Shown here piece by piece: positions 1 through 64,000 of a DNA stretch of 64,000 nucleotides. Source of the stretch: Thiocapsa bogorovii (GTDB taxonomy: Bacteria; Pseudomonadota; Gammaproteobacteria; Chromatiales; Chromatiaceae); contig NZ_CP089309.1 of NCBI RefSeq assembly GCF_021228795.1, positions 4,027,501 to 4,091,500 of the forward strand, in the 5' to 3' direction. Position 1 is the stretch's first letter, and each line of letters starts with the position of its first letter. The notes beneath the pieces are model-generated. The model saw only the letters and a program-made list of their open reading frames with translations. It was not told the origin of the DNA and did no database searches. The position numbers were made by a program, and so were the translations under genes.

Positions 1-62
1 CCGCGGAATGCGCCATCATCGAGGCCGAGCGGTGCTCGGGGCATTGAAATCGGTCAACCCTG

Positions 63-149
63 CTGAACCGCGTCTGCGGTTTGTGCGGAGTCCTCTCGAG
101 GATGAAGGCGATGGAGCGCGCCGGATGCCTCGGCGGGAACGCGGTTCAG
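63..149. repeat. Dispersed inverted repeat, family A (copy 1)
   Basis: The left arm CTGAACCGCGTC (63-74) is mirrored by AACGCGGTTCAG (138-149) with one mismatch. The 87-bp length and arm sequence match five other intergenic copies in this window. The core between the arms is not obviously conserved. It lies 22 bp from a second copy, so the two are nearly in tandem downstream of the FNR-family gene. Confidence 0.7.
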
Positions 150-171
150 GATATTAAAATCAATTCATGTC

Positions 172-259
172 TTGAAACGCGTCTCTTTCGGCGTTTTCGG
201 GTGTGCGCGATGTTCAGCCACGCCGAAGAGAACGGCATATCGCACGGGACGCGTTTCAA
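172..259. repeat. Dispersed inverted repeat, family A (copy 2)
   Basis: The arms TTGAAACGCGTC (172-183) and GACGCGTTTCAA (248-259) are perfect 12-bp inverted repeats, 88 bp end to end. An inner hairpin potential is visible (CTTTCGGCG against CGCCGAAGAG). The right arm contains the stop codon of the minus-strand FNR-family gene at 256-258, so the element abuts the 3' end of that gene. Confidence 0.8.
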
Positions 260-966
260 CCCTCCGCGATGCGCTTGAGGTTGGGGATGTCGAGCAGAAA
301 GCGGTTGGGGTTGGTCTCGACCAGCAGGCTCTGGCGTTTGAACTCGGCGATGGTACGGCTTGCGGTCTCGGTGGTGATGCCGAGCATGGCGCCCATGTCC
401 TCGCGGCTGAATAATTGGCAGGCGCTGCTTTCGCGATCGCGGACCAGGCGCAACAAGAGCCGGGCAATGCGCTGACGGGCGGACCCCGTGGAGAGCTCGG
501 TCAGCCAGGCGTCGGCCTCGTTCAAGGCGCGTTGCCAGCGCGAGATCAGCTCGCGGTGCAGCTCCGGATTGTTGCAGCCCAGATCGCGGACCAATCGGGC
601 GGGAAAGCGGCAAACCTCTGTCGGCTGCAGGGCGACGGCGTCGTGCTGGTAGCTCCCGCCCTCGAGCATCGCCTCCAGGCCCAGGACATCGGTGGTCCGC
701 GCGACCCGCACGATCCGCTGACTGCCGTCCGGGAGATATTGAACCAATTTCAGGACACCGGAGCGCACGGTGAACATGTGATCGGCCGGATCACCGCTAC
801 GGTAGAGGCTGGTGCCGGGTTTCAGGTTGAACTGGTCGATCGGGTCATGAATCTGCTCGAAATCGGACTCGGCCAGACCGGCGAACAGGACGGTGGTTCG
901 GAGCGAGCAATTGAGACAATCGGCCTCGCCCGACCAGGCGTCTCGCAGCGTGACACTTTTAACCAT
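256..966 (-). CDS. FNR/CRP-family transcriptional regulator
   Basis: A 236-residue DNA-binding regulator. It has an N-terminal cysteine segment (C17-L-N-C20), a cyclic-nucleotide-binding-like beta-roll (about 30-140) and a C-terminal winged helix. The recognition helix carries T-E-T-A-S-R, i.e. the ExxSR signature of FNR that reads TTGAT half-sites. Aligned from memory to E. coli FNR, C17, C20 and C119 match cluster ligands C20, C23 and C122, but the C29 position is Val26. The start at 966 is chosen because FNR similarity begins there; a longer in-frame start at 1044 adds an unrelated leader. The stop codon lies inside a family A repeat arm. Oxygen or redox sensing is inferred; the missing fourth cysteine makes a classical [4Fe-4S] switch uncertain. 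Confidence 0.88.
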   Translation of the reverse strand: MVKSVTLRDAWSGEADCLNCSLRTTVLFAGLAESDFEQIHDPIDQFNLKPGTSLYRSGDPADHMFTVRSGVLKLVQYLPDGSQRIVRVARTTDVLGLEAMLEGGSYQHDAVALQPTEVCRFPARLVRDLGCNNPELHRELISRWQRALNEADAWLTELSTGSARQRIARLLLRLVRDRESSACQLFSREDMGAMLGITTETASRTIAEFKRQSLLVETNPNRFLLDIPNLKRIAEG

Positions 967-1180
967 GGGGTCGTCTGACTCTCGTCGTTCCTGGCACGGC
1001 GGTGCCCGATACCCCAGTGTAGCCGATCGGTTCGGGGAGATCATTTCCCGGACGGGGTTGCGCCGCGTCGTCGTGCTCTCTACCTTGACGGGCCCGACAC
1101 CAGACGGCCGGCACTCGGTAAATGGGCTACGGCATGTTCATGCTCGGGATCGTCTCCTCTCACTCCACACGGTACGACCG

Positions 1181-3097
1181 ATGACCTTGCTCAGCCTCGA
1201 CTCCGTCGCCCTCTCCTATGGCCTGCCGCCGCTCTTGGAGGACGTCTCCTTCAGCATCGAGCGCGGCGAGCGGATCTGCTTGATCGGCCGCAACGGTGCC
1301 GGCAAGTCGACCTTGCTGCGGATCATCGACGGGGAGATCCAGGCCGACTCGGGTCAGATCCGCGCCTCAGCCGGGCTCAAGGTGGCGCGCCTGACGCAGG
1401 AGATCCCGCGCGGGGAGGAGGGGAGCGTCTTCGAGGTGGTCTCGGCCGGCCTGGGCGATCTGGGCGTTCTTCTAAGCGACTATTTCAAGCTCTCCCACGG
1501 CTTGGGAACCCATCCGAGCGAGGAGGACCTGACCCGTCTGGCACGGGTGCAGCAGCAATTGGAGGACGGCGGCGGCTGGGCGATCGAGCAACGCACAGAG
1601 CGCGTCATCTCGCGCCTCGGGCTCGACGCCGAGGCCCGATTCGGTGCGCTCTCGGGTGGTCTTCAACGGCGCGTCTTGCTCGCACGCGCTCTGGTGACTG
1701 AGCCCGATCTGCTGCTGCTCGACGAGCCGACCAACCATCTGGACATCGATGCGATCGATTGGCTCGAAGACTTCCTGATCGACTTTCCGGGCTCGCTGCT
1801 CTTCGTCACCCATGATCGGCGCTTCCTGCAACGGGTCGCGACCCGGATCCTGGAGCTCGATCGCGGGCGGATCACGGACTGGCCCGGGGACTACGCCAAT
1901 TATCTGCGGCGCCGCGAGGAGCGTCTGCATGCCGAGGCACAAGCGGCGGCGCAGTTCGACCGCAAGCTCGCCGAGGAGGAGGTTTGGATCCGCCAAGGCA
2001 TCAAGGCGCGGCGTACCCGCAACGAAGGCCGCGTGCGGGCGCTCGAATCCATGCGCCGCGAACGGCTCGAGCGGCGCGAGCTGCAGGGCACGGCGCGCCT
2101 GCGCCTGAGCGAGGCGGATCGTTCCGGCAAGCTGGTGGTCGAGGCCGAGGACATCGGCTTCGCCTGGGGCGACACCCCGGTGATCCGTGACTTCAGCACC
2201 CTGATCCTGCGCGGCGACAAGATCGGCATCATCGGCCCGAACGGCGCCGGCAAGAGTACGCTGCTGAAGCTGCTGCTCGGCGATCTGGAGCCCCAAAGCG
2301 GGACGATTCGCCGCGGGACCAATCTGCAGGTGGCCTATTTCGATCAACTGCGCGCCCAGCTCGACCTGGACAGGAGCGTCCAGGACAACGTCGCGGGCGG
2401 CAGCGACAAGATCGAGGTCGACGGCCAGAGCCGTCACGTCCTCTCCTATCTGAAGGACTTTCTCTTCACCCCGGAGCGCGCGCGTCAGCCGGTCAAGGCG
2501 CTCTCGGGCGGCGAGCGTAATCGCCTGCTGCTGGCCAAGCTCTTCACCCGCCCCGCCAATCTGCTGGTGCTCGACGAGCCGACCAACGATCTGGATACCG
2601 AGACCCTCGAGCTGCTCGAAGACCTACTGGTCGAGTTCAAAGGCACCCTCTTGCTGGTTTCTCACGACCGCGCATTGCTCGACAACGTCGCCACCAGCAC
2701 CCTGGTCTTCGAGGGTGCGGGACGGGTCCGCGAGTATGTCGGCGGATACGAGGACTGGGTACGTCAACGCGATCCGCGCCGATCCGGGGAGTTCAAGACG
2801 AAGCAGGTTGACTCCGGGACGCCTGCGTCGGCTCCCGCGGGTGGGGTGGCCCAGCCCAAGGCGGCGCCCAAGGGCGAGAAGCTCGGCTTCAAGGAAACGC
2901 GCGAGCTTGCCGAGCTGCCGGCCCGAATCGAGGCACTCGAGAGTGCACAATCCGAGCTGCACCAACGCCTGGCCGATCCGGCCCTTTATCAGGCCGCCGG
3001 CGAGGAGGTCGCTGCGGTCAAGGCGCGTTTGGATGCCTTGGAGTCCGAGCTCGAGACCGCCTATGCGCGCTGGGAGGCGCTCGAGGCGCGGCGCTGA
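1181..3097 (+). CDS. uup: ABC-F ATPase Uup
   Basis: A 638-residue soluble protein with two ABC ATPase domains and no membrane segment, the ABC-F architecture. The first half has Walker A GRNGAGKST, signature LSGGLQRRVLLA and Walker B LLLLDEPTNHLD. The second half has GPNGAGKST, LSGGERNRLLLA and LLVLDEPTNDLD. An Arg/Glu-rich interdomain linker and a C-terminal coiled coil (about 565-638) match Uup (E. coli about 635 residues) rather than EttA, which lacks that tail. Uup acts on ribosomes and binds branched DNA; loss raises precise transposon excision in E. coli. The ATG at 1181 is used because ABC homology begins immediately. The frame stays open upstream into the divergent regulator, which looks like high-GC chance. 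Confidence 0.93.
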   Translation: MTLLSLDSVALSYGLPPLLEDVSFSIERGERICLIGRNGAGKSTLLRIIDGEIQADSGQIRASAGLKVARLTQEIPRGEEGSVFEVVSAGLGDLGVLLSDYFKLSHGLGTHPSEEDLTRLARVQQQLEDGGGWAIEQRTERVISRLGLDAEARFGALSGGLQRRVLLARALVTEPDLLLLDEPTNHLDIDAIDWLEDFLIDFPGSLLFVTHDRRFLQRVATRILELDRGRITDWPGDYANYLRRREERLHAEAQAAAQFDRKLAEEEVWIRQGIKARRTRNEGRVRALESMRRERLERRELQGTARLRLSEADRSGKLVVEAEDIGFAWGDTPVIRDFSTLILRGDKIGIIGPNGAGKSTLLKLLLGDLEPQSGTIRRGTNLQVAYFDQLRAQLDLDRSVQDNVAGGSDKIEVDGQSRHVLSYLKDFLFTPERARQPVKALSGGERNRLLLAKLFTRPANLLVLDEPTNDLDTETLELLEDLLVEFKGTLLLVSHDRALLDNVATSTLVFEGAGRVREYVGGYEDWVRQRDPRRSGEFKTKQVDSGTPASAPAGGVAQPKAAPKGEKLGFKETRELAELPARIEALESAQSELHQRLADPALYQAAGEEVAAVKARLDALESELETAYARWEALEARR

Positions 3098-3355
3098 TCC
3101 GGCGGGCGCGAGGCCGTGCATGCGCAGCCAGACCGGCCGGTGGGTGTCGGGAATCGCTCCCGCTCGGCCCGACCTACGGACCAACGCCGAACGGCGCGTT
3201 TGTCGCCGTCCGCGTCCTGCACTACCATCATCGATCGGTCCGGGTTTGCTCGATCGCGTGTTCCGCATCACACGGGTGTTTCACGGTCGGCGCGGCTCCG
3301 AACAAATCCACCGTCGTTGCGAGATTCGCTGTTCAAGGCTTTGGATATCTGATCA

Positions 3356-3445
3356 TTGAAACGCGTCAGGCAGGGTTTTCTCGGTCTCCTCAGGCGGTCG
3401 TTTCCCACCAAACATCGGTTGTCACTTAGGACGGACGCGGTTCAA
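3356..3445. repeat. Dispersed inverted repeat, family A (copy 3)
   Basis: The left arm TTGAAACGCGTC (3356-3367) and right arm GACGCGGTTCAA (3434-3445) give 90 bp end to end with one mispair. It occupies the end of the 352-bp gap between uup and the next gene (3098-3449); I see no gene in the rest of that gap. The right arm ends 4 bp before the downstream ATG, so the element occupies the position where a ribosome-binding site would be expected. Confidence 0.75.
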
Positions 3446-3449
3446 TCTA

Positions 3450-4322
3450 ATGAAGTTCAAGGTCGAAGAATTCCGCAGCTGGAAGCACAAGTGCATCACG
3501 CTGCTCGGGATGTCGGGGGTCGGTAAGACCTATCTCTCGGAAATGCTGCGTCGCAACGACTGGTTTCACTACTCCGGCGACTACCGGATCGGGACGCGGT
3601 ATCTCAACGAGCACATCCTCGACCTGATCAAGGCGCACGCGATGCGCGATCCCTTCCTGCGGGATCTCCTGCGCCACGATTGGGTCGCCATCCACAACAA
3701 CATCAAGATCAAGGACCTCGGGCCGGTCCTGAGCTTCGTCGGCAAGCTCGGTAACCCCGAGCGCGGGGGGCTGCCGCTCGGCGAGTTCAACCGTCGCCAG
3801 GCCCTGTATCGCCAGGCCGAGATCGCGGCCATGATGGATGTGCCCGATTTCGTCCGAAAGGCACAAGAGATCTACAGTTATCCGCATCTGATCAACGACG
3901 TCGGAGGGAGTCTCTGCGAGCTCGACGAGCCGCGAGTCATCGACCTGCTCGCCAAGCACAGCCTGATCCTCTATATCCGGGTCCCGGAGGCGGACGAGAT
4001 CAAGCTCATACAGCGCGCACAGGCCGACCCCAAGCCGCTCTATTATCGCCCTGAGTTCCTGCGTGCCGCGCTAAAGGACTATTTGTCGGTCCACGGTCTC
4101 GACTATGTCGCGCAAGTGGACCCGGACGATTTCACGCGCTGGGTCTTCCCGCGCCTCTTCCATTCGCGGGTGCCGCGTTACGAGGCGATCGCGCGGCCGC
4201 ACGGCTATACGGTCTCGTCCGAGGATGTCGCGCAGGTGCGCGACGAGCAGGATTTCCTGCAGTTGATCGAATCGGCGATCGGACAGGCCGAGACGCCGGC
4301 CTTCGATCCCGAGATGCAGTAA
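3450..4322 (+). CDS. P-loop nucleotide-binding protein of unknown function
   Basis: A 290-residue cytoplasmic protein with an N-terminal Walker A motif GMSGVGKT (about residues 20-27) after a short beta strand (CITLL), as in nucleotide kinases. A later D-V-G-G-S-L segment and the hydrophobic strand LILYIRV fit a kinase-like alpha/beta core, but I see no diagnostic lid or substrate motif. It ends 22 bp before the homoserine succinyltransferase gene on the same strand and is probably co-transcribed with it. No Shine-Dalgarno is visible because a family A repeat arm lies just upstream. The gene reads as real (long, with no competing frame), but its substrate is unknown. Confidence 0.8.
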   Translation: MKFKVEEFRSWKHKCITLLGMSGVGKTYLSEMLRRNDWFHYSGDYRIGTRYLNEHILDLIKAHAMRDPFLRDLLRHDWVAIHNNIKIKDLGPVLSFVGKLGNPERGGLPLGEFNRRQALYRQAEIAAMMDVPDFVRKAQEIYSYPHLINDVGGSLCELDEPRVIDLLAKHSLILYIRVPEADEIKLIQRAQADPKPLYYRPEFLRAALKDYLSVHGLDYVAQVDPDDFTRWVFPRLFHSRVPRYEAIARPHGYTVSSEDVAQVRDEQDFLQLIESAIGQAETPAFDPEMQ

Positions 4323-4344
4323 ACCGAACGATAGGACCGACCCC

Positions 4345-5430
4345 ATGCCGATCGTCGCCCACAATGACCTGCCTACGTTCGAGCGACTGCGTGAAGAGGG
4401 CCACAAGATCCTCGAGCCCGATCACGCGATTCAGCAAGATATCCGCGAGCTGCACATCGGTCTGCTGAACATGATGCCGGATGCAGCGCTCGCCGCGACC
4501 GAGCGACAGTTCTTCCGGCTGATCGGGCAGAGCAATCAGATCGCTCAGTTCTATGTCCACCCCTTCACGCTCGACGCGCTCGACCGCGGCCCCATCACCC
4601 GCGAGTATGTCGAGCGCTACTACGAGCCGTTCGAGAAGATCCGAGCCGAGGGTCTGGACGCCTTGGTGATCACCGGGGCCAACGTCATGGGCCCGGACCT
4701 TGCCAGCCAGACCTTCTGGGGGCCGCTGATCGAGGTGGTCGACTGGGCCTACCACAACGTCAGCTCGACGCTCTGCTCCTGCCTGGCGACCCACGCGGTC
4801 CTGCAGTTTCGCTATGGTCAACGGCGCCGTCCGCTGGGCGAGAAGCGCTGGGGTGTCTATGTGCATCGCGTGATCGATCGCAGCCACCCGTTGGTGAGCA
4901 GTGTAAATACGCGCTTCGACGTGCCGCATTCGCGTTTCAACGAGATCGGTCGGGACCAGTTCGAGGCGGCCGGCCTGCACATTCTGGCCGAAAGCGAGGA
5001 GGCCGGCGTTCATCTCGCCGTCAGCCCCGACGGCTTCCGCCAGGTATTCTTTCAAGGCCACCCCGAGTACGACATCATATCCCTGCTCAAGGAGTACAAG
5101 CGCGAGGTCAACCGTTTCGCGTCCGGCGAGCGCGACCAGTTCCCGCCTGTCCCCGAAAACTATTTCGGCGTCCAGTCGCGCGCCATTCTGGATGAGCACC
5201 GCGAGCGGATCCTCGATGCACTCGATCAGGGTCGCGAGCTGCCGGCCTTCCCCGAGCAGCACATCGTCGGCAGGCTCGACAATACCTGGCACGACAGCGG
5301 TGAAGGTGTGCTCGGCAACTGGATGGGACTGATCTATCAGGTCACCCATAACGACCGCAGGCTTCCCTTCATGTCGCACGTGGATCCCGACGATCCGCTT
5401 GCGTTGAGTTGGCGTCGACCCCGCGGTTGA
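4345..5430 (+). CDS. metA: Homoserine O-succinyltransferase (MetA family)
   Basis: A 361-residue enzyme expected to transfer an acyl group (succinyl or acetyl) from acyl-CoA to homoserine, the committing step of methionine synthesis. Diagnostic segments are LNMMPDAALAATERQFFRLIG near the start, the nucleophile region S-T-L-C-S-C146-L-A-T-H-A (C146 aligns with E. coli C142) and F-F-Q-G-H-P-E-Y-D, which supplies the catalytic His and Glu. It is longer than E. coli MetA (309 residues), mainly at the C-terminus. Acyl-donor specificity cannot be read reliably by eye, so the product could be O-acetylhomoserine. The ATG follows the P-loop gene by 22 bp. Confidence 0.9.
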   Translation: MPIVAHNDLPTFERLREEGHKILEPDHAIQQDIRELHIGLLNMMPDAALAATERQFFRLIGQSNQIAQFYVHPFTLDALDRGPITREYVERYYEPFEKIRAEGLDALVITGANVMGPDLASQTFWGPLIEVVDWAYHNVSSTLCSCLATHAVLQFRYGQRRRPLGEKRWGVYVHRVIDRSHPLVSSVNTRFDVPHSRFNEIGRDQFEAAGLHILAESEEAGVHLAVSPDGFRQVFFQGHPEYDIISLLKEYKREVNRFASGERDQFPPVPENYFGVQSRAILDEHRERILDALDQGRELPAFPEQHIVGRLDNTWHDSGEGVLGNWMGLIYQVTHNDRRLPFMSHVDPDDPLALSWRRPRG

Positions 5431-5802
5431 AAGATACCGAGCACACGTGGGTTTTTCGCCGGTGGTTTTTCGCCACCGACGCGTGAACGGGTCGAGATTC
5501 CGGTCCCCTCGAACGGCTCTGCGTTGCATCTCGACAACAGATGCCTTCCCCTCTTGAAAAACACATCGACCGCCTCGACTGGCTTTTTTTGTCGTTACGT
5601 GACCAATTTAGCGAAAAAAAGCAGTTGCCCGGTTGTCGTTTGTTGTATTTTGATACTAAACTTGACGCATGAGATGCAGTGTGTGACGAAAAGGAAACGA
5701 CCTGTTGTCGACATGTTTCCTCTCGTTGCCGAGCGGGCAGCTCAACCGACGTTCCCGGGCGGGAGTATCGGCATACAAGCAACAGATTCCACTGAGAAAA
5801 AC
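5431..5802. other. Intergenic region with an AT-rich core
   Basis: This 372-bp gap after metA contains an AT-rich stretch around 5580-5670 that stands out from the GC-rich surroundings (T-runs at 5583-5590, A-runs near 5614-5620). It probably carries the metA terminator and a promoter for the following small gene. Weak -35/-10 candidates (TTGTCG near 5635, TACTAA near 5655) are visible, but the 15-bp spacing is poor. The reading frame at 5803 stays open upstream to 5524, so a longer product is possible but not supported by a ribosome-binding site. Confidence 0.35.
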
Positions 5803-6078
5803 ATGTTCGAGAAAACCGAAAATACGATCCTCTACAAATGGGATCCCAGGACCTACACCGGGTTCAAGCTTCGTTACGACGCCGAGGGTGCTGCCAAGGG
5901 CGGGCATTGCTGCTTCCACGTCGAGGACTGGACCTTCCGCAGTATCACCAATGAGTGGCCGTGCGAAGATCTCGATGAGGCGCTGGAGGTGCTGAATCAC
6001 TTCTTCGCGATCGACGTCGTCCAAGAGCGCGAGCGTTTGGCCTCGTGGCTCCCGGTGACGCTGGCGGAAGCGGCCTAA
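5803..6078 (+). CDS. Conserved-looking small protein, unknown function
   Basis: A 91-residue acidic protein starting M-F-E-K-T-E-N-T-I-L-Y-K-W. It contains a C-C pair (GGHCCFHVEDW) and several aromatic residues, and ends in a helical segment (AIDVVQERERLASWLPVTLAEAA). There is no signal peptide or membrane segment. The ATG at 5803 is preferred because the upstream in-frame residues look like translated non-coding DNA. I do not recognise a family. It lies between metA and the soe operon on the same strand and probably has its own promoter in the AT-rich gap. Confidence 0.55.
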   Translation: MFEKTENTILYKWDPRTYTGFKLRYDAEGAAKGGHCCFHVEDWTFRSITNEWPCEDLDEALEVLNHFFAIDVVQERERLASWLPVTLAEAA

Positions 6079-6120
6079 TCCGCGACGCCGTCCGCGCCGT
6101 GCCCCGGCGCTCGTCTCAAA

Positions 6121-6145
6121 AGCCCCGCGCCGCCGTCACGGGGCT
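6121..6145. terminator. GC-rich stem-loop after the small unknown gene
   Basis: AGCCCCG (6121-6127) pairs with CGGGGCT (6139-6145). Four A residues run into the left arm, so the T-run is on the minus strand. It could work as a bidirectional or plus-strand pause structure. The remaining gap to soeA (6146-6422) shows no gene or clear operator to me. Confidence 0.35.
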
Positions 6146-6422
6146 CGCATAGCGCATCAAAACTCGCATTTCCGGGGCATGAGCACCGGAGATGCGAGAC
6201 TTGTTCTGCCGCACCGAAGAGGGTCTCCGCTGTCTTCGAGCGCACCTCGCAATGCGGACCGCTCCTTGCCCCGTCTGCAACTGGCCTGTTCGCCGGGTTT
6301 CCATTTGCCCGCGCTTTCTTGGTGACTCATTTCCCGGGCCGGCATCAAGTTTGAAACATAGAGAGCCGCAATATTAGAATGCGGTAATCGTCTGGTTCGT
6401 TCCCTCGCTCAAAGGTGCTCAC

Positions 6423-9326
6423 ATGCAGGATCCCATTGCTCACTCCGACAGCACGGTCGGGCGAGTCGAGGTCAAGGAAACCACCTGCTACATGTGTGCA
6501 TGTCGATGCGGCATTCGGGTCCACATGCGCGACGGCGAGGTCCGGTATATCGACGGCAATCCCAATCATCCCCTGAACAAAGGGGTGATCTGCGCCAAGG
6601 GCAGCTCCGGGATCATGAAGCAGTACTCGCCGGGGCGTATCACCAAGCCGCTGCGCCGGAAGGCAGGGGCGGAGCGGGGCACCTCCGCGTTCGAGACGAT
6701 CTCTTGGGACGAAGCCTTCGAGATGCTCGAGGAGCGCCTCGGTCGCCTGCGTTCGGAAGATCCTAAGAAGTTCGCCCTCTTCACCGGTCGCGATCAGATG
6801 CAGGCCCTCACCGGCCTCTTCGCCAAGCAGTTCGGCACACCGAACTATGCCGCACACGGCGGATTCTGCTCGGTCAATATGGCCGCGGGCATGATCTATA
6901 CCATCGGCGGCTCCTTCTGGGAGTTCGGCGGTCCCGACCTGGATCGCGCCAAGCTCTTCGTGATGATCGGTACGGCCGAGGATCACCATTCCAACCCGCT
7001 GAAGATTGCCATCTCCGAGTTCAAACGTCGCGGCGGTCGTTTCATCTCGATCAACCCGATTCGCACAGGCTACTCGGCCATCGCAGACGAGTGGGTGCCG
7101 ATCAAGCCCGGCACCGACGGCGCGCTGCTGATGGCCATCTCGCATGAGATCCTCAAGCAGGGTTTGTTCGATCGCGATTTTCTGGTGCGCTACACGAACT
7201 CGGCCGAGCTGGTCATCGACGATCCGGCGCGCGACGATCACGGTCTCTTTTATCGTGCCGAGATGCATGTGGAAGAAGGCTGCTTCGATCCGGAGAACAA
7301 GCTCTGGTGGGACCGCAACATCGACGGCCCCATCAGCACCCACACCCCGGGTGCCGACCCGCGCCTGATGGGGAGCTACAAGCTCGACATGGACGAGGGG
7401 ATCCCGGTCAAACCGGCCTTCCAACTCCTCAAGGAGCGACTGGAATCCTGTACGCCCGAGTGGGCTGCCGAGATCACCGGTATTCCGGCCGAGACCATCC
7501 GGCGCCTTGCGCACGAGATGGGCGTCACGGCGCGCGATCAGAAGATCGAGCTGCCGATCCCTTGGACGGATTGCTGGGACAACGAGCATCAGTCCGTGAC
7601 CGGCAATCCGGTGGCCTTTCACGCCATGCGCGGCATGGCCGCCCACTCGAACGGTTTCCAGACCATCCGCGCGCTCGGCGTGCTCATGACCCTGCTCGGC
7701 ACCATCGACAGGCCCGGCGGTTTCCGTCATAAGGCGCCTTTTCCGCGCCCGATTCCGCCCTGTGCCAAGCCGCCGCACGGGCCCGAGGCCGTCCAGCCCA
7801 ACACGCCGCTCGACGGCATGCCGCTCGGTTGGCCCGCCAAGCCCGAGGATCTGTTCGTCGACGCCGACGGGGGGCCGGTGCGTATCGACAAGGCCTTCTC
7901 CTGGGAGTATCCGCTCTCGGTCCACGGCCTGATGCACAACGTCATCACCAACGCCTGGCGCGGCGACCCCTATCCGATCGACACCCTGTTCCTCTTCATG
8001 GCCAACATGGCGTGGAACTCCTCCATGAACACCGGCGAGACGCGCAAGATGCTGGTGGACAAGGATGTCGAGGGGAAATACAAGATCCCCTTCATTGTCG
8101 TTTGCGATACCTTCTCCTCCGAGACCGTCGCCTTCGCCGATCTGGTGCTGCCCGATACCAGCTATCTGGAGCGGCACGATGCCCTCTCGATGCTCGATCG
8201 CCCGATCTCCGAGTTCGACGGCCCGGTGGATGCCGTGCGCATCCCGGTGCTTCCGCCGAAAGGCGAGTGCAAGCCCTTCCAGGATGTGCTGATCGAGCTG
8301 GGATCGCGCCTGAAGCTCCCGGCCTTCGTCACCGCCGAGGGCGAGCGCAAGTTCCGCGACTATCCCGATTTCATCGTCAACTACGAGACCTCACCCGGCT
8401 CGGGCATCGGCTTCCTGGCCGGCTGGCGCGGCAAGGACGGCGATCAAGTGCTCAAGGGCGAGCCCAACCCGAAGCAGTGGGAGATGTATGCCAAGAACGG
8501 CTGCGTCTTCCATCATGAGCTGCCGCCCAGCTACCAGTACATGCGCAATTGGAACAAGGGCTATCTGCACTGGGCGCGTGCCCATGGCATGGTTCGCTAT
8601 GCCGAGCCCATCACCATCCATCTCTATTCCGAGGTCCTGCAAAAGTTCCGACTGGCCGCGCAGGGCAAGTGGCCCGGACGCCAACCGCCGGACCGATTGC
8701 GCGAGCGCGTCGAGACCTATTTCGACCCCTTGCCTTTCTTCCATCGCCCCTTGGAAGATCAATTGGTGGATACCGTACGCTATCCGTTGAACGCTTTGAC
8801 CCAGCGTCCGATGGCCATGTATCACAGCTGGGACAGTCAAAACGCCTGGCTGCGTCAGATCCACAGCCACAACTATCTCTTCGTCAATCCGCTCGTCGGC
8901 AGGAAGCACGGTTTCACCGACGGTGACTGGATCTGGGTCGAGTCCACGCTGAGCAAGGTGCGCTGCATGTGTCGCTTCTCCGAGGCGGTCGAGCCCGGCA
9001 CGGTCTGGACCTGGAACGCGATCGGCAAGGCCAACGGTGCCTGGGGTTTGGGGAGCAACGCGGACGAATCGCGCAAGGGGTTCCTGCTGAACCACCTGAT
9101 CGCCGAGGAGTTGCCGCCCAGCGAGGCAGGAGAGCATCTCTCCAACTCGGATCCGGTGACGGGCCAGGCCGCTTGGTTCGATGTTCGGGTGCGGGTCTAC
9201 AAGGCCGGTCCGGACGAGCCGCGAGTATCCTCGCCCCAGTTCGATGCCATGCCGCGACTGCCCGGGCAGGAGAAGCAGCGAGGCAAGTGGCAGGCCTACA
9301 TGGCCGGCGTGTTCGGGAAGAAGTAG
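6423..9326 (+). CDS. soeA: Sulfite-oxidising enzyme, molybdopterin catalytic subunit SoeA
   Basis: A 967-residue molybdopterin (bis-MGD) oxidoreductase expected to oxidise sulfite to sulfate on the cytoplasmic side of the membrane. The N-terminal [4Fe-4S] motif is C22-x2-C25-x3-C29-x27-C57. There is no twin-arginine signal before it, which separates SoeA from periplasmic PsrA, PhsA and DmsA relatives. Molybdopterin-binding blocks run through the middle, and the C-terminal cofactor domain includes H-S-H-N-Y-L-F-V-N-P. The next two genes encode a four-cluster ferredoxin and a DmsC-type anchor, the SoeABC arrangement characterised in Allochromatium vinosum. Assignment to Soe rather than another Mo enzyme rests on missing export signal, length and gene order. 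Confidence 0.87.
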   Translation: MQDPIAHSDSTVGRVEVKETTCYMCACRCGIRVHMRDGEVRYIDGNPNHPLNKGVICAKGSSGIMKQYSPGRITKPLRRKAGAERGTSAFETISWDEAFEMLEERLGRLRSEDPKKFALFTGRDQMQALTGLFAKQFGTPNYAAHGGFCSVNMAAGMIYTIGGSFWEFGGPDLDRAKLFVMIGTAEDHHSNPLKIAISEFKRRGGRFISINPIRTGYSAIADEWVPIKPGTDGALLMAISHEILKQGLFDRDFLVRYTNSAELVIDDPARDDHGLFYRAEMHVEEGCFDPENKLWWDRNIDGPISTHTPGADPRLMGSYKLDMDEGIPVKPAFQLLKERLESCTPEWAAEITGIPAETIRRLAHEMGVTARDQKIELPIPWTDCWDNEHQSVTGNPVAFHAMRGMAAHSNGFQTIRALGVLMTLLGTIDRPGGFRHKAPFPRPIPPCAKPPHGPEAVQPNTPLDGMPLGWPAKPEDLFVDADGGPVRIDKAFSWEYPLSVHGLMHNVITNAWRGDPYPIDTLFLFMANMAWNSSMNTGETRKMLVDKDVEGKYKIPFIVVCDTFSSETVAFADLVLPDTSYLERHDALSMLDRPISEFDGPVDAVRIPVLPPKGECKPFQDVLIELGSRLKLPAFVTAEGERKFRDYPDFIVNYETSPGSGIGFLAGWRGKDGDQVLKGEPNPKQWEMYAKNGCVFHHELPPSYQYMRNWNKGYLHWARAHGMVRYAEPITIHLYSEVLQKFRLAAQGKWPGRQPPDRLRERVETYFDPLPFFHRPLEDQLVDTVRYPLNALTQRPMAMYHSWDSQNAWLRQIHSHNYLFVNPLVGRKHGFTDGDWIWVESTLSKVRCMCRFSEAVEPGTVWTWNAIGKANGAWGLGSNADESRKGFLLNHLIAEELPPSEAGEHLSNSDPVTGQAAWFDVRVRVYKAGPDEPRVSSPQFDAMPRLPGQEKQRGKWQAYMAGVFGKK

Positions 9327-9434
9327 CTTCGGTCCTCAGCGGTCGGTTCCGAGCCCGGCGATGAAAACCCATCGCGGGCCCTCGAGCCGACGTCCGATCT
9401 CGCGGCTGACGGCCGACAACGGAGAGATTTACAC

Positions 9435-10157
9435 ATGACTCAACTCGCCCTGGTCATCGACCTGAACGTGTGCGTCGGTTGCCATGCCTGCGTGACGTCC
9501 TGCAAGGAGTGGAACACCTCCGGTTGGGCAGGCCCGATGGTGGACCAGAACCCCTATGACGGCAGTCCGACGGGAACCTTCTTCAATCGGGTGCAGACCT
9601 TCGAGGTCGGTGTCTTCCCGAATACCGAGACGGTCCATTTTCCGAAGAGCTGCCTGCACTGTGAGGAGCCGCCTTGCGTCCCGGTCTGCCCGACAGGCGC
9701 CTCGCACAAACGGGCCGACAACGGCATCGTGCTGGTCGATTACGACAAGTGCATCGGCTGCAAATATTGTGCGTGGGCATGCCCCTACGGTGCGCGCGAG
9801 CTCGACGAGCAGCAGAAGGTCATGAAGAAATGTACCCTCTGTATCGATCGCATCACGGACGCGACCCTCTCCGATCGCGACCGTCAGCCGGCGTGTGTGT
9901 TGGCCTGCCCGACCAGTGCACGGCTCTACGGCGATGTCCATGATCCCGACTCCGAGGTCTCGGTGGCGATTCGCGAGCGGGGTGGTTACCAGTTGATGCC
10001 GGAGTGGGGCACGAAGCCCGCCAATCACTATCTGCCGCGTCAGAAGAATCGGATGTACATCAGTCCGGACGAGCTGACGCGCGTCGATAACCCGTTGCGC
10101 AAAGAGGATCTCACTACCTATACGGGTGAGGAGACCTTGGACGACGTGGCCTGGTAG
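9435..10157 (+). CDS. soeB: Sulfite-oxidising enzyme, iron-sulfur subunit SoeB
   Basis: A 240-residue ferredoxin-like electron-transfer subunit with four [4Fe-4S] cysteine groups. The first is C-V-G-C-H-A-C near the N-terminus, the second C-L-H-C-E-E-P-P-C, the third C-I-G-C-K-Y-C-A-W-A-C, and a final group includes C-T-L-C-I-D-R. It should carry electrons from the molybdenum site of SoeA to the membrane subunit SoeC. It starts 108 bp after soeA, has no export signal and matches the usual length of DMSO-reductase-family B subunits. Confidence 0.9.
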   Translation: MTQLALVIDLNVCVGCHACVTSCKEWNTSGWAGPMVDQNPYDGSPTGTFFNRVQTFEVGVFPNTETVHFPKSCLHCEEPPCVPVCPTGASHKRADNGIVLVDYDKCIGCKYCAWACPYGARELDEQQKVMKKCTLCIDRITDATLSDRDRQPACVLACPTSARLYGDVHDPDSEVSVAIRERGGYQLMPEWGTKPANHYLPRQKNRMYISPDELTRVDNPLRKEDLTTYTGEETLDDVAW

Positions 10158-10284
10158 GGATGTCCGCGGATCGAAGGTCGCGACACGGATTGCGCGCTGC
10201 GACACCCGTCTTCGATCTTCGGCCCCACCCGGATCAATCCGACTCGCCGACACGACCTTCGTTACAGGACAAAGGGATCCACCC

Positions 10285-11262
10285 ATGCACCCCGCATTTT
10301 CCGTCATCTTTCTGACCACGCTGCTCGGTGCAGGTCAGGGCCTGTTTCTGGCCATGTTTACCGGTCAACTCTATGCGATCGCCCGGTTTCTGCCGGTGCA
10401 GGAAGACCAGTTCTATGCGCTCGGAAGCCTGATTGCACTCCTCTTGCTCGTGATCGGCCTCGGCGCCTCCTTCTTTCACCTCGGCCGTCCCGAGCGGGCT
10501 TGGCGGTCGGCCGCAATGTGGCGAACCTCGTGGTTGTCGCGCGAGGTCATCATCCTTCCGGTCCTGATGGCCCTGGTGTTTGCCTACAGCGTGGCGCATC
10601 TCATGCACTGGACGACGCCTTGGTTCAGCATCGCCGAGGTGCTCGGCGTCGATGCGACCCTGCTCTTGGGTCTACTCGGGACGATCGCCTCTTTCGCGCT
10701 CTTCGTCTCCACCGCCATGATCTATGCGAGCGTCAAGTTTCTCGAGGAATGGCACTCGGCCTTCACCGTCTTCAATTTCACCTTCTTGGGCCTGGCCTCC
10801 GGCTTCACGTTGGCCGCCGCCTACTCGGCCTACATCGGCAATCCCTTAGTGTCCTTCTTCGGCACCTGGGCCGTGGTGCTGACCTTGGCGGCACTGCTCT
10901 CGCGCGGTGCCCATCTCATGCGCAACGCCCGGCTCAAGCACAAGAGCACGGTTCAGACCGCCATCGGTGTGCGCCACACCGCCGTGGTCCAGAAGGCGCA
11001 GGGCGCGATGGGCGGCAGCTTCAACACACGAGAGTTCTTCCACGGGCGCAGTCCCGAGACCGTTCGACTCGTGCGCAACACCTTCCTCGTCCTGGTCTTC
11101 CCGATTCCGATCCTCTTGATCGTCGCCGCCTACTTGATCGAATCGACGACCCTCCCCGTCCTCGCCTTCGTGATCCAGTACCTCGGTCTCATCGCCGAGC
11201 GCTGGTACTTCTTCGCCGAGGCCAAGCATCCGCAGAACCTCTACTACCAGAGCATCTCCTGA
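10285..11262 (+). CDS. soeC: Sulfite-oxidising enzyme, membrane anchor SoeC (DmsC family)
   Basis: A 325-residue integral membrane protein with about eight hydrophobic helices, beginning M-H-P-A-F-S-V-I-F. The segment SFFHLGRPERAWRS is typical of DmsC-type anchors. It should hold SoeAB at the membrane and pass sulfite-derived electrons to the quinone pool. The ATG at 10285 is chosen over an in-frame upstream start because hydrophobic homology begins there and AAAGGGA lies just upstream. The soeB-soeC spacer is 127 bp, and the gene converges on corA. Confidence 0.88.
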   Translation: MHPAFSVIFLTTLLGAGQGLFLAMFTGQLYAIARFLPVQEDQFYALGSLIALLLLVIGLGASFFHLGRPERAWRSAAMWRTSWLSREVIILPVLMALVFAYSVAHLMHWTTPWFSIAEVLGVDATLLLGLLGTIASFALFVSTAMIYASVKFLEEWHSAFTVFNFTFLGLASGFTLAAAYSAYIGNPLVSFFGTWAVVLTLAALLSRGAHLMRNARLKHKSTVQTAIGVRHTAVVQKAQGAMGGSFNTREFFHGRSPETVRLVRNTFLVLVFPIPILLIVAAYLIESTTLPVLAFVIQYLGLIAERWYFFAEAKHPQNLYYQSIS

Positions 11263-11277
11263 CCGGCGAGTCGCTTC

Positions 11278-11298
11278 GCCGCGGCGATGCGCCGCGGC
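11278..11298. terminator. Stem-loop between convergent soeC and corA
   Basis: GCCGCGGC (11278-11285), a five-base loop, then GCCGCGGC (11291-11298) form a perfect 8-bp GC stem. It sits in the 39-bp gap between two convergent genes. No T-run follows on either strand, so it may be a pause or mRNA-end structure rather than a strong intrinsic terminator. Confidence 0.45.
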
Positions 11299-11301
11299 AC
11301 C

Positions 11302-12378
11302 TTAGAACCAGCGTTTGATCCGGAAAAACACCAGCATGCCCACGGCCAGGATCAGCATCAGACCCAAGAGCGCGAAATACCCCCAGTGCCACTTGAGCTC
11401 CGGCATGTACTCGAAGTTCATGCCGTAGAGACCGGCCAGGAAGGTCAGCGGAATGAAGATGGTCGCCATGACGGTCAAGACCTTCACCACCTCGTTCGTG
11501 CGATAGCTGATGCCTGACAGATAGAGATCGAGCATCACCGAGATGATGTCGCGAAAGGTCTCGACCGTTTCGACCACTTGGACGGTGTGGTCGTAGACAT
11601 CCCGCAGGAAAACCCTCGTGGTCTCACCGACCAGTTTCGAATCCCCGCGCTGCAGGCCGCTGATCACCTCGCGCAACGGCCAGACCGACTTGCGGAGCTG
11701 AATCATCTCGCGCTTGAAGTGATGGATCGACTCCAGAGTGTCGGAGCCCGGGGTGACGAACAGCGCTTGCTCGAGATCTTCGATGTCGTCGCCGATACTC
11801 TCCAGTGTGGTGAAGTAGCGGTCGACCACGACATCGATCAGCGCATAGGCCAGATAATCCGTCCCCATCGCACGGCCACGAACCTTGCCGCTCCTCAATC
11901 GCTCGCGAACGCCGGCGAAGATCGGGTCGCTCGTCTCTTGGAACGAGAGCACGAATCTCGGTCCCAGAATCAGACTCACCTGCTCGACCCGGAATCCGCC
12001 CTCCTTGTCGTAGAAGGGAATCTTCAGCACCAGAAACAGGTAGTCGCCGTAGTCCTCCAATTTCGGCCGATGGTCGCTGTTGAGGATATCTTCGAGAACC
12101 AACGGATGAAGGCCGAAGCATGCCCCGATCGTCTCGATGTGTCCGACGGCATGGATTCCGTTGATGTTGATCCAGGAGACGGCCCGCCCCTTATCGAATC
12201 CGCAACAGCGCTCGACCTCGCGGATGCCGAACGTGACCTCCGAAAAGTGCTCTGCATCATAGGTGACGACATCGAACGTGATGGGCTCTTGGCTCGGCTC
12301 TCCCATATGCACCAGGGTTCCGGGTGGTGCCCCGATCTTGCGATGCGGACGCTTTCTGAGCAGCTTCTTGCGGGCCAT
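11302..12378 (-). CDS. corA: CorA-family divalent cation transporter
   Basis: A 358-residue inner-membrane channel for Mg2+ (or Co2+/Ni2+). A long soluble N-terminal domain with helical segments ends in two transmembrane helices near the C-terminus. The first is followed by the signature Y-G-M-N and the acidic loop F-E-Y-M-P-E-L. A basic tail (FFRIKRWF) closes the protein. The start at 12378 is chosen because CorA-like sequence follows; the frame stays open upstream to 12621 without family similarity. It converges on soeC and looks monocistronic. Confidence 0.92.
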   Translation of the reverse strand: MARKKLLRKRPHRKIGAPPGTLVHMGEPSQEPITFDVVTYDAEHFSEVTFGIREVERCCGFDKGRAVSWININGIHAVGHIETIGACFGLHPLVLEDILNSDHRPKLEDYGDYLFLVLKIPFYDKEGGFRVEQVSLILGPRFVLSFQETSDPIFAGVRERLRSGKVRGRAMGTDYLAYALIDVVVDRYFTTLESIGDDIEDLEQALFVTPGSDTLESIHHFKREMIQLRKSVWPLREVISGLQRGDSKLVGETTRVFLRDVYDHTVQVVETVETFRDIISVMLDLYLSGISYRTNEVVKVLTVMATIFIPLTFLAGLYGMNFEYMPELKWHWGYFALLGLMLILAVGMLVFFRIKRWF

Positions 12379-12909
12379 CAGGCGACTCCTCGTGTGGCGG
12401 ATCCCGAGGATAGGGCAGGGAGTCGATCTCGGTACAGTCTGTCGTCGTTCGAATACGTGCGCTCGTAGCGCAGTCTTCGCTCCAGAGACCTTTCTGCAAC
12501 ATCCGCGTTCGCGCGCCCAAGCGCCCGGCCGCCTCAAAAAGCACTCTTCATCGCGACCGAAAGCCGCTCGGAGTCCTTGGCGATCGCCGCTGACCACCCG
12601 TAACCCGTGAATTCCACACACTTTCCATCTGTCTTGCGCACGTGTCTCGGCGGCGGCGGAGGTCTAACCTGGTTCCCGAGGGCAAATAGATCGAGCACAG
12701 GCGGGTTTTTCGTCGCATTGCGCACCGCACACGTCGGGACGACGTTGCACCGGCTCGCCGCAGAGGCCGCTACGGCTCGTCGGTTCGCCTTGTCCAGATA
12801 CGCGCGGGATGCACCCTGCTTTCCGAAAAACCCAAGTGCGCTCGGTAGACCTCGCCACCCCCCGGATCATCGGGGATATCAGAAGACGCTTTCAGCGGAG
12901 ACCACCATC
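12379..12909. other. Intergenic region without a supported gene
   Basis: The 531 bp between divergent corA and the small exported-protein gene hold several short open frames on both strands, none with a convincing start, composition or family. The promoter region of corA must lie at its left end. I see no repeat or clear operator. Confidence 0.4.
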
Positions 12910-13221
12910 ATGACCATGCCACTCGTCGCCATTCTCGTCGCCGCCACCACCGGTATTGCCGCGACCGTCGCTGTCTTCGACAGCAGGGTCGAATCCCGCG
13001 AGGCTGTCTCTACCGTGGCTGCGTCGGCCGGTTCGACGGAGGGTTGGACCAGACGTGGGGTGAGGCCGGACGGTACGGCCCGGCATCCCGAGACCGCCGG
13101 GACATCGAACGAGGGACCGAGACGGGGTATGCGCGGCAGCCCCGAGAGCACTCAAGGTATCCCTGTCGCCGTCTCCGGCGATTGGACCCGGCGCGGGACG
13201 AGAAGCGTGCCGTCGAGCTGA
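12910..13221 (+). CDS. Small exported or membrane-anchored protein, unknown
   Basis: A 103-residue protein. A hydrophobic N-terminus (M-T-M-P-L-V-A-I-L-V-A-A-T-T-G-I-A-A) could be a signal anchor. The rest is a low-complexity Ser/Thr/Gly/Arg-rich tail with two copies of a [GD]-W-T-R-R-G motif and a related R-R-G-M-R-G, which look like short internal repeats. A plausible ribosome-binding site (GCGGAG) lies about 10 bp before the ATG. No family was recognised. Composition is coding-like but not decisive. Confidence 0.5.
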   Translation: MTMPLVAILVAATTGIAATVAVFDSRVESREAVSTVAASAGSTEGWTRRGVRPDGTARHPETAGTSNEGPRRGMRGSPESTQGIPVAVSGDWTRRGTRSVPSS

Positions 13222-13380
13222 TTCAACGGATCGGACCGCTGCACCGCCCCGGATGTCTTGCTTTTGCGGTGGCAGCGCTTGACGAGGTGGGCGGGGAAGG
13301 ATGTCCCGTACTCTCGGGTCCTGAGGGAGATCCCCCGACGGATCGGTCCGAAAGGACCTATGATGAACCGCCATAGACAC

Positions 13381-13467
13381 CTAAATCGCGTCTGGCGCGT
13401 CGCTCAAAGGTGGATGCGAGGCCGGATCAACCCGAGAACATACCCTATTGCGCCGGACGCGATTTAA
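13381..13467. repeat. Dispersed inverted repeat, family A (copy 4)
   Basis: The left arm CTAAATCGCGTCTGGCGC (13381-13398) pairs with GCGCCGGACGCGATTTAA (13450-13467), with mismatches at one inner position and the outermost base; 87 bp in total. The right arm contains the TAA stop of the minus-strand FadL-type gene (13464-13466), again placing the element at a gene's 3' end. No other gene is evident between 13222 and 13463. Confidence 0.8.
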
Positions 13468-14819
13468 CCCCCGAAGACGTAGCTCACCGAAAGGGACAGC
13501 ACGTCGACGTGGCTGTCCGTTTCCCCGCGAACCTCCACGCTGCTCTCCAGCGGGGTTCCGGCATAGAAGGGCAGTGTCAGATCGATGTCCGCGCGCGCGA
13601 ATCGACCGTACGCATAGCCGACATCCAGTCGAAGTTGCTTCGAGACGCTGTAGCTTGCACCGACCCCGAACCACAGCAGATCGCTGTCCGGAATGCTAGT
13701 GTTGCGCAATGCATTGGTGGTCGGAGATTCGTCATACTGGATGCCCCCGCGCAGCGTCCAGCGCGGGTCGAGTGCGTACTCGGCTGCCAGGCCGACCGTG
13801 TAGGTGTTCTCGAAGCCTTGGGGACGGACCAGATCGGGACTGCCACTCGCAAACCGTACCCGAATCTCGTCGAACGCATCCCAGCCGAACCACTGCACCT
13901 CGCCCATCAGTGTCAAGCGCGAGGTCACGGCTTGCGTGACGCTGAGTGTCAGAATGTCGGGCAGGTCGAGGCCGGTTCGAGTGTCGCTGCGTCCATTGGC
14001 CGCGGCCAAGGGCCCCCGCAGGCCGGAGACCTCGGCGCTTCCCTTCAGCGTATGGTCCATGCCGGATCGATAGTGCAACCCGACACGGGTTTGCTCGCTC
14101 GGCTGATAGAGCAGGCCGATGTTGAATCCGGTGCCCCATCCGTCACCGGTCAGCTTGGAACGACCGTCCGAGCCGGGGGTCGGCCCGCCGGGGTTGAACG
14201 GATCCGGCAGTGCACTGATCAACTGCGCATCCGCATACTGAATGTCGATGCCGCCACCGATCGACCAGGCGTCGTTGATCCGATAGGCGAGCGTCGGGGC
14301 GATGTCGAGGGTCTTGATGCTGTTGTTGTAGGAATCGTATCGGCCGAACCATTCCGGGCCGTAGTCCAGCTCGAGCCCGAACGGGGAGGTAACGGCAAGT
14401 CCGATCCAGATCCTGCCGTCCATGAGCGGCGTACCGAGAAAGAGATTGGGGACGGGAATCCAGCCGTCCCCGTGGCCCCGACTTCCGGCGTAGAGAACCT
14501 CTTGTCCTGCGCTGCCGGGCGTGCCGGCCAGCGAGCCGCGATTGTCGACGGCGATGTCGGCATTGATCGCATCCACGCCGATCTCGACGAAGGTGTCCCC
14601 GAGTCGGGTCATACCCGCCGGGTTGTAAAAAAGGGTGCTGCCGTCGCGAGCCGCCGAGGCGAGGCCGACATTCGCCGAACCGGTCGCAGTGGCGCCCTTC
14701 ATCGGGACATAGATCCCGCCGGCCAGTGCGCTCGAGGGCAGGTTTGTCAGGTGTGCCGCGGCGAAAAGCAATACAGCCGGGGGGAACCGGCGTCGAAGAC
14801 AAGGATCGGTGATGGGCAT
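13464..14819 (-). CDS. FadL/OmpP1-family outer-membrane hydrophobic-compound channel
   Basis: A 451-residue predicted beta-barrel with a signal peptide (RRRFPPAVLLFAAAH to SSALAG). The mature protein contains G-S-T-L-F-Y-N-P-A-G-M-T-R-L-G, the FadL hallmark, with an N-terminal plug-like segment and alternating strands ending in L-S-V-S-Y-V-F-G-G. FadL proteins import long-chain fatty acids or other hydrophobic molecules. Its promoter region is shared with the divergent phosphodiesterase-CRP gene and it lies next to a lipoxygenase gene, which hints at fatty-acid uptake for that enzyme (inference). The start at 14819 gives a clean signal peptide; an upstream in-frame ATG at 14864 adds 15 residues. 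Confidence 0.87.
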   Translation of the reverse strand: MPITDPCLRRRFPPAVLLFAAAHLTNLPSSALAGGIYVPMKGATATGSANVGLASAARDGSTLFYNPAGMTRLGDTFVEIGVDAINADIAVDNRGSLAGTPGSAGQEVLYAGSRGHGDGWIPVPNLFLGTPLMDGRIWIGLAVTSPFGLELDYGPEWFGRYDSYNNSIKTLDIAPTLAYRINDAWSIGGGIDIQYADAQLISALPDPFNPGGPTPGSDGRSKLTGDGWGTGFNIGLLYQPSEQTRVGLHYRSGMDHTLKGSAEVSGLRGPLAAANGRSDTRTGLDLPDILTLSVTQAVTSRLTLMGEVQWFGWDAFDEIRVRFASGSPDLVRPQGFENTYTVGLAAEYALDPRWTLRGGIQYDESPTTNALRNTSIPDSDLLWFGVGASYSVSKQLRLDVGYAYGRFARADIDLTLPFYAGTPLESSVEVRGETDSHVDVLSLSVSYVFGG

Positions 14820-15012
14820 GAGGCTGATCCTGCGGTAGGGATTGGACGGCGCGGGCGCCATCATAGCGACTCTCGCCCATGCTCGTCGCCCGCGGACATC
14901 CGTGGCTCGCCGTCGACGAAGACACGCATGTCGTCCGCTTGGGCGTCCTATTCCATTGAACGATGAAGGTTATCCGGGCTCGCGATGGCGTTCTGTGGTG
15001 GCTAGAATGCCA

Positions 15013-15026
15013 TGAGGTCGACCTCA
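15013..15026. promoter_or_regulatory. Perfect 14-bp palindrome, candidate operator
   Basis: TGAGGTCGACCTCA is a perfect palindrome in the fadL/phosphodiesterase-CRP divergent region. It lies just downstream of a possible -10 (TAGAAT, 15003-15008) and 25 bp before the GGAGG ribosome-binding site. It is not the consensus CRP site (TGTGA-N6-TCACA), but the size and position suit a dimeric regulator, possibly the adjacent CRP-fusion protein acting on its own gene. Confidence 0.4.
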
Positions 15027-15061
15027 ACTGTTTGCGGTTTTCGCTTCGTTTGGAGGCAACG

Positions 15062-15133
15062 ATGCTTTGTTGGAGACCCTTAGGGACGCATCCGGTGTCT
15101 GCGACCGTTGTGACATGGAACCCATGCGCATGA
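15062..15133 (+). CDS. Possible 23-codon leader peptide
   Basis: The only strong ribosome-binding site here (GGAGG, 15052-15056) is best placed for the ATG at 15062. That ATG opens a 23-codon frame in a different register from the large downstream gene and ends in TGA at 15131-15133. The stop overlaps a cluster of in-frame ATG codons of the large gene (15115, 15124, 15130). This would allow translational coupling, but the peptide may not be made. Confidence 0.25.
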   Translation: MLCWRPLGTHPVSATVVTWNPCA

Positions 15134-16707
15134 TGTCGTCGGATGCGGCGAAGGTGCCCTTTCCCGAAGTCTCGAAAGCGCCCTTCGTCTTGCCGCCCGG
15201 CGCCTCGCCCGGCGTCGTCGCGGATCAGATCGTCGCCTGCTTTCGGGTGGTCGGGGAGCTTGAACGACCCGCGACCGAGGTTTTCGAGGCCGTCAGAGTA
15301 AGGCTGGGGTGCGATCAATTCGACCCCATGGTCGCGGCCGGCGCGTGCATTGCCGGCGAGATCGACGGCGGGGCTGCAGAGCAGGCGCGCAACGCGTATC
15401 ACAACAGCCAGCATATCTGCGAGGTCGTCCTTTGCAGCCTGTTTCTCGGTCAGCAGGCAGGTCTCTCGAGCGAGCGTTTGATGCGGGTCGTGGTCGCCGC
15501 GCTCGTGCATGACTTTCGTCATGACGGCACCACCAACGCCGACGAGTCCTTCCGGTTGGAACGGTTGGCGGTTGCCGCGGCCGGACCCTATCTTGAGCAA
15601 GCGCGTGTCGCGCCCGAGGAGATCGAGCGCATCGCCGCGCTTGTCCTCGCCACCGAGGTGAGGGCGGGCGTGCCCTATGCGCGTCGCTGTTTTCGCTTTC
15701 TCCATCAAGCGGGCCCGCCTCCCGATGCCCCACCGGACGAGGCGGGCGAGGCGAGTCTCTTGCGACGCCTTACGGGCGACCCGGATCTGGCGATGGAAGC
15801 GGTGGTGCTTGCGGAGGCCGATCTGCTGCCGTCGGTCGCCTTGACCGACGACTACGGCATGTTGTGTCAACAGCGCCTCGTCCAAGAGAATGGGGGGGGC
15901 ATTGTCGGCCCGGCGGAGAAGCTGGCCTTTCTTGATCAACAATCCGGGGGGTTCTTGGTCTCCGGCTTCTTCGAGCCGAATTTCAATCGCCTGCGGCAAT
16001 CCATCGTCGTGGCACTGACGGGCCGAATGCGGGAAAGAGCGATGATGAACCAGGAAACACGCGACATTCTGTTGGACATTCCGCTGTTTGCGGAGCTTGG
16101 CATCGATCGCATCGGTGACCTGATCGATCAGGCCGCAATGCGTACCTACCGCGCCAATACGGTGGTCATGCAGAAGGGCGACGAGGCCAGCGCCCTCTAC
16201 GTCTTGCTCTCGGGCCGCGTCAAGGTCTTCTCGGCCGACGACAACGGCAAGGAGATCGTGCTCAACGAGCTCGGTCCCGGGGACTATCTCGGCGAGCTCG
16301 CCTTGATTGAGGATTCTACGCGATCGGCATCCGTGATGACCGTCACGCCGTCGCGTTTCCTGGTCATTCCTAAGGCGGCCTTCCAGGCGTTCCTGATCTC
16401 GCGACCGAACGTGGCGTTGCATTTGATCGGCGCGCTCGCCGCACGGGTGCGCAAGCTGACCGAGGAGGTCGAGCGCCTCGCGCTGCGCGACGTCTACAGC
16501 CGGCTTGCGGATACGCTCCAGGCGCGCGCCGTCGAGGAGGACGGTCGCCTCATCACCGATTCGCTCACGCAGCGCGATCTCGCCGCACTCGTCGGCGCCT
16601 CCCGAGAGATGATCAGCCGAATCCTCAAGGATCTGAAGGCCGGCGGCTACATTGCGCTCGAAGGCAAGCGCGTCGTCATCCACCGCAAACTGCCGGAGCG
16701 CTGGTGA
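15067..16707 (+). CDS. Cyclic-nucleotide phosphodiesterase-like domain fused to a CRP-family regulator
   Basis: A 546-residue two-part protein. Residues about 100-320 carry class I phosphodiesterase-like metal motifs: Y-H112-N-S-Q-H116, then A-L-V-H148-D149-F-R-H152-D-G, and an Asp at A-E-A-D252-L. Residues 329-445 form a cyclic-nucleotide-binding domain with G-E-L-A-L-I-E and R419-S420 at the phosphate-binding positions of E. coli CRP (E72, R82, S83). Residues 495-540 are a CRP winged helix (A-S-R-E-M-I-S-R-I-L), so promoter binding like CRP is plausible. The frame shown begins with TTG; ATG codons at 15115-15130 are alternative starts. One protein could thus bind and hydrolyse the same second messenger. 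Two fused genes are excluded because the frame is uninterrupted. Confidence 0.85.
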   Translation: MLETLRDASGVCDRCDMEPMRMMSSDAAKVPFPEVSKAPFVLPPGASPGVVADQIVACFRVVGELERPATEVFEAVRVRLGCDQFDPMVAAGACIAGEIDGGAAEQARNAYHNSQHICEVVLCSLFLGQQAGLSSERLMRVVVAALVHDFRHDGTTNADESFRLERLAVAAAGPYLEQARVAPEEIERIAALVLATEVRAGVPYARRCFRFLHQAGPPPDAPPDEAGEASLLRRLTGDPDLAMEAVVLAEADLLPSVALTDDYGMLCQQRLVQENGGGIVGPAEKLAFLDQQSGGFLVSGFFEPNFNRLRQSIVVALTGRMRERAMMNQETRDILLDIPLFAELGIDRIGDLIDQAAMRTYRANTVVMQKGDEASALYVLLSGRVKVFSADDNGKEIVLNELGPGDYLGELALIEDSTRSASVMTVTPSRFLVIPKAAFQAFLISRPNVALHLIGALAARVRKLTEEVERLALRDVYSRLADTLQARAVEEDGRLITDSLTQRDLAALVGASREMISRILKDLKAGGYIALEGKRVVIHRKLPERW

Positions 16708-16901
16708 ACGCAAGAGACCCTGTCGAGCCGGCGCTGTCTTCGAAACAGGCCTCCCTGAGTCGCTGTTGGCGAGACACTCCGCGCCACGATGCGCTCGACG
16801 GCATCCTCGATGGAGGCTCGTATCCCGGCGAGCCCTGAATCCTGCGCACCGGAATCGGGCGAGCACGACCATGATTCGGCAAAACGACACCGGGGGATGA
16901 A

Positions 16902-19790
16902 ATGATCGACGCAATCCGTGATTATGGATTTCTGTACTGGGAGCGCTTTCTTCGCAGCCGGCTCTTCATGGTCCTGCTGCGGCCCGTCATCATTACCCTC
17001 ATTACGCTCAACTCCATCGTGACCCGCCGGCGCATGAGCCATGAGAACGGGCTCGTGGTTCGGGGGCAGGCGAGGATTCTCGGCGATGTGGATCTGCCGC
17101 CCAACGGCTTCTTCACGCCGGGTAAGGTGTTCCCATGCCGGCTTCGGCATGCCTCCGTAAGCTTCCTCGACGATGCGGCTCTGGTGGTGCGCGGCGCCTC
17201 GGTGAAGTTCGCGGACGAGGCCGTCGACAGTCCGTTCGACATGCTGATGAACAACGGCAACAGCACGCCGTTCTGGAACATGGATACCTTTCTCCAGTTT
17301 ACGCTCGCGCGTATTCGCGGAGGACGTGCCCATTTGATCGATTATTTCAAGCGCAATCCGCGCTGCTACATGAACGTGCGCGATGCCTTGCGTCGCGATC
17401 CATCGAGCTTTGCAAACCTCCATTATTATTCGCAGATCCCCCTGCGCTTCATCGCCGAAGACGCCGTCGTGCGCTATGCGAAATTTCGACTGATCCCGTG
17501 GGACGAGATTCCGGAGCGCGACGGGATCCCGGACGAGGCCGATCTACACACGCCGTGGTTTCAGCAGGCGAAGCCGAACGAGCGGCGAGGGCGCAATTAC
17601 CTCAAGGACGAGTACCGAAGGCGTCTCGACAAGCAACACGTGCGCTACCGGTTCCAGATCCAGCTTCTGGACTGGCGCGATTCGGATGATCGGGACTACG
17701 AGCTGTCCTCGCTCTATCCCTGGAATGAAGACGACTGTCCCTGGCGGGATCTCGCCGAGGTGACCATCACCGAAGCGCTCGACGACGCCGAGGGCAATGA
17801 ATGCCTGTTCAGCCTGCGTCACCTGCCGCAGTCGGTGTTGCAGACGATCCCTGCCCGGAACTTCAGAGACGGGCCGTCCATCGACTATCTGCGCTTGGCC
17901 GGGTGGTGGCCGCGACGTGCGCGGGTCTTGATGTATCGACTGCGCGGCCAGCCGCCGCGGATCCCCGACGAGCGCAGCGAGCCTGCCGAGGCCTACGCCG
18001 ACGAGACCGTCTCGCCCGTCGTCTCCGACGATGTCTACAGGCGGCCCTGTCTGCCGCAACACGACACGCCCGAGCGCCTTGAAGAGCGCAGGGAGCAGCT
18101 CGAGAAGGCGCGCGGCATCTATCAATTTCTGCACGGCTTTATCCAGGTCGAGCCGACCGGCGTTCGGCCCCCGTGGGATCCGCCGCCCTGGTATCGACGG
18201 GTCTTCAAGATCTACGAGCCCGAGCCCGAGGATCGCAAAACCGTCCCGGTTCCGCTGCCGCCTTTCGTGCGCGAGCTGCCTTTAGCCGAGCGCTACAGCC
18301 GCTATATCCAAGGCCGTATCTACCGGATCGTCGGGGTCTCCTACCTGGCCTTGGCATTGAGTCGGATCGAGAACTGGCTCGCCAAAAAGAAGGGTCTCGA
18401 CATCTATCGTTTTCTGCTCTGGGGCTTTCGCGACAAGCCGCCGACCATGGATCGTTGGCGCGATGATGCCGAGTTTGCCCGCCAACGGGTGGCGGGGGTC
18501 AATCCGCGCATGATTCGCCTCTTCGACGAGATCCCCGCCAACTTTCCGGTCACCGATGCGGCCCTGGACGGCCTGCTCGATCCGGGCGAGACACTCGCCT
18601 CGGCGATGAAGAAGAAGCAGCTTTATTGGTGCAACTACGCAATACTCGAAGGGATCTCGGTTAAGCCCGGACGGCATCTTGCCCATCCCATCGCCCTGTT
18701 CTACGTGAACGGCGAGAGACGATTGATGCCCGTTGCCATCCAGCTCTTCCAGCGTCCCGAGGCAGGTCCGATCTTCACCCCCAAAGACGATCCGGGGCTT
18801 TGGCTGGCGGTGAAGACCTTCACGCAATCCGCCGACGCCCAGGTCCACGAGGTGGTGGAGCATCTTCTGAGTACGCACCTGATCGTCGAGCTCTTCAAGG
18901 TCGCCATGCGTCGGACCCTTCCCGATGCGCATCCCGTCAACAAACTCTTGGCGCCCCATCTGGCCTACACCATGGCGGTGAATACCTCGGCGCGCACCCA
19001 ACTGCTGGCGCCGGGTGGCCCCATCGATTCCACCATGGCCGTCGGTTCGAAAGGGGCCTTCGAGCTGATGGCGCGGGCCTGGCGGGATCACCCGATCTTG
19101 GACGCGCAGGATGTCCCGCTCGATCTGAAGGCGCGCGGAGTGGACGATGTCGAGGCATTGCCCGACTATCCTTGGCGCGACGATGCCCTTAAACTCTGGG
19201 GGGTCGTCCAGCGTTATGTCGCGGCCATGGTCGAGCACTTCTATGCGAGCGACGACGATGTCGCAGAGGATGACGAGTTGCAGGCCTTCCACGCCGAGAT
19301 TCGCGATCCGCGGGGCGGGGGCGTCCGGGGCATTCCGGGCGGCGAAGTGGGTTTCCGGACCCGCGACGAGCTGAGCGGGTTTCTGACCCGGATCATCTAC
19401 ACGGCCTCGGCCGGCCATGCGGCGGTGAACAACGGCCAGTACGATTGTTTCGGCTTTATTCCGAACGTCCCGGGCGCGCTCTATCGACCGCCGCCGCGGG
19501 AGAAGGATGTGAGCTGGAGCGAGCGGGACCTCGAACGTGCGCTACCCGATTTGCGCACCGCATCCACTCAGATCCTCATGGTCCGGCTGTTGTCGCGTCG
19601 GACCGAGATGCCGATCGGGCGGTATGCTCCGGCCTTTTTCGCCGGAACCCAGTCGGTGCTGCCGATCGTTACCCGTTTTCGGCGCGACTTGCATGCGTTG
19701 AGCCTGGAGATCGAGAGGCGCAATCGCGGTCGCGATGTTCCTTACACCTACCTGGATCCGAAACAGGTCCCTCAAAGTATCGTGACATGA
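16902..19790 (+). CDS. Catalase-related haem domain fused to lipoxygenase
   Basis: A 962-residue fusion. Residues about 50-350 look like a catalase-related haem protein (allene oxide synthase type): F-F-T-P-G-K-V-F-P-C-R-L-R-H83, then V-R-G-A-S-V-K-F, then N-N-G-N, and R341-V-L-M-Y345 matching the R-x3-Y proximal haem ligand. Residues about 390-962 are a lipoxygenase: iron ligands H649 and H654 in H-E-V-V-E-H-L-L-S-T-H, H839 and N843 in G-H-A-A-V-N-N-G-Q-Y, and C-terminal ...P-Q-S-I-V-T. Fusions of this kind (coral, Anabaena) oxygenate polyunsaturated fatty acids and convert the hydroperoxide to an epoxide. The last residue is Thr instead of the usual Ile or Val. Its stop overlaps the kinase-cyclase start by 4 bp. 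N-terminal residues 10-40 are hydrophobic and could associate with membrane. Confidence 0.88.
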   Translation: MIDAIRDYGFLYWERFLRSRLFMVLLRPVIITLITLNSIVTRRRMSHENGLVVRGQARILGDVDLPPNGFFTPGKVFPCRLRHASVSFLDDAALVVRGASVKFADEAVDSPFDMLMNNGNSTPFWNMDTFLQFTLARIRGGRAHLIDYFKRNPRCYMNVRDALRRDPSSFANLHYYSQIPLRFIAEDAVVRYAKFRLIPWDEIPERDGIPDEADLHTPWFQQAKPNERRGRNYLKDEYRRRLDKQHVRYRFQIQLLDWRDSDDRDYELSSLYPWNEDDCPWRDLAEVTITEALDDAEGNECLFSLRHLPQSVLQTIPARNFRDGPSIDYLRLAGWWPRRARVLMYRLRGQPPRIPDERSEPAEAYADETVSPVVSDDVYRRPCLPQHDTPERLEERREQLEKARGIYQFLHGFIQVEPTGVRPPWDPPPWYRRVFKIYEPEPEDRKTVPVPLPPFVRELPLAERYSRYIQGRIYRIVGVSYLALALSRIENWLAKKKGLDIYRFLLWGFRDKPPTMDRWRDDAEFARQRVAGVNPRMIRLFDEIPANFPVTDAALDGLLDPGETLASAMKKKQLYWCNYAILEGISVKPGRHLAHPIALFYVNGERRLMPVAIQLFQRPEAGPIFTPKDDPGLWLAVKTFTQSADAQVHEVVEHLLSTHLIVELFKVAMRRTLPDAHPVNKLLAPHLAYTMAVNTSARTQLLAPGGPIDSTMAVGSKGAFELMARAWRDHPILDAQDVPLDLKARGVDDVEALPDYPWRDDALKLWGVVQRYVAAMVEHFYASDDDVAEDDELQAFHAEIRDPRGGGVRGIPGGEVGFRTRDELSGFLTRIIYTASAGHAAVNNGQYDCFGFIPNVPGALYRPPPREKDVSWSERDLERALPDLRTASTQILMVRLLSRRTEMPIGRYAPAFFAGTQSVLPIVTRFRRDLHALSLEIERRNRGRDVPYTYLDPKQVPQSIVT

Positions 19791-22700
19791 TCCAGCCGGC
19801 CATCCTCGCACGAGCGGCTTCACCGACATTGCTGGATCCGATTCGCCGTGGCCAAACCTTCACCGTCTATCGAGGCCGTCTCGCCGACGGCCAATCGGTC
19901 ATCTGCAAGACGGTGAGCGGGCGGCGTTGGACCCCGGACGCCATCGCCCGACTGGAGAACGAGTACGCCATCACGCGTGGACTGACCCACCCCGGTCAGA
20001 TCGCGGCGCGTGCCCTGATCAGGACCGATCAGGGGCCCATGCTGGTGTCCGACGATCTGGGCGATCGTTCTCTGGATACGGTCACGACCTTGCCGCTGCC
20101 GCCCGAGACGGTCCTGCGCATCGCTGTGGAGCTCGCGCGGATCTTGGCCGACCTTCACCAGGTCCAAGGTATCGTCCATCGCGATATCAAGCCGTCGAAC
20201 CTGATCGTCGACGAAGGCTTCAGCAGGGTCAGGCTCATCGACTATTGTCTGGCCATTCGGGCCGCCGACCTCGCCGAGGAGCCGGCCGGTGCCTTCGCGG
20301 CGAAGGGTACGCTGGCCTACATGGCGCCCGAGCAGTCCGGCCGCATGAACCGTCAGGTCGATTGGCGTGCCGACCTTTACGCCTTCGGCATCCTGCTCTA
20401 CGAGCTGCTGACCGGGCGGGTACCCTTCGCGGACCCGGATCCCGCGACCCTGATCCACCGGCATTTGACCGAGATCCCGCCGGCTCCGCACGATCTTTGC
20501 GACGCCATCCCGACCGCGTTGTCCGACGCGGTGATGAGGCTGATCCGCAAGAACCCGGAAGATCGGTTCCAGACGGCGACGGACTTCATCAACGCCGTCG
20601 AGCGGCCGGGCGATCGTGGCGCTCCGATGCCCAGCATGCTGCGGATCCCGGATCGCCTCTACGGCCGCGAGGCGATGATCGACCGGTTGACCGGTCTCAT
20701 GGCGGTCGATGGCCGGCGCGGCGGCAGACTGTTGCGCATCGCGGGCCAGTCGGGCATCGGAAAGTCTGCGCTGGTCGAGCGGCTGGTGGCGCCGATCGTC
20801 GCCCACGGCGGTCATTTCATCCAAGGCAAGTTCGATCAGACCGAGCGGGCCCGTCCCTACGCCCCCTTCGTCCAGGCCTTCAACGCACTCTTGCGCAGTC
20901 TTCTGGCGGGGACGACCGAGCAGGTCGATGCCTGGCGCGCCCATCTGCTCGATGCGCTCAGCCCCAATGCTCGGGTGGTGCTCGACCTCCTGCCCGGATA
21001 CGAGGCCTTGCTCGGCCCTCAGCCGCCTGTGGCCAAGTTGGGTCTGAACGAGGCTCAGATCCGCATGTCTCTGGTGTTTCGCCGGTTCGTGGGCGCGTTG
21101 GCGCGTTCGGAATCGCCGCTGGTGATCTTCATCGACGACCTGCAGTGGTCCGACAGCGCCTCCCGCGCGTTGATCGAGCTGCTTCTGACGGACACCGAGA
21201 TCGGCTACCTGACGATCCTGACCGCCTATCGAGACAACGAGATCGGGGCTGGGCACCCTGTGGCCGGGCTGTTCGCGACGCTGGAGGAGAAGCTCGGGCT
21301 TCCACCCGTCATCGAGGTGGGACCGCTCGGGCATGCGGCGGTGTCCGAGCTCTTGGCCGACGCCTTGGGGCACCCGGCAGCCGAGGTGGAGGGTCTGGCG
21401 GCGCGCGTGGTCGCCAAGACCGGCGGCAACCCGTTCTTCGTGCAGCAGTTCCTGAGGGCGCTTCAGCGCAAACGGCTGCTCCTCTACGATGCGGCGACCG
21501 GGCGTTGGCAGTGGGATCTCGCTGCGGTGGACTTGGAGCAGATCACCGACAATGTCGCCGATCTGGTCATCGAACGGATTCTGGAGCTGCCGGCGCCGAC
21601 CCGTGAGATGGTCCAGATCGCGGCCTGTCACGGCAATCTGTTCGAGACCGAGATCCTGGCCCTGGCCGCCGAGCACGATCCGATCGAGATCGTGCGGCTG
21701 CTCGCCCCGGCACTCGAGGCCGATATCCTCCTCCGCGTCGACGACGAGGCCGGCGATCGGGTATTCCCCCGCCGCTATCGTTTCCAGCACGACCGAGTCC
21801 AGCAGGCGGCTCACGATCTGTTGTCGCAGGACCTGCGCGAGCAGATCCACGCCCGTATCGGTGCCTTGCTGCTCGAGAAGATCCCGGACCCCGCAGCGGT
21901 CGGGCGTCTGACCGAGATCACGGACCATCTGATCGCGGGGCAGCGCCGGCTCGACCCGGACGAGCGCCGGCGTCTGCGCGATTTAGCCCTGCAGGCGGCG
22001 CGCTTGACCAAGTCGGCCCTCGCCTACGACGCAGCCGTTCACTATCTGGATGTCGCCGATGCCATGCTGGGCGAGGACGCCTGGCGGCGCGAGCCCGATC
22101 TGGCGTTCGAGATCGCGCTTGAAAAGGCGCAGGCGGCCTATCTGCAGGACCGCACCGACCTCGCCGAGGAGATCGCCGACGGTCTGCTCGGGCGCGGCCG
22201 GCCGGCGCTGGATCAGGTCCGGGTGCTGGGGCTGATGGTCTTGCTGCATACCTCCCGGATGGCCTACGGCAGGGCGCTCGATGTGGGCCTGCGTGCACTG
22301 GCGCTGCTCGGCGAGAAGCTGCCCCGTCGGGTGCATTTGCTTCGGGTCGTCGCCGAGCTGGCGAGCGCCAAGACGCGTCTCGCCGGACGCACCACCCGCG
22401 ACCTGGCGGAGCTGCCGCGCATGCAGGACCCGCGCAAGCTCGCCGCCATGCAGATCATGGTCCTACTGGCGCCGCCGGCCTATTTCAGCGCGCCGAATCT
22501 GCTGCCCCTGATCGCACTGCGCATGGTCCAAATGTCCGTTCGGTACGGCAATGCGCCTGAGTCCGCCTACGCCTACGTCCTCTACGGCATGCTGCATTGC
22601 GCCGTTCTCGCGGATCCCGTGCGCGGTCTGGCCTACGGTGATCTGGCACGGCAGCTCGTCGTCGACCTGGACGCACGCGATCTCGAAGGCCGCATTCTCA

Positions 22701-25084
22701 TGATCTATGCGGGCTTCATCCAACACTGGTCTGCCCCCTTGGTCGAGACACTGCCGATCTTCCTGGAAGGGGCCGAAAAGGCAATCAGCGCGGGTGATCT
22801 CGAGCATCATGGATACCATCACTACGGACACGCATCCTACGCCTTCATGGGCGGGCTGCCGCTGGCGAAGGTGTCCGATTATCTCAAGAGTCACCAGGCC
22901 GCCGAGGGCGATGCGCGTCACGAAAAGACTCGACGTATCATGCGGATGGCGGGCTTCAGTATTGCGCGCATGCGGGGGCTGGAGGACGCGGCGTACCTGG
23001 CCGAAGGCGAGCGGGAGAGCGAAGACGAGAGCTTTGCCGTCTGGACCGAGCAGCGCGATGCCACCTCGCTCGCCTATTTCCACAAGTATCGGATGCTCGA
23101 TGCCCTCATGCGCGACGACTTTCGGGAGGTGCTCGCACGGGCGCGCGGGATGGAGGAGAATCTGAACGGCATCGTCTCCATGGCGTTCGAGCCCTTTTAC
23201 CAGTTTTACGAGGCCCTGGCCCTGATCGAGCTGGGCGCGACCGACGGGGTTGCACGCTCGGTCATGCGGCGTTCCCGGGCGTGGCGACTCACGCGGCGGC
23301 TGGAGCGTTGGGCCCGCCATGCCCCCGAGAACTTTGCCCATCGTGCACTGATGCTGCGGGCCGAGCTGGCCGCGGCCGGTGGTCGATCGGCCCGCGCCAT
23401 GGAGCTCTTCGACGCCGCCGTGACGGCCGCCCGGCGGGCCGGTGCCCTTCAGGATGTCGGTTTGTTCCTGGAGCGGGCGGCCCGCTTCTATCTCGGGCGC
23501 GGAGCCCGGACGGCGGCGGCGGGTTATCTCTCCGACGCCGTCGATGCCTTCGATGTCTGGGGGGCGAATGCCTGGTCGAAGGTGCTGGCCGAGCGCTACG
23601 CCGATCTGGTGCAGCCGCGCAACAGCGGGATGGCCGACGTGACCGAGACGGGTACGAGCAGCAGCGGCCACGGGCAGATCGTCGACAGTGCGACCCTGAT
23701 CCGCGCCGCCGCGGCACTGGCCCGCAAGGTCTCGCTCAAGGACGTGGTCACCGAGGTTATGCGCGCCATGGTGATCAATGCCGGTGCGACCCGCGGCGTT
23801 CTGCTGCTCGATGTCGACAACCGGTTACAGGTCGCGGCCGTCGGCGATGCCAAGGGCGATGTGCAAGTCTTGACCGACGGCTCGGCCGTCGAGCTGCATG
23901 GGATCCCTAACGGGTTGGTGAGCTTTGTGCGCCGCGCTTGTGAGCGTGTCGTGATGGACGACGCCTGCGCGGATCCGACCTTTCGATCCGATCCGCATAT
24001 CCGGGCGCATTCGGCCTTGTCGATTCTCTGCGTTCCGCTCTTGTCCAAGGGCGACGTCGTGGGGATGGTTTATCTCGAGAATGCCGGCGTGCGCGGGGCC
24101 TTCTCCGCGGATCGGTGCATCACGGTGGAGACCTTGGGGGCACAAGCGGCCGTCTCGATCGAGAACGCCCGTCTCTACGACTCGCTGCGCAGCTCGCTGG
24201 AGCGCCAGGCCGAGCTGACCTTCGCCCACGCTCGCTTCGTCCCGCACCAGTTCCTCGAAACCCTGGGTCGTCCGTCCATCGGGGACATCAAGCTCGGCGA
24301 CCACGTCCTGACCAAGGCATCGATTCTATTCTCGGATATCCGCGGCTTCACCTCGCTCGTCGAGGGCATGGCACCGGAAGACGCCATCGATTTCATCAAC
24401 ACCTATCTCGCCCGGATGGAGCCGGCGGTGCTGGCCGAGGGCGGATTCATCGATAATTATGTCGGCGATGCCATTATGGCCGTGTTCGACCGCGGCGCCG
24501 ATGCGTCCGTGCGCGCCGGTATCGCCATGCTGCGCAGTCTCGGGGAATGGACACGGCCCCGCGAGCTGCACGGCCAGTCACCGATCCGTATCGGTGTGGG
24601 CATTGCCACGGGAGAGATGATCTTCGGCACTATCGGCGCTGCCAACCGCCTCAAATGCGGTGTGGTCGGCGACACTGTCAACCTGGCTGCCCGTATCGAG
24701 GGATTGACCAAGCATTACGGCCTGGGCCTGTTGATCGGGGGGAATACCTACGCTTCGCTCGACGACCCGGAGTGTTACCTGATTCGGGAGATCGATCTCG
24801 TCACCGTGGCCGGTCGAGAGGCCCCGGTGCGACTTTACGAGGTCTTCGATGCGGATCCCGAGACCCTGCGCGATCAGAAGCTACGAGCCCGAGACGCCTT
24901 GTCGGAAGGGCTGCGCCTCTATCGGGCAGGCGACGACGATCACGCCGCGCGGACCTTCAGACTCTGTCGAGACCTTGCGCCGGATGATCCTCTGCCCGTG
25001 CTTTTGGCCAAGCGCTGCGGGCGTATCCGCGACCGCGTGTCCGCCGCGGCATGGGACGGGATCGAAAGGATCGGGCTGAAATAG
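19787..25084 (+). CDS. Ser/Thr kinase - AAA-type ATPase - GAF - class III nucleotide cyclase
   Basis: A 1765-residue signalling protein. Residues 1-275 are a protein kinase (K41, H131-R-D133, K135, N138; the DFG position reads D152-Y-C and the glycine loop is weak). About 285-700 is an ATPase module with Walker A G-Q-S-G-I-G-K-S and Walker B V-I-F-I-D-D-L-Q-W. A helical, TPR-like stretch follows to about 1280. About 1300-1460 is a GAF domain. About 1485-1690 is a class III cyclase with both metal Asp residues (D1517, D1561). The two purine-selecting positions read N1557 (Lys in adenylyl cyclases) and G1625 (Asp or Thr), so ATP or GTP preference is unclear. The ATG at 19787 overlaps the lipoxygenase stop as ATGA, indicating coupled translation. 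hypF starts 1 bp after its stop. Confidence 0.9.
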   Translation: MIQPAILARAASPTLLDPIRRGQTFTVYRGRLADGQSVICKTVSGRRWTPDAIARLENEYAITRGLTHPGQIAARALIRTDQGPMLVSDDLGDRSLDTVTTLPLPPETVLRIAVELARILADLHQVQGIVHRDIKPSNLIVDEGFSRVRLIDYCLAIRAADLAEEPAGAFAAKGTLAYMAPEQSGRMNRQVDWRADLYAFGILLYELLTGRVPFADPDPATLIHRHLTEIPPAPHDLCDAIPTALSDAVMRLIRKNPEDRFQTATDFINAVERPGDRGAPMPSMLRIPDRLYGREAMIDRLTGLMAVDGRRGGRLLRIAGQSGIGKSALVERLVAPIVAHGGHFIQGKFDQTERARPYAPFVQAFNALLRSLLAGTTEQVDAWRAHLLDALSPNARVVLDLLPGYEALLGPQPPVAKLGLNEAQIRMSLVFRRFVGALARSESPLVIFIDDLQWSDSASRALIELLLTDTEIGYLTILTAYRDNEIGAGHPVAGLFATLEEKLGLPPVIEVGPLGHAAVSELLADALGHPAAEVEGLAARVVAKTGGNPFFVQQFLRALQRKRLLLYDAATGRWQWDLAAVDLEQITDNVADLVIERILELPAPTREMVQIAACHGNLFETEILALAAEHDPIEIVRLLAPALEADILLRVDDEAGDRVFPRRYRFQHDRVQQAAHDLLSQDLREQIHARIGALLLEKIPDPAAVGRLTEITDHLIAGQRRLDPDERRRLRDLALQAARLTKSALAYDAAVHYLDVADAMLGEDAWRREPDLAFEIALEKAQAAYLQDRTDLAEEIADGLLGRGRPALDQVRVLGLMVLLHTSRMAYGRALDVGLRALALLGEKLPRRVHLLRVVAELASAKTRLAGRTTRDLAELPRMQDPRKLAAMQIMVLLAPPAYFSAPNLLPLIALRMVQMSVRYGNAPESAYAYVLYGMLHCAVLADPVRGLAYGDLARQLVVDLDARDLEGRILMIYAGFIQHWSAPLVETLPIFLEGAEKAISAGDLEHHGYHHYGHASYAFMGGLPLAKVSDYLKSHQAAEGDARHEKTRRIMRMAGFSIARMRGLEDAAYLAEGERESEDESFAVWTEQRDATSLAYFHKYRMLDALMRDDFREVLARARGMEENLNGIVSMAFEPFYQFYEALALIELGATDGVARSVMRRSRAWRLTRRLERWARHAPENFAHRALMLRAELAAAGGRSARAMELFDAAVTAARRAGALQDVGLFLERAARFYLGRGARTAAAGYLSDAVDAFDVWGANAWSKVLAERYADLVQPRNSGMADVTETGTSSSGHGQIVDSATLIRAAAALARKVSLKDVVTEVMRAMVINAGATRGVLLLDVDNRLQVAAVGDAKGDVQVLTDGSAVELHGIPNGLVSFVRRACERVVMDDACADPTFRSDPHIRAHSALSILCVPLLSKGDVVGMVYLENAGVRGAFSADRCITVETLGAQAAVSIENARLYDSLRSSLERQAELTFAHARFVPHQFLETLGRPSIGDIKLGDHVLTKASILFSDIRGFTSLVEGMAPEDAIDFINTYLARMEPAVLAEGGFIDNYVGDAIMAVFDRGADASVRAGIAMLRSLGEWTRPRELHGQSPIRIGVGIATGEMIFGTIGAANRLKCGVVGDTVNLAARIEGLTKHYGLGLLIGGNTYASLDDPECYLIREIDLVTVAGREAPVRLYEVFDADPETLRDQKLRARDALSEGLRLYRAGDDDHAARTFRLCRDLAPDDPLPVLLAKRCGRIRDRVSAAAWDGIERIGLK

Positions 25085-25085
25085 C

Positions 25086-27506
25086 ATGACCGCCGAGTCG
25101 ATTCGGGTCCGCGGCCTGGTTCAGGGCGTGGGCTTTCGGCCCACCGTCTGGCGGTTGGCCCGCGCGTGCGGTCTGCGCGGCGATGTGCGGAACGACGGTG
25201 AGGGCGTGTTGATTCGGCTGAGCCCCGGCGTCGCCGGGGATGGTGCCGGCGTCAGCGGTTTTCTGAAGCGTCTGCGCGAGGAATGCCCGCCGTTGGCCCG
25301 GATCGATGCGATCGAGCGGCGTCCGATCGATGAGCCGCAGGCGTTGGCGGACCTCGCGCGGCGGCAAGACTTCGTCATCCTGGAGAGCGCGTCGACCGCC
25401 GTGCATACCGGCATCGTTGCCGATGCCGCGACCTGCGCGGCCTGTGTCGCCGAGATCCGGGATCCCGCCAATCGGCGCCATCGCTATCCCTTCACCAATT
25501 GCACCCACTGCGGGCCGCGTCTGAGTATCGTCGCCGGCATCCCCTACGACCGTGCCCGGACCAGCATGGCCGCCTTTCCCATGTGCCCGGACTGCGCGGC
25601 TGAGTACAAGGATCCCGCGGACCGACGCTTCCATGCACAGCCCAACGCTTGTACTGTCTGTGGCCCCAAAGTTTGGCTTCAGGATTCCGCGGGGTGCGTC
25701 CTGGATCCCACGACGTTCGGTGCCCAGGATGCCATCGCCGCGGCAAGCGGGTTGCTCGCCGAGGGGCGGATCCTCGCCATCAAGGGCATCGGCGGCTTCC
25801 ATCTCGCGTGCGATGCGACCAACCCCGATGCGGTCGCCGAGCTGCGTCGGCGCAAGCGGCGCTATGCCAAACCGCTCGCGCTCATGGCGCGCGATCTGGA
25901 TGTGATCCGGGGCTATTGCCGTGTGCCCGGGCGGGATGCGGAGCAGCTTGCCGAGCTGCTCTCAGGTCCAGGTGCGCCGATTCTGCTCTTGGATCGGATC
26001 CGCTCGGATGGGGCGGAGCAGGGCGGCGATCCGCGGCGACCCTTGGCGCCGGATGTCGCGCCCGGTCAGATGACCTTGGGGGTCATGCTGCCCTACAGTC
26101 CCATCCACCATCTCCTCCTGGAGGACTGGGATCGGCCCCTGGTGATGACGAGCGGCAATCTGAGCGAGGAGCCCCAGTGTATCGACAACGCCGATGCGCT
26201 CGGCCGGCTCGGGCAGCTGGCCGATGTCCTGCTGCTGCACGACCGGGCGATCCTCAACCGGGTCGACGACTCGGTGGTTCGGGTGATGGCGGGGACGCCT
26301 CGCCTGCTCCGGCGTGCACGCGGCTATGCCCCCACACCCTTGCCCCTGCCGCCCGGCTTCGAGGCCGCACCGCCGCTCTTGGCGCTCGGCGGCGAGCTCA
26401 AGAACACCTTCTGTTTGGTCCGCGACGGTCAGGCGATCCTCTCCCAGCATCTCGGCGATCTGGAGGACGCCAAGACCGCACGTGAATTCGAACGGACCCT
26501 CGCCCTCTATCTCGACCTCTTCCAGGTCGTTCCCGAGGCGCTCGCCGTCGATCTGCACCCGGACTACCGGTCCAGCCTGACCGGGCGTGACCGAGCGGCG
26601 CGCGACGGTCTGCCGCTGATCGGGGCGCAGCATCACCACGCCCATCTCGCCTCGACGCTGGCAGACAACGGCTGGCCCCTGGATGCCGGGCCTGTGCTCG
26701 GTATCCTGCTCGACGGACTCGGCTACGGCAGCGACGGCACACTCTGGGGCGGCGAGTTCCTGCTCGGGGACTATCTGGATTTCCGACGGCTCGCCCATCT
26801 CAAAGCAGTGGCCATGCCCGGCGGGACGCGCGCGATCCTGGAGCCCTGGCGCAACCTCTATGCACACCTGGAAAGCGCCGGCGGTTGGGCGACTTGGCGT
26901 GCGCGCTTCGCCGGGCTCGAGCCGATCGAGCGGCTCGACGCCAAACCGCTCGGGATTCTAAACACACTGATCGCGCGTGGCCTCAACGCACCGCTCGCGA
27001 GCTCGACCGGGCGCCTCTTCGATGCAGTCGCCTCGGCGCTGGGCGTCGGCGGCGAGATACTGACCTACGAAGGGCAGGCCGCCACCGCCCTGGAGTCGCT
27101 GGCCGCCGACGCCATGGTACGGGTCGGCGACGGCTATCCGTTCGAGCGATCGAGCGGGCCAACCGGCGAAATGCTTGATCCGGCGCCGCTTTGGGACGCC
27201 TTGCTTGCCGACCTCTCCCGCGGCCGTCCACCCGAAGAGATCGCCGCAGCCTTCCACGTTGGACTCGCGACGGCGCTCGGTACGCTGGCCCTCGATCTGG
27301 CGAGCCGTCACGGTCTCTCGACCGTCGCGCTCTCCGGTGGCGTGTTCCAGAACCGACTGCTCCTCGAATCCGTCACAAGTGGACTTGAAGCCGCCGGGCT
27401 CCGGGTTCTGTTGCAGCGCCAAGTGCCGGCCAACGACGGGGGGATTTCGTTTGGCCAAGCGGCGGTTGCGGCGGCGCGGGTCTTGAGCGGCAGTCTTGGG
27501 GCCTGA
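25086..27506 (+). CDS. hypF: [NiFe]-hydrogenase maturation carbamoyltransferase HypF
   Basis: An 806-residue enzyme that makes thiocarbamate for the cyanide ligands of the [NiFe] centre, working with HypE. The N-terminus is an acylphosphatase domain (G-L-V-Q-G-V-G-F-R-P-T-V-W). Two zinc-finger cysteine groups follow (C-A-A-C...C-T-H-C-G-P-R and C-P-D-C...C-T-V-C-G-P-K), then a YrdC-like domain and a Kae1-like domain with H-H-H-A-H-L-A-S. It is a little longer than E. coli HypF (750 residues). It sits 1 bp after the kinase-cyclase gene and far from other hyp or hydrogenase genes in this window, so co-transcription with the signalling genes seems incidental or a shared-promoter effect. Confidence 0.95.
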   Translation: MTAESIRVRGLVQGVGFRPTVWRLARACGLRGDVRNDGEGVLIRLSPGVAGDGAGVSGFLKRLREECPPLARIDAIERRPIDEPQALADLARRQDFVILESASTAVHTGIVADAATCAACVAEIRDPANRRHRYPFTNCTHCGPRLSIVAGIPYDRARTSMAAFPMCPDCAAEYKDPADRRFHAQPNACTVCGPKVWLQDSAGCVLDPTTFGAQDAIAAASGLLAEGRILAIKGIGGFHLACDATNPDAVAELRRRKRRYAKPLALMARDLDVIRGYCRVPGRDAEQLAELLSGPGAPILLLDRIRSDGAEQGGDPRRPLAPDVAPGQMTLGVMLPYSPIHHLLLEDWDRPLVMTSGNLSEEPQCIDNADALGRLGQLADVLLLHDRAILNRVDDSVVRVMAGTPRLLRRARGYAPTPLPLPPGFEAAPPLLALGGELKNTFCLVRDGQAILSQHLGDLEDAKTAREFERTLALYLDLFQVVPEALAVDLHPDYRSSLTGRDRAARDGLPLIGAQHHHAHLASTLADNGWPLDAGPVLGILLDGLGYGSDGTLWGGEFLLGDYLDFRRLAHLKAVAMPGGTRAILEPWRNLYAHLESAGGWATWRARFAGLEPIERLDAKPLGILNTLIARGLNAPLASSTGRLFDAVASALGVGGEILTYEGQAATALESLAADAMVRVGDGYPFERSSGPTGEMLDPAPLWDALLADLSRGRPPEEIAAAFHVGLATALGTLALDLASRHGLSTVALSGGVFQNRLLLESVTSGLEAAGLRVLLQRQVPANDGGISFGQAAVAAARVLSGSLGA

Positions 27507-27534
27507 GCGCGACAATGGGATTGGTCACTTGGCT

Positions 27535-27960
27535 TCAGCGTGTGGCTACGACATCCAGTGCGGCGCGGAGTATGTCGGCGGTTTGCGGAATGACCAATCT
27601 CCCCGTGGGCGACCCATCCGCATCGAAAATGACCACGACGCCATCCTCCATCCCGTGTCTCCGGGCAAAGGCCTGTCCATCAGGATGGCCGAGATGGGCC
27701 GCAAGAAATACGACCCTGCCCTCGTACTCCGGCCGAATGGTGTTGATCAGGTCCATCACCTCGGCGCCGGCGAGATAGTTGACGTCGCGGGCGATGACCA
27801 GAGCCGGGGTCCCTTTGCCGATGGCCGACAGGTCCGTAGGAAAGGCCCCGCGAGGGAGTAGCGTCAAGAGCAGCACCAGCGCACCGACGACCACCGACAC
27901 GGTGATCAGCACTCTGGGCCAGCGCGATTTTCCCGGTGCGGGCTTTGTCGTGTTCTCCAT
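27535..27960 (-). CDS. Membrane-anchored thioredoxin-fold-like protein, unknown
   Basis: A 141-residue protein with one N-terminal transmembrane helix (VLITVSVVVGALVLLLTLLP), probably facing the periplasm. The remainder has a strand-helix pattern (PALVIARDV, GRVVFLAAHLGHPDGQAFARRHG, DGVVVIFDADG, helix at the end) resembling a thioredoxin-like fold. There is no CxxC motif, so disulfide exchange is unlikely. It converges on hypF. A short open frame downstream of its promoter side (28133-28210) is not convincing. Confidence 0.6.
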   Translation of the reverse strand: MENTTKPAPGKSRWPRVLITVSVVVGALVLLLTLLPRGAFPTDLSAIGKGTPALVIARDVNYLAGAEVMDLINTIRPEYEGRVVFLAAHLGHPDGQAFARRHGMEDGVVVIFDADGSPTGRLVIPQTADILRAALDVVATR

Positions 27961-28333
27961 CGATCCACCTCTCTGTACCTACGGCCTTGGGGCCGGCAAC
28001 TGCGTTGCAGCGATCCGTCCGGGACGGCCGCGATATCTACGGCGGCCTCGCCGAAGGCACCAGTGACCTTTGGCGCCGAACAGGCCTGTGCGGCGGTTTG
28101 AGCGAGGCTCCCCAAAAGGGAGTGTCCCGCAAGATGACGATCGAGAACGGCGACGCCCCGGTGCAGGACCGGAGGGTCGTTCTCGACAACGACAACGATG
28201 AGGTTCGTTGATCAATTGCCTGACGACAGGGTGCTGATCCTAGCAGCTCGGGTGCGATAGACTGAAATGGAGTCCGCGCCATCGGGCCTGACGCGAGAAC
28301 GATACCACGCCGCTAACCCACGCCGAGTCCGCC
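27961..28333. other. Intergenic region without a supported gene
   Basis: 373 bp between the divergent thioredoxin-fold gene and alanine racemase. A 25-codon frame (28133-28210), acidic at its end, is the only candidate and has weak support. I see no repeat element. Promoters for both flanking genes should lie here. Confidence 0.35.
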
Positions 28334-29416
28334 ATGCCACGTCCGATCCGTGCCCGCATCCATCTCGATGCGGTGCGCCATAACTACCGTCGAGCCAAAG
28401 CCATGGCGCCGGGTGCGCGAGCGCTCGCAGTCGTCAAGGCCAATGCTTACGGGCACGGCGCGGTGGCGGTCTCGCGTGCCCTCGCCGAGGAGGCCGACGG
28501 TTTCGCGGTTGCCTATCTCGAGGAGGGGCTGGAATTGCGAGAGTCCGGTATCCGTGCGCCCATCCTCCTGTTGGACGGGATCTTCTCGCCCGACGAGATG
28601 ACAATCCTGGATCGGGCCCGCCTGACTCCGGTGATCCACAGTCGGCTTCAACTCGAGTGGCTACTCGCCGCGCGGCCCGAGCATCCGCTCGATTGCTGGA
28701 TCAAGATGGATTCCGGGATGCACCGGATGGGTTTCGCGCCGGAGGATTTTGCCGCGGCTTATGCGGAGCTTGCGGATTGCCGGCATGTGCGAAGCTTGGT
28801 CTTGATGTCGCACTTCGCTCGCGCCGACGAGCCGAATCATGACTACACCGCGCAGCAGATGCGGGTCTTCGAAGAGGCCACTGCAGCGATATGCGCGCCC
28901 CGCAGTCTCTCGAACTCGGCCGCCGTGTTCGCCTGGCCGCGTGCGCACGGCGACTGGATCCGCCCGGGGATCATGCTCTACGGCGCCTCACCGTTCGAGG
29001 GCGCGCGAGGGTCGACTGCGTCGCTGCGACCGGCGATGACGCTGGAGTCCGCGCTCATCTCCGTGCGGGAGCTCAGCCCCGGCGAGCCGGTGGGCTACGG
29101 CGGGCGCTTTGTCTGCGAGCGTGCGACCCGGGTCGGGGTCGCCGCGATCGGTTATGCGGATGGCTATCCGCGTCATGCTCCGGACGGGACGCCGGTCGCC
29201 GTCAAGGGCCGCATGACCCGTATCGTCGGCCGTGTTTCCATGGATCTCGTGACCCTTGATCTGACGGGGATCGCGGATGCCGCGATCGGCGATCCGGTCG
29301 AGCTTTGGGGGGGGCAGGTCTCGGCCAACGCGGTCGCCGAGGCGAGCGGGACGATCGCCTATCAACTCTTCACGAACATCAGCAGACGCGTCCCCTTGAT
29401 CTACGAGGATGGCTAG
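28334..29416 (+). CDS. alr: Alanine racemase
   Basis: A 360-residue PLP enzyme that interconverts L- and D-alanine for peptidoglycan. K35 in A-V-V-K-A-N-A-Y-G-H-G is the PLP lysine. The second catalytic residue is the Tyr in A-A-I-G-Y-A-D-G-Y-P-R. Other family blocks include K-M-D-S-G-M-H-R-M-G and S-M-D-L-V. Length is normal for Alr or DadX. There is no adjacent amino-acid dehydrogenase, so the biosynthetic type is more likely than a DadX. Confidence 0.95.
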   Translation: MPRPIRARIHLDAVRHNYRRAKAMAPGARALAVVKANAYGHGAVAVSRALAEEADGFAVAYLEEGLELRESGIRAPILLLDGIFSPDEMTILDRARLTPVIHSRLQLEWLLAARPEHPLDCWIKMDSGMHRMGFAPEDFAAAYAELADCRHVRSLVLMSHFARADEPNHDYTAQQMRVFEEATAAICAPRSLSNSAAVFAWPRAHGDWIRPGIMLYGASPFEGARGSTASLRPAMTLESALISVRELSPGEPVGYGGRFVCERATRVGVAAIGYADGYPRHAPDGTPVAVKGRMTRIVGRVSMDLVTLDLTGIADAAIGDPVELWGGQVSANAVAEASGTIAYQLFTNISRRVPLIYEDG

Positions 29417-29670
29417 TACCTCGTTCCCGAGTGTAGTCACTGGTCGTGCCTCCAGTAGGCGTCGAAGTGTCCCTGAGGTGGTCGAGCTTGTGTCCACGGT
29501 CGTCGGGGAGTGCTGGCGGACGTTCGCTTTGACGAGAGTCGTGTGCGGCGGCTCGCGCTCGAAGCCGACAGCCAGATCCATGGCGGCGGCCCGCCGAGTT
29601 GAGTGCCGGGGTGTCTGTCGGGAGACGCCTCCGGAGATCGGTCCGCACGGCCTCGATCTTCGGGCCGGCA

Positions 29671-29970
29671 TCAATCAAGCCCGTCCTCGGTGAGCACGAG
29701 TTGAAGCTTTGCGACATCGGACAGATCACCGACCAGGCGGCGTTCTGTGTTCGGGGCCCGAATAACCAAGGTCGGCGTCACCAAGATCCGGGCGATGTCC
29801 GCAACGTCCGGATTTGCGAGCACATCGATGATCTCGACCCGATGCGGCTTCATCAGCGCCGCCTCGGCGAATCGGATAACGCGATCGCGAACGGCCTTTG
29901 TTTGTTCGGAATCGCCGGCGATGAAGAGCTGGACCACGAACAAGGACTCCGTCTTTGCCTCGCTCGTCAT
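29671..29970 (-). CDS. KaiB-like protein (divergent)
   Basis: A 99-residue KaiB-domain protein containing V-V-Q-L-F-I-A-G-D-S, V-E-I-I-D-V-L-A-N-P, T-P-T-L-V-I and L-V-G-D-L-S-D, in the order and spacing of KaiB. It is more divergent than the second KaiB at 33123-33404. Its ATG overlaps the stop of the response regulator gene by 4 bp (29967-29970, ATGA), so it is translationally coupled and part of the same operon. No kaiC is in the window. The 254 bp between it and alr show no gene. Confidence 0.85.
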   Translation of the reverse strand: MTSEAKTESLFVVQLFIAGDSEQTKAVRDRVIRFAEAALMKPHRVEIIDVLANPDVADIARILVTPTLVIRAPNTERRLVGDLSDVAKLQLVLTEDGLD

Positions 29971-30374
29971 GGTGCCGCCTTCCCGGTCGGATCGACCACG
30001 CCGCCGCCGAGGATCCCTCGCGCGATGATTCGAATTTGCTCGGCCCCGAGCGGCTTGCGCGCGAGCTCGAACGTCAGCCCCTCGTCGCGCACCGCGCGCA
30101 ACTCCTGCATGAATTCCTGATGGAATGCCGTGACGATGTAGATCAGAGCCGAAGGATCGTCCGCGAGCACCGAACGCATGACGTCCACACCGGACATGCC
30201 GGGCATGTGCAGGTCCAGAAAGATCAGATCGGGACGCCGCTCTCGGACCAATGCGAGCCCTTCGGCACCGCTGGCTGCGGCGAAGATCTCGTAGCCCTGC
30301 TCCTCGCCGAGTGCGAGTGAAAAGGCATCGCGAATGCTTTCCTCGTCATCGATGATCAAAATGCGGTGCGCCAT
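29967..30374 (-). CDS. Single-domain response regulator (CheY-like)
   Basis: A 135-residue receiver domain with no output domain. D9 and D10 (I-L-I-I-D-D-E-E) bind Mg2+, D54 in F-L-D-L-H-M-P-G is the phosphorylation site, and the conserved Thr (I-V-T-A) and Lys (A-R-K-P) are present. It begins 1 bp after the histidine kinase stop and is its likely partner. It overlaps the downstream KaiB-like gene. Output is presumably by protein contact. Confidence 0.92.
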   Translation of the reverse strand: MAHRILIIDDEESIRDAFSLALGEEQGYEIFAAASGAEGLALVRERRPDLIFLDLHMPGMSGVDVMRSVLADDPSALIYIVTAFHQEFMQELRAVRDEGLTFELARKPLGAEQIRIIARGILGGGVVDPTGKAAP

Positions 30375-30375
30375 A

Positions 30376-32022
30376 TCAGCCTCGTTCAGCTTGGTTCGGT
30401 CTTGCGGACAGTTCCGGTTGCTTGAGATCCGGAGACAAGGGTACCGCGTCTCTCGCGATGTCTTCTTCGAGCGGCGGCAGACTCAGCACGAAGCTGGCGC
30501 CGCGGTCGCCTTGGACATAGTTCAAGGTGCCGCCGCCGCCTTCGATCAGACGCCGTGCAATGGCGAGTCCGAGACCGGTCCCTTCACCGTCCGCTTTGGT
30601 GGTGAAGAAGGGTTCGAAGATGCGGCCGCGGAACGGCTCGGGCACGCCCGGCCCCGTGTCCTCGACGGCGAGTTCGATCCGGTGCTTGGCCGCGCGCCCG
30701 GTGATCAGGATGCGCTTCACCGGGGCGTCCTTCAGCGCATCGACCGCATTCAAAATCAGGTTCAGCAGCACCTGACGCAGCAACTCGTGCTCGCCGAACA
30801 CCTCGCGCAAGTTTTCGGGCACACGGTTTTCCGCGTCGACCCCGGCGCGCTTCAAGGCAGGCAAGGCCAGCTCCAAGGTGCTGGACACCAGCTCGGTCGG
30901 TTTGATTGCCGCGCGGCGCTCGGTGCGCTTGCGCCCGAAGCTGAGCAGGTTCCCGGTCACGCGCGATGCGCGCAGGATGTCGCGCTCCGCCTTGTCGAGC
31001 CACCCGACCAAGGCGTCTCCCAGCGGCTCCCCGGTAAGCTTGACGCGTACGTGCTGGACGTAATTGAGCGCGCCCATCAAGGGGTTGTTGAGCTCGTGGC
31101 TGACGCTGGCGACCAGCTTGCCCAGCGTGGCCAGACGCTCGGTATGCGCCATCTCGTCGCCGGCATCGTAGAGCTGCTGAACGGCCTGTTCCAATCTCGC
31201 TTTGGCCTGGTTCAACTCGGCTGTTCGCTCGTCCACACGTTGTTCCAAGATCTCGTTCGCCGTGGCCAGGGCGGCCTCGCTTGCGCTGAGGCGTCGAGCC
31301 TTGAGCGCAACCTGTTCGGTCATGTGGTCGAAGCCACGCGCCAAATCCCCGAGCTCATCTCGGCGACCTCGATCGACTCGGTAGTCGAGATCACCCGCCG
31401 CTACGCGATCGAAGCCCTGGCGTAATTCCGCCAAGGGCCGCGACAGATTGCGCCACAGCAACCACAGCAGCAAGGCGGTCACGAGGAACGCCGAGACATT
31501 GACGGTCACCACGATGAAGCCGGTCCGGCGCAAATCGGCGAACGCGGATTCACGCTTCGCCGCTCTGCGTTCTTCCAGCCAGGAGGTGAGATCACGGCTG
31601 CGGGTCAAGACTTGCGTTGCCAGTCTCGCCCGCAACAGGGCGGTATCGGCATCGTCCTGCTCCGCCGGGCCAAGCGCGACCACCCGATCGAACAACTCGC
31701 CCAGCTTGCGCTGCCTCTCTTCGACATCCTCGACAAACGAGGGCCCCATGCTGTTTCGGCAGCATCCCTTGCTGTCCAGCGATGCGGCCAAAGAGGCCTG
31801 GCGCATCCGCCATTGCGATCGAACCCGTTCGCTGGGATACAGCAAGAGTTCGCTGGACAGGACCGAAAGCTCATGCGCGCCCGCGACCAAAAGCGCCAGG
31901 TCCGCCTGCGCCTGTGCCAGCTCCGCCCGCCCGCGCTGCTGCTGGATACCGGCGAGGGTCATCAAGCCGAGTGTCCCGAGGATCAGTGCGGCGGTTATGC
32001 CGAGCTGCGTGCGGATTCGCAT
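30376..32022 (-). CDS. Membrane sensor histidine kinase with HAMP domain
   Basis: A 548-residue inner-membrane kinase. Two transmembrane helices (about 10-28 and 168-190) flank a periplasmic helical sensor region. HAMP (R-P-L-A-E-L-R-Q-G-F-D-R-V-A-A-G-D-L), a coiled coil, and HisKA with S-V-S-H-E-L-N-N-P-L (phospho-His) follow. HATPase_c has N-L-I-L-N-A-V-D-A-L, D-T-G-P-G-V-P and G-T-G-L-G-L-A-I-A. The gene immediately upstream encodes a solute-binding lipoprotein without transporter genes, which may deliver the signal (inference). It is followed by the response regulator. Confidence 0.92.
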   Translation of the reverse strand: MRIRTQLGITAALILGTLGLMTLAGIQQQRGRAELAQAQADLALLVAGAHELSVLSSELLLYPSERVRSQWRMRQASLAASLDSKGCCRNSMGPSFVEDVEERQRKLGELFDRVVALGPAEQDDADTALLRARLATQVLTRSRDLTSWLEERRAAKRESAFADLRRTGFIVVTVNVSAFLVTALLLWLLWRNLSRPLAELRQGFDRVAAGDLDYRVDRGRRDELGDLARGFDHMTEQVALKARRLSASEAALATANEILEQRVDERTAELNQAKARLEQAVQQLYDAGDEMAHTERLATLGKLVASVSHELNNPLMGALNYVQHVRVKLTGEPLGDALVGWLDKAERDILRASRVTGNLLSFGRKRTERRAAIKPTELVSSTLELALPALKRAGVDAENRVPENLREVFGEHELLRQVLLNLILNAVDALKDAPVKRILITGRAAKHRIELAVEDTGPGVPEPFRGRIFEPFFTTKADGEGTGLGLAIARRLIEGGGGTLNYVQGDRGASFVLSLPPLEEDIARDAVPLSPDLKQPELSARPNQAERG

Positions 32023-32050
32023 GGGAGATGCAAGGCTGCAAGCGGCTCGG

Positions 32051-33106
32051 TCATCGGATCAGGGTCACCGCACGCGGACGTTCGCCGTCCAGAGGGCCGG
32101 TGTCGATGATGTCGAGATAGTTCGGCATGTCCGCGGGCGGCAACAGGCCGGCGTGCAACGCCCAGCGGGCCTCCTCTTCCAGCAACAGCAACAGTCCCTG
32201 ATCGAGACGCACGCTCAACTCCATGCCCGACCAGAGATCGGCGACCTTCTGCAAGGGAACTCCCAACCGCGCGGCAACGAGTGCCTGAGCTGCCGCCGGT
32301 TCGTCGCGACAGTAATCTTCGGCAGCGAGCATGGCACGGATTACGGCGCCCAAGAGCTCGCCACGCTCGCGAGTCGTAGCCTCGTCGGTGACCAAGAGCT
32401 CGTGTTGGACGTAGAGACCCGGTGCGGAGAAGACCAGCACGTCCTCTCCGATCAAGGTGCCTGCCTCGGTGACAAAAGGCTCGCGCATCGAGAAGGCGTC
32501 GATTCGACCCTCCGCCAAGGCCCCGGGCAACTCCTCCGGCGTCAGATAAACCAATCGATTCGGGGCGTGCATCCGGTGGTCCAGACTGAAGAGGTGCCAG
32601 AAAAAATGCACCGCCGACCCGCGCTGCGTGGCGACACGCCGCCCGGCGAGATCCTCGGGAGCAGTGATCCCGAGGCTGCGTCGGGCAACAACCCGGTTGA
32701 CGTTGTCGGAGGAGAACAGGGAGGCGATGACACGCACCGGCTCCCCCTCGAAGCCCGCCAGGGCAACGGGTACGTCGGCGACGCTGACAAGATCCTCGCG
32801 GCCGACCAGCAACCCGTCGCTCAGCGCACTTCGGCCGCTGGGATACTCCGTGACCACGGGCGCGATGCCCACGTCGGCGAAGGCACCCGTTTCCAGCGCG
32901 ACAATTAGGAGCGCACTGCTCGGCTGCAGCGGCAGACCGAGCCGCACGGTTTCCGAATCCTTCGAAAGCGGCGTGGCCTTCTCGCAACCCGCCATCAGGA
33001 TCAATAGACCGCCGAGCAGAAGGGTGCAGAGCGTCGCCGCCCGGGAGCGCCGACCTGGCAAGGCGGTACCTTCGATCCGGGCGTGCCTGTCCGGCGCGAT
33101 GCTCAT
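32051..33106 (-). CDS. NMT1/THI5-like (SsuA-type) solute-binding lipoprotein
   Basis: A 351-residue periplasmic binding protein with a lipoprotein signal ending in L-M-A-G-C, so it is membrane-tethered. The mature part follows the NMT1/SsuA/TauA pattern: V-R-L-G-L-P-L-Q-P-S-S-A-L-L-I-V-A, D-L-V-S-V-A-D-V-P-V-A-L, and E-D-L-A-G-R-R-V-A-T-Q-R-G-S. No ABC permease or ATPase gene is nearby. Being between a KaiB gene and a sensor kinase, it more likely senses a ligand for the kinase than feeds a transporter. The ligand is unknown. Confidence 0.85.
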   Translation of the reverse strand: MSIAPDRHARIEGTALPGRRSRAATLCTLLLGGLLILMAGCEKATPLSKDSETVRLGLPLQPSSALLIVALETGAFADVGIAPVVTEYPSGRSALSDGLLVGREDLVSVADVPVALAGFEGEPVRVIASLFSSDNVNRVVARRSLGITAPEDLAGRRVATQRGSAVHFFWHLFSLDHRMHAPNRLVYLTPEELPGALAEGRIDAFSMREPFVTEAGTLIGEDVLVFSAPGLYVQHELLVTDEATTRERGELLGAVIRAMLAAEDYCRDEPAAAQALVAARLGVPLQKVADLWSGMELSVRLDQGLLLLLEEEARWALHAGLLPPADMPNYLDIIDTGPLDGERPRAVTLIR

Positions 33107-33122
33107 CGGATCGGCTGCCGAT

Positions 33123-33404
33123 TCATTCCGCAGCCGGAACGAGTTCGAGTCCGAGCAGCAGGTTTTCCTTTTCCGTCAGGTCACCGATGATTCGCAACAG
33201 CGGCGGCGGCAGTGACTTGATCAGGGTCGGCGTGGCGATGATCTCAGCCTCTTCCGCCGCATCCGGGTCTTCCATGACGTCGATGACCTCCATCCGGTAG
33301 CGACCCTCGAGCTCCTGCTCGCAGATCGACCGGAGGTTCTCGATGGCGTGCGCGCTTCTCGCGTTGCTTCCGGAGATGTAGAGCCGCAATGTGTATTCGC
33401 GCAT
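33123..33404 (-). CDS. kaiB: KaiB homologue (canonical-looking)
   Basis: A 93-residue KaiB-domain protein very close to cyanobacterial KaiB: T-L-R-L-Y-I-S-G-S-N, M-E-V-I-D-V-M-E-D-P, I-I-A-T-P-T-L-I-K-S-L-P-P-P and I-I-G-D-L-T-E-K-E-N-L-L-L-G-L. KaiB normally binds the ATPase KaiC and signals through histidine kinases. Here kaiC is not present, and the gene sits 16 bp before the binding-protein gene in a two-component operon. Whether it works with a distant KaiC or alone is open. Confidence 0.92.
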   Translation of the reverse strand: MREYTLRLYISGSNARSAHAIENLRSICEQELEGRYRMEVIDVMEDPDAAEEAEIIATPTLIKSLPPPLLRIIGDLTEKENLLLGLELVPAAE

Positions 33405-33459
33405 GGTCGTTCGACGATCCTCAAGCGGGGTGATGGAGGTTCGCGACGGGCCGAAACCT

Positions 33460-35547
33460 CTATTCGGCGGTTCGGCGATCCAATCGGTCAGCCGAGTGCG
33501 CCGCCCTCAGGAGCATTCTCACAGTCTGCGACGCCCCCACGGGGTGGCCCAAAAGCCAACCCTGTGCATAGTCGCAATGATAGTCCTTCAAGAGAGCCAA
33601 ATGGGTTTCCGTTTCGACCCCCTCGGCGATCACGCGTTTGTTCAGGCTGTGAGCCATACTGACGATGCCGGCCACCAACAAGGCATCGGCGTGGCTGTTG
33701 GCGATGTCCGCGACAAAACTGCGGTCGATTTTGATTGCATCGAAGGGCAACTTTCTCAACAGTCCGAGCGACGACCAGCCGGTCCCGAAGTCGTCCATGT
33801 GTAGCCAAACGCCGAGCCGGGAGAGCCGCTCCAACGCGACGGTGCCGGCGTCCTCGTCGTCGATGACCGCCGTTTCCGTCAACTCCATGGTCAGGAGATC
33901 CGGTTGGATCGCAAAACGCAACAGGATTCTCTGGACCAGGTCAGGGAATCGGCGGTCGACGAGTTGAACCGCGGAGACGTTCACGGCGACCGGCACAGGC
34001 TTCAGACCGGCGTCTTGCCAGGTCGCAAGCTGCGCGCAGACCTGCTCGACGACCCAAAGGCCGACCTGCTTGATGCCTCCGTTGTTCTCCAGCACGGGGA
34101 TAAATCGCTCGGGCGGGACGTCTCCCAAATCCGGGCTTTTCCAGCGCAGCAGCGCCTCCATTCCGGTCATTGTTCGGTCGGAGACGCGGACGATGGGTTG
34201 ATAGACAAGGTGCAGCTCGCCGCGCTCGAGCGCGACGTGCAGAAGCTGCTCCAAACGCAAGGCAGCAACATCCTCCTTCTCCATGGATGCAGCGAACAGC
34301 CTGAAATGATCGCTTCCGCTGCGTTTGGCCGCATACATCGCGCTGTCGGCGCGCCGCAGCAAGGTGTCGGCATCCGTCGCGTCGCTCGGATAGAGTGCGA
34401 CCCCGATACTGGAACCGACGAAGAGGTCGGTGTCGCACACACGGAAGGGCTTCGACAAACAATCCTGCAACTTGGCTGCGACCGCTTCCAGGTCGCCGGG
34501 GCTCTTGAGACCCTCCACGAGCGCGCAAAACTCGTCGCCGCCCAGTCGCGCGACCGTGTCCGAGGCGCGGAGACACCGACTCAGACGCTGCCCGAAGGCG
34601 CGCAGGATTTCATCTCCGGCGTCGTGGCCCAGACCGTCGTTGATGGCTTTGAATCGGTTCAGGTCCATGAACAAGAGGGCGACACCCTCGCCGTCCCGCC
34701 GTGCCCGTTCCAAGGCGCGCTCGAGCCGCTCGTGAAACAGCCTGCGATTGGGCAACCCGGTGAGCATGTCGTGCAGCGACAAGAATCGTGCGGTCGCCTC
34801 TGCATCCTTCAACTCGGTCACGTCGTGCAGCATGACGAGATACGCCGGCTGGCCTTCCCATTCGGTCTCGGTCGCACTCATCTCGGCCGTGCCGCGGCTG
34901 CCGTCCTTGCGCCGGACTGCCACTTCCGCGCGCAGTTGGCCGGCGGGCATCCCGAACTGCTCTCCGATCAGTTCGTCCACGTGACGATCGAGCAGGATCT
35001 GAGCCGCATCGTTGGCGAAGCAGATGCTGCCGTAGCGGTCCAGAACGAGGATGCCTGCCCGGTTCAACTCGACCACACTGCTGAAGTTGCGCTCGGTGCG
35101 CTCGAGGGCATGCTTGAGCCGATGGCTCTCCGTGATGTCACGAATCACAGCAAGCCCGAACCATCGACCGGCGACCTTGACCGAGGACAGCGACAGTTCC
35201 ACCGGGATCGGTCCGCCGTCTCGGTGAACGCCCTTCAGCTCGAGCGTGCGACCGAGTGCTGCGCCCTCCCCGGTCGATTCAAACCGCTGCATCGCGACCA
35301 AGGCGTCGGTCCTGGTACCGGGTGGGGCCAGCAGACAATGAACGTCGCGACCCATGATCTCGTCGGATGAGTGGCCGAAGATGCGTTCAGCGGCCTGATT
35401 CCATCGCAGGATCCGGCCCTGGCGATCGATCAGGACGATTGCATCTTGGGCCGAAGCCAACAACTCTTCGAAGACGGCATGATCCAGCGCATCACCGAAA
35501 CCTCCGTGATCCGATTTGCTCTTAGGGCGCGGGCTCATGCGCTTCAT
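33460..35547 (-). CDS. PAS-PAS-GGDEF-EAL cyclic-di-GMP signalling protein
   Basis: A 695-residue cytoplasmic protein: PAS domains at about 25-140 and 145-265, GGDEF at about 270-430 and EAL at about 440-690. The GGDEF motif is intact (R-L-G-G-D-E-F) with an RxxD inhibitory site (R-A-S-D) five residues upstream. EAL residues are also intact: M-E-A-L-L-R-W, N-V-S, E-L-T-E-T, D-D-F-G-T-G, I-K-I-D and A-E-G-V-E-T. It could therefore both make and degrade c-di-GMP. It is first in the minus-strand operon, 55 bp before kaiB. Confidence 0.93.
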   Translation of the reverse strand: MKRMSPRPKSKSDHGGFGDALDHAVFEELLASAQDAIVLIDRQGRILRWNQAAERIFGHSSDEIMGRDVHCLLAPPGTRTDALVAMQRFESTGEGAALGRTLELKGVHRDGGPIPVELSLSSVKVAGRWFGLAVIRDITESHRLKHALERTERNFSSVVELNRAGILVLDRYGSICFANDAAQILLDRHVDELIGEQFGMPAGQLRAEVAVRRKDGSRGTAEMSATETEWEGQPAYLVMLHDVTELKDAEATARFLSLHDMLTGLPNRRLFHERLERALERARRDGEGVALLFMDLNRFKAINDGLGHDAGDEILRAFGQRLSRCLRASDTVARLGGDEFCALVEGLKSPGDLEAVAAKLQDCLSKPFRVCDTDLFVGSSIGVALYPSDATDADTLLRRADSAMYAAKRSGSDHFRLFAASMEKEDVAALRLEQLLHVALERGELHLVYQPIVRVSDRTMTGMEALLRWKSPDLGDVPPERFIPVLENNGGIKQVGLWVVEQVCAQLATWQDAGLKPVPVAVNVSAVQLVDRRFPDLVQRILLRFAIQPDLLTMELTETAVIDDEDAGTVALERLSRLGVWLHMDDFGTGWSSLGLLRKLPFDAIKIDRSFVADIANSHADALLVAGIVSMAHSLNKRVIAEGVETETHLALLKDYHCDYAQGWLLGHPVGASQTVRMLLRAAHSADRLDRRTAE

Positions 35548-36466
35548 CCCGCTCTCTCGTCATCCATTCCAAACGTCCATGGTTTCTCGGCTCTCGGGCT
35601 CGGTGCCGGCGAGAGCATCGAGGTGCGGCGGGGCAAACTATCGATCTCCCTCGTGACACTAGATCTTCATTGCACTCCGCGCAAGGACCAGGATGCGCAG
35701 GCCGAAACCCCATGTGGCCGCCTCGCCGAGCTCGTCGACCGGCACGCGGTTGGTCGTGAATCCGACTTGCCGCAGAAGCAAGGCGTGCTGGGAATGCTGC
35801 TGTCGAACCTCACCCGGGGGGAACGGCGAATGCCCGAGTATACAGACGCGGGGTGTGCCTGCGGTGGGTGTCGGAGCGGCAGGAAGGTGGTCGAGTCCGT
35901 TTCGAAGGTCCGCCTCTAAGGTCTTGCCACGCGCGCGGAAGGATCGCATAATGCGCGCCGCTCTCGGATGGGCCCCTTTTCGATAGGGTCCGGAGGGCAC
36001 GTGTTTGGCCACAGAGGCTTGCTCTTGTATGGACAGTCGGAGTCGACAGCAGACGGGCGTGAAGGTCGACCAGGACCCCGAGTGCGCGTTGCATCAGCGT
36101 CTCTCGGACGAGCCCTCCAAGACGGTCACCTGACCCTACAATCGGCTCGACCGGACGTGCAGCAACCTCGCGGGCACGCACGGGAGAGCATCCATCGGAT
36201 CCAAAAGCCAACCGCCTCCAGCCACGCAGCGGCGGCCTAGGGAATTCCGACATCCAGCCGCGATTGGTCTTTGGCTTTCTCCGGCCATTGCGGTTCATGG
36301 ACCTCTCGCGCTGCACCGTTCGAGACTCCAGCGTCCGATTGAGTGCCGGCGGTTGCCGGTTTTGGTTGTCCCGGTCTTGTTCGTCGATGCGCTCCTGCGT
36401 CGGCGGCGATGGTCCGGGCTCGATGATTCTTCGAGCGTGCTCTGCAGTGTCGAGGAGAATCCGGTG
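35548..36466. other. Long intergenic region without a convincing gene
   Basis: 919 bp between the divergent GGDEF/EAL gene and the small plus-strand gene. Open frames up to about 168 codons occur on both strands, but their translations are Arg/Pro/Ser-rich with no family features and no good start, so I treat them as high-GC artefacts. The end near 36440-36466 holds the ribosome-binding region of the next gene. Confidence 0.4.
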
Positions 36467-36829
36467 ATGGATTTGATGAATAACATCTTGAATCGTACTC
36501 AGCAGGCCCCCGCCTCCGTGCGGTCCGAATCGCGTTCCGACGAGTCTTCGGATCAGGACGTTGTTACGGTGCGTCGCGCCTGTGGTCGCGGCGAGTACGA
36601 CGCGGCGCGTCTGCGGTTTCTGCGCTTGCGCGAGCCTTCACAGGTCCGGCTCTTGGAGGATATCCCGCGATCCGAGGCCGTGCGTCTTGCCGGGGGGCTC
36701 CCGTCCTACACGGTGGCGCGTCTGTGCGAGCGGGTGCCCAAGACCTTGCGTCGGGCGATCGTGCGAGCGTTGCCCGAGGTCAAGCGGCACGGCGTGTCGG
36801 TCATCCTCGACTATCGGCGCCGCATCTAG
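36467..36829 (+). CDS. Small unknown protein upstream of rapA
   Basis: A 120-residue basic protein with a polar N-terminus (M-D-L-M-N-N-I-L-N-R) and a helical C-terminal part rich in Leu and Arg. The later segments S-Y-T-V-A-R-L-C-E-R-V-P-K-T and V-S-V-I-L-D-Y-R-R-R-I look structured. A good ribosome-binding site (GAGGAG, 36452-36457) supports the ATG at 36467. No family was recognised. It lies 117 bp before rapA on the same strand. Confidence 0.55.
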   Translation: MDLMNNILNRTQQAPASVRSESRSDESSDQDVVTVRRACGRGEYDAARLRFLRLREPSQVRLLEDIPRSEAVRLAGGLPSYTVARLCERVPKTLRRAIVRALPEVKRHGVSVILDYRRRI

Positions 36830-36946
36830 TAGGAGTGTTTCAGTCACGGGCGCACGCGGCGGAAGCGCCCTTCGTGGGCCCGCGGCGGGCTCCGACCTGA
36901 ATCCGCGCTGATGGCTACTACCATCCTCCTCACCCAACGGTAAATT

Positions 36947-39727
36947 ATGGATCGCTTTGTCCCCGGCCAGCGCTGGTTGAGCGAGACACAAGGGGAGCTC
37001 GGCCTCGGGCTGGTGGTCGCCGTCGATGGGCGTCGCGTTCAGATCGCCTATCGTGCGACCGGGGAGGAGCGTATCTATGCGCTCCCGGATCCGCCGTTGG
37101 TGCGTTTGGAGTTGACTCCGGGCGAGCATGTCCGCGATCGAGAGGGTCGGGACCTGACAATCCTCTCGGTCACGCGCGATGCGGGCCTTGTCACCTATCG
37201 CTGCGAAGACCTCCAGGGTGCCGTCGTCGCGCTTCCCGAGTCCGAGCTCGACGACCGACTCAGGTTCAACCGTCCGCATCAACGACTGATGTCCGGTCGC
37301 CTTGATCCCGATCATTGGTTCGATCTGCGCTGGCGGACCTGGTTATTGGGCATGCGGGAGGCGGACTCGCCGGTGCGAGGTCTGGTCGGCGCACGGGTCG
37401 GTCTGATCCCGCATCAGCTCGAGATCGCCGCCGAGGTGGCGCGGCGCGATGCCCCGCGCGTGCTTCTGGCCGACGAGGTCGGGCTCGGCAAGACCATCGA
37501 GGCTGGCCTGATCCTGCATCGCATGCTCCTGACCGGGCGTGCGCATCGGGTGCTTGTGATTGCGCCCGAGCCCCTGCTTCATCAATGGCTGGTGGAGATG
37601 CGGCGCCGCTTCAGCCTGCGCTTCGCGCTCTTCGATCAGGAGCGCTTCGAGTCCATCTCCGAGCCCAACCCCTTTCTCGCCGATCAGCAGGTCCTCTGCA
37701 GTCTCGACTGGATCATCCGGTCGGATGCGGCACGACGGGCGCTCGTCGAGGGTCAATGGGACGTCCTGGTGGTCGACGAGGCACACCACCTGGATTGGTC
37801 GGAAGCCGCCGCCAGCCCGGAGTATCGCCTGGTCGCCGACCTGGCCGACCGCACCCCGGGCGTGCTTCTGCTGACCGCGACACCGGAGCAGCTGGGTCGC
37901 GCCGGTCATTTCGGCCGGTTGCGGCTTCTCGATCCGCAGCGCTTTCGAGACTATGCGTCCTTCCTCGCCGAGGACGCGAGTTATGTGCCCGTTGCGGCGG
38001 CCGCCGCGCATCTGCTCGACGGGCGGACGCTCGGCGACGCCGATCGGGCACTCATCACCTCGCTCTTGGGCGATCTGGATGGGCTGGATACGGAGACCAT
38101 TCTCCAGCGGCTACTGGACCGCCACGGGACCGGCCGGGTCATGTTCCGAAACACGCGCGCGTCCATCCCGGGTTTTCCGGGGCGCGATCTGCTGTCTTAT
38201 CCCTTGCCGGAGCCCGCCACCTACCGGGCGCTGGCGAGCGACGCGGCCGCACGGTTTGCACCCGAGCGTCTGCTCGGGCCCGCGTGGTCGGAGATCGACC
38301 CGCGCGTCGACTGGCTCATCGATCTTCTGCGACGGCTTCGCCCCGAGAAGCTGTTGCTCATCTGCACCGCGGCCGAAACGGTCTTGGATCTGCGGGATGT
38401 GTTGCTGCGCCGCGCCGGCATCCACGCGGCCGTCTTCCACGAGGAGATGGAGATCCGCGAACGCGATCGGGCGGCGGCCTATTTCGCGTCCGCCGAGGAC
38501 GGGACACAGATCCTGCTCTGCTCGGAGATCGGCAGCGAGGGGCGCAACTTCCAGTTTGCCCACCATCTGGTGTTGTTCGACCTGCCGCTGGACCCGGATC
38601 TGCTCGAGCAGCGTATCGGGCGGCTCGATCGGATCGGGCAGACCCGTCGGGTGCAGATCCATGTCCCCTATCTCGCGGGCGGCCCGGGCGAGGTCCTGTT
38701 CCGGTGGTATGCCGAGGGTCTGAATGCCTTCTCGGCCATCTGTCCCGCCGCGCCGGCGGTGTACGCGCGGCTCCGCGAGGACTTGATTGCGGCGCTCGCG
38801 GATCCGCAAGGTACCGACACCCTGATCGCAGAGGCTCGCGCGCTGAGTGCACGCATGAATGGTGAGCTAGCTGCGGGGCGCGACCGTCTCCTTGAGCTGC
38901 ACTCACACCGTCCCGAGCGATCCGCCGCCTTGGTCGAGGCCATCGAGCGGGCAGAGGACGACGGTGATGTGGCCGACTATCTCAAGCGTTTCTGGGACGG
39001 TTTCGGTGTCGAGCACGAGTCGGCGCCCGGGCACGCGTTGGTGGTGCGCCCGGGCGCGCACATGCTCCAGGAGACCTTCCCCGAACTGCCCGAAGAGGGC
39101 CTGACCCTGACCTTCGACCGGGGCGCCGCGCTTTCGCACGAGCACTGGGAGTTCATGACCCGCGAGCACCCGATGGTCCTTGCGGCCATGGAGCTTCTGA
39201 CCGCCTCCGATCTCGGAACCTCGGCCCTGACGATCGTCCGCGATGGACGCTTCAAACGCGCCAGCCTGCTGCTCGAAGCGCTCTACGTCGCCGAGTGTCA
39301 GGCCCCGGCGCATCTCGAGGCAGGCCGATTCCTGCCGCCGACCCTGCTGCGGCTCCTGATCGACGAGTCCGGCGATGATCTGGCCGAGACGATCCCGCAT
39401 GAGGACCTGCAGGGCCACTGTCTCAACCATAACCACAAGCTCGCCCGCACCTTGCTGGAGTCGCGGGGCGAACGCCTGGTGTCCATGATCGAGACCGGCG
39501 AGCACTTGGCCCGAGCGGCCGAGGTTGACCTGCGTCGGGATGCGGCCGCGCGGATGCAGACCCTGTTGGGCGAGGAGCTTGACCGTCTACGCGCCTTGTC
39601 GCGGGTCAACCCCAATGTGCGCCCGGAGGAGATCGCCGCGCTCGAGGACCGACGCGAACAGCTCGCGCAGGCGCTGGCGAAGACCGAACTGAGACTGGAT
39701 GCGCTCCGGCTGATCGTGACCGGTTGA
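36947..39727 (+). CDS. rapA: RNA polymerase-associated SNF2-type ATPase RapA
   Basis: A 926-residue protein that binds RNA polymerase and recycles it after transcription. The N-terminus (M-D-R-F-V-P-G-Q-R-W-L-S-E) is typical of RapA, followed by Tudor-like segments. The SNF2 helicase core has Walker A L-A-D-E-V-G-L-G-K-T, DEAH box V-V-D-E-A-H-H-L, L-L-L-T-A-T-P and, in the second lobe, Q-R-I-G-R-L-D-R-I-G-Q. Length is close to E. coli RapA (968). Its TGA stop is inside the first of three TTGAACCGC repeats. Confidence 0.95.
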   Translation: MDRFVPGQRWLSETQGELGLGLVVAVDGRRVQIAYRATGEERIYALPDPPLVRLELTPGEHVRDREGRDLTILSVTRDAGLVTYRCEDLQGAVVALPESELDDRLRFNRPHQRLMSGRLDPDHWFDLRWRTWLLGMREADSPVRGLVGARVGLIPHQLEIAAEVARRDAPRVLLADEVGLGKTIEAGLILHRMLLTGRAHRVLVIAPEPLLHQWLVEMRRRFSLRFALFDQERFESISEPNPFLADQQVLCSLDWIIRSDAARRALVEGQWDVLVVDEAHHLDWSEAAASPEYRLVADLADRTPGVLLLTATPEQLGRAGHFGRLRLLDPQRFRDYASFLAEDASYVPVAAAAAHLLDGRTLGDADRALITSLLGDLDGLDTETILQRLLDRHGTGRVMFRNTRASIPGFPGRDLLSYPLPEPATYRALASDAAARFAPERLLGPAWSEIDPRVDWLIDLLRRLRPEKLLLICTAAETVLDLRDVLLRRAGIHAAVFHEEMEIRERDRAAAYFASAEDGTQILLCSEIGSEGRNFQFAHHLVLFDLPLDPDLLEQRIGRLDRIGQTRRVQIHVPYLAGGPGEVLFRWYAEGLNAFSAICPAAPAVYARLREDLIAALADPQGTDTLIAEARALSARMNGELAAGRDRLLELHSHRPERSAALVEAIERAEDDGDVADYLKRFWDGFGVEHESAPGHALVVRPGAHMLQETFPELPEEGLTLTFDRGAALSHEHWEFMTREHPMVLAAMELLTASDLGTSALTIVRDGRFKRASLLLEALYVAECQAPAHLEAGRFLPPTLLRLLIDESGDDLAETIPHEDLQGHCLNHNHKLARTLLESRGERLVSMIETGEHLARAAEVDLRRDAAARMQTLLGEELDRLRALSRVNPNVRPEEIAALEDRREQLAQALAKTELRLDALRLIVTG

Positions 39728-39750
39728 ACCGCTTGAACCGCTTGAACCGC
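39724..39750. repeat. Three tandem TTGAACCGC units
   Basis: The nonamer TTGAACCGC occurs three times head to tail at 39724-39750. The first unit contains the rapA stop codon, and the last merges into the left arm of a family A inverted repeat. It looks like local duplication of the repeat's end sequence. Confidence 0.75.
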
Positions 39751-39829
39751 GTCCGGCGCGACATGTCATTTCAGCACAGGTCTGCGGAGGCGTTGGCTTC
39801 CGATGAACGTCGGAGTCGACGCGGTTCAA
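39742..39829. repeat. Dispersed inverted repeat, family A (copy 5)
   Basis: The left arm TTGAACCGCGTC (39742-39753) is perfectly mirrored by GACGCGGTTCAA (39818-39829); 88 bp in total. It occupies most of the gap between convergent rapA and the Slp lipoprotein gene. Confidence 0.8.
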
Positions 39830-39919
39830 GGAACTAGGGTGATTTCCGGGAAAGGATCTCCCGGGCGCAGGATGGCCGTCCTCACACGTCAAACCGCGAT
39901 TGACCGCTCGGGACGCGAT

Positions 39920-40549
39920 TCAGAAGCCGAGACCGATGCCGCCGCCGATCCCCCCGAAACCCCCGCTGCCGAATCCGATCCCGAGGTAGGGGGTCAGGCG
40001 GGGCGTCCACCCGGCTCTGTCATCGGCGGCCGCGTCGGGCCAGAGACGCACCACGGCGTCGTCCAGGACGGGAAAACGGTAGCTTGCCTCGCCCACCTGA
40101 CCGTCGCGCACGCCTGCGACGCGGCCGGTGACCGTGATGCGGCGGCCCGTGCGATAGTCCGATGGCTCCAGGAAGCCTGTCTGGCGGGCGATGAACCGAC
40201 CGATGGGTTGTCCGCTCGTCGTCGGCTTCCCGCAGCGATCGAGCCGGTAACCGATCGTTTCGATCTCGGTTTCTCTGGCGAGGTTGCGGGTGTCGGCGAT
40301 CACGCCTCCCCAGGTGACGACCGCGCCTTCGCCTTGACCGAGCGCACCGACACTCTCGGGCGTCAGTCCCGAGGCGCCGACCGGCTCGACACAGCCTTGC
40401 CGGGTTGCACAACCGGCGAGCATCGCGAGCCCCAGGACAAGCCCTGCGAGCGCACATGCAGTCTGCCCGCCGCCGCCGAGCCCGGACAGGCGTCGTCGCG
40501 CGCGGAGAACCTTCGGCCAACCCTGGCTTGATCGTGGGTCGATGCTCAT
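39920..40549 (-). CDS. Slp-family outer-membrane lipoprotein
   Basis: A 209-residue lipoprotein with a signal ending L-A-M-L-A-G-C. The mature sequence follows Slp: a Pro/Ser-rich start, V-V-T-W-G-G-V-I-A-D-T-R-N, E-I-E-T-I-G-Y-R-L-D, G-R-F-I-A-R and Y-R-T-G-R-R-I-T-V-T-G. Slp is a starvation- or acid-inducible outer-membrane lipoprotein of unclear role. A glycine-rich tail (about 190-209) ends the protein. It lies 12 bp after a second Slp gene, a tandem duplication. Confidence 0.85.
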   Translation of the reverse strand: MSIDPRSSQGWPKVLRARRRLSGLGGGGQTACALAGLVLGLAMLAGCATRQGCVEPVGASGLTPESVGALGQGEGAVVTWGGVIADTRNLARETEIETIGYRLDRCGKPTTSGQPIGRFIARQTGFLEPSDYRTGRRITVTGRVAGVRDGQVGEASYRFPVLDDAVVRLWPDAAADDRAGWTPRLTPYLGIGFGSGGFGGIGGGIGLGF

Positions 40550-40561
40550 ATTCGCGTCACC

Positions 40562-41230
40562 TCAATACCAGGGGCCGTACCAGGGTCCGAGCCAGGGCCC
40601 GAAGTAGGGGCCATACCAGGGGCGATACCAGGGGTAGTCGTATGGCCACGGGGTGGTGACGGTCGGCGGGTCCGGCCAGAGATACCAGACATCGCCCGCG
40701 ACGACCGGATAGGGATAGGGGTACTCACCGACATCGCGGGTCTCCACCCGGACCAATGGGCCCACCACCGTCAACCGACGTTGTTGCGGATACTCCGCGG
40801 GGTCCTTGAAGCCGGGCAACTCGACGATGAAGCGCCCCAGGCCGCCGGCGGTGCCGTCGGGCTCGCCGCTGCTGTTCAGAGGTCGAGCGAGCACCTCTAT
40901 CCCGGTGGTGTCGCGGGCGTTGTGCACGCCCAAGATACTCCCTCCCCAGCGCGCGCGTTGTCCGATGAAGGTCTCGGGCCGTTGCTGCACCTCGCTCACG
41001 GCGGGCGAGGGCAGCGCCGGGTCGCGAATCGACTCGGGCACGCGGCTGGTGGCACATCCGCCGAGCAGCAGTAAGCCGACGACGGCGATCCGGAGTGTTT
41101 GGAGTCGAGGCGTCAGGACGCGGGCCGAATCGCGGTCGGTCCGCCGACCCGAAGCCGGACCGGAAGGGCCCGCGCCGCCGGCGGCGCCCCGGGCGTTACG
41201 GATGGCTGTGCTTGCCGGAGCGGCGCTCAC
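40562..41230 (-). CDS. Slp-family lipoprotein with a Trp/Tyr/Pro-rich tail
   Basis: A 222-residue paralogue of the neighbouring Slp protein, sharing [24 protein letters not shown] and R-R-L-T-V-V-G. The lipobox is L-L-L-G-G-C, preceded by an unusually long polar leader. The start is GTG at 41230, overlapping the upstream Trm112-like gene by 35 bp. The C-terminus is a low-complexity string of W-Y-G-P / W-L-G-P units (about 193-222), absent from typical Slp. Confidence 0.82.
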
Positions 41231-41417
41231 GGTAGACCTCGAGCTCGTCGGCGGAGAGCGGCCGGGCCTCTTCCTCGAGCATCACGGGGATATCGTCGCG
41301 AATCGGATAGGCGAGCTGCGCCGAGATCGAGATCAGCTCTCCGCGCGCCTTGTCGAAGATCAGCGGGCCTTTGGTGACGGGGCAGACGAGGATGTCGAGC
41401 AGTTGTTTGTCCAGCAT
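41196..41417 (-). CDS. Trm112/YcaR-family small protein
   Basis: A 73-residue protein beginning [19 protein letters not shown], the hallmark of the Trm112-like UPF0434 (YcaR) family, followed by [13 protein letters not shown]. Only one cysteine remains of the possible zinc site. Members are thought to act as small partner proteins. Its 3' end overlaps the second Slp gene. The ATG at 41417 matches the family start. Confidence 0.9.
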
Positions 41418-41742
41418 GGTGGATCTCCGCAAGGCTGTGATGATGAGGCGCGTCCTAATGGTGCCGGTTCGGACGCAGCCCCGAATGGATGTCCGCTGGA
41501 CTGTCCGGTCGCGTGTCGGTCCGGACCCGAACGGCCGCCCTAAGGTCGATCTCCGATTCTACCGCCCCGGGAGGAGGCACAACCAGCGGAGGTTGTCCGC
41601 GATCCGTTGAAAAGCCGGCGGCGTCGCTGCATCTCGTCAACGTTGGGCTTGCCGCAGAGCACGGCGGTCTACCACGATTCCCCAGCGCCGGCATCGCTGT
41701 CCTGCGCAGGTCCGCCCCGGTCGTCACTCAGCCCGAGATCCT
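41418..41742. other. Intergenic region without a supported gene
   Basis: 325 bp between divergent genes (Trm112-like on the minus strand, membrane hydrolase on the plus strand). I see no repeat, RNA or convincing small gene here; promoters for both should be included. Confidence 0.35.
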
Positions 41743-43323
41743 ATGCATCCTTCAGATAAAGTCCCCGTTGGGCAGCAGCAAGCCGGTCTCCTCGGTGCGG
41801 TCATCGCTCCCGTTGTCGTTGCTGTGATCGCGGTGTGCCTGTTGGCGGTTGGGCTTCTGAAACTCGAATCCGCCACTCACGGGTTGTCGATCGTCCAGGT
41901 GCGCGAGGCCGGCGTGCCCATGACACTGTATCGGCCTGCAGGCCATGCGCCGGCCCCGGTCGTGGTGATCGCCCACGGGTTCGCGGGGTCGCGTCAAATG
42001 ATGCAGGCCTATGCGGTCACCTTGGCACGAAACGGCTATATCGCCGTAACCTTTGATTTCCCGGGACACGGGCGAAATTCCACGCCGTTTGTTGCGAATC
42101 TGGAGGATCAAGAGGCGCGTTTGCGCGTCCTGACGAATGCGCTTGCGCCGGCGGTGGCTCTGGGCTTGCGACAGCCCGAAGCGGACGGCCGACTCGCCTT
42201 GCTCGGGCACTCGATGGCGGGCGATGTTCTGGCGCGCTTTGCTGAGTCAGCGGAGGTCCCGGTCGCGGCCTGCGTGCTCGTCTCACCCTACCTCTCGGCG
42301 GATACGGACACGGCGTCCCTGCGCAATGTGCTCTTCGTCTATGGTGACCTGGAGCCCGAGATGCTCCACGCGCAGGGGCGTGCAGCCATCGGCGAGGCAA
42401 CGGGAGGCGAGGTCGACGCGGGACGGACCTACGGCGACCCGGATCACGGCAGCGGGCGGCGTCTCGTGCTCGCGCCCGGTGTCGAGCACATCGGGGTGCT
42501 CTATGCGGAGAGCGCGCTGGCCGAGTCGCTGGCCTGGCTCGACGCGACGTTCGCGCGCACCGGAAGCGGCTTCGTCGATCGTCGCGGCACGGGTCTCGGG
42601 CTTCTGTTTCTCGGCATTCTCGCCCTCGGCTGGCCCTTGTCACGGCTCCTGCCACGAGTGGCCGACCGGCCCCTCGGCGCGGGGCTGAGCTGGCGGCGGT
42701 TACTGCCGGTTGCGATCGCGCCGGCCGTGCTGACCCCGCTTATCCTCTGGCAGGTCCCGAGCGACTTCCTTTCGATCATGCTCGGCGACTACCTGGCGCT
42801 GCACTTCGCCGTCTACGGCATCCTGACTGCGCTCGGCGTGTGGGTGATGCGCCCGGCGGTACCGGTCCGGCAAAGCTCGGTGAGCAAATCGGCGATGTCG
42901 ATCGCGATTCTCGCCGCCTCGGTCTATGCAACACTCGCCTTTGCCGTGCCGACGGATCGGTTCGTGACCGCCCTGCTTCCGGGCTTGGAGCGCGTGCACT
43001 TGGTGCTTGCGATCCTCGTCGGAACGCTCGTCTATTTTCTCGCCGACGAGTGGGCGACCCGTGGGTCCGGTGCGGCGCGGGGTGGATATTGGTTGACCAA
43101 AATCCTCTTCTTGTTCTCGTTGCTCGCCGCAGTCGCGCTGAATCTGAACGAGCTGTTTTTTTTGGTCATCATTGTGCCGGCGATACTCGTGCTGTTCTTG
43201 ATCTACGGGCTCCTGAGCGGCTGGGTGTACCGCCGTACCCGCCACCCGGCGGTCGCTGCCGTTGCGAATGCGATCGCATTCGCTTGTGCCGTCGCCGTCA
43301 CCTTTCCGCTCGTCGCGGATTGA
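41743..43323 (+). CDS. Membrane-embedded alpha/beta hydrolase
   Basis: A 526-residue protein in two parts. After an N-terminal transmembrane helix (about 18-38) comes an alpha/beta hydrolase: V-V-V-I-A-H-G-F-A-G-S oxyanion region, F-D-F-P-G-H-G strand, nucleophile G-H-S-M-A-G, and a late His in A-P-G-V-E-H-I. From about 285 the protein has about eight transmembrane helices. This layout suggests hydrolysis of a membrane-related ester or amide. The substrate is unknown. Confidence 0.8.
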   Translation: MHPSDKVPVGQQQAGLLGAVIAPVVVAVIAVCLLAVGLLKLESATHGLSIVQVREAGVPMTLYRPAGHAPAPVVVIAHGFAGSRQMMQAYAVTLARNGYIAVTFDFPGHGRNSTPFVANLEDQEARLRVLTNALAPAVALGLRQPEADGRLALLGHSMAGDVLARFAESAEVPVAACVLVSPYLSADTDTASLRNVLFVYGDLEPEMLHAQGRAAIGEATGGEVDAGRTYGDPDHGSGRRLVLAPGVEHIGVLYAESALAESLAWLDATFARTGSGFVDRRGTGLGLLFLGILALGWPLSRLLPRVADRPLGAGLSWRRLLPVAIAPAVLTPLILWQVPSDFLSIMLGDYLALHFAVYGILTALGVWVMRPAVPVRQSSVSKSAMSIAILAASVYATLAFAVPTDRFVTALLPGLERVHLVLAILVGTLVYFLADEWATRGSGAARGGYWLTKILFLFSLLAAVALNLNELFFLVIIVPAILVLFLIYGLLSGWVYRRTRHPAVAAVANAIAFACAVAVTFPLVAD

Positions 43324-43577
43324 TGACCCCAATAACCCTGTTTATGGCGAGGATTCGAGCCAGGCGGGCGAGAAGTTGTCCGAAATTTTTGATCCTGCGC
43401 AGGCTACTCTTGAATTGTGCTTTCGCGTAAACTACCAAAAGCGCTAAGGTTTACTGGAGCTGCGACACCGACCGCAGCCTGTGCCTTGGGTCACCACAGA
43501 AAATCCGGCCTCCTGGCCGAATCGCCTCGAGCCACCACGTTTATTACCACGTTACTATCGACCGGAGGAGCTTTACC

Positions 43578-44024
43578 ATGGTCGCATTCGCCGAATTACA
43601 CGCGCAAAACCACAAGATTACGGAGCTCTCGAATGTCTTTCTCTATTTGGTTCGAGACCGTTCAATGTGCGATACGGATGTTACCTGCGACGTCTTCTTC
43701 GATCTGACCAATCGCGTCAAGGAACATATGGAGCTTGTCGATCGGGAGATCTGCAGTCAGCTCATCTCCAATCCCGATCAAAAGATCAAGAACACCGCGA
43801 ATCGTTTTCTCTCCGGCTCGACCGAGATCAAACGCATCTTCAATGCTTATGTGAAGCAATGGTGCTCGCAGAAACGTCGCTCCTTGACCATCGATGATCA
43901 TCCCTCGTTTCTACAGGACACCGAGCAGATGTTTGCGCTGGTGATGGATCGTATTCAGCGCGAGACGGAGCATCTGTATCCACTGATCCGTAAGCTCGGA
44001 GAGGCAGAAAAGCAGGTGGCGTAG
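43578..44024 (+). CDS. Hemerythrin-like (HHE) protein
   Basis: A 148-residue all-helical cytoplasmic protein. His and Glu residues are placed as in HHE/hemerythrin bundles: A-E-L-H-A-Q-N-H-K-I near the start, V-K-E-H-M-E-L-V-D-R-E, D-D-H-P-S-F-L and E-T-E-H-L-Y-P-L. Such proteins bind a di-iron centre and O2, or serve in iron or nitrosative stress. A ribosome-binding site (GGAGGA) lies about 10 bp before the ATG. Family assignment rests on the His pattern, so moderate confidence. Confidence 0.65.
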   Translation: MVAFAELHAQNHKITELSNVFLYLVRDRSMCDTDVTCDVFFDLTNRVKEHMELVDREICSQLISNPDQKIKNTANRFLSGSTEIKRIFNAYVKQWCSQKRRSLTIDDHPSFLQDTEQMFALVMDRIQRETEHLYPLIRKLGEAEKQVA

Positions 44025-44075
44025 CGGGGCAGGGCGACGACGCGGAGCGGATGTCATGAGTTTGGTCGCGGGTCA

Positions 44076-44146
44076 GGTGGACAAGCGCAGCGCAGTCCAC
44101 CAAATCCCAACGCCGACGTGGGCGGACTGCGCTGCGCTTGTCCACC
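44076..44146. repeat. Dispersed inverted repeat, family B (copy 1)
   Basis: A perfect 23-bp inverted repeat (arms 44076-44098 and 44124-44146, beginning GGTGGACAAGCGCAGCGC) around a 25-base loop. It sits between the convergent hemerythrin-like gene and nifM and could act as a strong hairpin at both 3' ends. Related copies lie at 45963, 51699 and (variant) 56536. Confidence 0.85.
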
Positions 44147-44207
44147 CACCGCTCCAATCGGCGACGTGATGGGGTTTAGCGGCGAGGCGATCGAAAACCC
44201 AGACGCG

Positions 44208-45080
44208 CTAGTTCCGGCGCAGCGACGCGATCCAATCCTTTTGAGCTTCGCGTCGGCGTCGCTGTTCGAGTGCCGACCGAATCTTGGCCCGCGCCTGCTC
44301 GAAGTCCACCGATCTTTCCGGCTCGATACCCTCGCAGAGCAGAAGATGAAAGCCGATGTCGGATTCCAACGGCCCACTCATTTCCCCTGCCTGTAACCCA
44401 AATAGTCCTTTGTCCAGCTGCGGGAAGAGTTGTCCCGGCCTCACGCGTCCGAGGTTCCCGTCCTCTGTTGCCGTAGGACACTCGGAATGCCTTCGGGCCA
44501 GCTCGCCGAATCGCTCGGTATGACCCTTCAGGTCTGCCGCGATCCGTTCGATCCGCGCGCGCGACGCGTCGCGAGTGTTCTCCGGATAGTCGTCGTTGAC
44601 GGTAATAAGGATGTGGCGTGCAGCGCGGTGCTCCGGTGTCAGGAAGCGCTCGCGATGCAACTCGTAGAAGAGCCGCTCATCAACCTCGGTGATCGGTTCT
44701 GCGTAGCTGCCAACACGCTGCATCACGGCGTCGAAGGTGAGCTCGCGCAGGAGCGCACGGCGCATGGTGTCCTCGTCCAGACCGTTGCGGGCCATGTCCT
44801 CTTCGAAGTCGTCCGTGTCGGGATAGCGGCCCCGCAGCTCCCCGAGTGCGTCCTCGATTCGCTGCTCCGGTACGACCGCGTCTAGCGCCTCGCACGATGA
44901 AAGCACCAGGCTTTCCAGGTCGAAGGTCCGGCGGGCCTGGCTTTCGACCTCGGCCATACGCCGTGCGTCAATGCTGACCAGATCGCATTGAAAACGCTCG
45001 AACGCCGCGCGCAGCAGGTGATAGCGATACTCGCCGTCCATCGACGAGACCGGCGATTGACGAAGGGATGTCGTTGTCAC
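44208..45080 (-). CDS. nifM: Nitrogenase maturation protein NifM (parvulin-type isomerase)
   Basis: A 290-residue protein with an N-terminal helical region and a C-terminal parvulin-like PPIase domain: A-A-R-H-I-L-I-T-V-N, F-G-E-L-A-R-R-H-S-E-C-P-T, G-N-L-G-R-V-R-P-G-Q-L, G-P-L-E-S-D-I-G-F-H-L-L. NifM is needed for active Fe protein (NifH) in Azotobacter and Klebsiella. Its ATG overlaps the nifZ stop by 4 bp. Gene order supports NifM over a generic SurA-like isomerase. There is no signal peptide. Confidence 0.9.
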   Translation of the reverse strand: MTTTSLRQSPVSSMDGEYRYHLLRAAFERFQCDLVSIDARRMAEVESQARRTFDLESLVLSSCEALDAVVPEQRIEDALGELRGRYPDTDDFEEDMARNGLDEDTMRRALLRELTFDAVMQRVGSYAEPITEVDERLFYELHRERFLTPEHRAARHILITVNDDYPENTRDASRARIERIAADLKGHTERFGELARRHSECPTATEDGNLGRVRPGQLFPQLDKGLFGLQAGEMSGPLESDIGFHLLLCEGIEPERSVDFEQARAKIRSALEQRRRREAQKDWIASLRRN

Positions 45081-45568
45081 GGCGCTTCGACCTCCGACCC
45101 CGGCCTGTCCGGGGTATCGCTCTGGATAGCGGCGGACTCGATCAACGCGGATTCGGGCACCTGAAGCGTCGGCCTATCGGCGAAATGGACCTCGTAGGCG
45201 ACTCCGGCCGGATGATCCCGAAGCACACGCATCACCTCGCCGATCTCCCCGGCCTCGACCAAGACCTCGCCCCGAATGCCGAGCGGCACCCGGCTGGCGA
45301 CCTTCTCGCGTGCCTCGAAGCGGCTTGGTGTCCAGGGTGCCGAGGCGGCTTGAAGCTCCTCCTCGCGGCAGCCCACGACCAAATCATGTTCCAGGAAATG
45401 CACCGAGTAGATGATCTGGTCTTGAAGAAAGGTCCCGATGTCGCGGACGAAGCCGGTGCTGCCGCGTCGGATCAAGAGGGTTCCGGTCTGGCGCCCCGGA
45501 AAGGTGCCGTCGTTGCGCACATTGCGCACGACGCGCACCTCGTCGCCATACTCAAAGCCGGGCCGCAT
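45077..45568 (-). CDS. nifZ: Nitrogenase P-cluster assembly protein NifZ
   Basis: A 163-residue protein starting M-R-P-G-F-E-Y-G-D-E-V-R-V-V-R-N-V-R-N-D-G, with G-T-L-L-I-R-R-G-S-T-G-F-V-R-D-I-G and V-H-F-L-E, the NifZ signature. NifZ assists formation of the second P-cluster in the MoFe protein. It overlaps nifW by 17 bp at its start and nifM by 4 bp at its end, so the three genes are tightly coupled. Confidence 0.92.
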   Translation of the reverse strand: MRPGFEYGDEVRVVRNVRNDGTFPGRQTGTLLIRRGSTGFVRDIGTFLQDQIIYSVHFLEHDLVVGCREEELQAASAPWTPSRFEAREKVASRVPLGIRGEVLVEAGEIGEVMRVLRDHPAGVAYEVHFADRPTLQVPESALIESAAIQSDTPDRPGSEVEAP

Positions 45569-45896
45569 CGGGCATTTGCTCCGTCAGATCGCTGAGCGCG
45601 ACCCGCACGCTTTTGGGCTCGTTCATTCGAAAGACGCGGAAGACCTTCTCGGTCGCGGCATCGGAGATCACGAAATCGCGATAGGCCGACTTTAGGAGAT
45701 CCGCATACAGGGCACGACGGGCGATCCCGGAATCGGGCATCTCATCGACCTGCTCCAAGTAATCGTGAAAGCGCTGAAGGATATGCAGGCGATTGACATG
45801 AACGACGGCGGGATCGAAATCGATCTCGAAATAGGTCAGAAAGTCTTCGGCACTGGAGAGATCCTCGAGGTCGAGGTCGAATTCATCGTCGGTCAT
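45552..45896 (-). CDS. nifW: Nitrogenase-protecting protein NifW
   Basis: A 114-residue protein with the NifW pattern: L-S-S-A-E-D-F-L-T-Y-F, V-V-H-V-N-R-L-H-I-L-Q-R-F-H-D-Y-L, and Y-A-D-L-L-K-S-A-Y-R-D-F-V. NifW protects the MoFe protein from oxygen damage or helps its maturation. The ATG at 45896 follows an AAGGAG ribosome-binding site; an earlier ATG (45911) would include that site in the coding region, so it is rejected. Confidence 0.93.
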   Translation of the reverse strand: MTDDEFDLDLEDLSSAEDFLTYFEIDFDPAVVHVNRLHILQRFHDYLEQVDEMPDSGIARRALYADLLKSAYRDFVISDAATEKVFRVFRMNEPKSVRVALSDLTEQMPDAARL

Positions 45897-45962
45897 GGTC
45901 GTCTCCTTCATTGCAGTCTTGGTGGCATGATTGAGTCGCGGGTCTTTCTCACAAAACCGGGC

Positions 45963-46043
45963 GGTAGGGTGGACGAGCGAGAGTGAAGTCCACCGAGCCT
46001 CATGCCGGCGCCGGTGAACTGCGCTGCGCTTGTCCACCCTACC
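45963..46043. repeat. Dispersed inverted repeat, family B (copy 2)
   Basis: The outer arms GGTAGGGTGGAC (45963-45974) and GTCCACCCTACC (46032-46043) are a perfect 12-bp inverted repeat, with weaker pairing inward. It lies upstream of nifW, in a 350-bp gap that also holds a family A element. Confidence 0.8.
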
Positions 46044-46164
46044 CATCGTCCTGACTTGTTCGCCAAGCCGGCGCTCGCATCGCTTGGCGCGGAGCGCCAC
46101 GGGGCATGCGTGACACCGCAGAGCGGTTGTCACGAGTTTCATCTCTGAAAACTCTTTTCGATCC

Positions 46165-46250
46165 CTAAACCGCGTCCGGCACGATCCGACCGAGTTGCAC
46201 CGAGCGTCTCGGTACGCTCGGCATCTCCCGTCGCACAGGACGCGGTTTAG
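46165..46250. repeat. Dispersed inverted repeat, family A (copy 6)
   Basis: CTAAACCGCGTCC (46165-46177) pairs perfectly with GGACGCGGTTTAG (46238-46250); 86 bp in total. An inner hairpin (CCGAGCG...CGCTCGG) is present. The right arm holds the TAA stop (46247-46249) of the TPR-like gene downstream of nifV, again at a gene's 3' end. Confidence 0.85.
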
Positions 46251-46789
46251 CCCTTGAAGTACCGCACATTGTCGCCCGCGCCCTTGAGCGCGGATCGCGT
46301 CACCGCGGAACGCGCCATCGCATGCAGCTCGCCGATGCCGAGCCGATCGCTGGTGTCGACCTCGGCGATCTTTTCGAAACGTTTCAGTGCGCCCGCTGCG
46401 TCGCCGAGGCGAAACAGGAGGTATCCGGAGCCTTTCAACGCCAACAGCAGGAATCGCGTCAAGCTCATCGAGATGAGCACCGACTGCCCGAGATCGGCCT
46501 CGCGCAGGTCCCGCCAGTCGGTCGGTAGGTCGAGCCTGGCCGCGGTCAGCGCGATCGCACGGTCGGCCGTGATGAGGGCCTCGCGATATCTGTGCCGGTA
46601 GTAAAAATAGCGATAGAGCGCGACCAGGACGGTCAGGTGTTCCGGTTGGAGAAAATAGGCGAGCAGCAGCCGATCCTCTGCGGTGTCATCGCCGTAGCCT
46701 TCCGCCGCCTCGTCGAGGAGCCGCTCCACATCCGGCGAGACAGGCTCGTCGAAATACATGGGTTCGCCGTCGAAATCCAAGAGATCCAT
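46247..46789 (-). CDS. nif-cluster TPR-like protein, unknown function
   Basis: A 180-residue acidic, helical protein. It starts M-D-L-L-D-F-D-G-E-P-M-Y-F-D-E. Helical pairs in the middle (H-L-T-V-L-V-A-L-Y-R-Y-F-Y-Y-R-H-R-Y-R-E, and G-D-A-A-G-A-L-K-R-F-E-K-I) resemble tetratricopeptide repeats. It follows nifV by 21 bp and precedes nifW, the place where other gammaproteobacteria carry small nif-associated genes. A role in nitrogenase assembly is inferred only from position. Confidence 0.75.
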   Translation of the reverse strand: MDLLDFDGEPMYFDEPVSPDVERLLDEAAEGYGDDTAEDRLLLAYFLQPEHLTVLVALYRYFYYRHRYREALITADRAIALTAARLDLPTDWRDLREADLGQSVLISMSLTRFLLLALKGSGYLLFRLGDAAGALKRFEKIAEVDTSDRLGIGELHAMARSAVTRSALKGAGDNVRYFKG

Positions 46790-46810
46790 CGTGCGCGTCT
46801 CCTTCCGAGC

Positions 46811-47959
46811 TTATTGAACCCGAACGGCCAGCGGATTGCCGATTTCCGCGAGGAATCCCATCAACTCCAGTGCCTCGGGCGGGCGCTTGCTTTGGGTCGC
46901 GAAGCGCCGGACCAGGGGAAGGAGCCGATCGGCGTCATCGAGATTCAGATCGAAGCAGAGCAGATCAGCGTAGGCTTGGCGAATCGCGTGCCGTCCGGAA
47001 TGCTTGCCGAGCACCAGGTGATGCTTGCGCCCGACGTCGGCGGGATCGATGCCTTGATAGTTCATCGGATCCTTCAACAGACCGTCGACATGGATGCCGG
47101 ATTCGTGCATGAAGGCGCCGTCGCCGACCAAGCTCTTATGCCAGGCGACGGGCTTTCCAGAGGCCCGTGCGACCAGTCCGGAAAGCTCCGCGAAGGTGTG
47201 CAGGTCGATTCCGCTGTCGATACCGTGAAGGTGCTTGAGCCCCATCACGACCTCTTCGAGCGCGGCGTTCCCGGCCCGCTCGCCGAGCCCGTGGACGGTC
47301 GTGTTGAGGTGCGTCGCGCCGCCGCGGACCGCTGCCAGGCTGTTGGCGGTTGCCAGCCCGAGGTCGTCGTGGGCATGCATCTCGATCTCGATGTCCACCA
47401 TGGCGCGAAGATCGCGCATGCGCTCGTAGACCGTGAAGGGGTCCATCAGGCCGACCGTGTCGGCGAAGCGGAAGCGTCGGGCGCCGGCGTCTTGAGCGGC
47501 CTCTGCGGCGAGCCAGAGAAGCTCCGGGTCGGCGCGCGAGGCATCCTCGGCACCGACACAGACCTCGAGCCCCATGTCGAGAGCGACCCCGACCTGGTGT
47601 CGGATCTGCGCGATGACCCAGGCACGATCGCGTCCGAGCTTGCGGGTAATCTGCTGGTCGGAGACCGGGATGGACAGATCCACCATGTCGACGCCCAGGT
47701 CGCGGCATTGCGCGATGTCCGCGGGGCGCATTCGGGTCCAGACCATCAGACGTGCCGAGAGCCCGAGCGCGGCGACGGCCCGGATCGACTCGCGCTCCTC
47801 TTCTCCCATCGCAGGGATGCCGACCTCGAGCTCGCGCACGCCGAGTGCGTCGAGACCGCGCGCGATCGCGAGTTTCTCCTCGATCGAGAAGGCGACGCCG
47901 GCCGATTGCTCGCCGTCGCGTAAGGTTGTGTCGTTGATCGTGACCTGTTGCGGTTCCAT
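46811..47959 (-). CDS. nifV: Homocitrate synthase NifV
   Basis: A 382-residue enzyme that condenses acetyl-CoA and 2-oxoglutarate to homocitrate, the organic ligand of FeMo-co. The HMGL-like barrel has D-T-T-L-R-D-G-E-Q near the N-terminus, metal ligands in H-A-H-D-D-L-G and H-E-S-G-I-H-V-D-G, and a short C-terminal domain without the leucine-type regulatory extension, fitting NifV rather than LeuA. A good AGGAG site precedes the ATG. A sigma-54-type promoter is visible upstream. Confidence 0.93.
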
Positions 47960-47992
47960 GCCCGGCTCCTCGAAGATGTCGAAGACTCCTTA

Positions 47993-48008
47993 AGCAAACA
48001 GCAAGCCA
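47993..48008 (-). promoter_or_regulatory. Candidate sigma-54 (-24/-12) promoter of nifV
   Basis: On the minus strand the sequence reads TGGCTTGCTGTTTGCT: GG and GC separated by exactly 10 bases, with TTGC at -12. The predicted start of transcription would be about 20-25 bp before the nifV ATG, consistent with NifA/RpoN control. I could not find a clear NifA upstream site (TGT-N10-ACA), so confidence is moderate. Confidence 0.45.
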
Positions 48009-48184
48009 TACTTGTTTATTCATAAAATCATGAACTTGAATCTGATCGATCGTGAGGTTGGCGGGTTTCCGACATGCCTGGCCGAGGCGGCCATGTCGCA
48101 CAGACAACGGCACTCGAAAAGCTTTGCGCCGATCGCGCCTTTGCGGTTCCAATAGACAGTGCGATGACAACGAGCGGATTGCGG

Positions 48185-49939
48185 ATGACCGAACGACCCA
48201 CCCTCGCCGGGGGCGCCACCCTCGCCATCACGGGCTCCGGCGGCAGCGGGGCGGTCACGGCGGGTCTCATCCTGCTCGCCGCGGTCGGTCGCGCCGGCTA
48301 TTTCGGCCTGCTCGGCCGCTCGGCCGGTCCGCAGATTCGCGGCGGCGAGTCCGCGGCCATGCTGCGCTTCGGGCCGCAGCCGATCGAGTGCATGGGTGAT
48401 CGCTTCGACCTGCTCGTGGGATTGGACTGGGAGAACGTCGCCCGCTTTGCCGACGAGCTGCCCCTCGATCGCAACAGTCTTATCTTGACCGACGCGCAGG
48501 CCGGGCCGATCCCCGAGATCCTCGTCCGCTCCGGCGCGCAGGTGCGAAGCCTGCCCTGGAAGGCGCTCGCCGATGCCGAGACGGAAGGCCGGGTGAACAT
48601 GGTCGCGCTCGGTATGGTCGGCGCGATGCTCGGGCTGCCGCTGGACGCACTCGAAGCCGGCGTTCGTGCGACGCTCGGCGGCAAGGGCGGCCGCATCCTG
48701 ACCCCCTCCTTGGATTGCGTCCGCTCCGGGTATGCGGCAGCTGCCGCTGCGCCCGTGCCATCAACCACGCTTCACCCAGCCGTCGCGCGCTGGAACATCA
48801 GCGGCAACGAGGCCGCAGGGCTGGGCGCCGTTCGCGGCGGGGTGCGATTCGTGGCCGCTTATCCCATCACCCCGGCGAGCGAGGTGCTGGAGTGGCTGGC
48901 ACCCCGCTTGGAGCTGCTGGGCGGGTCGTTGCTCCAAGCCGAGGACGAGCTGGCCTCGATCAACATGATCATCGGCAGCTCGTTCGGCGGCGTGCCCTCG
49001 CTGACGGCGACCTCCGGCCCGGGTCTAAGTCTTATGGTTGAGGGCTTGGGTCTTGCCGTGGCGAGCGAGACCCCGGTCGTGGTCGTCAATGTCCAGCGCG
49101 GCGGTCCTTCGACCGGCATCCCGACCAAGTCAGAGCAGTCCGATCTCAACATCGCGCTTTACGGCCTGCACGGCGACGCCCCGCATCTCGTCCTGGCGGC
49201 TTTAGGGATTCGCGATTGCATCGACACGGTCGAATGGGCGGTCGGTCTGGCCGAGCACCTGCAGACGGTCGCGATCGTGCTGTCGGACCAGATGCTGGGT
49301 CAGTCGCGTGCGATCATCGACCCACCCGGCGACCAGGCGTTCGGGGCATGCACGAGGCCGCACATGCGACGGCTGATTGCCGGTGCCGCCGATTCCGATC
49401 ACCGGCGTTATCGGCCGGCGCCGGACGGGGTCTCGCCGATGGCCTTGCCCGGCGTGCCGGGCGGCATGTATACGGCCGAGGGTCTTGAACACGGCGCGGG
49501 CGGTACGCCGTCGAGTCGCGCGATCGACCATGCCGAGCAGCTCGGTAAACGCCTGCATAAACTGACCGGCTTCGACTATGGACCGAGTTGGGCCGAGATC
49601 CGGGGCGAGGGCGACCATCTGCTTTTGACCTGGGGTTCGTCGGCGGGGCCGGTCTTCGAGGCCGCCGAGCGTCTGCGTGACTCGGGCACTCCGACGCGGG
49701 TGATCGCCCTGCGCCTGCTGGAGCCACTGCAACGCGAGGCGCTGCTCGAGGCGATCGGATCGGCCGGCTCGATCCTGGTGGTCGAGCAAAACCAGACCGC
49801 ACAGTGCTTCGCCTATCTTCATTCACAACAGGCGCTCCCGGCGCATGCACGCTCCTATGCACGCGCCGGCCCCTTACCCTTGCGTCCCGCCGAGATCATG
49901 GGCGCGCTGATCGAATGTCATGAGCGCGAGGAGACTTGA
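48185..49939 (+). CDS. 2-oxoacid:ferredoxin oxidoreductase, fused gamma-alpha subunit
   Basis: A 584-residue subunit. Residues 1-190 are the gamma domain (G-S-G-G-S-G-A-V-T-A-G...S-A-G-P-Q-I-R-G-G-E-S). The rest is the alpha domain with G-N-E-A-A-G-L-G-A, Y-P-I-T-P-A-S-E-V, T-S-G-P-G-L-S-L-M and N-V-Q-R-G-G-P-S-T-G. With the next gene it forms a KorAB-type enzyme oxidising a 2-oxoacid (probably 2-oxoglutarate) and reducing ferredoxin. It is divergent from nifV and may supply electrons to nitrogenase (inference). The start at 48185 matches where homology begins; ATG 48164 is possible. Confidence 0.88.
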   Translation: MTERPTLAGGATLAITGSGGSGAVTAGLILLAAVGRAGYFGLLGRSAGPQIRGGESAAMLRFGPQPIECMGDRFDLLVGLDWENVARFADELPLDRNSLILTDAQAGPIPEILVRSGAQVRSLPWKALADAETEGRVNMVALGMVGAMLGLPLDALEAGVRATLGGKGGRILTPSLDCVRSGYAAAAAAPVPSTTLHPAVARWNISGNEAAGLGAVRGGVRFVAAYPITPASEVLEWLAPRLELLGGSLLQAEDELASINMIIGSSFGGVPSLTATSGPGLSLMVEGLGLAVASETPVVVVNVQRGGPSTGIPTKSEQSDLNIALYGLHGDAPHLVLAALGIRDCIDTVEWAVGLAEHLQTVAIVLSDQMLGQSRAIIDPPGDQAFGACTRPHMRRLIAGAADSDHRRYRPAPDGVSPMALPGVPGGMYTAEGLEHGAGGTPSSRAIDHAEQLGKRLHKLTGFDYGPSWAEIRGEGDHLLLTWGSSAGPVFEAAERLRDSGTPTRVIALRLLEPLQREALLEAIGSAGSILVVEQNQTAQCFAYLHSQQALPAHARSYARAGPLPLRPAEIMGALIECHEREET

Positions 49940-49940
49940 G

Positions 49941-50777
49941 ATGGATGCCGCCAGCATCACCCCGACCCTCCGAGCCAAGGACTACAAGTCCGAGGTTGCA
50001 CCCGTTTGGTGCCCCGGCTGCGGACATTTCGCCGTCCTTTCCGCCGTCACCAAGGCACTCGCGCATCTGAAGCTCGCCAAGGAGCGCGTCGCCATGATTT
50101 CGGGCATCGGCTGCTCTTCCCGACTGCCGGCCTATGTCGACGCCTTCGGCTTCCACGGGATTCACGGCCGTGCGTTGCCGCTTGCCTCCGGGCTTAAGGC
50201 GGCTCGGCCTGATCTCACCGTCATCGTAACCGGCGGCGACGGCGACGGCTTTTCGATCGGGGGCAACCACTTCCTGCACGCCTGTCGACGCAATATGGAC
50301 CTGACCTATATCGTGATGGACAACGAGGTCTACGGCATGACCAAGGGTCAGGCCTCGCCGACCACGCAGCCGGATTGGGCCAAGAGCAAGCTCACGCCGC
50401 ACGGCACCGGCATGCGGCCCTTCCTGCCCACCGCGATTGCGCTTGCGGCCGGCGCGAGCTTTATCGCCCGAGGCTTCGCGGGCGATCCCAACGGATTGAC
50501 CAAGCTGTTGGTCGAGGCGATCGAGCATCCCGGATTCGCTTTCCTGCAGGTCTTGAGTCCCTGCCAGACTTTTCGCCCGGAGCAAAAGGAGTGGAAGCAT
50601 CTGGTTCACCCCGTCGACATGGCGCCCACCGCCGATTCCGTCGAGGCCGCGCGCTCTATCCAGGCCGACGACGGTATGGCGCTAGGCCTGTTCTATGCCC
50701 GGCGGCTCCCGGTCTGGCAGCCGCAAAACCAGGCGACTGCGACCCCGGCGGATCTGGAGCGGGAGTTTGCGCTATGA
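49941..50777 (+). CDS. 2-oxoacid:ferredoxin oxidoreductase, beta (TPP) subunit
   Basis: A 278-residue subunit with W-C-P-G-C-G-H-F near the N-terminus and the thiamine-diphosphate/Mg motif G-D-G-D-G-F-S-I-G-G-N-H, then M-D-N-E-V-Y-G-M-T-K-G-Q. Cysteines of the KorB type are present. It begins 1 bp after the alpha stop with a GAGGAG site; the earlier ATG at 49920 lies inside the alpha gene and is not preferred. It overlaps the ferritin-like gene by 4 bp. Confidence 0.9.
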   Translation: MDAASITPTLRAKDYKSEVAPVWCPGCGHFAVLSAVTKALAHLKLAKERVAMISGIGCSSRLPAYVDAFGFHGIHGRALPLASGLKAARPDLTVIVTGGDGDGFSIGGNHFLHACRRNMDLTYIVMDNEVYGMTKGQASPTTQPDWAKSKLTPHGTGMRPFLPTAIALAAGASFIARGFAGDPNGLTKLLVEAIEHPGFAFLQVLSPCQTFRPEQKEWKHLVHPVDMAPTADSVEAARSIQADDGMALGLFYARRLPVWQPQNQATATPADLEREFAL

Positions 50778-51304
50778 GCACCCCTTCGAATCAGCGCATC
50801 GAGTCCGTCGCCGAGTTTCTGGTGCACGCCCTCGAGCTCGAGCACGAATCGGCCGAGCGTTACCGCCAGCTCGCCGAGACCATGAGCCTGCACCATAACC
50901 ACACGGTCGCCGCCGTCTTCCGACTCCTTGCAGACATGAGCGAAGCACACGCCTCGGAGGTGACCGCCCGTGCGGAAGGAATCCGGCTCCCGGAGATCGC
51001 CCCCTGGGACTTCAAATGGGCCTGTCCCGGCAGCCCCGAGGTCGATTGCGACGACTTCGACGTGAACTATCTGATGACGCCGCTCCAAGCCTTCGAGCTG
51101 GCGCTGTACAACGAGATCCGCGGCCGCGACTTCTACGCCTTCGTCGCGACCGATTCACCGGAGCCGAAGGTTCGCGCCCTCGCTGCCGAGATGGCCGCCG
51201 AAGAGAACGAGCACGTCGAGCTGGTCACCACTTGGGTCGAACGCGAGCGCCTGGTTGCAACCCGGATGCCCGAGGATCTGGATCCGCCGAATCTACAGGG
51301 CTGA
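50774..51304 (+). CDS. Ferritin-like / rubrerythrin-type di-iron protein
   Basis: A 176-residue four-helix protein with Glu and ExxH di-iron ligands: L-E-L-E-H-E-S-A-E-R-Y, S-E-A-H-A-S-E-V, Y-N-E-I-R-G-R-D-F-Y and A-A-E-E-N-E-H-V-E-L. The C-terminal rubredoxin domain of classical rubrerythrin is absent. Its ATG overlaps the beta-subunit stop (ATGA), so it shares the operon. A likely job is peroxide or oxygen protection of the ferredoxin-linked enzymes. Confidence 0.8.
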   Translation: MSTPSNQRIESVAEFLVHALELEHESAERYRQLAETMSLHHNHTVAAVFRLLADMSEAHASEVTARAEGIRLPEIAPWDFKWACPGSPEVDCDDFDVNYLMTPLQAFELALYNEIRGRDFYAFVATDSPEPKVRALAAEMAAEENEHVELVTTWVERERLVATRMPEDLDPPNLQG

Positions 51305-51412
51305 AGCCCGACCCTCGCCGCTTGCCACGGGCGAACTGAACACCTGGGCCTGCCGGGTCGTTTACTCGGCTGGACGCCTCAACGTTCTGTTCGACCAAAG
51401 CCAGCCCCGACC

Positions 51413-51661
51413 ATGACTGCCGACGAGCTGTCCTCACCCTTCGGCGTCAGTAAGCGCACGGGCTCGACGCAATCGAGCGCGATCCTTAAACGGCTCAGCT
51501 CACACCCAGGCGATCCAAATTGGACACTTCCCAGCCGCCTTGCCGACAACCCGCGGGCCTGGATGATCCAGTTGAACGGCTTCATCCTCGACGCCGGAAA
51601 GGCCCCTCGCGAGATTCGAGAAGAGACATTGCGGCTCGGGTTGATCCCCGATCTGCCATAA
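51413..51661 (+). CDS. Possible truncated DUF6398-like (HTH) protein
   Basis: An 82-residue frame whose first part (T-A-D-E-L-S-S-P-F-G-V-S-K-R-T-G-S) resembles a helix-turn-helix, followed by D-P-N-W-T-L-P-S-R-L-A-D-N-P and W-M-I-Q-L-N-G-F-I-L-D-A-G. From memory these segments match the C-terminal half of DUF6398-type proteins, whose N-terminal half is missing here. It may be a gene remnant. It is followed by a family B repeat. Confidence 0.4.
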   Translation: MTADELSSPFGVSKRTGSTQSSAILKRLSSHPGDPNWTLPSRLADNPRAWMIQLNGFILDAGKAPREIREETLRLGLIPDLP

Positions 51662-51698
51662 GCCATCCGTGATCGAAGACCGCCTCGCGCTGATCGTA

Positions 51699-51780
51699 GC
51701 CGTAGGGACAAGCGCGACGCAGTCCACCACCGCCGGCGCGGAGTTCGGTGGACTTCGCTCTCGCTCGTTCACCCTACGGC
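51699..51780. repeat. Dispersed inverted repeat, family B (copy 3)
   Basis: GCCGTAGGG (51699-51707) pairs with CCCTACGGC (51772-51780). Inner segments CAAGCGCGACGCAGTCCACC and GGTGGACTTCGC match copies 1 and 2 of the family. It is 82 bp long. The rest of the gap to the exonuclease gene (51781-52196) shows no supported gene. Confidence 0.8.
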
Positions 51781-52196
51781 CTGGAATATGAGCAACGCCC
51801 CACAGACCGGCAAGCCCGTTCCCGGCATCGACCATCGGTCGACTTAACGAGATCCGGCAGTTGAGCGGCTCCTGGGGTGCGTCCCGCTCCGTGTCCGGCA
51901 AGGCGCGACGAGGGCGATCGTCGCGAATCGACAGCACGCCGGGATCGACGACTTGCAGTCGTCCTCTTCCGCTGCCCTTACGGCCTGCGGGGTCGAGTTC
52001 TTGCCGGCGGTCAGGGATCGTCATGGGTGGGGTACGACCGACAATGCTATGCTCGCGACAGGGTTTGGGAAGCGTGCACGGCAGTCGTGCACCATTGGAT
52101 GCGCGCGTGCCGGGCGAGACGCCTTCGCCATGCCACGGAACAGATCGGCAACTTTGACCAGCAAGGGCTTCAGCGGCGACGAGGAGACGAAGAGGA

Positions 52197-52832
52197 ATGG
52201 ATCCGGTTGTCGTGATTGACTTCGAGACCACCGGTCTCTCTCCGGGCATGGGTGATCGTGCGACCGAGATCGCGGCCGTCTTGATCCGCGACGGGCGCAT
52301 CGCCGATCACTACCAGAGCCTGATGAATGCCGGTGTGCGCATCCCGTCCTTTATCGAGCACCTCACCGGGATCAGCAACGCCATGGTGCGCGAGGCACCG
52401 CCGGCCGGCCAGGTCATGGCCGAGGTCGCGGACTTCGTCGGCGACTATCCCCTGGTCGCCCACAACGCCTCGTTCGACCGCAAATTCTGGGATGCCGAGC
52501 TGGCGCGCATCGGGCGCAGGACCCCGCAGGCCTTCGCCTGCTCGATGTTGGTCTCCCGTCGCGTCTTGCCCCAAGCACCCAATCACAAGCTCGGTACCCT
52601 GGTCGAATACGCCCGGTTACCGGTCACCGGCCGCTATCACCGGGCACAGGCCGATGCCGAGATCGCCGCGCATCTGACGCTCTATCTGGAGTGGGCCTTG
52701 ATGGATCGGTTCGGACTCACGGAGGTTAAGCACGACCTGCTCGGGCGGATTCAGCGGACGGCGAAGACGCAGCTTGAAAGCTGCATTGCGCGTTACGGCG
52801 GAGCCGGCGCGTCGGCAGCGGCAAGCGGATGA
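52197..52832 (+). CDS. DEDDh 3'-5' exonuclease (DNA polymerase III epsilon-like)
   Basis: A 211-residue single-domain nuclease. ExoI is V-I-D-F-E-T-T-G-L-S-P, ExoII H-N-A-S-F-D-R-K-F-W, and ExoIII Y-H-R-A-Q-A-D-A-E, giving the D-E-D-H-D set. It lacks the polymerase-binding tail of DnaQ, so a repair or RNase T-like role is as likely as proofreading. It ends 22 bp before hsdR, with a plausible ribosome-binding site (GAGGA) at its own start. Confidence 0.87.
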   Translation: MDPVVVIDFETTGLSPGMGDRATEIAAVLIRDGRIADHYQSLMNAGVRIPSFIEHLTGISNAMVREAPPAGQVMAEVADFVGDYPLVAHNASFDRKFWDAELARIGRRTPQAFACSMLVSRRVLPQAPNHKLGTLVEYARLPVTGRYHRAQADAEIAAHLTLYLEWALMDRFGLTEVKHDLLGRIQRTAKTQLESCIARYGGAGASAAASG

Positions 52833-52854
52833 GCGTTGCGACAGGGGTGTCTTG

Positions 52855-55800
52855 ATGCCGACAGAGTGCGTATCACGGAACTTCGGATATCTGCGGGCCT
52901 ACGGGCAACAGCTTGATCGCCTCGGCGCCCTGGCGGAGCGCTATTTCGCCGATGATCCCTCAACCTGCCTGATCAAGCTCCGCCAGTTCGGCGAGGAATT
53001 GGCCCGCCAAGTGGCCGCGCGGAGCGGTCTTCTCGCGACCCCGGAGGAGCTGCAATCGGACCTGTTGCGTCGTCTCAAGTTCGAGCGGGCGGTACCTCCC
53101 GAGGTCCTCGACCTGTTTCACCAGGTCCGGATTATCGGCAACCGCGCGGCCCACGATGGATACGGCGACCACCGGGATGCCCTGACGACGCTCAAGATCG
53201 CCCGGCAACTGGCGATCTGGTTTCACCGGACCTTCGGAAAGGATGCCGGTTTCAAGCCCGGCCCGTTCGCGCCGCCCAGCGCACCGCAGGCTGCTTCGGA
53301 AGCCCTCATGGAGGAGCTGGAGCAGCTGCGCGCCGAACGGGCTCAACTGCTCGGCGAGGCCGAGAAGGCGCGGGAAGCGGTCGAGGCGGCGAGGGTCGCT
53401 TATGAAACCACCGAGGCCCGCGCCCGCCGGATCGACGAGGAACGAGAGCTGTGGGCCGCGATTGCGCAGGACGCGGAGGACCAGAAGAACGCGGCGCTGG
53501 CCGACCTGCTTGCCCTCCAGGCGGCCGCCGCCCAAGCCACGCCGCAGCAGAAGACTCGCCGACAGCAACAGGCCGAGCAAGCCGCCAAAGGGATCGATCT
53601 GGACGAGGCCGCGACGCGCGCCATCATCGACGAGCAACTGCGCATCCGAGGCTGGGAAGCCGATTCCAAGATCCTGCGTTACAGCCAGGGCGCGCGTCCG
53701 GCCAAGGGCAGGGCGATGGCGATTGCCGAATGGCCGACCGGGAGCGGTCCGGCCGACTACGCGCTCTTCTATGGCTTACCCTGTCTCGGCACGGTGGAGG
53801 CGAAGCGCGAACGCAAGAACGTCTCCGCCGCCGTCGATCAGTCCGAGCGCTACGCACGCGACATCATCCTCAAGGACGGCGAGGCGGAGGCGAGCGGGGG
53901 TCCCTGGGACGCCTACCGGGTCCCCTTCGTCTTCGCGACCAACGGACGTCCCTATCTCAAGCAGATCGAGACCGAGAGCGGCATCTGGTTTCGCGATACC
54001 CGCAAGGCCACCCATCACCGCCGCGCCCTGAACGACTGGCCGACGCCCGACGGGCTCAAGGCCCGGTTGGAGATCGACATCGAGGCCGCCCAAGCGGCCC
54101 TCAAGACCCAGCCAATGGTGTTCGGTTTCCCCTTGCGGCCCTATCAGCAGCAGGCGATCGAGGCGGTCGAGCGGAGCATTGCCGAAGGCTTGCGATCCCT
54201 CCTGGTCGCCATGGCCACCGGTACGGGCAAGACCAAGCTCGCCATCGCCCTGCTTTTTCGCCTGCTCAATGCCAAGCGCTTTCGCCGCGTCTGCTTCGTG
54301 GTGGATCGCAGCGCCCTGGGACAGCAGACCGGCGGTGAGTTCTCATCCACCAAGGTGGTCGGGATCAAGACCTTCGCCGACATCTTCGATCTCAAGGGCC
54401 TGGACGTCGCCGGTCCAGAGCCTGAGACCAAGGTCCACATCTGCACCATTCAGGGCCTCGTACGCCGGGTGCTCTACAACGCCGATCCTGCTGATGTCCC
54501 GCCCATCGATCAGTACGATCTGATCGTCATCGACGAGTGCCACCGGGGCTATCTCCTCGACCGCGAGCTCTCCGACGGCGAGCTCAGCTTCCGCAGCGAG
54601 GCGGACTACATCTCCAAATACCGCCGGGTCCTGGAGCACTTCGACGCGGTCAAGATCGGCCTGACCGCGACGCCCGCCCTGCATACGGTGCAGATCTTCG
54701 GCGATCCGGTCTACACCTACTCCTACCGCGAGGCGGTCGTCGACGGCTACCTGATCGACCACGAGCCGCCGATCCAGATCACCACGGCCCTCTCGCAGGC
54801 CGGGATCCATTTCGGCAAGGGCGAGCGGATCGAGCTCCTCGATACCAAGACCGGCAAGATCGACCTGTCCCATGTCCCGGACCAGATCGACTTCGAGGTC
54901 GAGGCCTTCAACAAGCAGGTCGTGACGGTCAACTTCAACAGGGTCGTAGCCGAGGAGCTGACCAAGCACATCGATCCGGACCTGCCCGGCAAGACCCTGG
55001 TCTTTGCCGCAACCGATGCCCATGCCGACATCGTCGTCGCTCAGCTCAAGAAGGCGTTCAAGGCGCGCTACGGCGAGATCGAGGACGCCGCCATCCGCAA
55101 GATCACCGGCAGCGTCGATCAGGTCAGCGGCCTGATCCGCTCCTATCGCAACGATGACCTGCCGAAGATCGCCGTCACCGTCGATCTGCTGACCACCGGG
55201 ATCGATGTCCCCAAGATCACGAACATCGTCTTTCTGCGCCGCGTCAACAGCCGCATCCTCTACGAGCAGATGCTAGGCCGGGCGACCCGGCGTTGCGACG
55301 AGATCGGCAAGGAGACCTTCCGCATCTTCGACGCCGTCGATCTCTATCCGCATCTCCAGAACCTGACCGACATGCGCCCGGTCGTGGTCAATCCCTCGAT
55401 CGGCCTGGAGCAGCTCTTCGAGGAGCTCGCCAAGGTCGAGACGGACGCGCACCGCGAAGAGATCCGCGACCAAATCCTGGTCAAGCTGCGTCGCCGTCTC
55501 GGCAAGCTCTCCGGCGAGGCCCGCGAGCAGTACGAGGCGAATGCCGGTGAAACGCCCGAGGCGACGCTGAAGCGCTTGGCGGAGCAGCCGCTCGATACGA
55601 GCGTCGTCTGGATCGCTTCAAGGCCCGGTCTTGGCCGTATCCTCGACTGGGAACCGGAGGCGTATGCGCCGCGCCGAATCCCGATCTCGTCTCACGATGA
55701 TCGGATTGCCGAGGTCGTGCGCGGCTACGGGTCCGCCGACAAACCCGAGGATTTTCTCGACGGCTTCACCAGCTACGTCCGCAACAACGTCAACAAGATC

Positions 55801-56247
55801 GCCGCCCTGACCGTCGTCGTGCAGCGCCCGCGCGAGCTGACCCGCGCCCAGCTTCGCGAGCTGCGCCTTGCGCTCGACAAGCTGGGTTATTCCGATGCCA
55901 ACCTGCGCCGGGCGTGGCAGGATGCCAGGAACGAAGAGATCGCCGCCTCGATCATCGGATTCGTCCGTCAGGCCGCCCTCGGAGACGCGCTGATCCCCTT
56001 CGAGGAACGGGTCCGCGCCGCCATGCAGCGCATCCTCGCCAAACACCCCTGGAGCGATCCGCAGCGCAAATGGCTCAAGCGCATCGCCGAGCAGATCGAG
56101 CGCGAGATCGTAGTAGACCGCTCGGCGCTCGACCGTGAGCCCTTCCAGGCGCATGGCGGCTTCAGCCGTCTCAACAAGGTGTTTGATGGCCAGCTCGAAG
56201 CCGTTCTGGGCGAGCTGAACGAGGCGCTTTGGGACGAGGCAGGATGA
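52855..56247 (+). CDS. hsdR: Type I restriction endonuclease subunit HsdR (EcoEI-like)
   Basis: A 1130-residue motor-nuclease subunit. An N-terminal DUF4145-like helical domain and a coiled coil (about 150-240) lead to a PD-(D/E)xK nuclease (A-D-Y-A-L-F...G-T-V-E-A-K, about 300-318). The helicase has Walker A M-A-T-G-T-G-K-T (about 452), D-E-C-H-R-G-Y (about 560), L-T-A-T-P-A and motif VI Q-M-L-G-R-A-T-R-R. The EcoEI-type C-terminal domain follows. The gene looks intact although its partner hsdM and hsdS are broken. The start at 52855 is where homology begins. It overlaps the antitoxin-like gene by 4 bp. Confidence 0.93.
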   Translation: MPTECVSRNFGYLRAYGQQLDRLGALAERYFADDPSTCLIKLRQFGEELARQVAARSGLLATPEELQSDLLRRLKFERAVPPEVLDLFHQVRIIGNRAAHDGYGDHRDALTTLKIARQLAIWFHRTFGKDAGFKPGPFAPPSAPQAASEALMEELEQLRAERAQLLGEAEKAREAVEAARVAYETTEARARRIDEERELWAAIAQDAEDQKNAALADLLALQAAAAQATPQQKTRRQQQAEQAAKGIDLDEAATRAIIDEQLRIRGWEADSKILRYSQGARPAKGRAMAIAEWPTGSGPADYALFYGLPCLGTVEAKRERKNVSAAVDQSERYARDIILKDGEAEASGGPWDAYRVPFVFATNGRPYLKQIETESGIWFRDTRKATHHRRALNDWPTPDGLKARLEIDIEAAQAALKTQPMVFGFPLRPYQQQAIEAVERSIAEGLRSLLVAMATGTGKTKLAIALLFRLLNAKRFRRVCFVVDRSALGQQTGGEFSSTKVVGIKTFADIFDLKGLDVAGPEPETKVHICTIQGLVRRVLYNADPADVPPIDQYDLIVIDECHRGYLLDRELSDGELSFRSEADYISKYRRVLEHFDAVKIGLTATPALHTVQIFGDPVYTYSYREAVVDGYLIDHEPPIQITTALSQAGIHFGKGERIELLDTKTGKIDLSHVPDQIDFEVEAFNKQVVTVNFNRVVAEELTKHIDPDLPGKTLVFAATDAHADIVVAQLKKAFKARYGEIEDAAIRKITGSVDQVSGLIRSYRNDDLPKIAVTVDLLTTGIDVPKITNIVFLRRVNSRILYEQMLGRATRRCDEIGKETFRIFDAVDLYPHLQNLTDMRPVVVNPSIGLEQLFEELAKVETDAHREEIRDQILVKLRRRLGKLSGEAREQYEANAGETPEATLKRLAEQPLDTSVVWIASRPGLGRILDWEPEAYAPRRIPISSHDDRIAEVVRGYGSADKPEDFLDGFTSYVRNNVNKIAALTVVVQRPRELTRAQLRELRLALDKLGYSDANLRRAWQDARNEEIAASIIGFVRQAALGDALIPFEERVRAAMQRILAKHPWSDPQRKWLKRIAEQIEREIVVDRSALDREPFQAHGGFSRLNKVFDGQLEAVLGELNEALWDEAG

Positions 56248-56525
56248 GCAGACTTGATTCCGAGGAAAAAGAAATTCTGGAGGCATTTGAGTCCGGAAAT
56301 CTCAAAAGGGCAAAAAGTGCCGTTGACGAGATGAAGGCTCATCAAGCCATTGCGGACGCCACGTGCAGGAAGGACGCACGTCTCAGCATTCGCCTTTCCT
56401 CCAAGGATCTTCGTGCGTTACAGGCTCGGGCGTTGCGGTAAGGAATCCCATGCCAAACGCTGGTATCCAGCGTACTGCACAAGTTCGTCGATGGCCGATT
56501 GGTCGACAAATCGGCGAACAAGTAA
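56244..56525 (+). pseudogene. CopG-type antitoxin with in-frame nonsense codon
   Basis: Reading from ATG 56244 gives M-S-R-L-D-S-E-E-K-E-I-L, and then R-L-S-I-R-L-S-S-K-D-L-R-A-L-Q-A-R-A-L-R before TAA at 56439-56441. Without leaving the frame, the next codons continue G-I-P-C-Q-T-L-V-S-S-V-L-H-K-F-V-D-G-R-L-V-D-K, the normal end of this CopG/RHH antitoxin family, to a TAA at 56523. One base change (GAA or GAG to TAA/TAG type) would explain the loss. The ATG overlaps the hsdR stop. No toxin gene is adjacent. Confidence 0.8.
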
Positions 56526-56535
56526 AATGCAGTGA

Positions 56536-56610
56536 GTAGGTTGGGCAAAGCCCGCACGATGCGCTTGCAGAAGAACTGTGACGGTGGACGGGCGTGCCCA
56601 ACCGGCCTAC
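56536..56610. repeat. Inverted repeat, family B variant
   Basis: GTAGGTTGGGCAAAGCCCG (56536-56554) pairs imperfectly with CGGGCGTGCCCAACCGGCCTAC (56589-56610). The layout and GTAGG.TGG start resemble family B, but the core words differ (GGGC instead of GGAC). It lies in the 312-bp gap between the broken antitoxin and the Uma2 gene; nothing else is evident there apart from the promoter. Confidence 0.7.
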
Positions 56611-56837
56611 CTCCGAGCTTCGTCTTGAAAAATCGAGAAAACCGGAGCAGCGCCGACGCTTCGTTGTGCCTCGCACGGCTCGGCAAACCCACGCCCTGGA
56701 TGACCGCTTATCACCCCGACCGAGCGCATGGCGAGCCGCACCCGAGGCGCCGCGCCTGCGGGTACGCCGACTTCATCCCGCCCCCGGCGTCGCTATAATC
56801 GACGCGGAACCATCCGCCGCACCCATTGGAGGCCATG

Positions 56838-57416
56838 ATGTCTGTTGCACCTCAACCGCGTCTCTCGTTCGAGGACTGGCTCGCCATGGAGCGCGTTGCC
56901 GCGGACCAACGCAGTGAGTACGTCGGCGGTGAGGTCTTCGGGATGGCCGGCGGCACCGAAGAGCACAACCTGATCGTGCTCAATGTCGGCGCCGAGCTGC
57001 GCAACCAGCTTAAAGACAAACCCTGCCGCGTTTACCCAAGCGACATGAAGGTCCGCATCGCCTCGGATGACGTCGCCGCCTACCCGGACGTAATGGTCAT
57101 CTGCGGCGAGCGCCAGTTCTACGACGACCGGCGCGATGTCGTCACCAATCCGACCCTGATCGTCGAGGTCCTGTCCGACTCCTCCGAGGCCTATGATCGC
57201 GGCGACAAGTTCCGGCACTACCGCAACCTGCCGAGCCTGCAGGCCTACCTGCTGTTGTCGCAATACCGCATCCAGGCCGAGCTGTTCCTGCGCCAGCCGG
57301 ACGGGACTTGGAGCCTAAGCAGCTATCAAGACCCGTCGGAATCCATCCCCCTGCGCGTCGTCGACGCGGAGCTGTCGCTGGCCGAGGTCTACGACAAGGT
57401 TGAGCTCTCGAGATAG
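56838..57416 (+). CDS. Uma2-family (DUF820) PD-(D/E)xK protein
   Basis: A 192-residue protein with the Uma2 layout: L-S-F-E-D-W-L-A-M-E, R-S-E-Y-V-G-G-E-V-F, N-L-I-V-L-N-V-G, A-A-Y-P-D-V-M-V-I and P-T-L-I-V-E-V-L-S-D-S-S-E, which form the restriction-enzyme-like nuclease fold. Function is unknown; the family is expanded in cyanobacteria and some defence loci. A GGAGG site lies 5 bp before the ATG at 56838. It is inserted between hsdR and hsdM. Confidence 0.9.
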   Translation: MSVAPQPRLSFEDWLAMERVAADQRSEYVGGEVFGMAGGTEEHNLIVLNVGAELRNQLKDKPCRVYPSDMKVRIASDDVAAYPDVMVICGERQFYDDRRDVVTNPTLIVEVLSDSSEAYDRGDKFRHYRNLPSLQAYLLLSQYRIQAELFLRQPDGTWSLSSYQDPSESIPLRVVDAELSLAEVYDKVELSR

Positions 57417-58775
57417 CCTCGCGAACCGTGCATTTGGCCCCGAACCCCGAACCCCGGACCAGGGAATTCCACCGCAACCGCTTCAATGAACCCGATGACC
57501 GACAATCGAACCCGCGACATCGTCGCCAAGCTCTGGAACCTCTGCCACATCCTGCGCGACGACGGGGTGACCTACAACGAATACGTCACGGAGCTGACCT
57601 TCCTGCTCTTCCTCAAGATGATGCAGGAGACCGGGCATGAAGACCGCATCCCGAACGGATACGGCTGGGAGGCATTGTCGAAGCGGGAGGGTCTCGACCA
57701 GCTCGAATACTACCGCCGCCTCCTGCTGGATCTGGGCGACACCAAGAAGACGCAGGACCCCACCATTCTCGCGATCTTCGCCGACGCGGGCACCAAGCTG
57801 CGCAAGCCCGCGAACCTCAAGTCCCTGACCATGGCCATCGACAAGTTGGACTGGTTCTCGGCGCGCGAGGAGGGCCTCGGTAACCTCTACGAGGGTCTGC
57901 TCGAGAAGAACGCCGCCGAGAAGAAATCCGGTGCAGGGCAGTATTTCACGCCGCGCCCGCTGATCGACTGCATCGTCCGTCTGACGAAGCCGCAGCCCGG
58001 CGAGGTGATCCAGGACCCGGCGGCAGGGACGGCGGGCTTCATCGTCGCCGCCGACCACGACATCAAGGTGCGCACCGACGATCTGTTCGAGCTGACCGAG
58101 AACCAGGCGTTCTTTCAGCGCCATCTCGCCTACCGAGGGGCCGAGCTGGTTCCGGACGCACATCGGCTTTGCCTGATGAACCTGATGCTGCACGGCATCG
58201 AGAGCAGCGTCGCCTGCGCCGACACCCTCTCGCCCGACGGCGAGGCCCTCGGCAAGGCGGATCTCATCATGACCAATCCGCCCTTCGGCACCAAGAAGGG
58301 CGGGGGCAGGCCGAACCGCTCCGATTTCTCGATCACGAACGACACCTCGAACAAGCAGCTCGCCTTTGTCGAGCACATCGTCCGTGCGTTGAAACCCGGC
58401 GGACGCGCCGCCGTCGTCGTGCCCGACAACGTCCTGTTCGAGGACAACACCGGACGACGCTTGAGGACCTGGCTCATGGAGTTGTGCGACCTGCATACCG
58501 TCCTGCGCCTGCCGACCGGCATCTTCTACGCGCAAGGCGTGAAGACCAATGTGCTCTTCTTCACGCGCGGGAAGAACGACAAGGCCAACACCAACGCCGT
58601 CTGGGTTTACGACCTGCGGGCCAATATGCCCGCGTTCGGGAAGACACGACCGCTCACCGTGGCCGATTTCGCGGAGTTCGAGGCCGCGTTCGGCGATGAT
58701 CCTTACGGCAAGGCGGAGCGGACCGATCAGGGCGAGACCGGGCGGTTTCGCTGTTTCACGCGTGAGCAGATCAAG

Positions 58776-60509
58776 CCCGGATGTTTCATAAACCGACACA
58801 GCCGACACTGGCCTCGCGGATTTGCGCGGCGCTGGGCGTCACCGAGGGCGATGACCGGGACGCCGCGGGGGTTGAATGGTGGAAATACCGAGCGGCAACG
58901 GGCTTGATCAACGGGGCACGAGTAGTTTTGTCGCCGCGCAGGCGTACGATGCCCTGCCCGAGGTGGGCATAGTCGTCGTGCGCGTGCTGAAATCCCCGTG
59001 CGGGGATGTATGTGCGTCTAGGCGGGCGCCGCCCGGGCTGCGCGTTGAAGAGCCTCTCGGTGACCTGCTGCAACAGCGTCTTGACCGGACAGCTCGAGGG
59101 CAGGTGCAGGCGCACGCGGTCTTTGTACTGCACCACGCGCACGGCGAGCTTGAACAGTTTGATGATCACGGTGGCAGGCTGGGCGTTGGCCAGTTCCGTG
59201 CCGACGAGGACCTCGGTGCGCAGCGTTTGGTGCAAGACGTAAGCGGCGCAGGAGAAGAACAAGCGCATCTGATTGGCCAAGAAGGTGCTGTCGGAAGTGC
59301 GATCGCTGGCCAGATCGTTCTTGATCATTTTGATGAAGTTCTCGTCCTGGCCGCGCGCGCAGTACAGATCGCGGTAGACGCACTCGGGACTGGGCAAGTC
59401 CAAGGAGGTGACGACGAAGCGGAGGTTGTCGCCGCGCGCCGTCACCTCGGCTTTGAGGATGGTCCGACACGCGCCGGGCCAGGAACCGGCACGGTAGTCA
59501 ACCTCGTGGTAGGTGCGGGTCCGCTCGGGTACGTCGGCGTCGGCGCGCCGGGCGTTCTCGATGCGCAGCGCATGGAGCTTGCGGGCGTCGGCCAAGAACG
59601 GCTCGGCCCGTGGCGTGAGAGCCCGGTTACCCGCCAGGCCGAAGATGAAATCCGTCAACGGATCGGCCATCGCCAAGGCCATCAACTCGGGGTTGGAGAA
59701 GTGTCCGTCGCCGCGCAGGATGATGCGTGTGCGTGGCCACGCGGCCCGCAGCCGCTTGAGCACGCGCTTGAGGATCATCGCGTTCTCGGCGCCGGTGGGG
59801 CGCTTGCCGGGACGCAGCACCGCGGTGATGAACTTCCCCGAGAGGCCCTCGAAGAGAAACAGCGGCAAGTAGCAATGGTTGCCGTAGTGATGATTGTAGA
59901 ACGCGAACTCCTGCTGGCCATGGGTGGCGTCTTCGGAGTGGTCCATATCGAGCACGATCACCTGCGGCGCCTTCGGGTAGCTGGCGATGAAGGCCTCGAC
60001 GAAGGCCTGCGCCATGCGGTAGAGGTCGCGCGCGCCGACCCCATTCTCCAAACGCGAGAAGGTCGGCCCGCTGGCCAGGTCCGTCGTCGCATCCAGCGGC
60101 TTGCGCTCCAGCCCCAGCTTGAACAGCGCATCACGGCGCAGCGCATTGGCGTCGTTGCCGTCTTCGTAAGCACAGGCGATCTGGTAGACCCGTTGCGCGA
60201 TCAGCTCACGCATCGGATGGGTGGTGTAGGACGGATGGCGCCAATCATCGATCGCTGCGCTCAACCGCTCGGTCAGGCCGATCTGCCGATCAACCCCGCG
60301 CAGAATCATGGGGCCAAAGTCAGACGACATGGCGCCGCCGTCGAAGTCGCCGCGGACCGTGAAACCGGCGACCGGGGGAAAACGCAGCTGTTCCGGGGTA
60401 GACTCGGGCATGGGCGACCTCGTTTAGCTTCTTCCGAAGCGTTCTTGGCGGAACAGCCATTTTATCAATGGGTTGAACGAGAGTCGCCCTTTTTTATGAA
60501 ATATTCGGG
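58776..60509 (-). mobile_element. IS1380-family insertion sequence
   Basis: 1734 bp. The left end CCCGGATGTTTCATAAA (58776-58792) and right end, read inward on the minus strand, CCCGAATATTTCATAAA (60493-60509) match at 15 of 17 positions. A 4-bp direct repeat CAAG flanks it (58772-58775 and 60510-60513). One transposase gene fills it on the minus strand. The intact ends and duplication suggest recent insertion into hsdM. Confidence 0.95.
58786..60411 (-). CDS. IS1380-family transposase
   Basis: A 541-residue DDE-type transposase. Family blocks include D-G-G-A-M-S-S-D-F-G, Y-Q-I-A-C-A-Y-E-D-G-N-D-A, V-I-V-L-D-M-D-H-S-E-D (catalytic Asp), R-G-D-G-H-F (second Asp) and R-G-Q-D-E-N-F-I-K-M-I-K-N-D with the late Glu. 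The stop codon lies within the left inverted repeat. It appears intact. Confidence 0.93.
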   Translation of the reverse strand: MPESTPEQLRFPPVAGFTVRGDFDGGAMSSDFGPMILRGVDRQIGLTERLSAAIDDWRHPSYTTHPMRELIAQRVYQIACAYEDGNDANALRRDALFKLGLERKPLDATTDLASGPTFSRLENGVGARDLYRMAQAFVEAFIASYPKAPQVIVLDMDHSEDATHGQQEFAFYNHHYGNHCYLPLFLFEGLSGKFITAVLRPGKRPTGAENAMILKRVLKRLRAAWPRTRIILRGDGHFSNPELMALAMADPLTDFIFGLAGNRALTPRAEPFLADARKLHALRIENARRADADVPERTRTYHEVDYRAGSWPGACRTILKAEVTARGDNLRFVVTSLDLPSPECVYRDLYCARGQDENFIKMIKNDLASDRTSDSTFLANQMRLFFSCAAYVLHQTLRTEVLVGTELANAQPATVIIKLFKLAVRVVQYKDRVRLHLPSSCPVKTLLQQVTERLFNAQPGRRPPRRTYIPARGFQHAHDDYAHLGQGIVRLRGDKTTRAPLIKPVAARYFHHSTPAASRSSPSVTPSAAQIREASVGCVGL

Positions 60510-60695
60510 CAAGGAACGAAACGATAACCTCGATATCGCCTGGTTGCGCGACGAGAGCGAGGACATCGAGGAGCGGTTGAGCGATCCCGACGACATCGCT
60601 GCTGCCATCATCGTGCATTTGCGCGCGGCGCTCGAGGAGATCGAGGGGTTGACGGAGGAGGCCGAGGCGGTGGCTTTGGTGCCGGAGGAGGCTGC

Positions 60696-60899
60696 GTGAG
60701 GGAGCTTTCCAGGGGGTGGATAACGGCACGTCTAGGTGATCTTGGTATCTGGTCAAGCGGCGGAACTCCGTCTCGGAAGACTGCCGATTATTTCGGTGGC
60801 GATATTCCCTGGGTTAAGACGGGTGATCTAAGCGACTCTTTTGTCGAGGAAAATCGAAGAGACTATTACTGCAAGTGGATTGAAAAACAGCTCCGCTAA
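60696..60899 (+). pseudogene. hsdS: Truncated type I specificity subunit HsdS
   Basis: A 67-codon remnant starting at GTG 60696, overlapping the hsdM stop. The sequence W-I-T-A-R-L-G-D-L-G-I-W-S-S-G-G-T-P-S-R and Y-F-G-G-D-I-P-W-V-K-T-G-D-L is the start of the first target-recognition domain. It stops at 60897-60899. The rest of the subunit (normally about 400 residues) is absent from the following DNA. The short GC-rich stretch 60900-60989 may be the scar of the deletion. Confidence 0.88.
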
Positions 60900-60989
60900 G
60901 TTGTTTCGGGGGGCGTCGCTGGACGCTCCAGGGGGTTCCCCAGCCAACTAGCGCAAAGACGGTGAAAGCATCTTTGTACGAGTGCATTC

Positions 60990-62735
60990 ATGAATATGAC
61001 CGAAAACGGCGACTTCACTTTTCCACGTTCTCTGTTCGAGATATGGTACCTAGAAAGTTTGCTGCTCGCCAATGATCATCTTGGAACCGAGACCCTAACA
61101 AGCCTCAATTTCCGGACGACTGTTATAAAAACCGGCGAGTCACTAATAGTAACTTTAGCAATAAGATCAGGGCTTCTTGTTCACCGTCGCTCCACTAGGG
61201 TAGCGGGTCTGGATAGTGGTTGGAGGTGGCTCTGTGACTTAGGAATACCATTGAGCCAAGCTATGGCCATCTCGGAATTTGGGCGTCGACTGACGGTCCG
61301 AAAAGAACCGGAGATTTATCTCTCCGTTCCCAGAAGAAGCAGTGCAGATAGCACTTGGTCGCAAGACTCTATCGAACCCGATCAATTCAAGAGGCTTCTT
61401 TCTTTGGGATGGCTCGCCGCCTCAGGCTGGGTTGTGCTACCGCCAATTGATGGAAACATCATAAAGGAGACAGCGCGTCAGCTGGATGCCGTGGTAGATT
61501 GGTCGGAACCTGCTCGACTGATGGTGAGCGACGGTCAGATGACTCTGTGGGCGAGGCAGGCGAATGAAAACGAGACGGTTGCCGAGTTCGAGCTTGGGAG
61601 ATCGGCAATTCCCGATGCGAGTTTTACTATCCCACGCTGGCTTATTTCAAGTTTTTTTGTTGAGCCTTTAGAGCAATACCAACTAGCCTTTTGCGTTGAA
61701 CGTAGGGAAGCCGCTCTCTTGCTTCCAAATAATTCTGCTTTAGTTTTTAACACCGAAGTGCGTGGGCTAAAGAAGCAAACCTCGTTACCCAGTACTCGGC
61801 ATGTGTTGAGGAAACGAGAAGAGGGGGACTTGTTTTCCTTCCTTCACCTATTGGACGGAAAAGGGAGCGACAGATCGCCTTCTTGGCTGGATAATTTTGA
61901 CGATCTTTTTCTTGAGACGATGAGGTATCTTTCTTATTCGCCTGGTGATCCATGTGCGACGTTTGAAATTTCCGAGGATGGTGGAGGTTTCTTCGAAGTC
62001 GCACGATTCGATAGCGGCCATGGCGCAGGTAAGTTCTTCAGTCTAAATTTCTCGCATCACCATGACCACCAATCCTTCCAAGAAATGTGTTCGGAGGTAA
62101 TGAAAGAAGTTGAGCTCGAAATGTTTGGTGCTTGTGGACGTTCACTCTCGGAAGTATCGTGGGCTTGTGTTACGTTTCGCGACTGCGCCCTTCACAAGCT
62201 TCGTGGCCAAGTAAGGCAAATCTTGAGTATCGTTTGGGGCTTCGTCCCGCAATCGTTCAGCAGGGTTGTATGGCGTAACCTTCATAAACGCTATTCGCGG
62301 TCAGAACAAATTCTTGACTGCCAACCGAAACGCGAACGCATAGAAGTCGTCCGCTTCGACCGTGATCGAGAACCCCGTGACTTCACAAAGGCCCTCTATG
62401 ACAACAGCTGCCAGGCGTGCGGCTATAAGATCGTTGGCCCCAACGAAACCGGGTGCTCTGAAGTTCACCATATCCGACCCCTGAGCGAAAGCGGTCCGGA
62501 TGTAGTTGGTAACATGCTAGTGCTATGCCCTACGCATCACAAAGAATTCGACTTGTCGATTCTGGCTATTGATCCAGATTCCTTCCGTATTTCTTCTCTA
62601 GCCTCCTCGCATCCTTTGCATGACCAGGCTCTTCGCATTCGCAGCGAACATCGGCTTGACCTTCACTGTCTCAAATGGGCTAGGGAACGCCAAGAGGCTT
62701 TAGCCCAACAAATGCCCAAGCCGGTTGAACGCTGA
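60990..62735 (+). CDS. HNH endonuclease with a large uncharacterised N-terminal region
   Basis: A 581-residue protein. Residues about 465-520 are an HNH domain: C-Q-A-C-G-Y-K-I, S-E-V-H-H-I-R-P-L-S, G-N-M-L-V-L-C-P-T-H-H-K-E-F-D, with zinc-binding cysteines. The first 450 residues show no family I know; they are mixed alpha/beta with several Trp and no membrane segment. Base composition is clearly lower in GC than the surrounding genes, and the gene sits directly behind the broken hsdMS genes, so it was probably acquired by transfer. A role in DNA restriction or phage defence is a guess from context. Confidence 0.82.
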   Translation: MNMTENGDFTFPRSLFEIWYLESLLLANDHLGTETLTSLNFRTTVIKTGESLIVTLAIRSGLLVHRRSTRVAGLDSGWRWLCDLGIPLSQAMAISEFGRRLTVRKEPEIYLSVPRRSSADSTWSQDSIEPDQFKRLLSLGWLAASGWVVLPPIDGNIIKETARQLDAVVDWSEPARLMVSDGQMTLWARQANENETVAEFELGRSAIPDASFTIPRWLISSFFVEPLEQYQLAFCVERREAALLLPNNSALVFNTEVRGLKKQTSLPSTRHVLRKREEGDLFSFLHLLDGKGSDRSPSWLDNFDDLFLETMRYLSYSPGDPCATFEISEDGGGFFEVARFDSGHGAGKFFSLNFSHHHDHQSFQEMCSEVMKEVELEMFGACGRSLSEVSWACVTFRDCALHKLRGQVRQILSIVWGFVPQSFSRVVWRNLHKRYSRSEQILDCQPKRERIEVVRFDRDREPRDFTKALYDNSCQACGYKIVGPNETGCSEVHHIRPLSESGPDVVGNMLVLCPTHHKEFDLSILAIDPDSFRISSLASSHPLHDQALRIRSEHRLDLHCLKWARERQEALAQQMPKPVER

Positions 62736-62819
62736 CGGCTTCAAATTGTGCAGTCTCTTAGAGCGTACTTCCAACTAACCCATGTTGTTCCGAGGCTATC
62801 ACCGAGAATAACGTTAGAA

Positions 62820-63695
62820 TCATTTTGGCAGTCGCAGAGAAGCACGAAATACAGGGAATTCGGACCGATGGAGACCTGAATACTTGGCGACCTTCCATTT
62901 CTTTGGCCTCAAACGGTAAGGCTCGGGAGCACCCAGCCCTCCCCGGACAAGTCCGTTTCTCCGTCGTCTCCCTAATTCAAACGGTGCGTAGATAGGCTTC
63001 ATCGCAAAGGAAGCGCTGGGCGGTATGGATCTTCTGGGGCCTGCCGGAGTCGCCTCGTTTACATAATTCTCCGTCAAGACAGCCAACTCCGTCTCCTCAA
63101 AGATCAGAGCCAGCTTCTGCGGTCCGGTCATCTTGGCCCTGACCTCGGGGTCGACCACCGCCTCAATGTCCCCAGCCCCTGGGAAAAAGTCATGTAGACG
63201 AGACTTCAGCGGTGCATAGTCCGTGTCGAGGAAGATCAGCTTGTCGGGAGAGCTTTCCTGGTCCCCGGCTCGAAGGATCTGATCCTGAACCTGGCAGCAT
63301 TCTGCTTGGTCGAGATGATCAGGTGAGCATTCCGGGTGGCAAGGTACATAAGTTCCATGACAGCACCGGAGTCGAGCCACTCTCCAAGTGATTTCAAGAT
63401 CCATTCCCGGCACGCATGGACCCGAAAACGGTCGAGCCCGGCCGTTTTCCCTTATTCAAAGATAGGATATCCGCGGTCGAAACTCTCCCATTCATCGAGC
63501 GCATCAGCCGAAAGTTCGCCGCCAATTCCTAGAGTCTCATCTGGGATGGTGAACTGACGCCCCGCTTTTACAACGATGTAGTCGACACCGGTCCTTGATT
63601 CAGAATCACCCTCAGGGTTGAATCTTTCGAATAAAAGACCGCCGGAATCACCGACGCAATATCTCGGGTTCTGCACAGTGTATCTCACGTCCTGA
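62820..63695 (-). pseudogene. Degraded open frames of unknown origin
   Basis: On the minus strand a frame ending ...E-S-F-D-R-G-Y-P-I-F-E stops at 63452-63454. The same frame continues after that stop as G-K-T-A-G-L-D-R-F-R-V-H-A-C and further to about 63240. A shift then leads to a second frame (K-L-I-F-L-D-T-D-Y-A-P-L ... L-A-L-I-F-E-E-T-E) down to 62820. These read like pieces of one or two genes damaged by a nonsense codon and a frameshift, next to a transposase at 63696. I recognise no family. Confidence 0.35.
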
Positions 63696-64000
63696 TTACC
63701 AATGAGCCTCAGCCAACTTGAGCAGACGGTAGGGCATGGGCGGGGTTCGCGCGGCCGCAATGCCGAGGCGCGGCAGCATGGCCGCCAGGTCGAAGCGGCG
63801 ATTGAACCGGTAGCAGAACTCCGCGAGGTAGCGCGGCAGATGTTGGGAGCTGGCCTTATGATAGGTGCCCCTCATCGCGGTCTTCACGTTGCCGAGGATG
63901 GTGTTGACCCACTTGCGCTCGGGCAACTCGACGCCGCCGGCGCCGCTGCCGGTCACCATGGCCTGGTGCTCGATGCCGGCATCCGCGATTCCGCGAAAGC
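63696..64000 (-). mobile_element. IS1595-family (ISXO2-like) transposase, partial
   Basis: The frame is open to the window edge, so only the C-terminal about 100 residues are seen: A-G-I-E-H-Q-A-M-V-T-G-S, W-V-N-T-I-L-G-N-V-K-T-A, G-T-Y-H-K-A and R-Y-L-A-E-F-C-Y-R-F-N-R-R-F-D, then P-M-P-Y-R-L-L-K-L-A-E-A. These match the end of ISXO2-type transposases. The stop is at 63696-63698. The terminal inverted repeat on this side was not identified. Confidence 0.85.

Follow-up and report, generated by a model that had tools for sequence, protein, structure and literature searches.

A catalase-related haem enzyme, a lipoxygenase and a nucleotide cyclase joined to an ATPase are, as judged from sequence, the conserved core of a gene module that we analysed in a 64,000-nucleotide stretch of Thiocapsa bogorovii DNA (the window). 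An earlier note had proposed a set of four neighbouring genes, encoding a FadL-type channel, a phosphodiesterase-CRP fusion (PDE-CRP), a haem/lipoxygenase fusion and a kinase-ATPase-GAF-cyclase protein. The results showed that the haem enzyme, the lipoxygenase and the cyclase-ATPase of this set are kept far beyond Thiocapsa, whereas FadL and PDE-CRP had no match in 12 non-Thiocapsa loci and were seen with the module only in Thiocapsa. The core is narrower than first proposed and wider in range. For this haem subfamily, a link between oxylipin chemistry and a cyclic nucleotide is well supported by the genomics, because every haem locus carried a cyclase-ATPase, in contrast to the control loci, and because the partner came in three types. 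No description of an oxylipin enzyme paired with a cyclase was found in searches of the open-access literature.

Pairing of the haem enzyme with a cyclase-ATPase across bacteria

The haem domain was sought with two peptide patterns in 84,980 species genomes; 73 stretches matched and 16 encoded relatives, giving 16 loci. The scan profile was built solely from cyclase-linked members, so one haem subfamily was sampled and others, such as the cyanobacterial ones, lie outside it. In 16/16 haem loci, a gene at most two positions away encodes a class III cyclase in one chain with an AAA_16 (STAND-like) ATPase, while a class III cyclase was found in 0/10 control loci; for this comparison, sequences from the loci themselves were among the cyclase queries. 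The controls, 4.6 to 21.5 kb long, comprised seven lipoxygenase loci in which no haem domain was recognised (L052, L056, L077, L078 and L110-L112) and three haem-like loci in which no lipoxygenase was recognised (L079, L113 and L114). An independent search with the window domains as queries recovered the cyclase in 15 of the 16 haem loci, and the cyclase of the remaining one, L070, was recognised via Pfam. At a gene density of one per kb, a cyclase would lie within two genes by chance with a rough probability of 0.0007 to 0.027 per genome.

The three types of partner each join a cyclase to an ATPase. A tree of the haem domains, built without L059, L060, L062 and L072, requires three changes among these types, with the SAM-cyclase-AAA type at two separate places, indicating that the partner was swapped while cyclase and ATPase were retained. 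Group labels outside the isolates are those of metagenome bins, and some may be wrong. Gene contacts, as read from mechanical ORFs, were close in several loci, with 4-bp overlaps between the cyclase and haem genes of L070 and between the lipoxygenase and haem genes of L073, and with lipoxygenase and cyclase genes 3 bp apart in L066. L070 carried the haem enzyme and the cyclase, and no lipoxygenase was recognised within its 18 kb. The window CRP domain had no match in the 12 non-Thiocapsa loci, whose neighbours were annotated in part and some of whose contigs were short. When the haem search was extended to 369 genomes of the class, with at most five candidates scored per genome, it found the window genome only, indicating that the module is rare.

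The cyclase partners were compared residue by residue. In the window protein, the motifs FSDIRGFT, GDAIMA and VNLAAR supply the metal Asp pair and the transition-state Asn and Arg, and the canonical substrate Lys is replaced by Asn. The metal residues were kept in all rows that cover both positions (15 of 16). The substrate-choosing position varied among N, S, K, E and Q, so the nucleotide cannot be named from sequence. The two Thiohalocapsa partners have Ser in place of the transition-state Asn, which puts the activity of these partners in doubt. Several carriers have few class III cyclases: two such domains were found in the window genome, one of them in the kinase-cyclase beside the lipoxygenase, and one in a Thiohalocapsa genome, where it is the lipoxygenase neighbour.

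The Thiocapsa locus and its proteins

All four ORFs described in the earlier note were found at the positions it gave (Table 1), with GC3-biased codon use. The domain make-up it had assigned was borne out by Pfam matches for the channel, PDE-CRP, the lipoxygenase and the kinase-cyclase, and by a match to a protein of solved structure for the haem half. The divergent arrangement of FadL and PDE-CRP is likewise seen in the sequence, as is the 4-bp overlap of the last two genes, where the lipoxygenase stop and the cyclase ATG share the sequence ATGA.

Table 1. Features of the locus, with positions counted from the first nucleotide of the window
Feature	Position	Strand	Details and evidence
corA-like gene, native flank on the opposite side, outside the module	11302..12621	-	Pfam CorA 5.5e-74
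FadL/OMPP1-type outer-membrane channel	13464..14864	-	466 aa; Pfam Toluene_X 3.8e-89
Divergent control region, FadL versus PDE-CRP	14865..15114	.	Sequence; 5-species alignment
Class I cyclic-nucleotide phosphodiesterase fused to CRP-type regulator	15067..16707	+	546 aa from TTG; Pfam
hypF-leader-like stretch upstream of the lipoxygenase gene	16722..16875	.	blastn
Catalase-related haem domain (about 1-370) and lipoxygenase (about 450-962)	16902..19790	+	3dy5 match, both domains
Ser/Thr kinase, AAA_16 (STAND-like) ATPase, TPR-like, GAF, class III nucleotide cyclase	19787..25084	+	1765 aa; Pfam
hypF, native flank outside the module	25086..27506	+	NCBIfam hypF 760.5 bits, cut-off 466.1

Pfam was run on ten window proteins (9435 to 29416), nine of which matched (Fer4, DmsC, CorA, FadL, PDE-CRP, lipoxygenase, kinase-cyclase, HypF and Ala racemase) and one of which had no match. 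The hypF gene begins 1 bp downstream of the cyclase gene and is possibly co-transcribed. We considered it as a fifth member and excluded it from the module, because it is present in six of six Thiocapsa genomes without the cluster.

Within Thiocapsa, lipoxygenase and PDE-CRP were jointly present in five of 11 genomes and jointly absent in six, at the E-value limits used and with at most four and seven first-look candidates scored per genome. One half of what the earlier note would have taken as refutation was that the genes are neighbours in no related genome; contrary to this, the same four-gene order was found in four other Thiocapsa genomes, and in all five carriers the cluster adjoins hypF. 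Together with the cyclase partner in 16/16 haem loci, this order and the joint distribution show that the arrangement is not accidental. The corA-like gene lies on the same side in four carriers; the fifth carrier's 17.7-kb contig showed no such gene. Three of the six cluster-free genomes show a short gap at the hypF site, and in two of the empty sites (G116 and G151) the corA-like gene adjoins hypF. The stretch upstream of the lipoxygenase gene resembles the hypF leader of cluster-free Thiocapsa at 3/3 empty sites compared (68-75% identity, E 2e-6 to 9e-11).

The FadL protein scored 156 bits against NCBIfam FadL, below the equivalog cut-off of 585, and is kept at 82-88% identity in the four other cluster-bearing Thiocapsa. 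The alignment of five species showed that the length of the FadL/PDE-CRP control region varies strongly and revealed no conserved operator within it; a palindrome near 15012, noticed by eye, was unconserved in the aligned species and was rejected. CRP-type operators, with up to three mismatches allowed, matched 91 times in the window, fewer than the 144 expected by chance, and thus received no support.

The TTG start of PDE-CRP is probably too early, with homology starting nearer the ATG at 15115. Its Pfam matches were PDEase_I (9.8e-6; 25.9 bits, cut-off 24.8), cNMP_binding (2.2e-25) and HTH_Crp_2 (1.3e-12). The phosphodiesterase motifs NAYHNSxH, HDxxHDGTTN and AEADLLPS were invariant in six aligned sequences and agree with the class I signature (HNxxH, HDxxH and a late Asp); PDB sequence matches for a relative had E-values of 0.026 or worse. 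The CRP part, a cNMP-binding domain with a CRP-type helix-turn-helix, matched CRP-family regulators in the PDB, and GEL..RS and SREMxSR were present in all four fused copies aligned. In Thiocapsa sp. KS1, phosphodiesterase and CRP are two separate ORFs, with RT replacing RS. An AlphaFold model of PDE-CRP from four sequences had a mean pLDDT of 47, too low to interpret.

The lipoxygenase half of the fusion matched Pfam Lipoxygenase (3.8e-66), and the N-terminal half had no Pfam match. Both halves matched 3dy5, a coral allene oxide synthase-lipoxygenase of known structure (E 9e-133; residues 27-342 and 468-959). The Thiocapsa enzyme shares its two domains and their order with the catalase-related allene oxide synthase-lipoxygenase and hydroperoxide lyase-lipoxygenase fusions of corals and with the catalase-lipoxygenase fusions of Anabaena and Acaryochloris. 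With residue roles taken from the accessible text of PMC5617202, the distal His and Asn and the proximal Arg-xxx-Tyr are all kept: R44, S46, H47, N117 and R341xxxY345 were present in 13/13 aligned haem domains. The lipoxygenase metal ligands H654, H659, H839 and N843 are kept as well, in 12/12 aligned domains. By contrast, the distal Thr is replaced by Ser, the C-terminus in Thiocapsa is Thr, and position 697 carries Ala where the coral enzyme has Gly, which would predict S-type oxygenation. No position could be assigned to the counterpart of coral R360. A hydrophobic segment was noticed by eye at about 22-40 of the haem/lipoxygenase protein. The texts consulted on the coral and cyanobacterial fusions make no mention of a cyclase partner.

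The signal protein matched Pkinase (1.5e-26), AAA_16 (9e-36), GAF (3.2e-10) and Guanylate_cyc (5e-14). Its kinase-AAA-GAF chassis was matched in 44 of 195 genomes of the order, with two candidates scored per genome, and a match spanning kinase through cyclase occurred in six genomes only, all with the haem-lipoxygenase. The survey listed 51 places, 30 of which had loci; six were lipoxygenase-linked, one (L085) was dropped for a stop, and 23 were examined. Among these 23 other proteins, several of which extend past the end of the fetched sequence, 15 carried GGEEF and five a histidine-kinase box. The chassis up to GAF is shared with GGDEF- and histidine-kinase-ending kinase-AAA-TPR-GAF proteins of the same order (about 29-39% identity), whereas the output here is a class III cyclase. 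In a quick tree of the chassis, which carried long-branch warnings and was built without the near copies omitted from the haem tree and without the three SAM types, the lipoxygenase-linked proteins formed two clades of their own.

Proposed mechanism and alternative explanations

We propose, with about even confidence, an oxylipin-cyclic nucleotide module in which a lipid oxidation product is sensed by the neighbouring protein and the cyclase is switched on; the signalling direction, substrate, nucleotide and ligand are those that we infer. The lipoxygenase would turn a polyunsaturated fatty acid into a hydroperoxide, on which the haem domain would act to give a product such as an allene oxide, an epoxy-alcohol or an aldehyde. 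This product, or the lipid peroxide, would be sensed by the ATPase/TPR part of the giant neighbour, together with GAF where present, and sensing would switch on the neighbour's own cyclase. In Thiocapsa, FadL would serve uptake, CRP would be the reader and the fused phosphodiesterase the eraser of the nucleotide, closing a feedback loop. Against the proposal stand the single fatty-acid desaturase match in the genome of the window, as far as the source of polyunsaturated fatty acid is concerned, the lack of a CRP match in the 12 non-Thiocapsa loci, the variable substrate position of the cyclase, the doubtful activity of the two Thiohalocapsa partners, and L070, where no lipoxygenase was recognised. 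We suggest more tentatively that in several phyla a lipid oxidised by the lipoxygenase and haem enzyme directly activates a STAND ATPase-nucleotide cyclase, a dedicated route that in Thiocapsa would have its own channel, receptor and eraser and possibly a non-standard nucleotide.

The direction could instead be the reverse, which we consider rather unlikely. The kinase-ATPase-cyclase would then sense another cue (stress, energy, light or cell density) and control oxylipin output, for example as a message or weapon to neighbours, and a biosynthetic enzyme would be paired with a regulator specific to its pathway, an arrangement that the TOMM kinase/cyclase family name suggests for the TOMM system. 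In NCBIfam, the signal protein indeed scores best against this family (TIGR03903, TOMM system kinase/cyclase fusion protein), but its 133.7 bits lie far under the cut-off of 705.75. In favour of the reverse direction, the enzyme could be a target of the kinase domain, and the window lipoxygenase gene lies behind a hypF-like leader. However, kinase and GAF are absent from the two SAM-cyclase partners examined beside a lipoxygenase, indicating that phosphorylation is not the common function, and among the part of the neighbours put through Pfam, the loci share no exporter: an RND pump was found next to L069 and an ABC-transporter ATPase next to L061.

Another reading, in which the enzyme pair detoxifies or catabolises harmful polyunsaturated fatty acids or lipid peroxides encountered in mats and plankton while the cyclase merely adjusts expression, is improbable. 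Catalase-related proteins act on peroxides, the FadL channel adjoins in Thiocapsa, and an acyl-activating/acyltransferase protein lies near the locus in Thiohalocapsa halophila; but a cyclase partner of three types would, in our judgement, be unusual for simple detoxification, and no beta-oxidation gene was found among the part of the neighbours put through Pfam.

We give very little credence to an anti-phage or conflict system, in which the STAND-like sensor would make a cyclic nucleotide and the lipid-oxidising enzyme would be a membrane-damaging effector. The cassette does combine an ATPase, a cyclase and an enzyme in a patchy distribution, and PADLOC gave generic matches: PycC (62 bits) and PD-T4-6 kinases for the signal protein, and PycTIR for the CRP domain. 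These matches reflect shared domains, however, and the lipoxygenase had none; Pfam found no cyclic-nucleotide-binding domain on the lipoxygenase protein; and a pattern search of 2.9 million viral contigs hit 19 stretches, none of them encoding a relative. A linked block transferred horizontally, its pairing without functional connection, is highly doubtful: the genes probably do travel together between distant taxa, but the pairing survives partner exchange, a split or fused haem enzyme and altered gene orders, and the chance of such proximity estimated above is low.

Activation of the cyclase by an oxidised lipid, if true, would give bacteria a counterpart to eicosanoid-to-cyclic-nucleotide signalling. 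To our knowledge, the cellular role of bacterial lipoxygenases and catalase-lipoxygenase fusions is largely open; the pairing offers them a concrete job, the coupling of lipid oxidation to a cyclic nucleotide, and hints at what one group of giant ATPase sensor proteins may respond to. It would also provide a compact cassette in phototrophic bacteria whose enzyme, sensor-cyclase, receptor and eraser are separately assayable.

Comparison with known signalling systems

The module resembles oxylipin-dependent quorum sensing (ODS) in Pseudomonas aeruginosa in that bacterial oxylipin enzymes with a dedicated regulator act there on an externally supplied fatty acid. According to the accessible texts, ODS uses diol synthases and the LysR regulator OdsR (PMC6377657), and the diol synthases have two haem-binding motifs each (PMC4496055); the word "cyclic" does not occur in the main text of PMC6377657. 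Pfam found neither a di-haem diol synthase nor an OdsR-type LysR regulator among the ten window proteins.

The TOMM kinase/cyclase system, by its family name, shares a kinase and a cyclase in one chain beside an enzyme system. The TIGR03903 match covers the ATPase part of the signal protein, and the neighbours here are, in contrast, lipid-oxidising enzymes; no TOMM biosynthesis family was found by Pfam among the ten window proteins. Pycsar likewise pairs a class III cyclase with a cyclic-nucleotide-binding partner, but the PycC match is at the domain level, the PycTIR match is confined to the cNMP-binding part of PDE-CRP, and neither Pfam nor PADLOC recognised a TIR or other Pycsar effector domain.

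A further likeness is to the GprC/AcyA pathway of Aspergillus, where AcyA is an adenylate cyclase. According to the accessible text of PMC11133280, oxylipins (HODEs) feed this adenylate-cyclase pathway, which, unlike the bacterial module, is a eukaryotic receptor pathway.

The four genes and their catalytic residues

The four genes described in the earlier note were all found at the positions it had claimed, in a window spanning 4,027,501-4,091,500 of a single-contig genome of 5.65 Mb whose cluster-bearing relatives are Thiocapsa species. Pfam searches identified Toluene_X in the FadL-type channel (3.8e-89), PDEase_I barely over the cut-off in PDE-CRP, a class I phosphodiesterase fused to a CRP-type regulator, together with a cyclic-nucleotide-binding domain and a CRP helix-turn-helix, a lipoxygenase domain (3.8e-66), and kinase, AAA_16, GAF and class III cyclase domains in one 1765-residue chain. 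In the lipoxygenase protein, Pfam left the N-terminal half unmatched, but a coral allene oxide synthase-lipoxygenase of solved structure, 3dy5, matches both of its domains. The proposed overlap was also present, the cyclase gene starting within the lipoxygenase gene end at ATGA. The last 4-kb stretch of the window had a G+C of 0.545, versus 0.62-0.67 in the remaining 4-kb stretches.

Coordinates of the cluster, its flanks and related features
Feature	Sequence	Positions	Strand
corA-like gene	window	11302..12621	-
FadL-type channel	window	13464..14864	-
PDE-CRP	window	15067..16707	+
Stretch resembling hypF leader	window	16722-16875	
Haem-lipoxygenase fusion	window	16902..19790	+
Lipoxygenase C-terminus (SIVT)	window	19776-19790	
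Kinase-cyclase	window	19787..25084	+
hypF	window	25086..27506	+
Lower G+C stretch	window	60001-64000	
Separate phosphodiesterase and CRP ORFs	Thiocapsa sp. KS1, L062	8299-9906	
corA-like to FadL interval	Thiocapsa sp. KS1, L049	2220-5388	
hypF in two aligned blocks	G116, L119	7815-10397	
Phosphodiesterase relative and neighbours	L054	167-7425	
Phosphodiesterase relative and neighbours	L055	7208-10551	
Broken cyclase domain	L068	12392-12984	
SAM-cyclase and neighbours	Thiohalocapsa, L050	3332-9321	

For the coral haem site, excerpts of PMC5617202 name R64, R102, R360, T66, H67, N137 and Y353. The window counterparts R44, S46, H47, N117 and R341xxxY345 were kept in 13 of 13 aligned haem domains (11 of 11 in another alignment), with Ser replacing the coral Thr; a counterpart of R360 could not be placed in the window by alignment. 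By eye, the aligned haem domains carry a hydrophobic segment ahead of the distal His, which suggests membrane contact. The metal ligands H654, H659, H839 and N843 were kept in all 12 aligned lipoxygenase domains. The C-terminal residue of lipoxygenases, usually an Ile that binds the metal, was Thr in the five Thiocapsa, Ala in L061 (Rhodobacteraceae) and Ile in all remaining aligned cyclase-linked lipoxygenases. At position 697 the window enzyme has Ala where the coral enzyme has Gly; by the general rule that Ala at this position goes with S-type oxygenation, such oxygenation is predicted here.

The phosphodiesterase motifs NAYHNSxH and HDxxHDGTTN and a late Asp were kept in 6 of 6 aligned sequences, and all four fused copies keep GEL..RS and SREMxSR in the CRP part, which thereby resembles E. 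coli CRP. Thiocapsa sp. KS1 instead encodes phosphodiesterase and CRP in adjacent ORFs split at the domain junction, the latter with RT in the place of RS. A stand-alone phosphodiesterase relative (55-56%) occurs in two genomes from a single genus within the family (L054, L055). A glutaminase-STAS-cyclic nucleotide-binding protein is encoded nearby on the other strand, and in L054 a SAM-cyclase-AAA protein follows; no lipoxygenase match was found in either stretch.

Both metal Asp of the cyclase were kept in 15 of 16 aligned rows, namely the 15 covering both positions. In classical class III cyclases, Lys at the selecting position picks adenine. This position held Asn in Thiocapsa and Thiohalocapsa, Ser in L061, Lys in L067, L068, L070, L071, L072 and L073, Glu in L066 and L069, and Gln in L065, a variation that points to no single nucleotide. 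The transition-state Asn was kept in the window cyclase and replaced by Ser in the two Thiohalocapsa partners, leaving their catalytic activity in doubt. At the metagenome locus L068 the cyclase domain is split between two reading frames, which reflects either genuine damage or faulty assembly.

The cluster within the order and the genus

The fusion protein was matched in 12 of 195 genomes of the order (E 0.001), ten of them in the lipoxygenase half (eight of these in the haem half too) and two weakly in the haem half alone. Within Thiocapsa, 5 of 11 genomes carry the fusion, and the same five carry the full PDE-CRP (scored at E 1e-40). The proposed neighbourhood held in related genomes, the four other carriers keeping the order FadL, PDE-CRP, lipoxygenase and kinase-cyclase beside hypF. 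On the opposite side, four carriers have the corA-like gene, whereas the one remaining carrier shows none on its short contig. The corA-like match lies about 3.2 kb from that of FadL in KS1, farther than in the window and in the two other carriers showing both genes.

All six cluster-free Thiocapsa genomes have hypF, and three show empty sites: corA-like and hypF matches lie about 770 bp apart in G116 and 587 bp in G151, and G147 has a dmsC-like gene about 509 bp from hypF and no corA. The remaining three have a different upstream context or a contig end. The hypF leader of the empty sites resembles the stretch between PDE-CRP and the lipoxygenase gene, indicating that the lipoxygenase and cyclase genes sit between this leader and hypF, with FadL and PDE-CRP before it, and that hypF is a native flank. 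In G116 and G151, hypF aligned as two blocks in one open frame, about 170-210 bp apart.

Pairing of the haem enzyme with a cyclase across bacteria

A haem-domain profile, with all rows from cyclase-linked members and thus sampling one subfamily, found 16 loci in 84,980 species genomes. At all 16, a protein joining a class III cyclase to an AAA_16 ATPase is encoded no more than two genes from the haem or lipoxygenase gene. The loci include Thiocapsa (4) and Thiohalocapsa (2); the other ten are from metagenome bins (labelled Rhodobacteraceae, Rhodobacterales, Xanthomonadales, Lamprocystis, Competibacteraceae, two Proteobacteria, two Acidimicrobiales/Acidimicrobiaceae and Flammeovirgaceae). Lipoxygenase was recognised in 14; L069 stops short of its expected place and L070 shows none. 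No class III cyclase appeared in ten control loci, which encode either a lipoxygenase lacking the haem domain or a haem-like protein with no lipoxygenase. Class III cyclase domains number two in the window genome, one in Thiohalocapsa G140 (= G561), where it is the lipoxygenase neighbour itself, and 2 to 33 in the other genomes reached through the loci. An accidental neighbourhood is unlikely: the chance of a cyclase within two genes was roughly 0.0007 to 0.027 per genome, assuming one gene per kb, with related loci not independent.

The conserved set proposed in the earlier note was too broad: among the 16 loci, some on short contigs, FadL and phosphodiesterase matches occurred in the four Thiocapsa loci alone, and the 12 others gave no CRP match. 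Its observation is confirmed and its interpretation partly supported: joining oxylipin chemistry to a cyclic nucleotide was right, and counting FadL and PDE-CRP in the conserved set went too far.

Across the order, 44 of the 195 genomes matched the kinase-AAA-TPR-GAF chassis (E 1e-60, two candidates scored per genome). A match from kinase through cyclase occurred in six genomes only, the five Thiocapsa and G183, each with the haem-lipoxygenase; G033 matched in GAF-cyclase alone. Among 23 other chassis proteins, several of which run past the retrieved end, 15 had a GGEEF motif, five a histidine-kinase box and three neither, and none contained the one class III cyclase motif that was looked for.

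Three partner types were distinguished: type A, kinase-AAA-TPR-GAF-cyclase; type B, of the same plan but in its own clade and matching guanylate cyclase more strongly (L070, L073); and type C, SAM-cyclase-AAA (L063, L064, L065), assigned by Pfam on the L063 protein (= L050) and L065 and by similarity for L064. A quick tree of the chassis (33 rows) put the proteins linked to lipoxygenase in two clades, with 2 changes versus a shuffled mean of 8.7; none of 500 shuffles reached as few. In the haem tree (13 rows) the partner types need 3 changes, type C falling in two separate places. These placements indicate that the partner was replaced while its cyclase and ATPase nature was kept. No other argument speaks as strongly for a functional link, and this one points to ATPase plus cyclase, rather than kinase or GAF, as the essential part. 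Gene order varies, with the haem enzyme fused or split and the cyclase before or after the lipoxygenase. In Thiohalocapsa L050, the SAM-cyclase gene and a PAS-GGDEF-EAL gene share 4 bp, with an amidase gene ahead, so c-di-GMP may be linked there with the other cyclic nucleotide.

Proposed working and known systems

Genomics supports the enzyme pair, the cyclase and the linkage between them. The lipoxygenase would oxygenate a pentadiene fatty acid, the haem domain would convert the resulting hydroperoxide, and the ATPase/TPR part would sense the product and drive the cyclase. In Thiocapsa, FadL would import the substrate, CRP would read the nucleotide and the fused phosphodiesterase would remove it. 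We give an even chance to this direction, in which a sensed oxylipin product switches the cyclase on. The same linkage could run in reverse, the sensor protein governing oxylipin output, which we consider rather unlikely; detoxification, defence or mere linkage are each less likely still.

Among the best open-access matches, judged by title and abstract start, with most subscription journals outside this scope, no description of a bacterial lipoxygenase-cyclase cluster was found, nor in the TOMM kinase/cyclase literature surveyed likewise (open access). The parts of an octadecanoid review covering the catalase-lipoxygenase fusions of Acaryochloris and Anabaena treat them as enzymes and do not mention gene neighbours. 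A myxobacterial study, in excerpt, reports that methyl jasmonate lowers transcripts including a TOMM kinase cyclase, a curiosity rather than evidence. The component families are known and their arrangement appears undescribed. ODS, the oxylipin signalling system already described in a bacterium (P. aeruginosa), differs in using, according to excerpts of PMC6377657, other enzymes and a LysR regulator.
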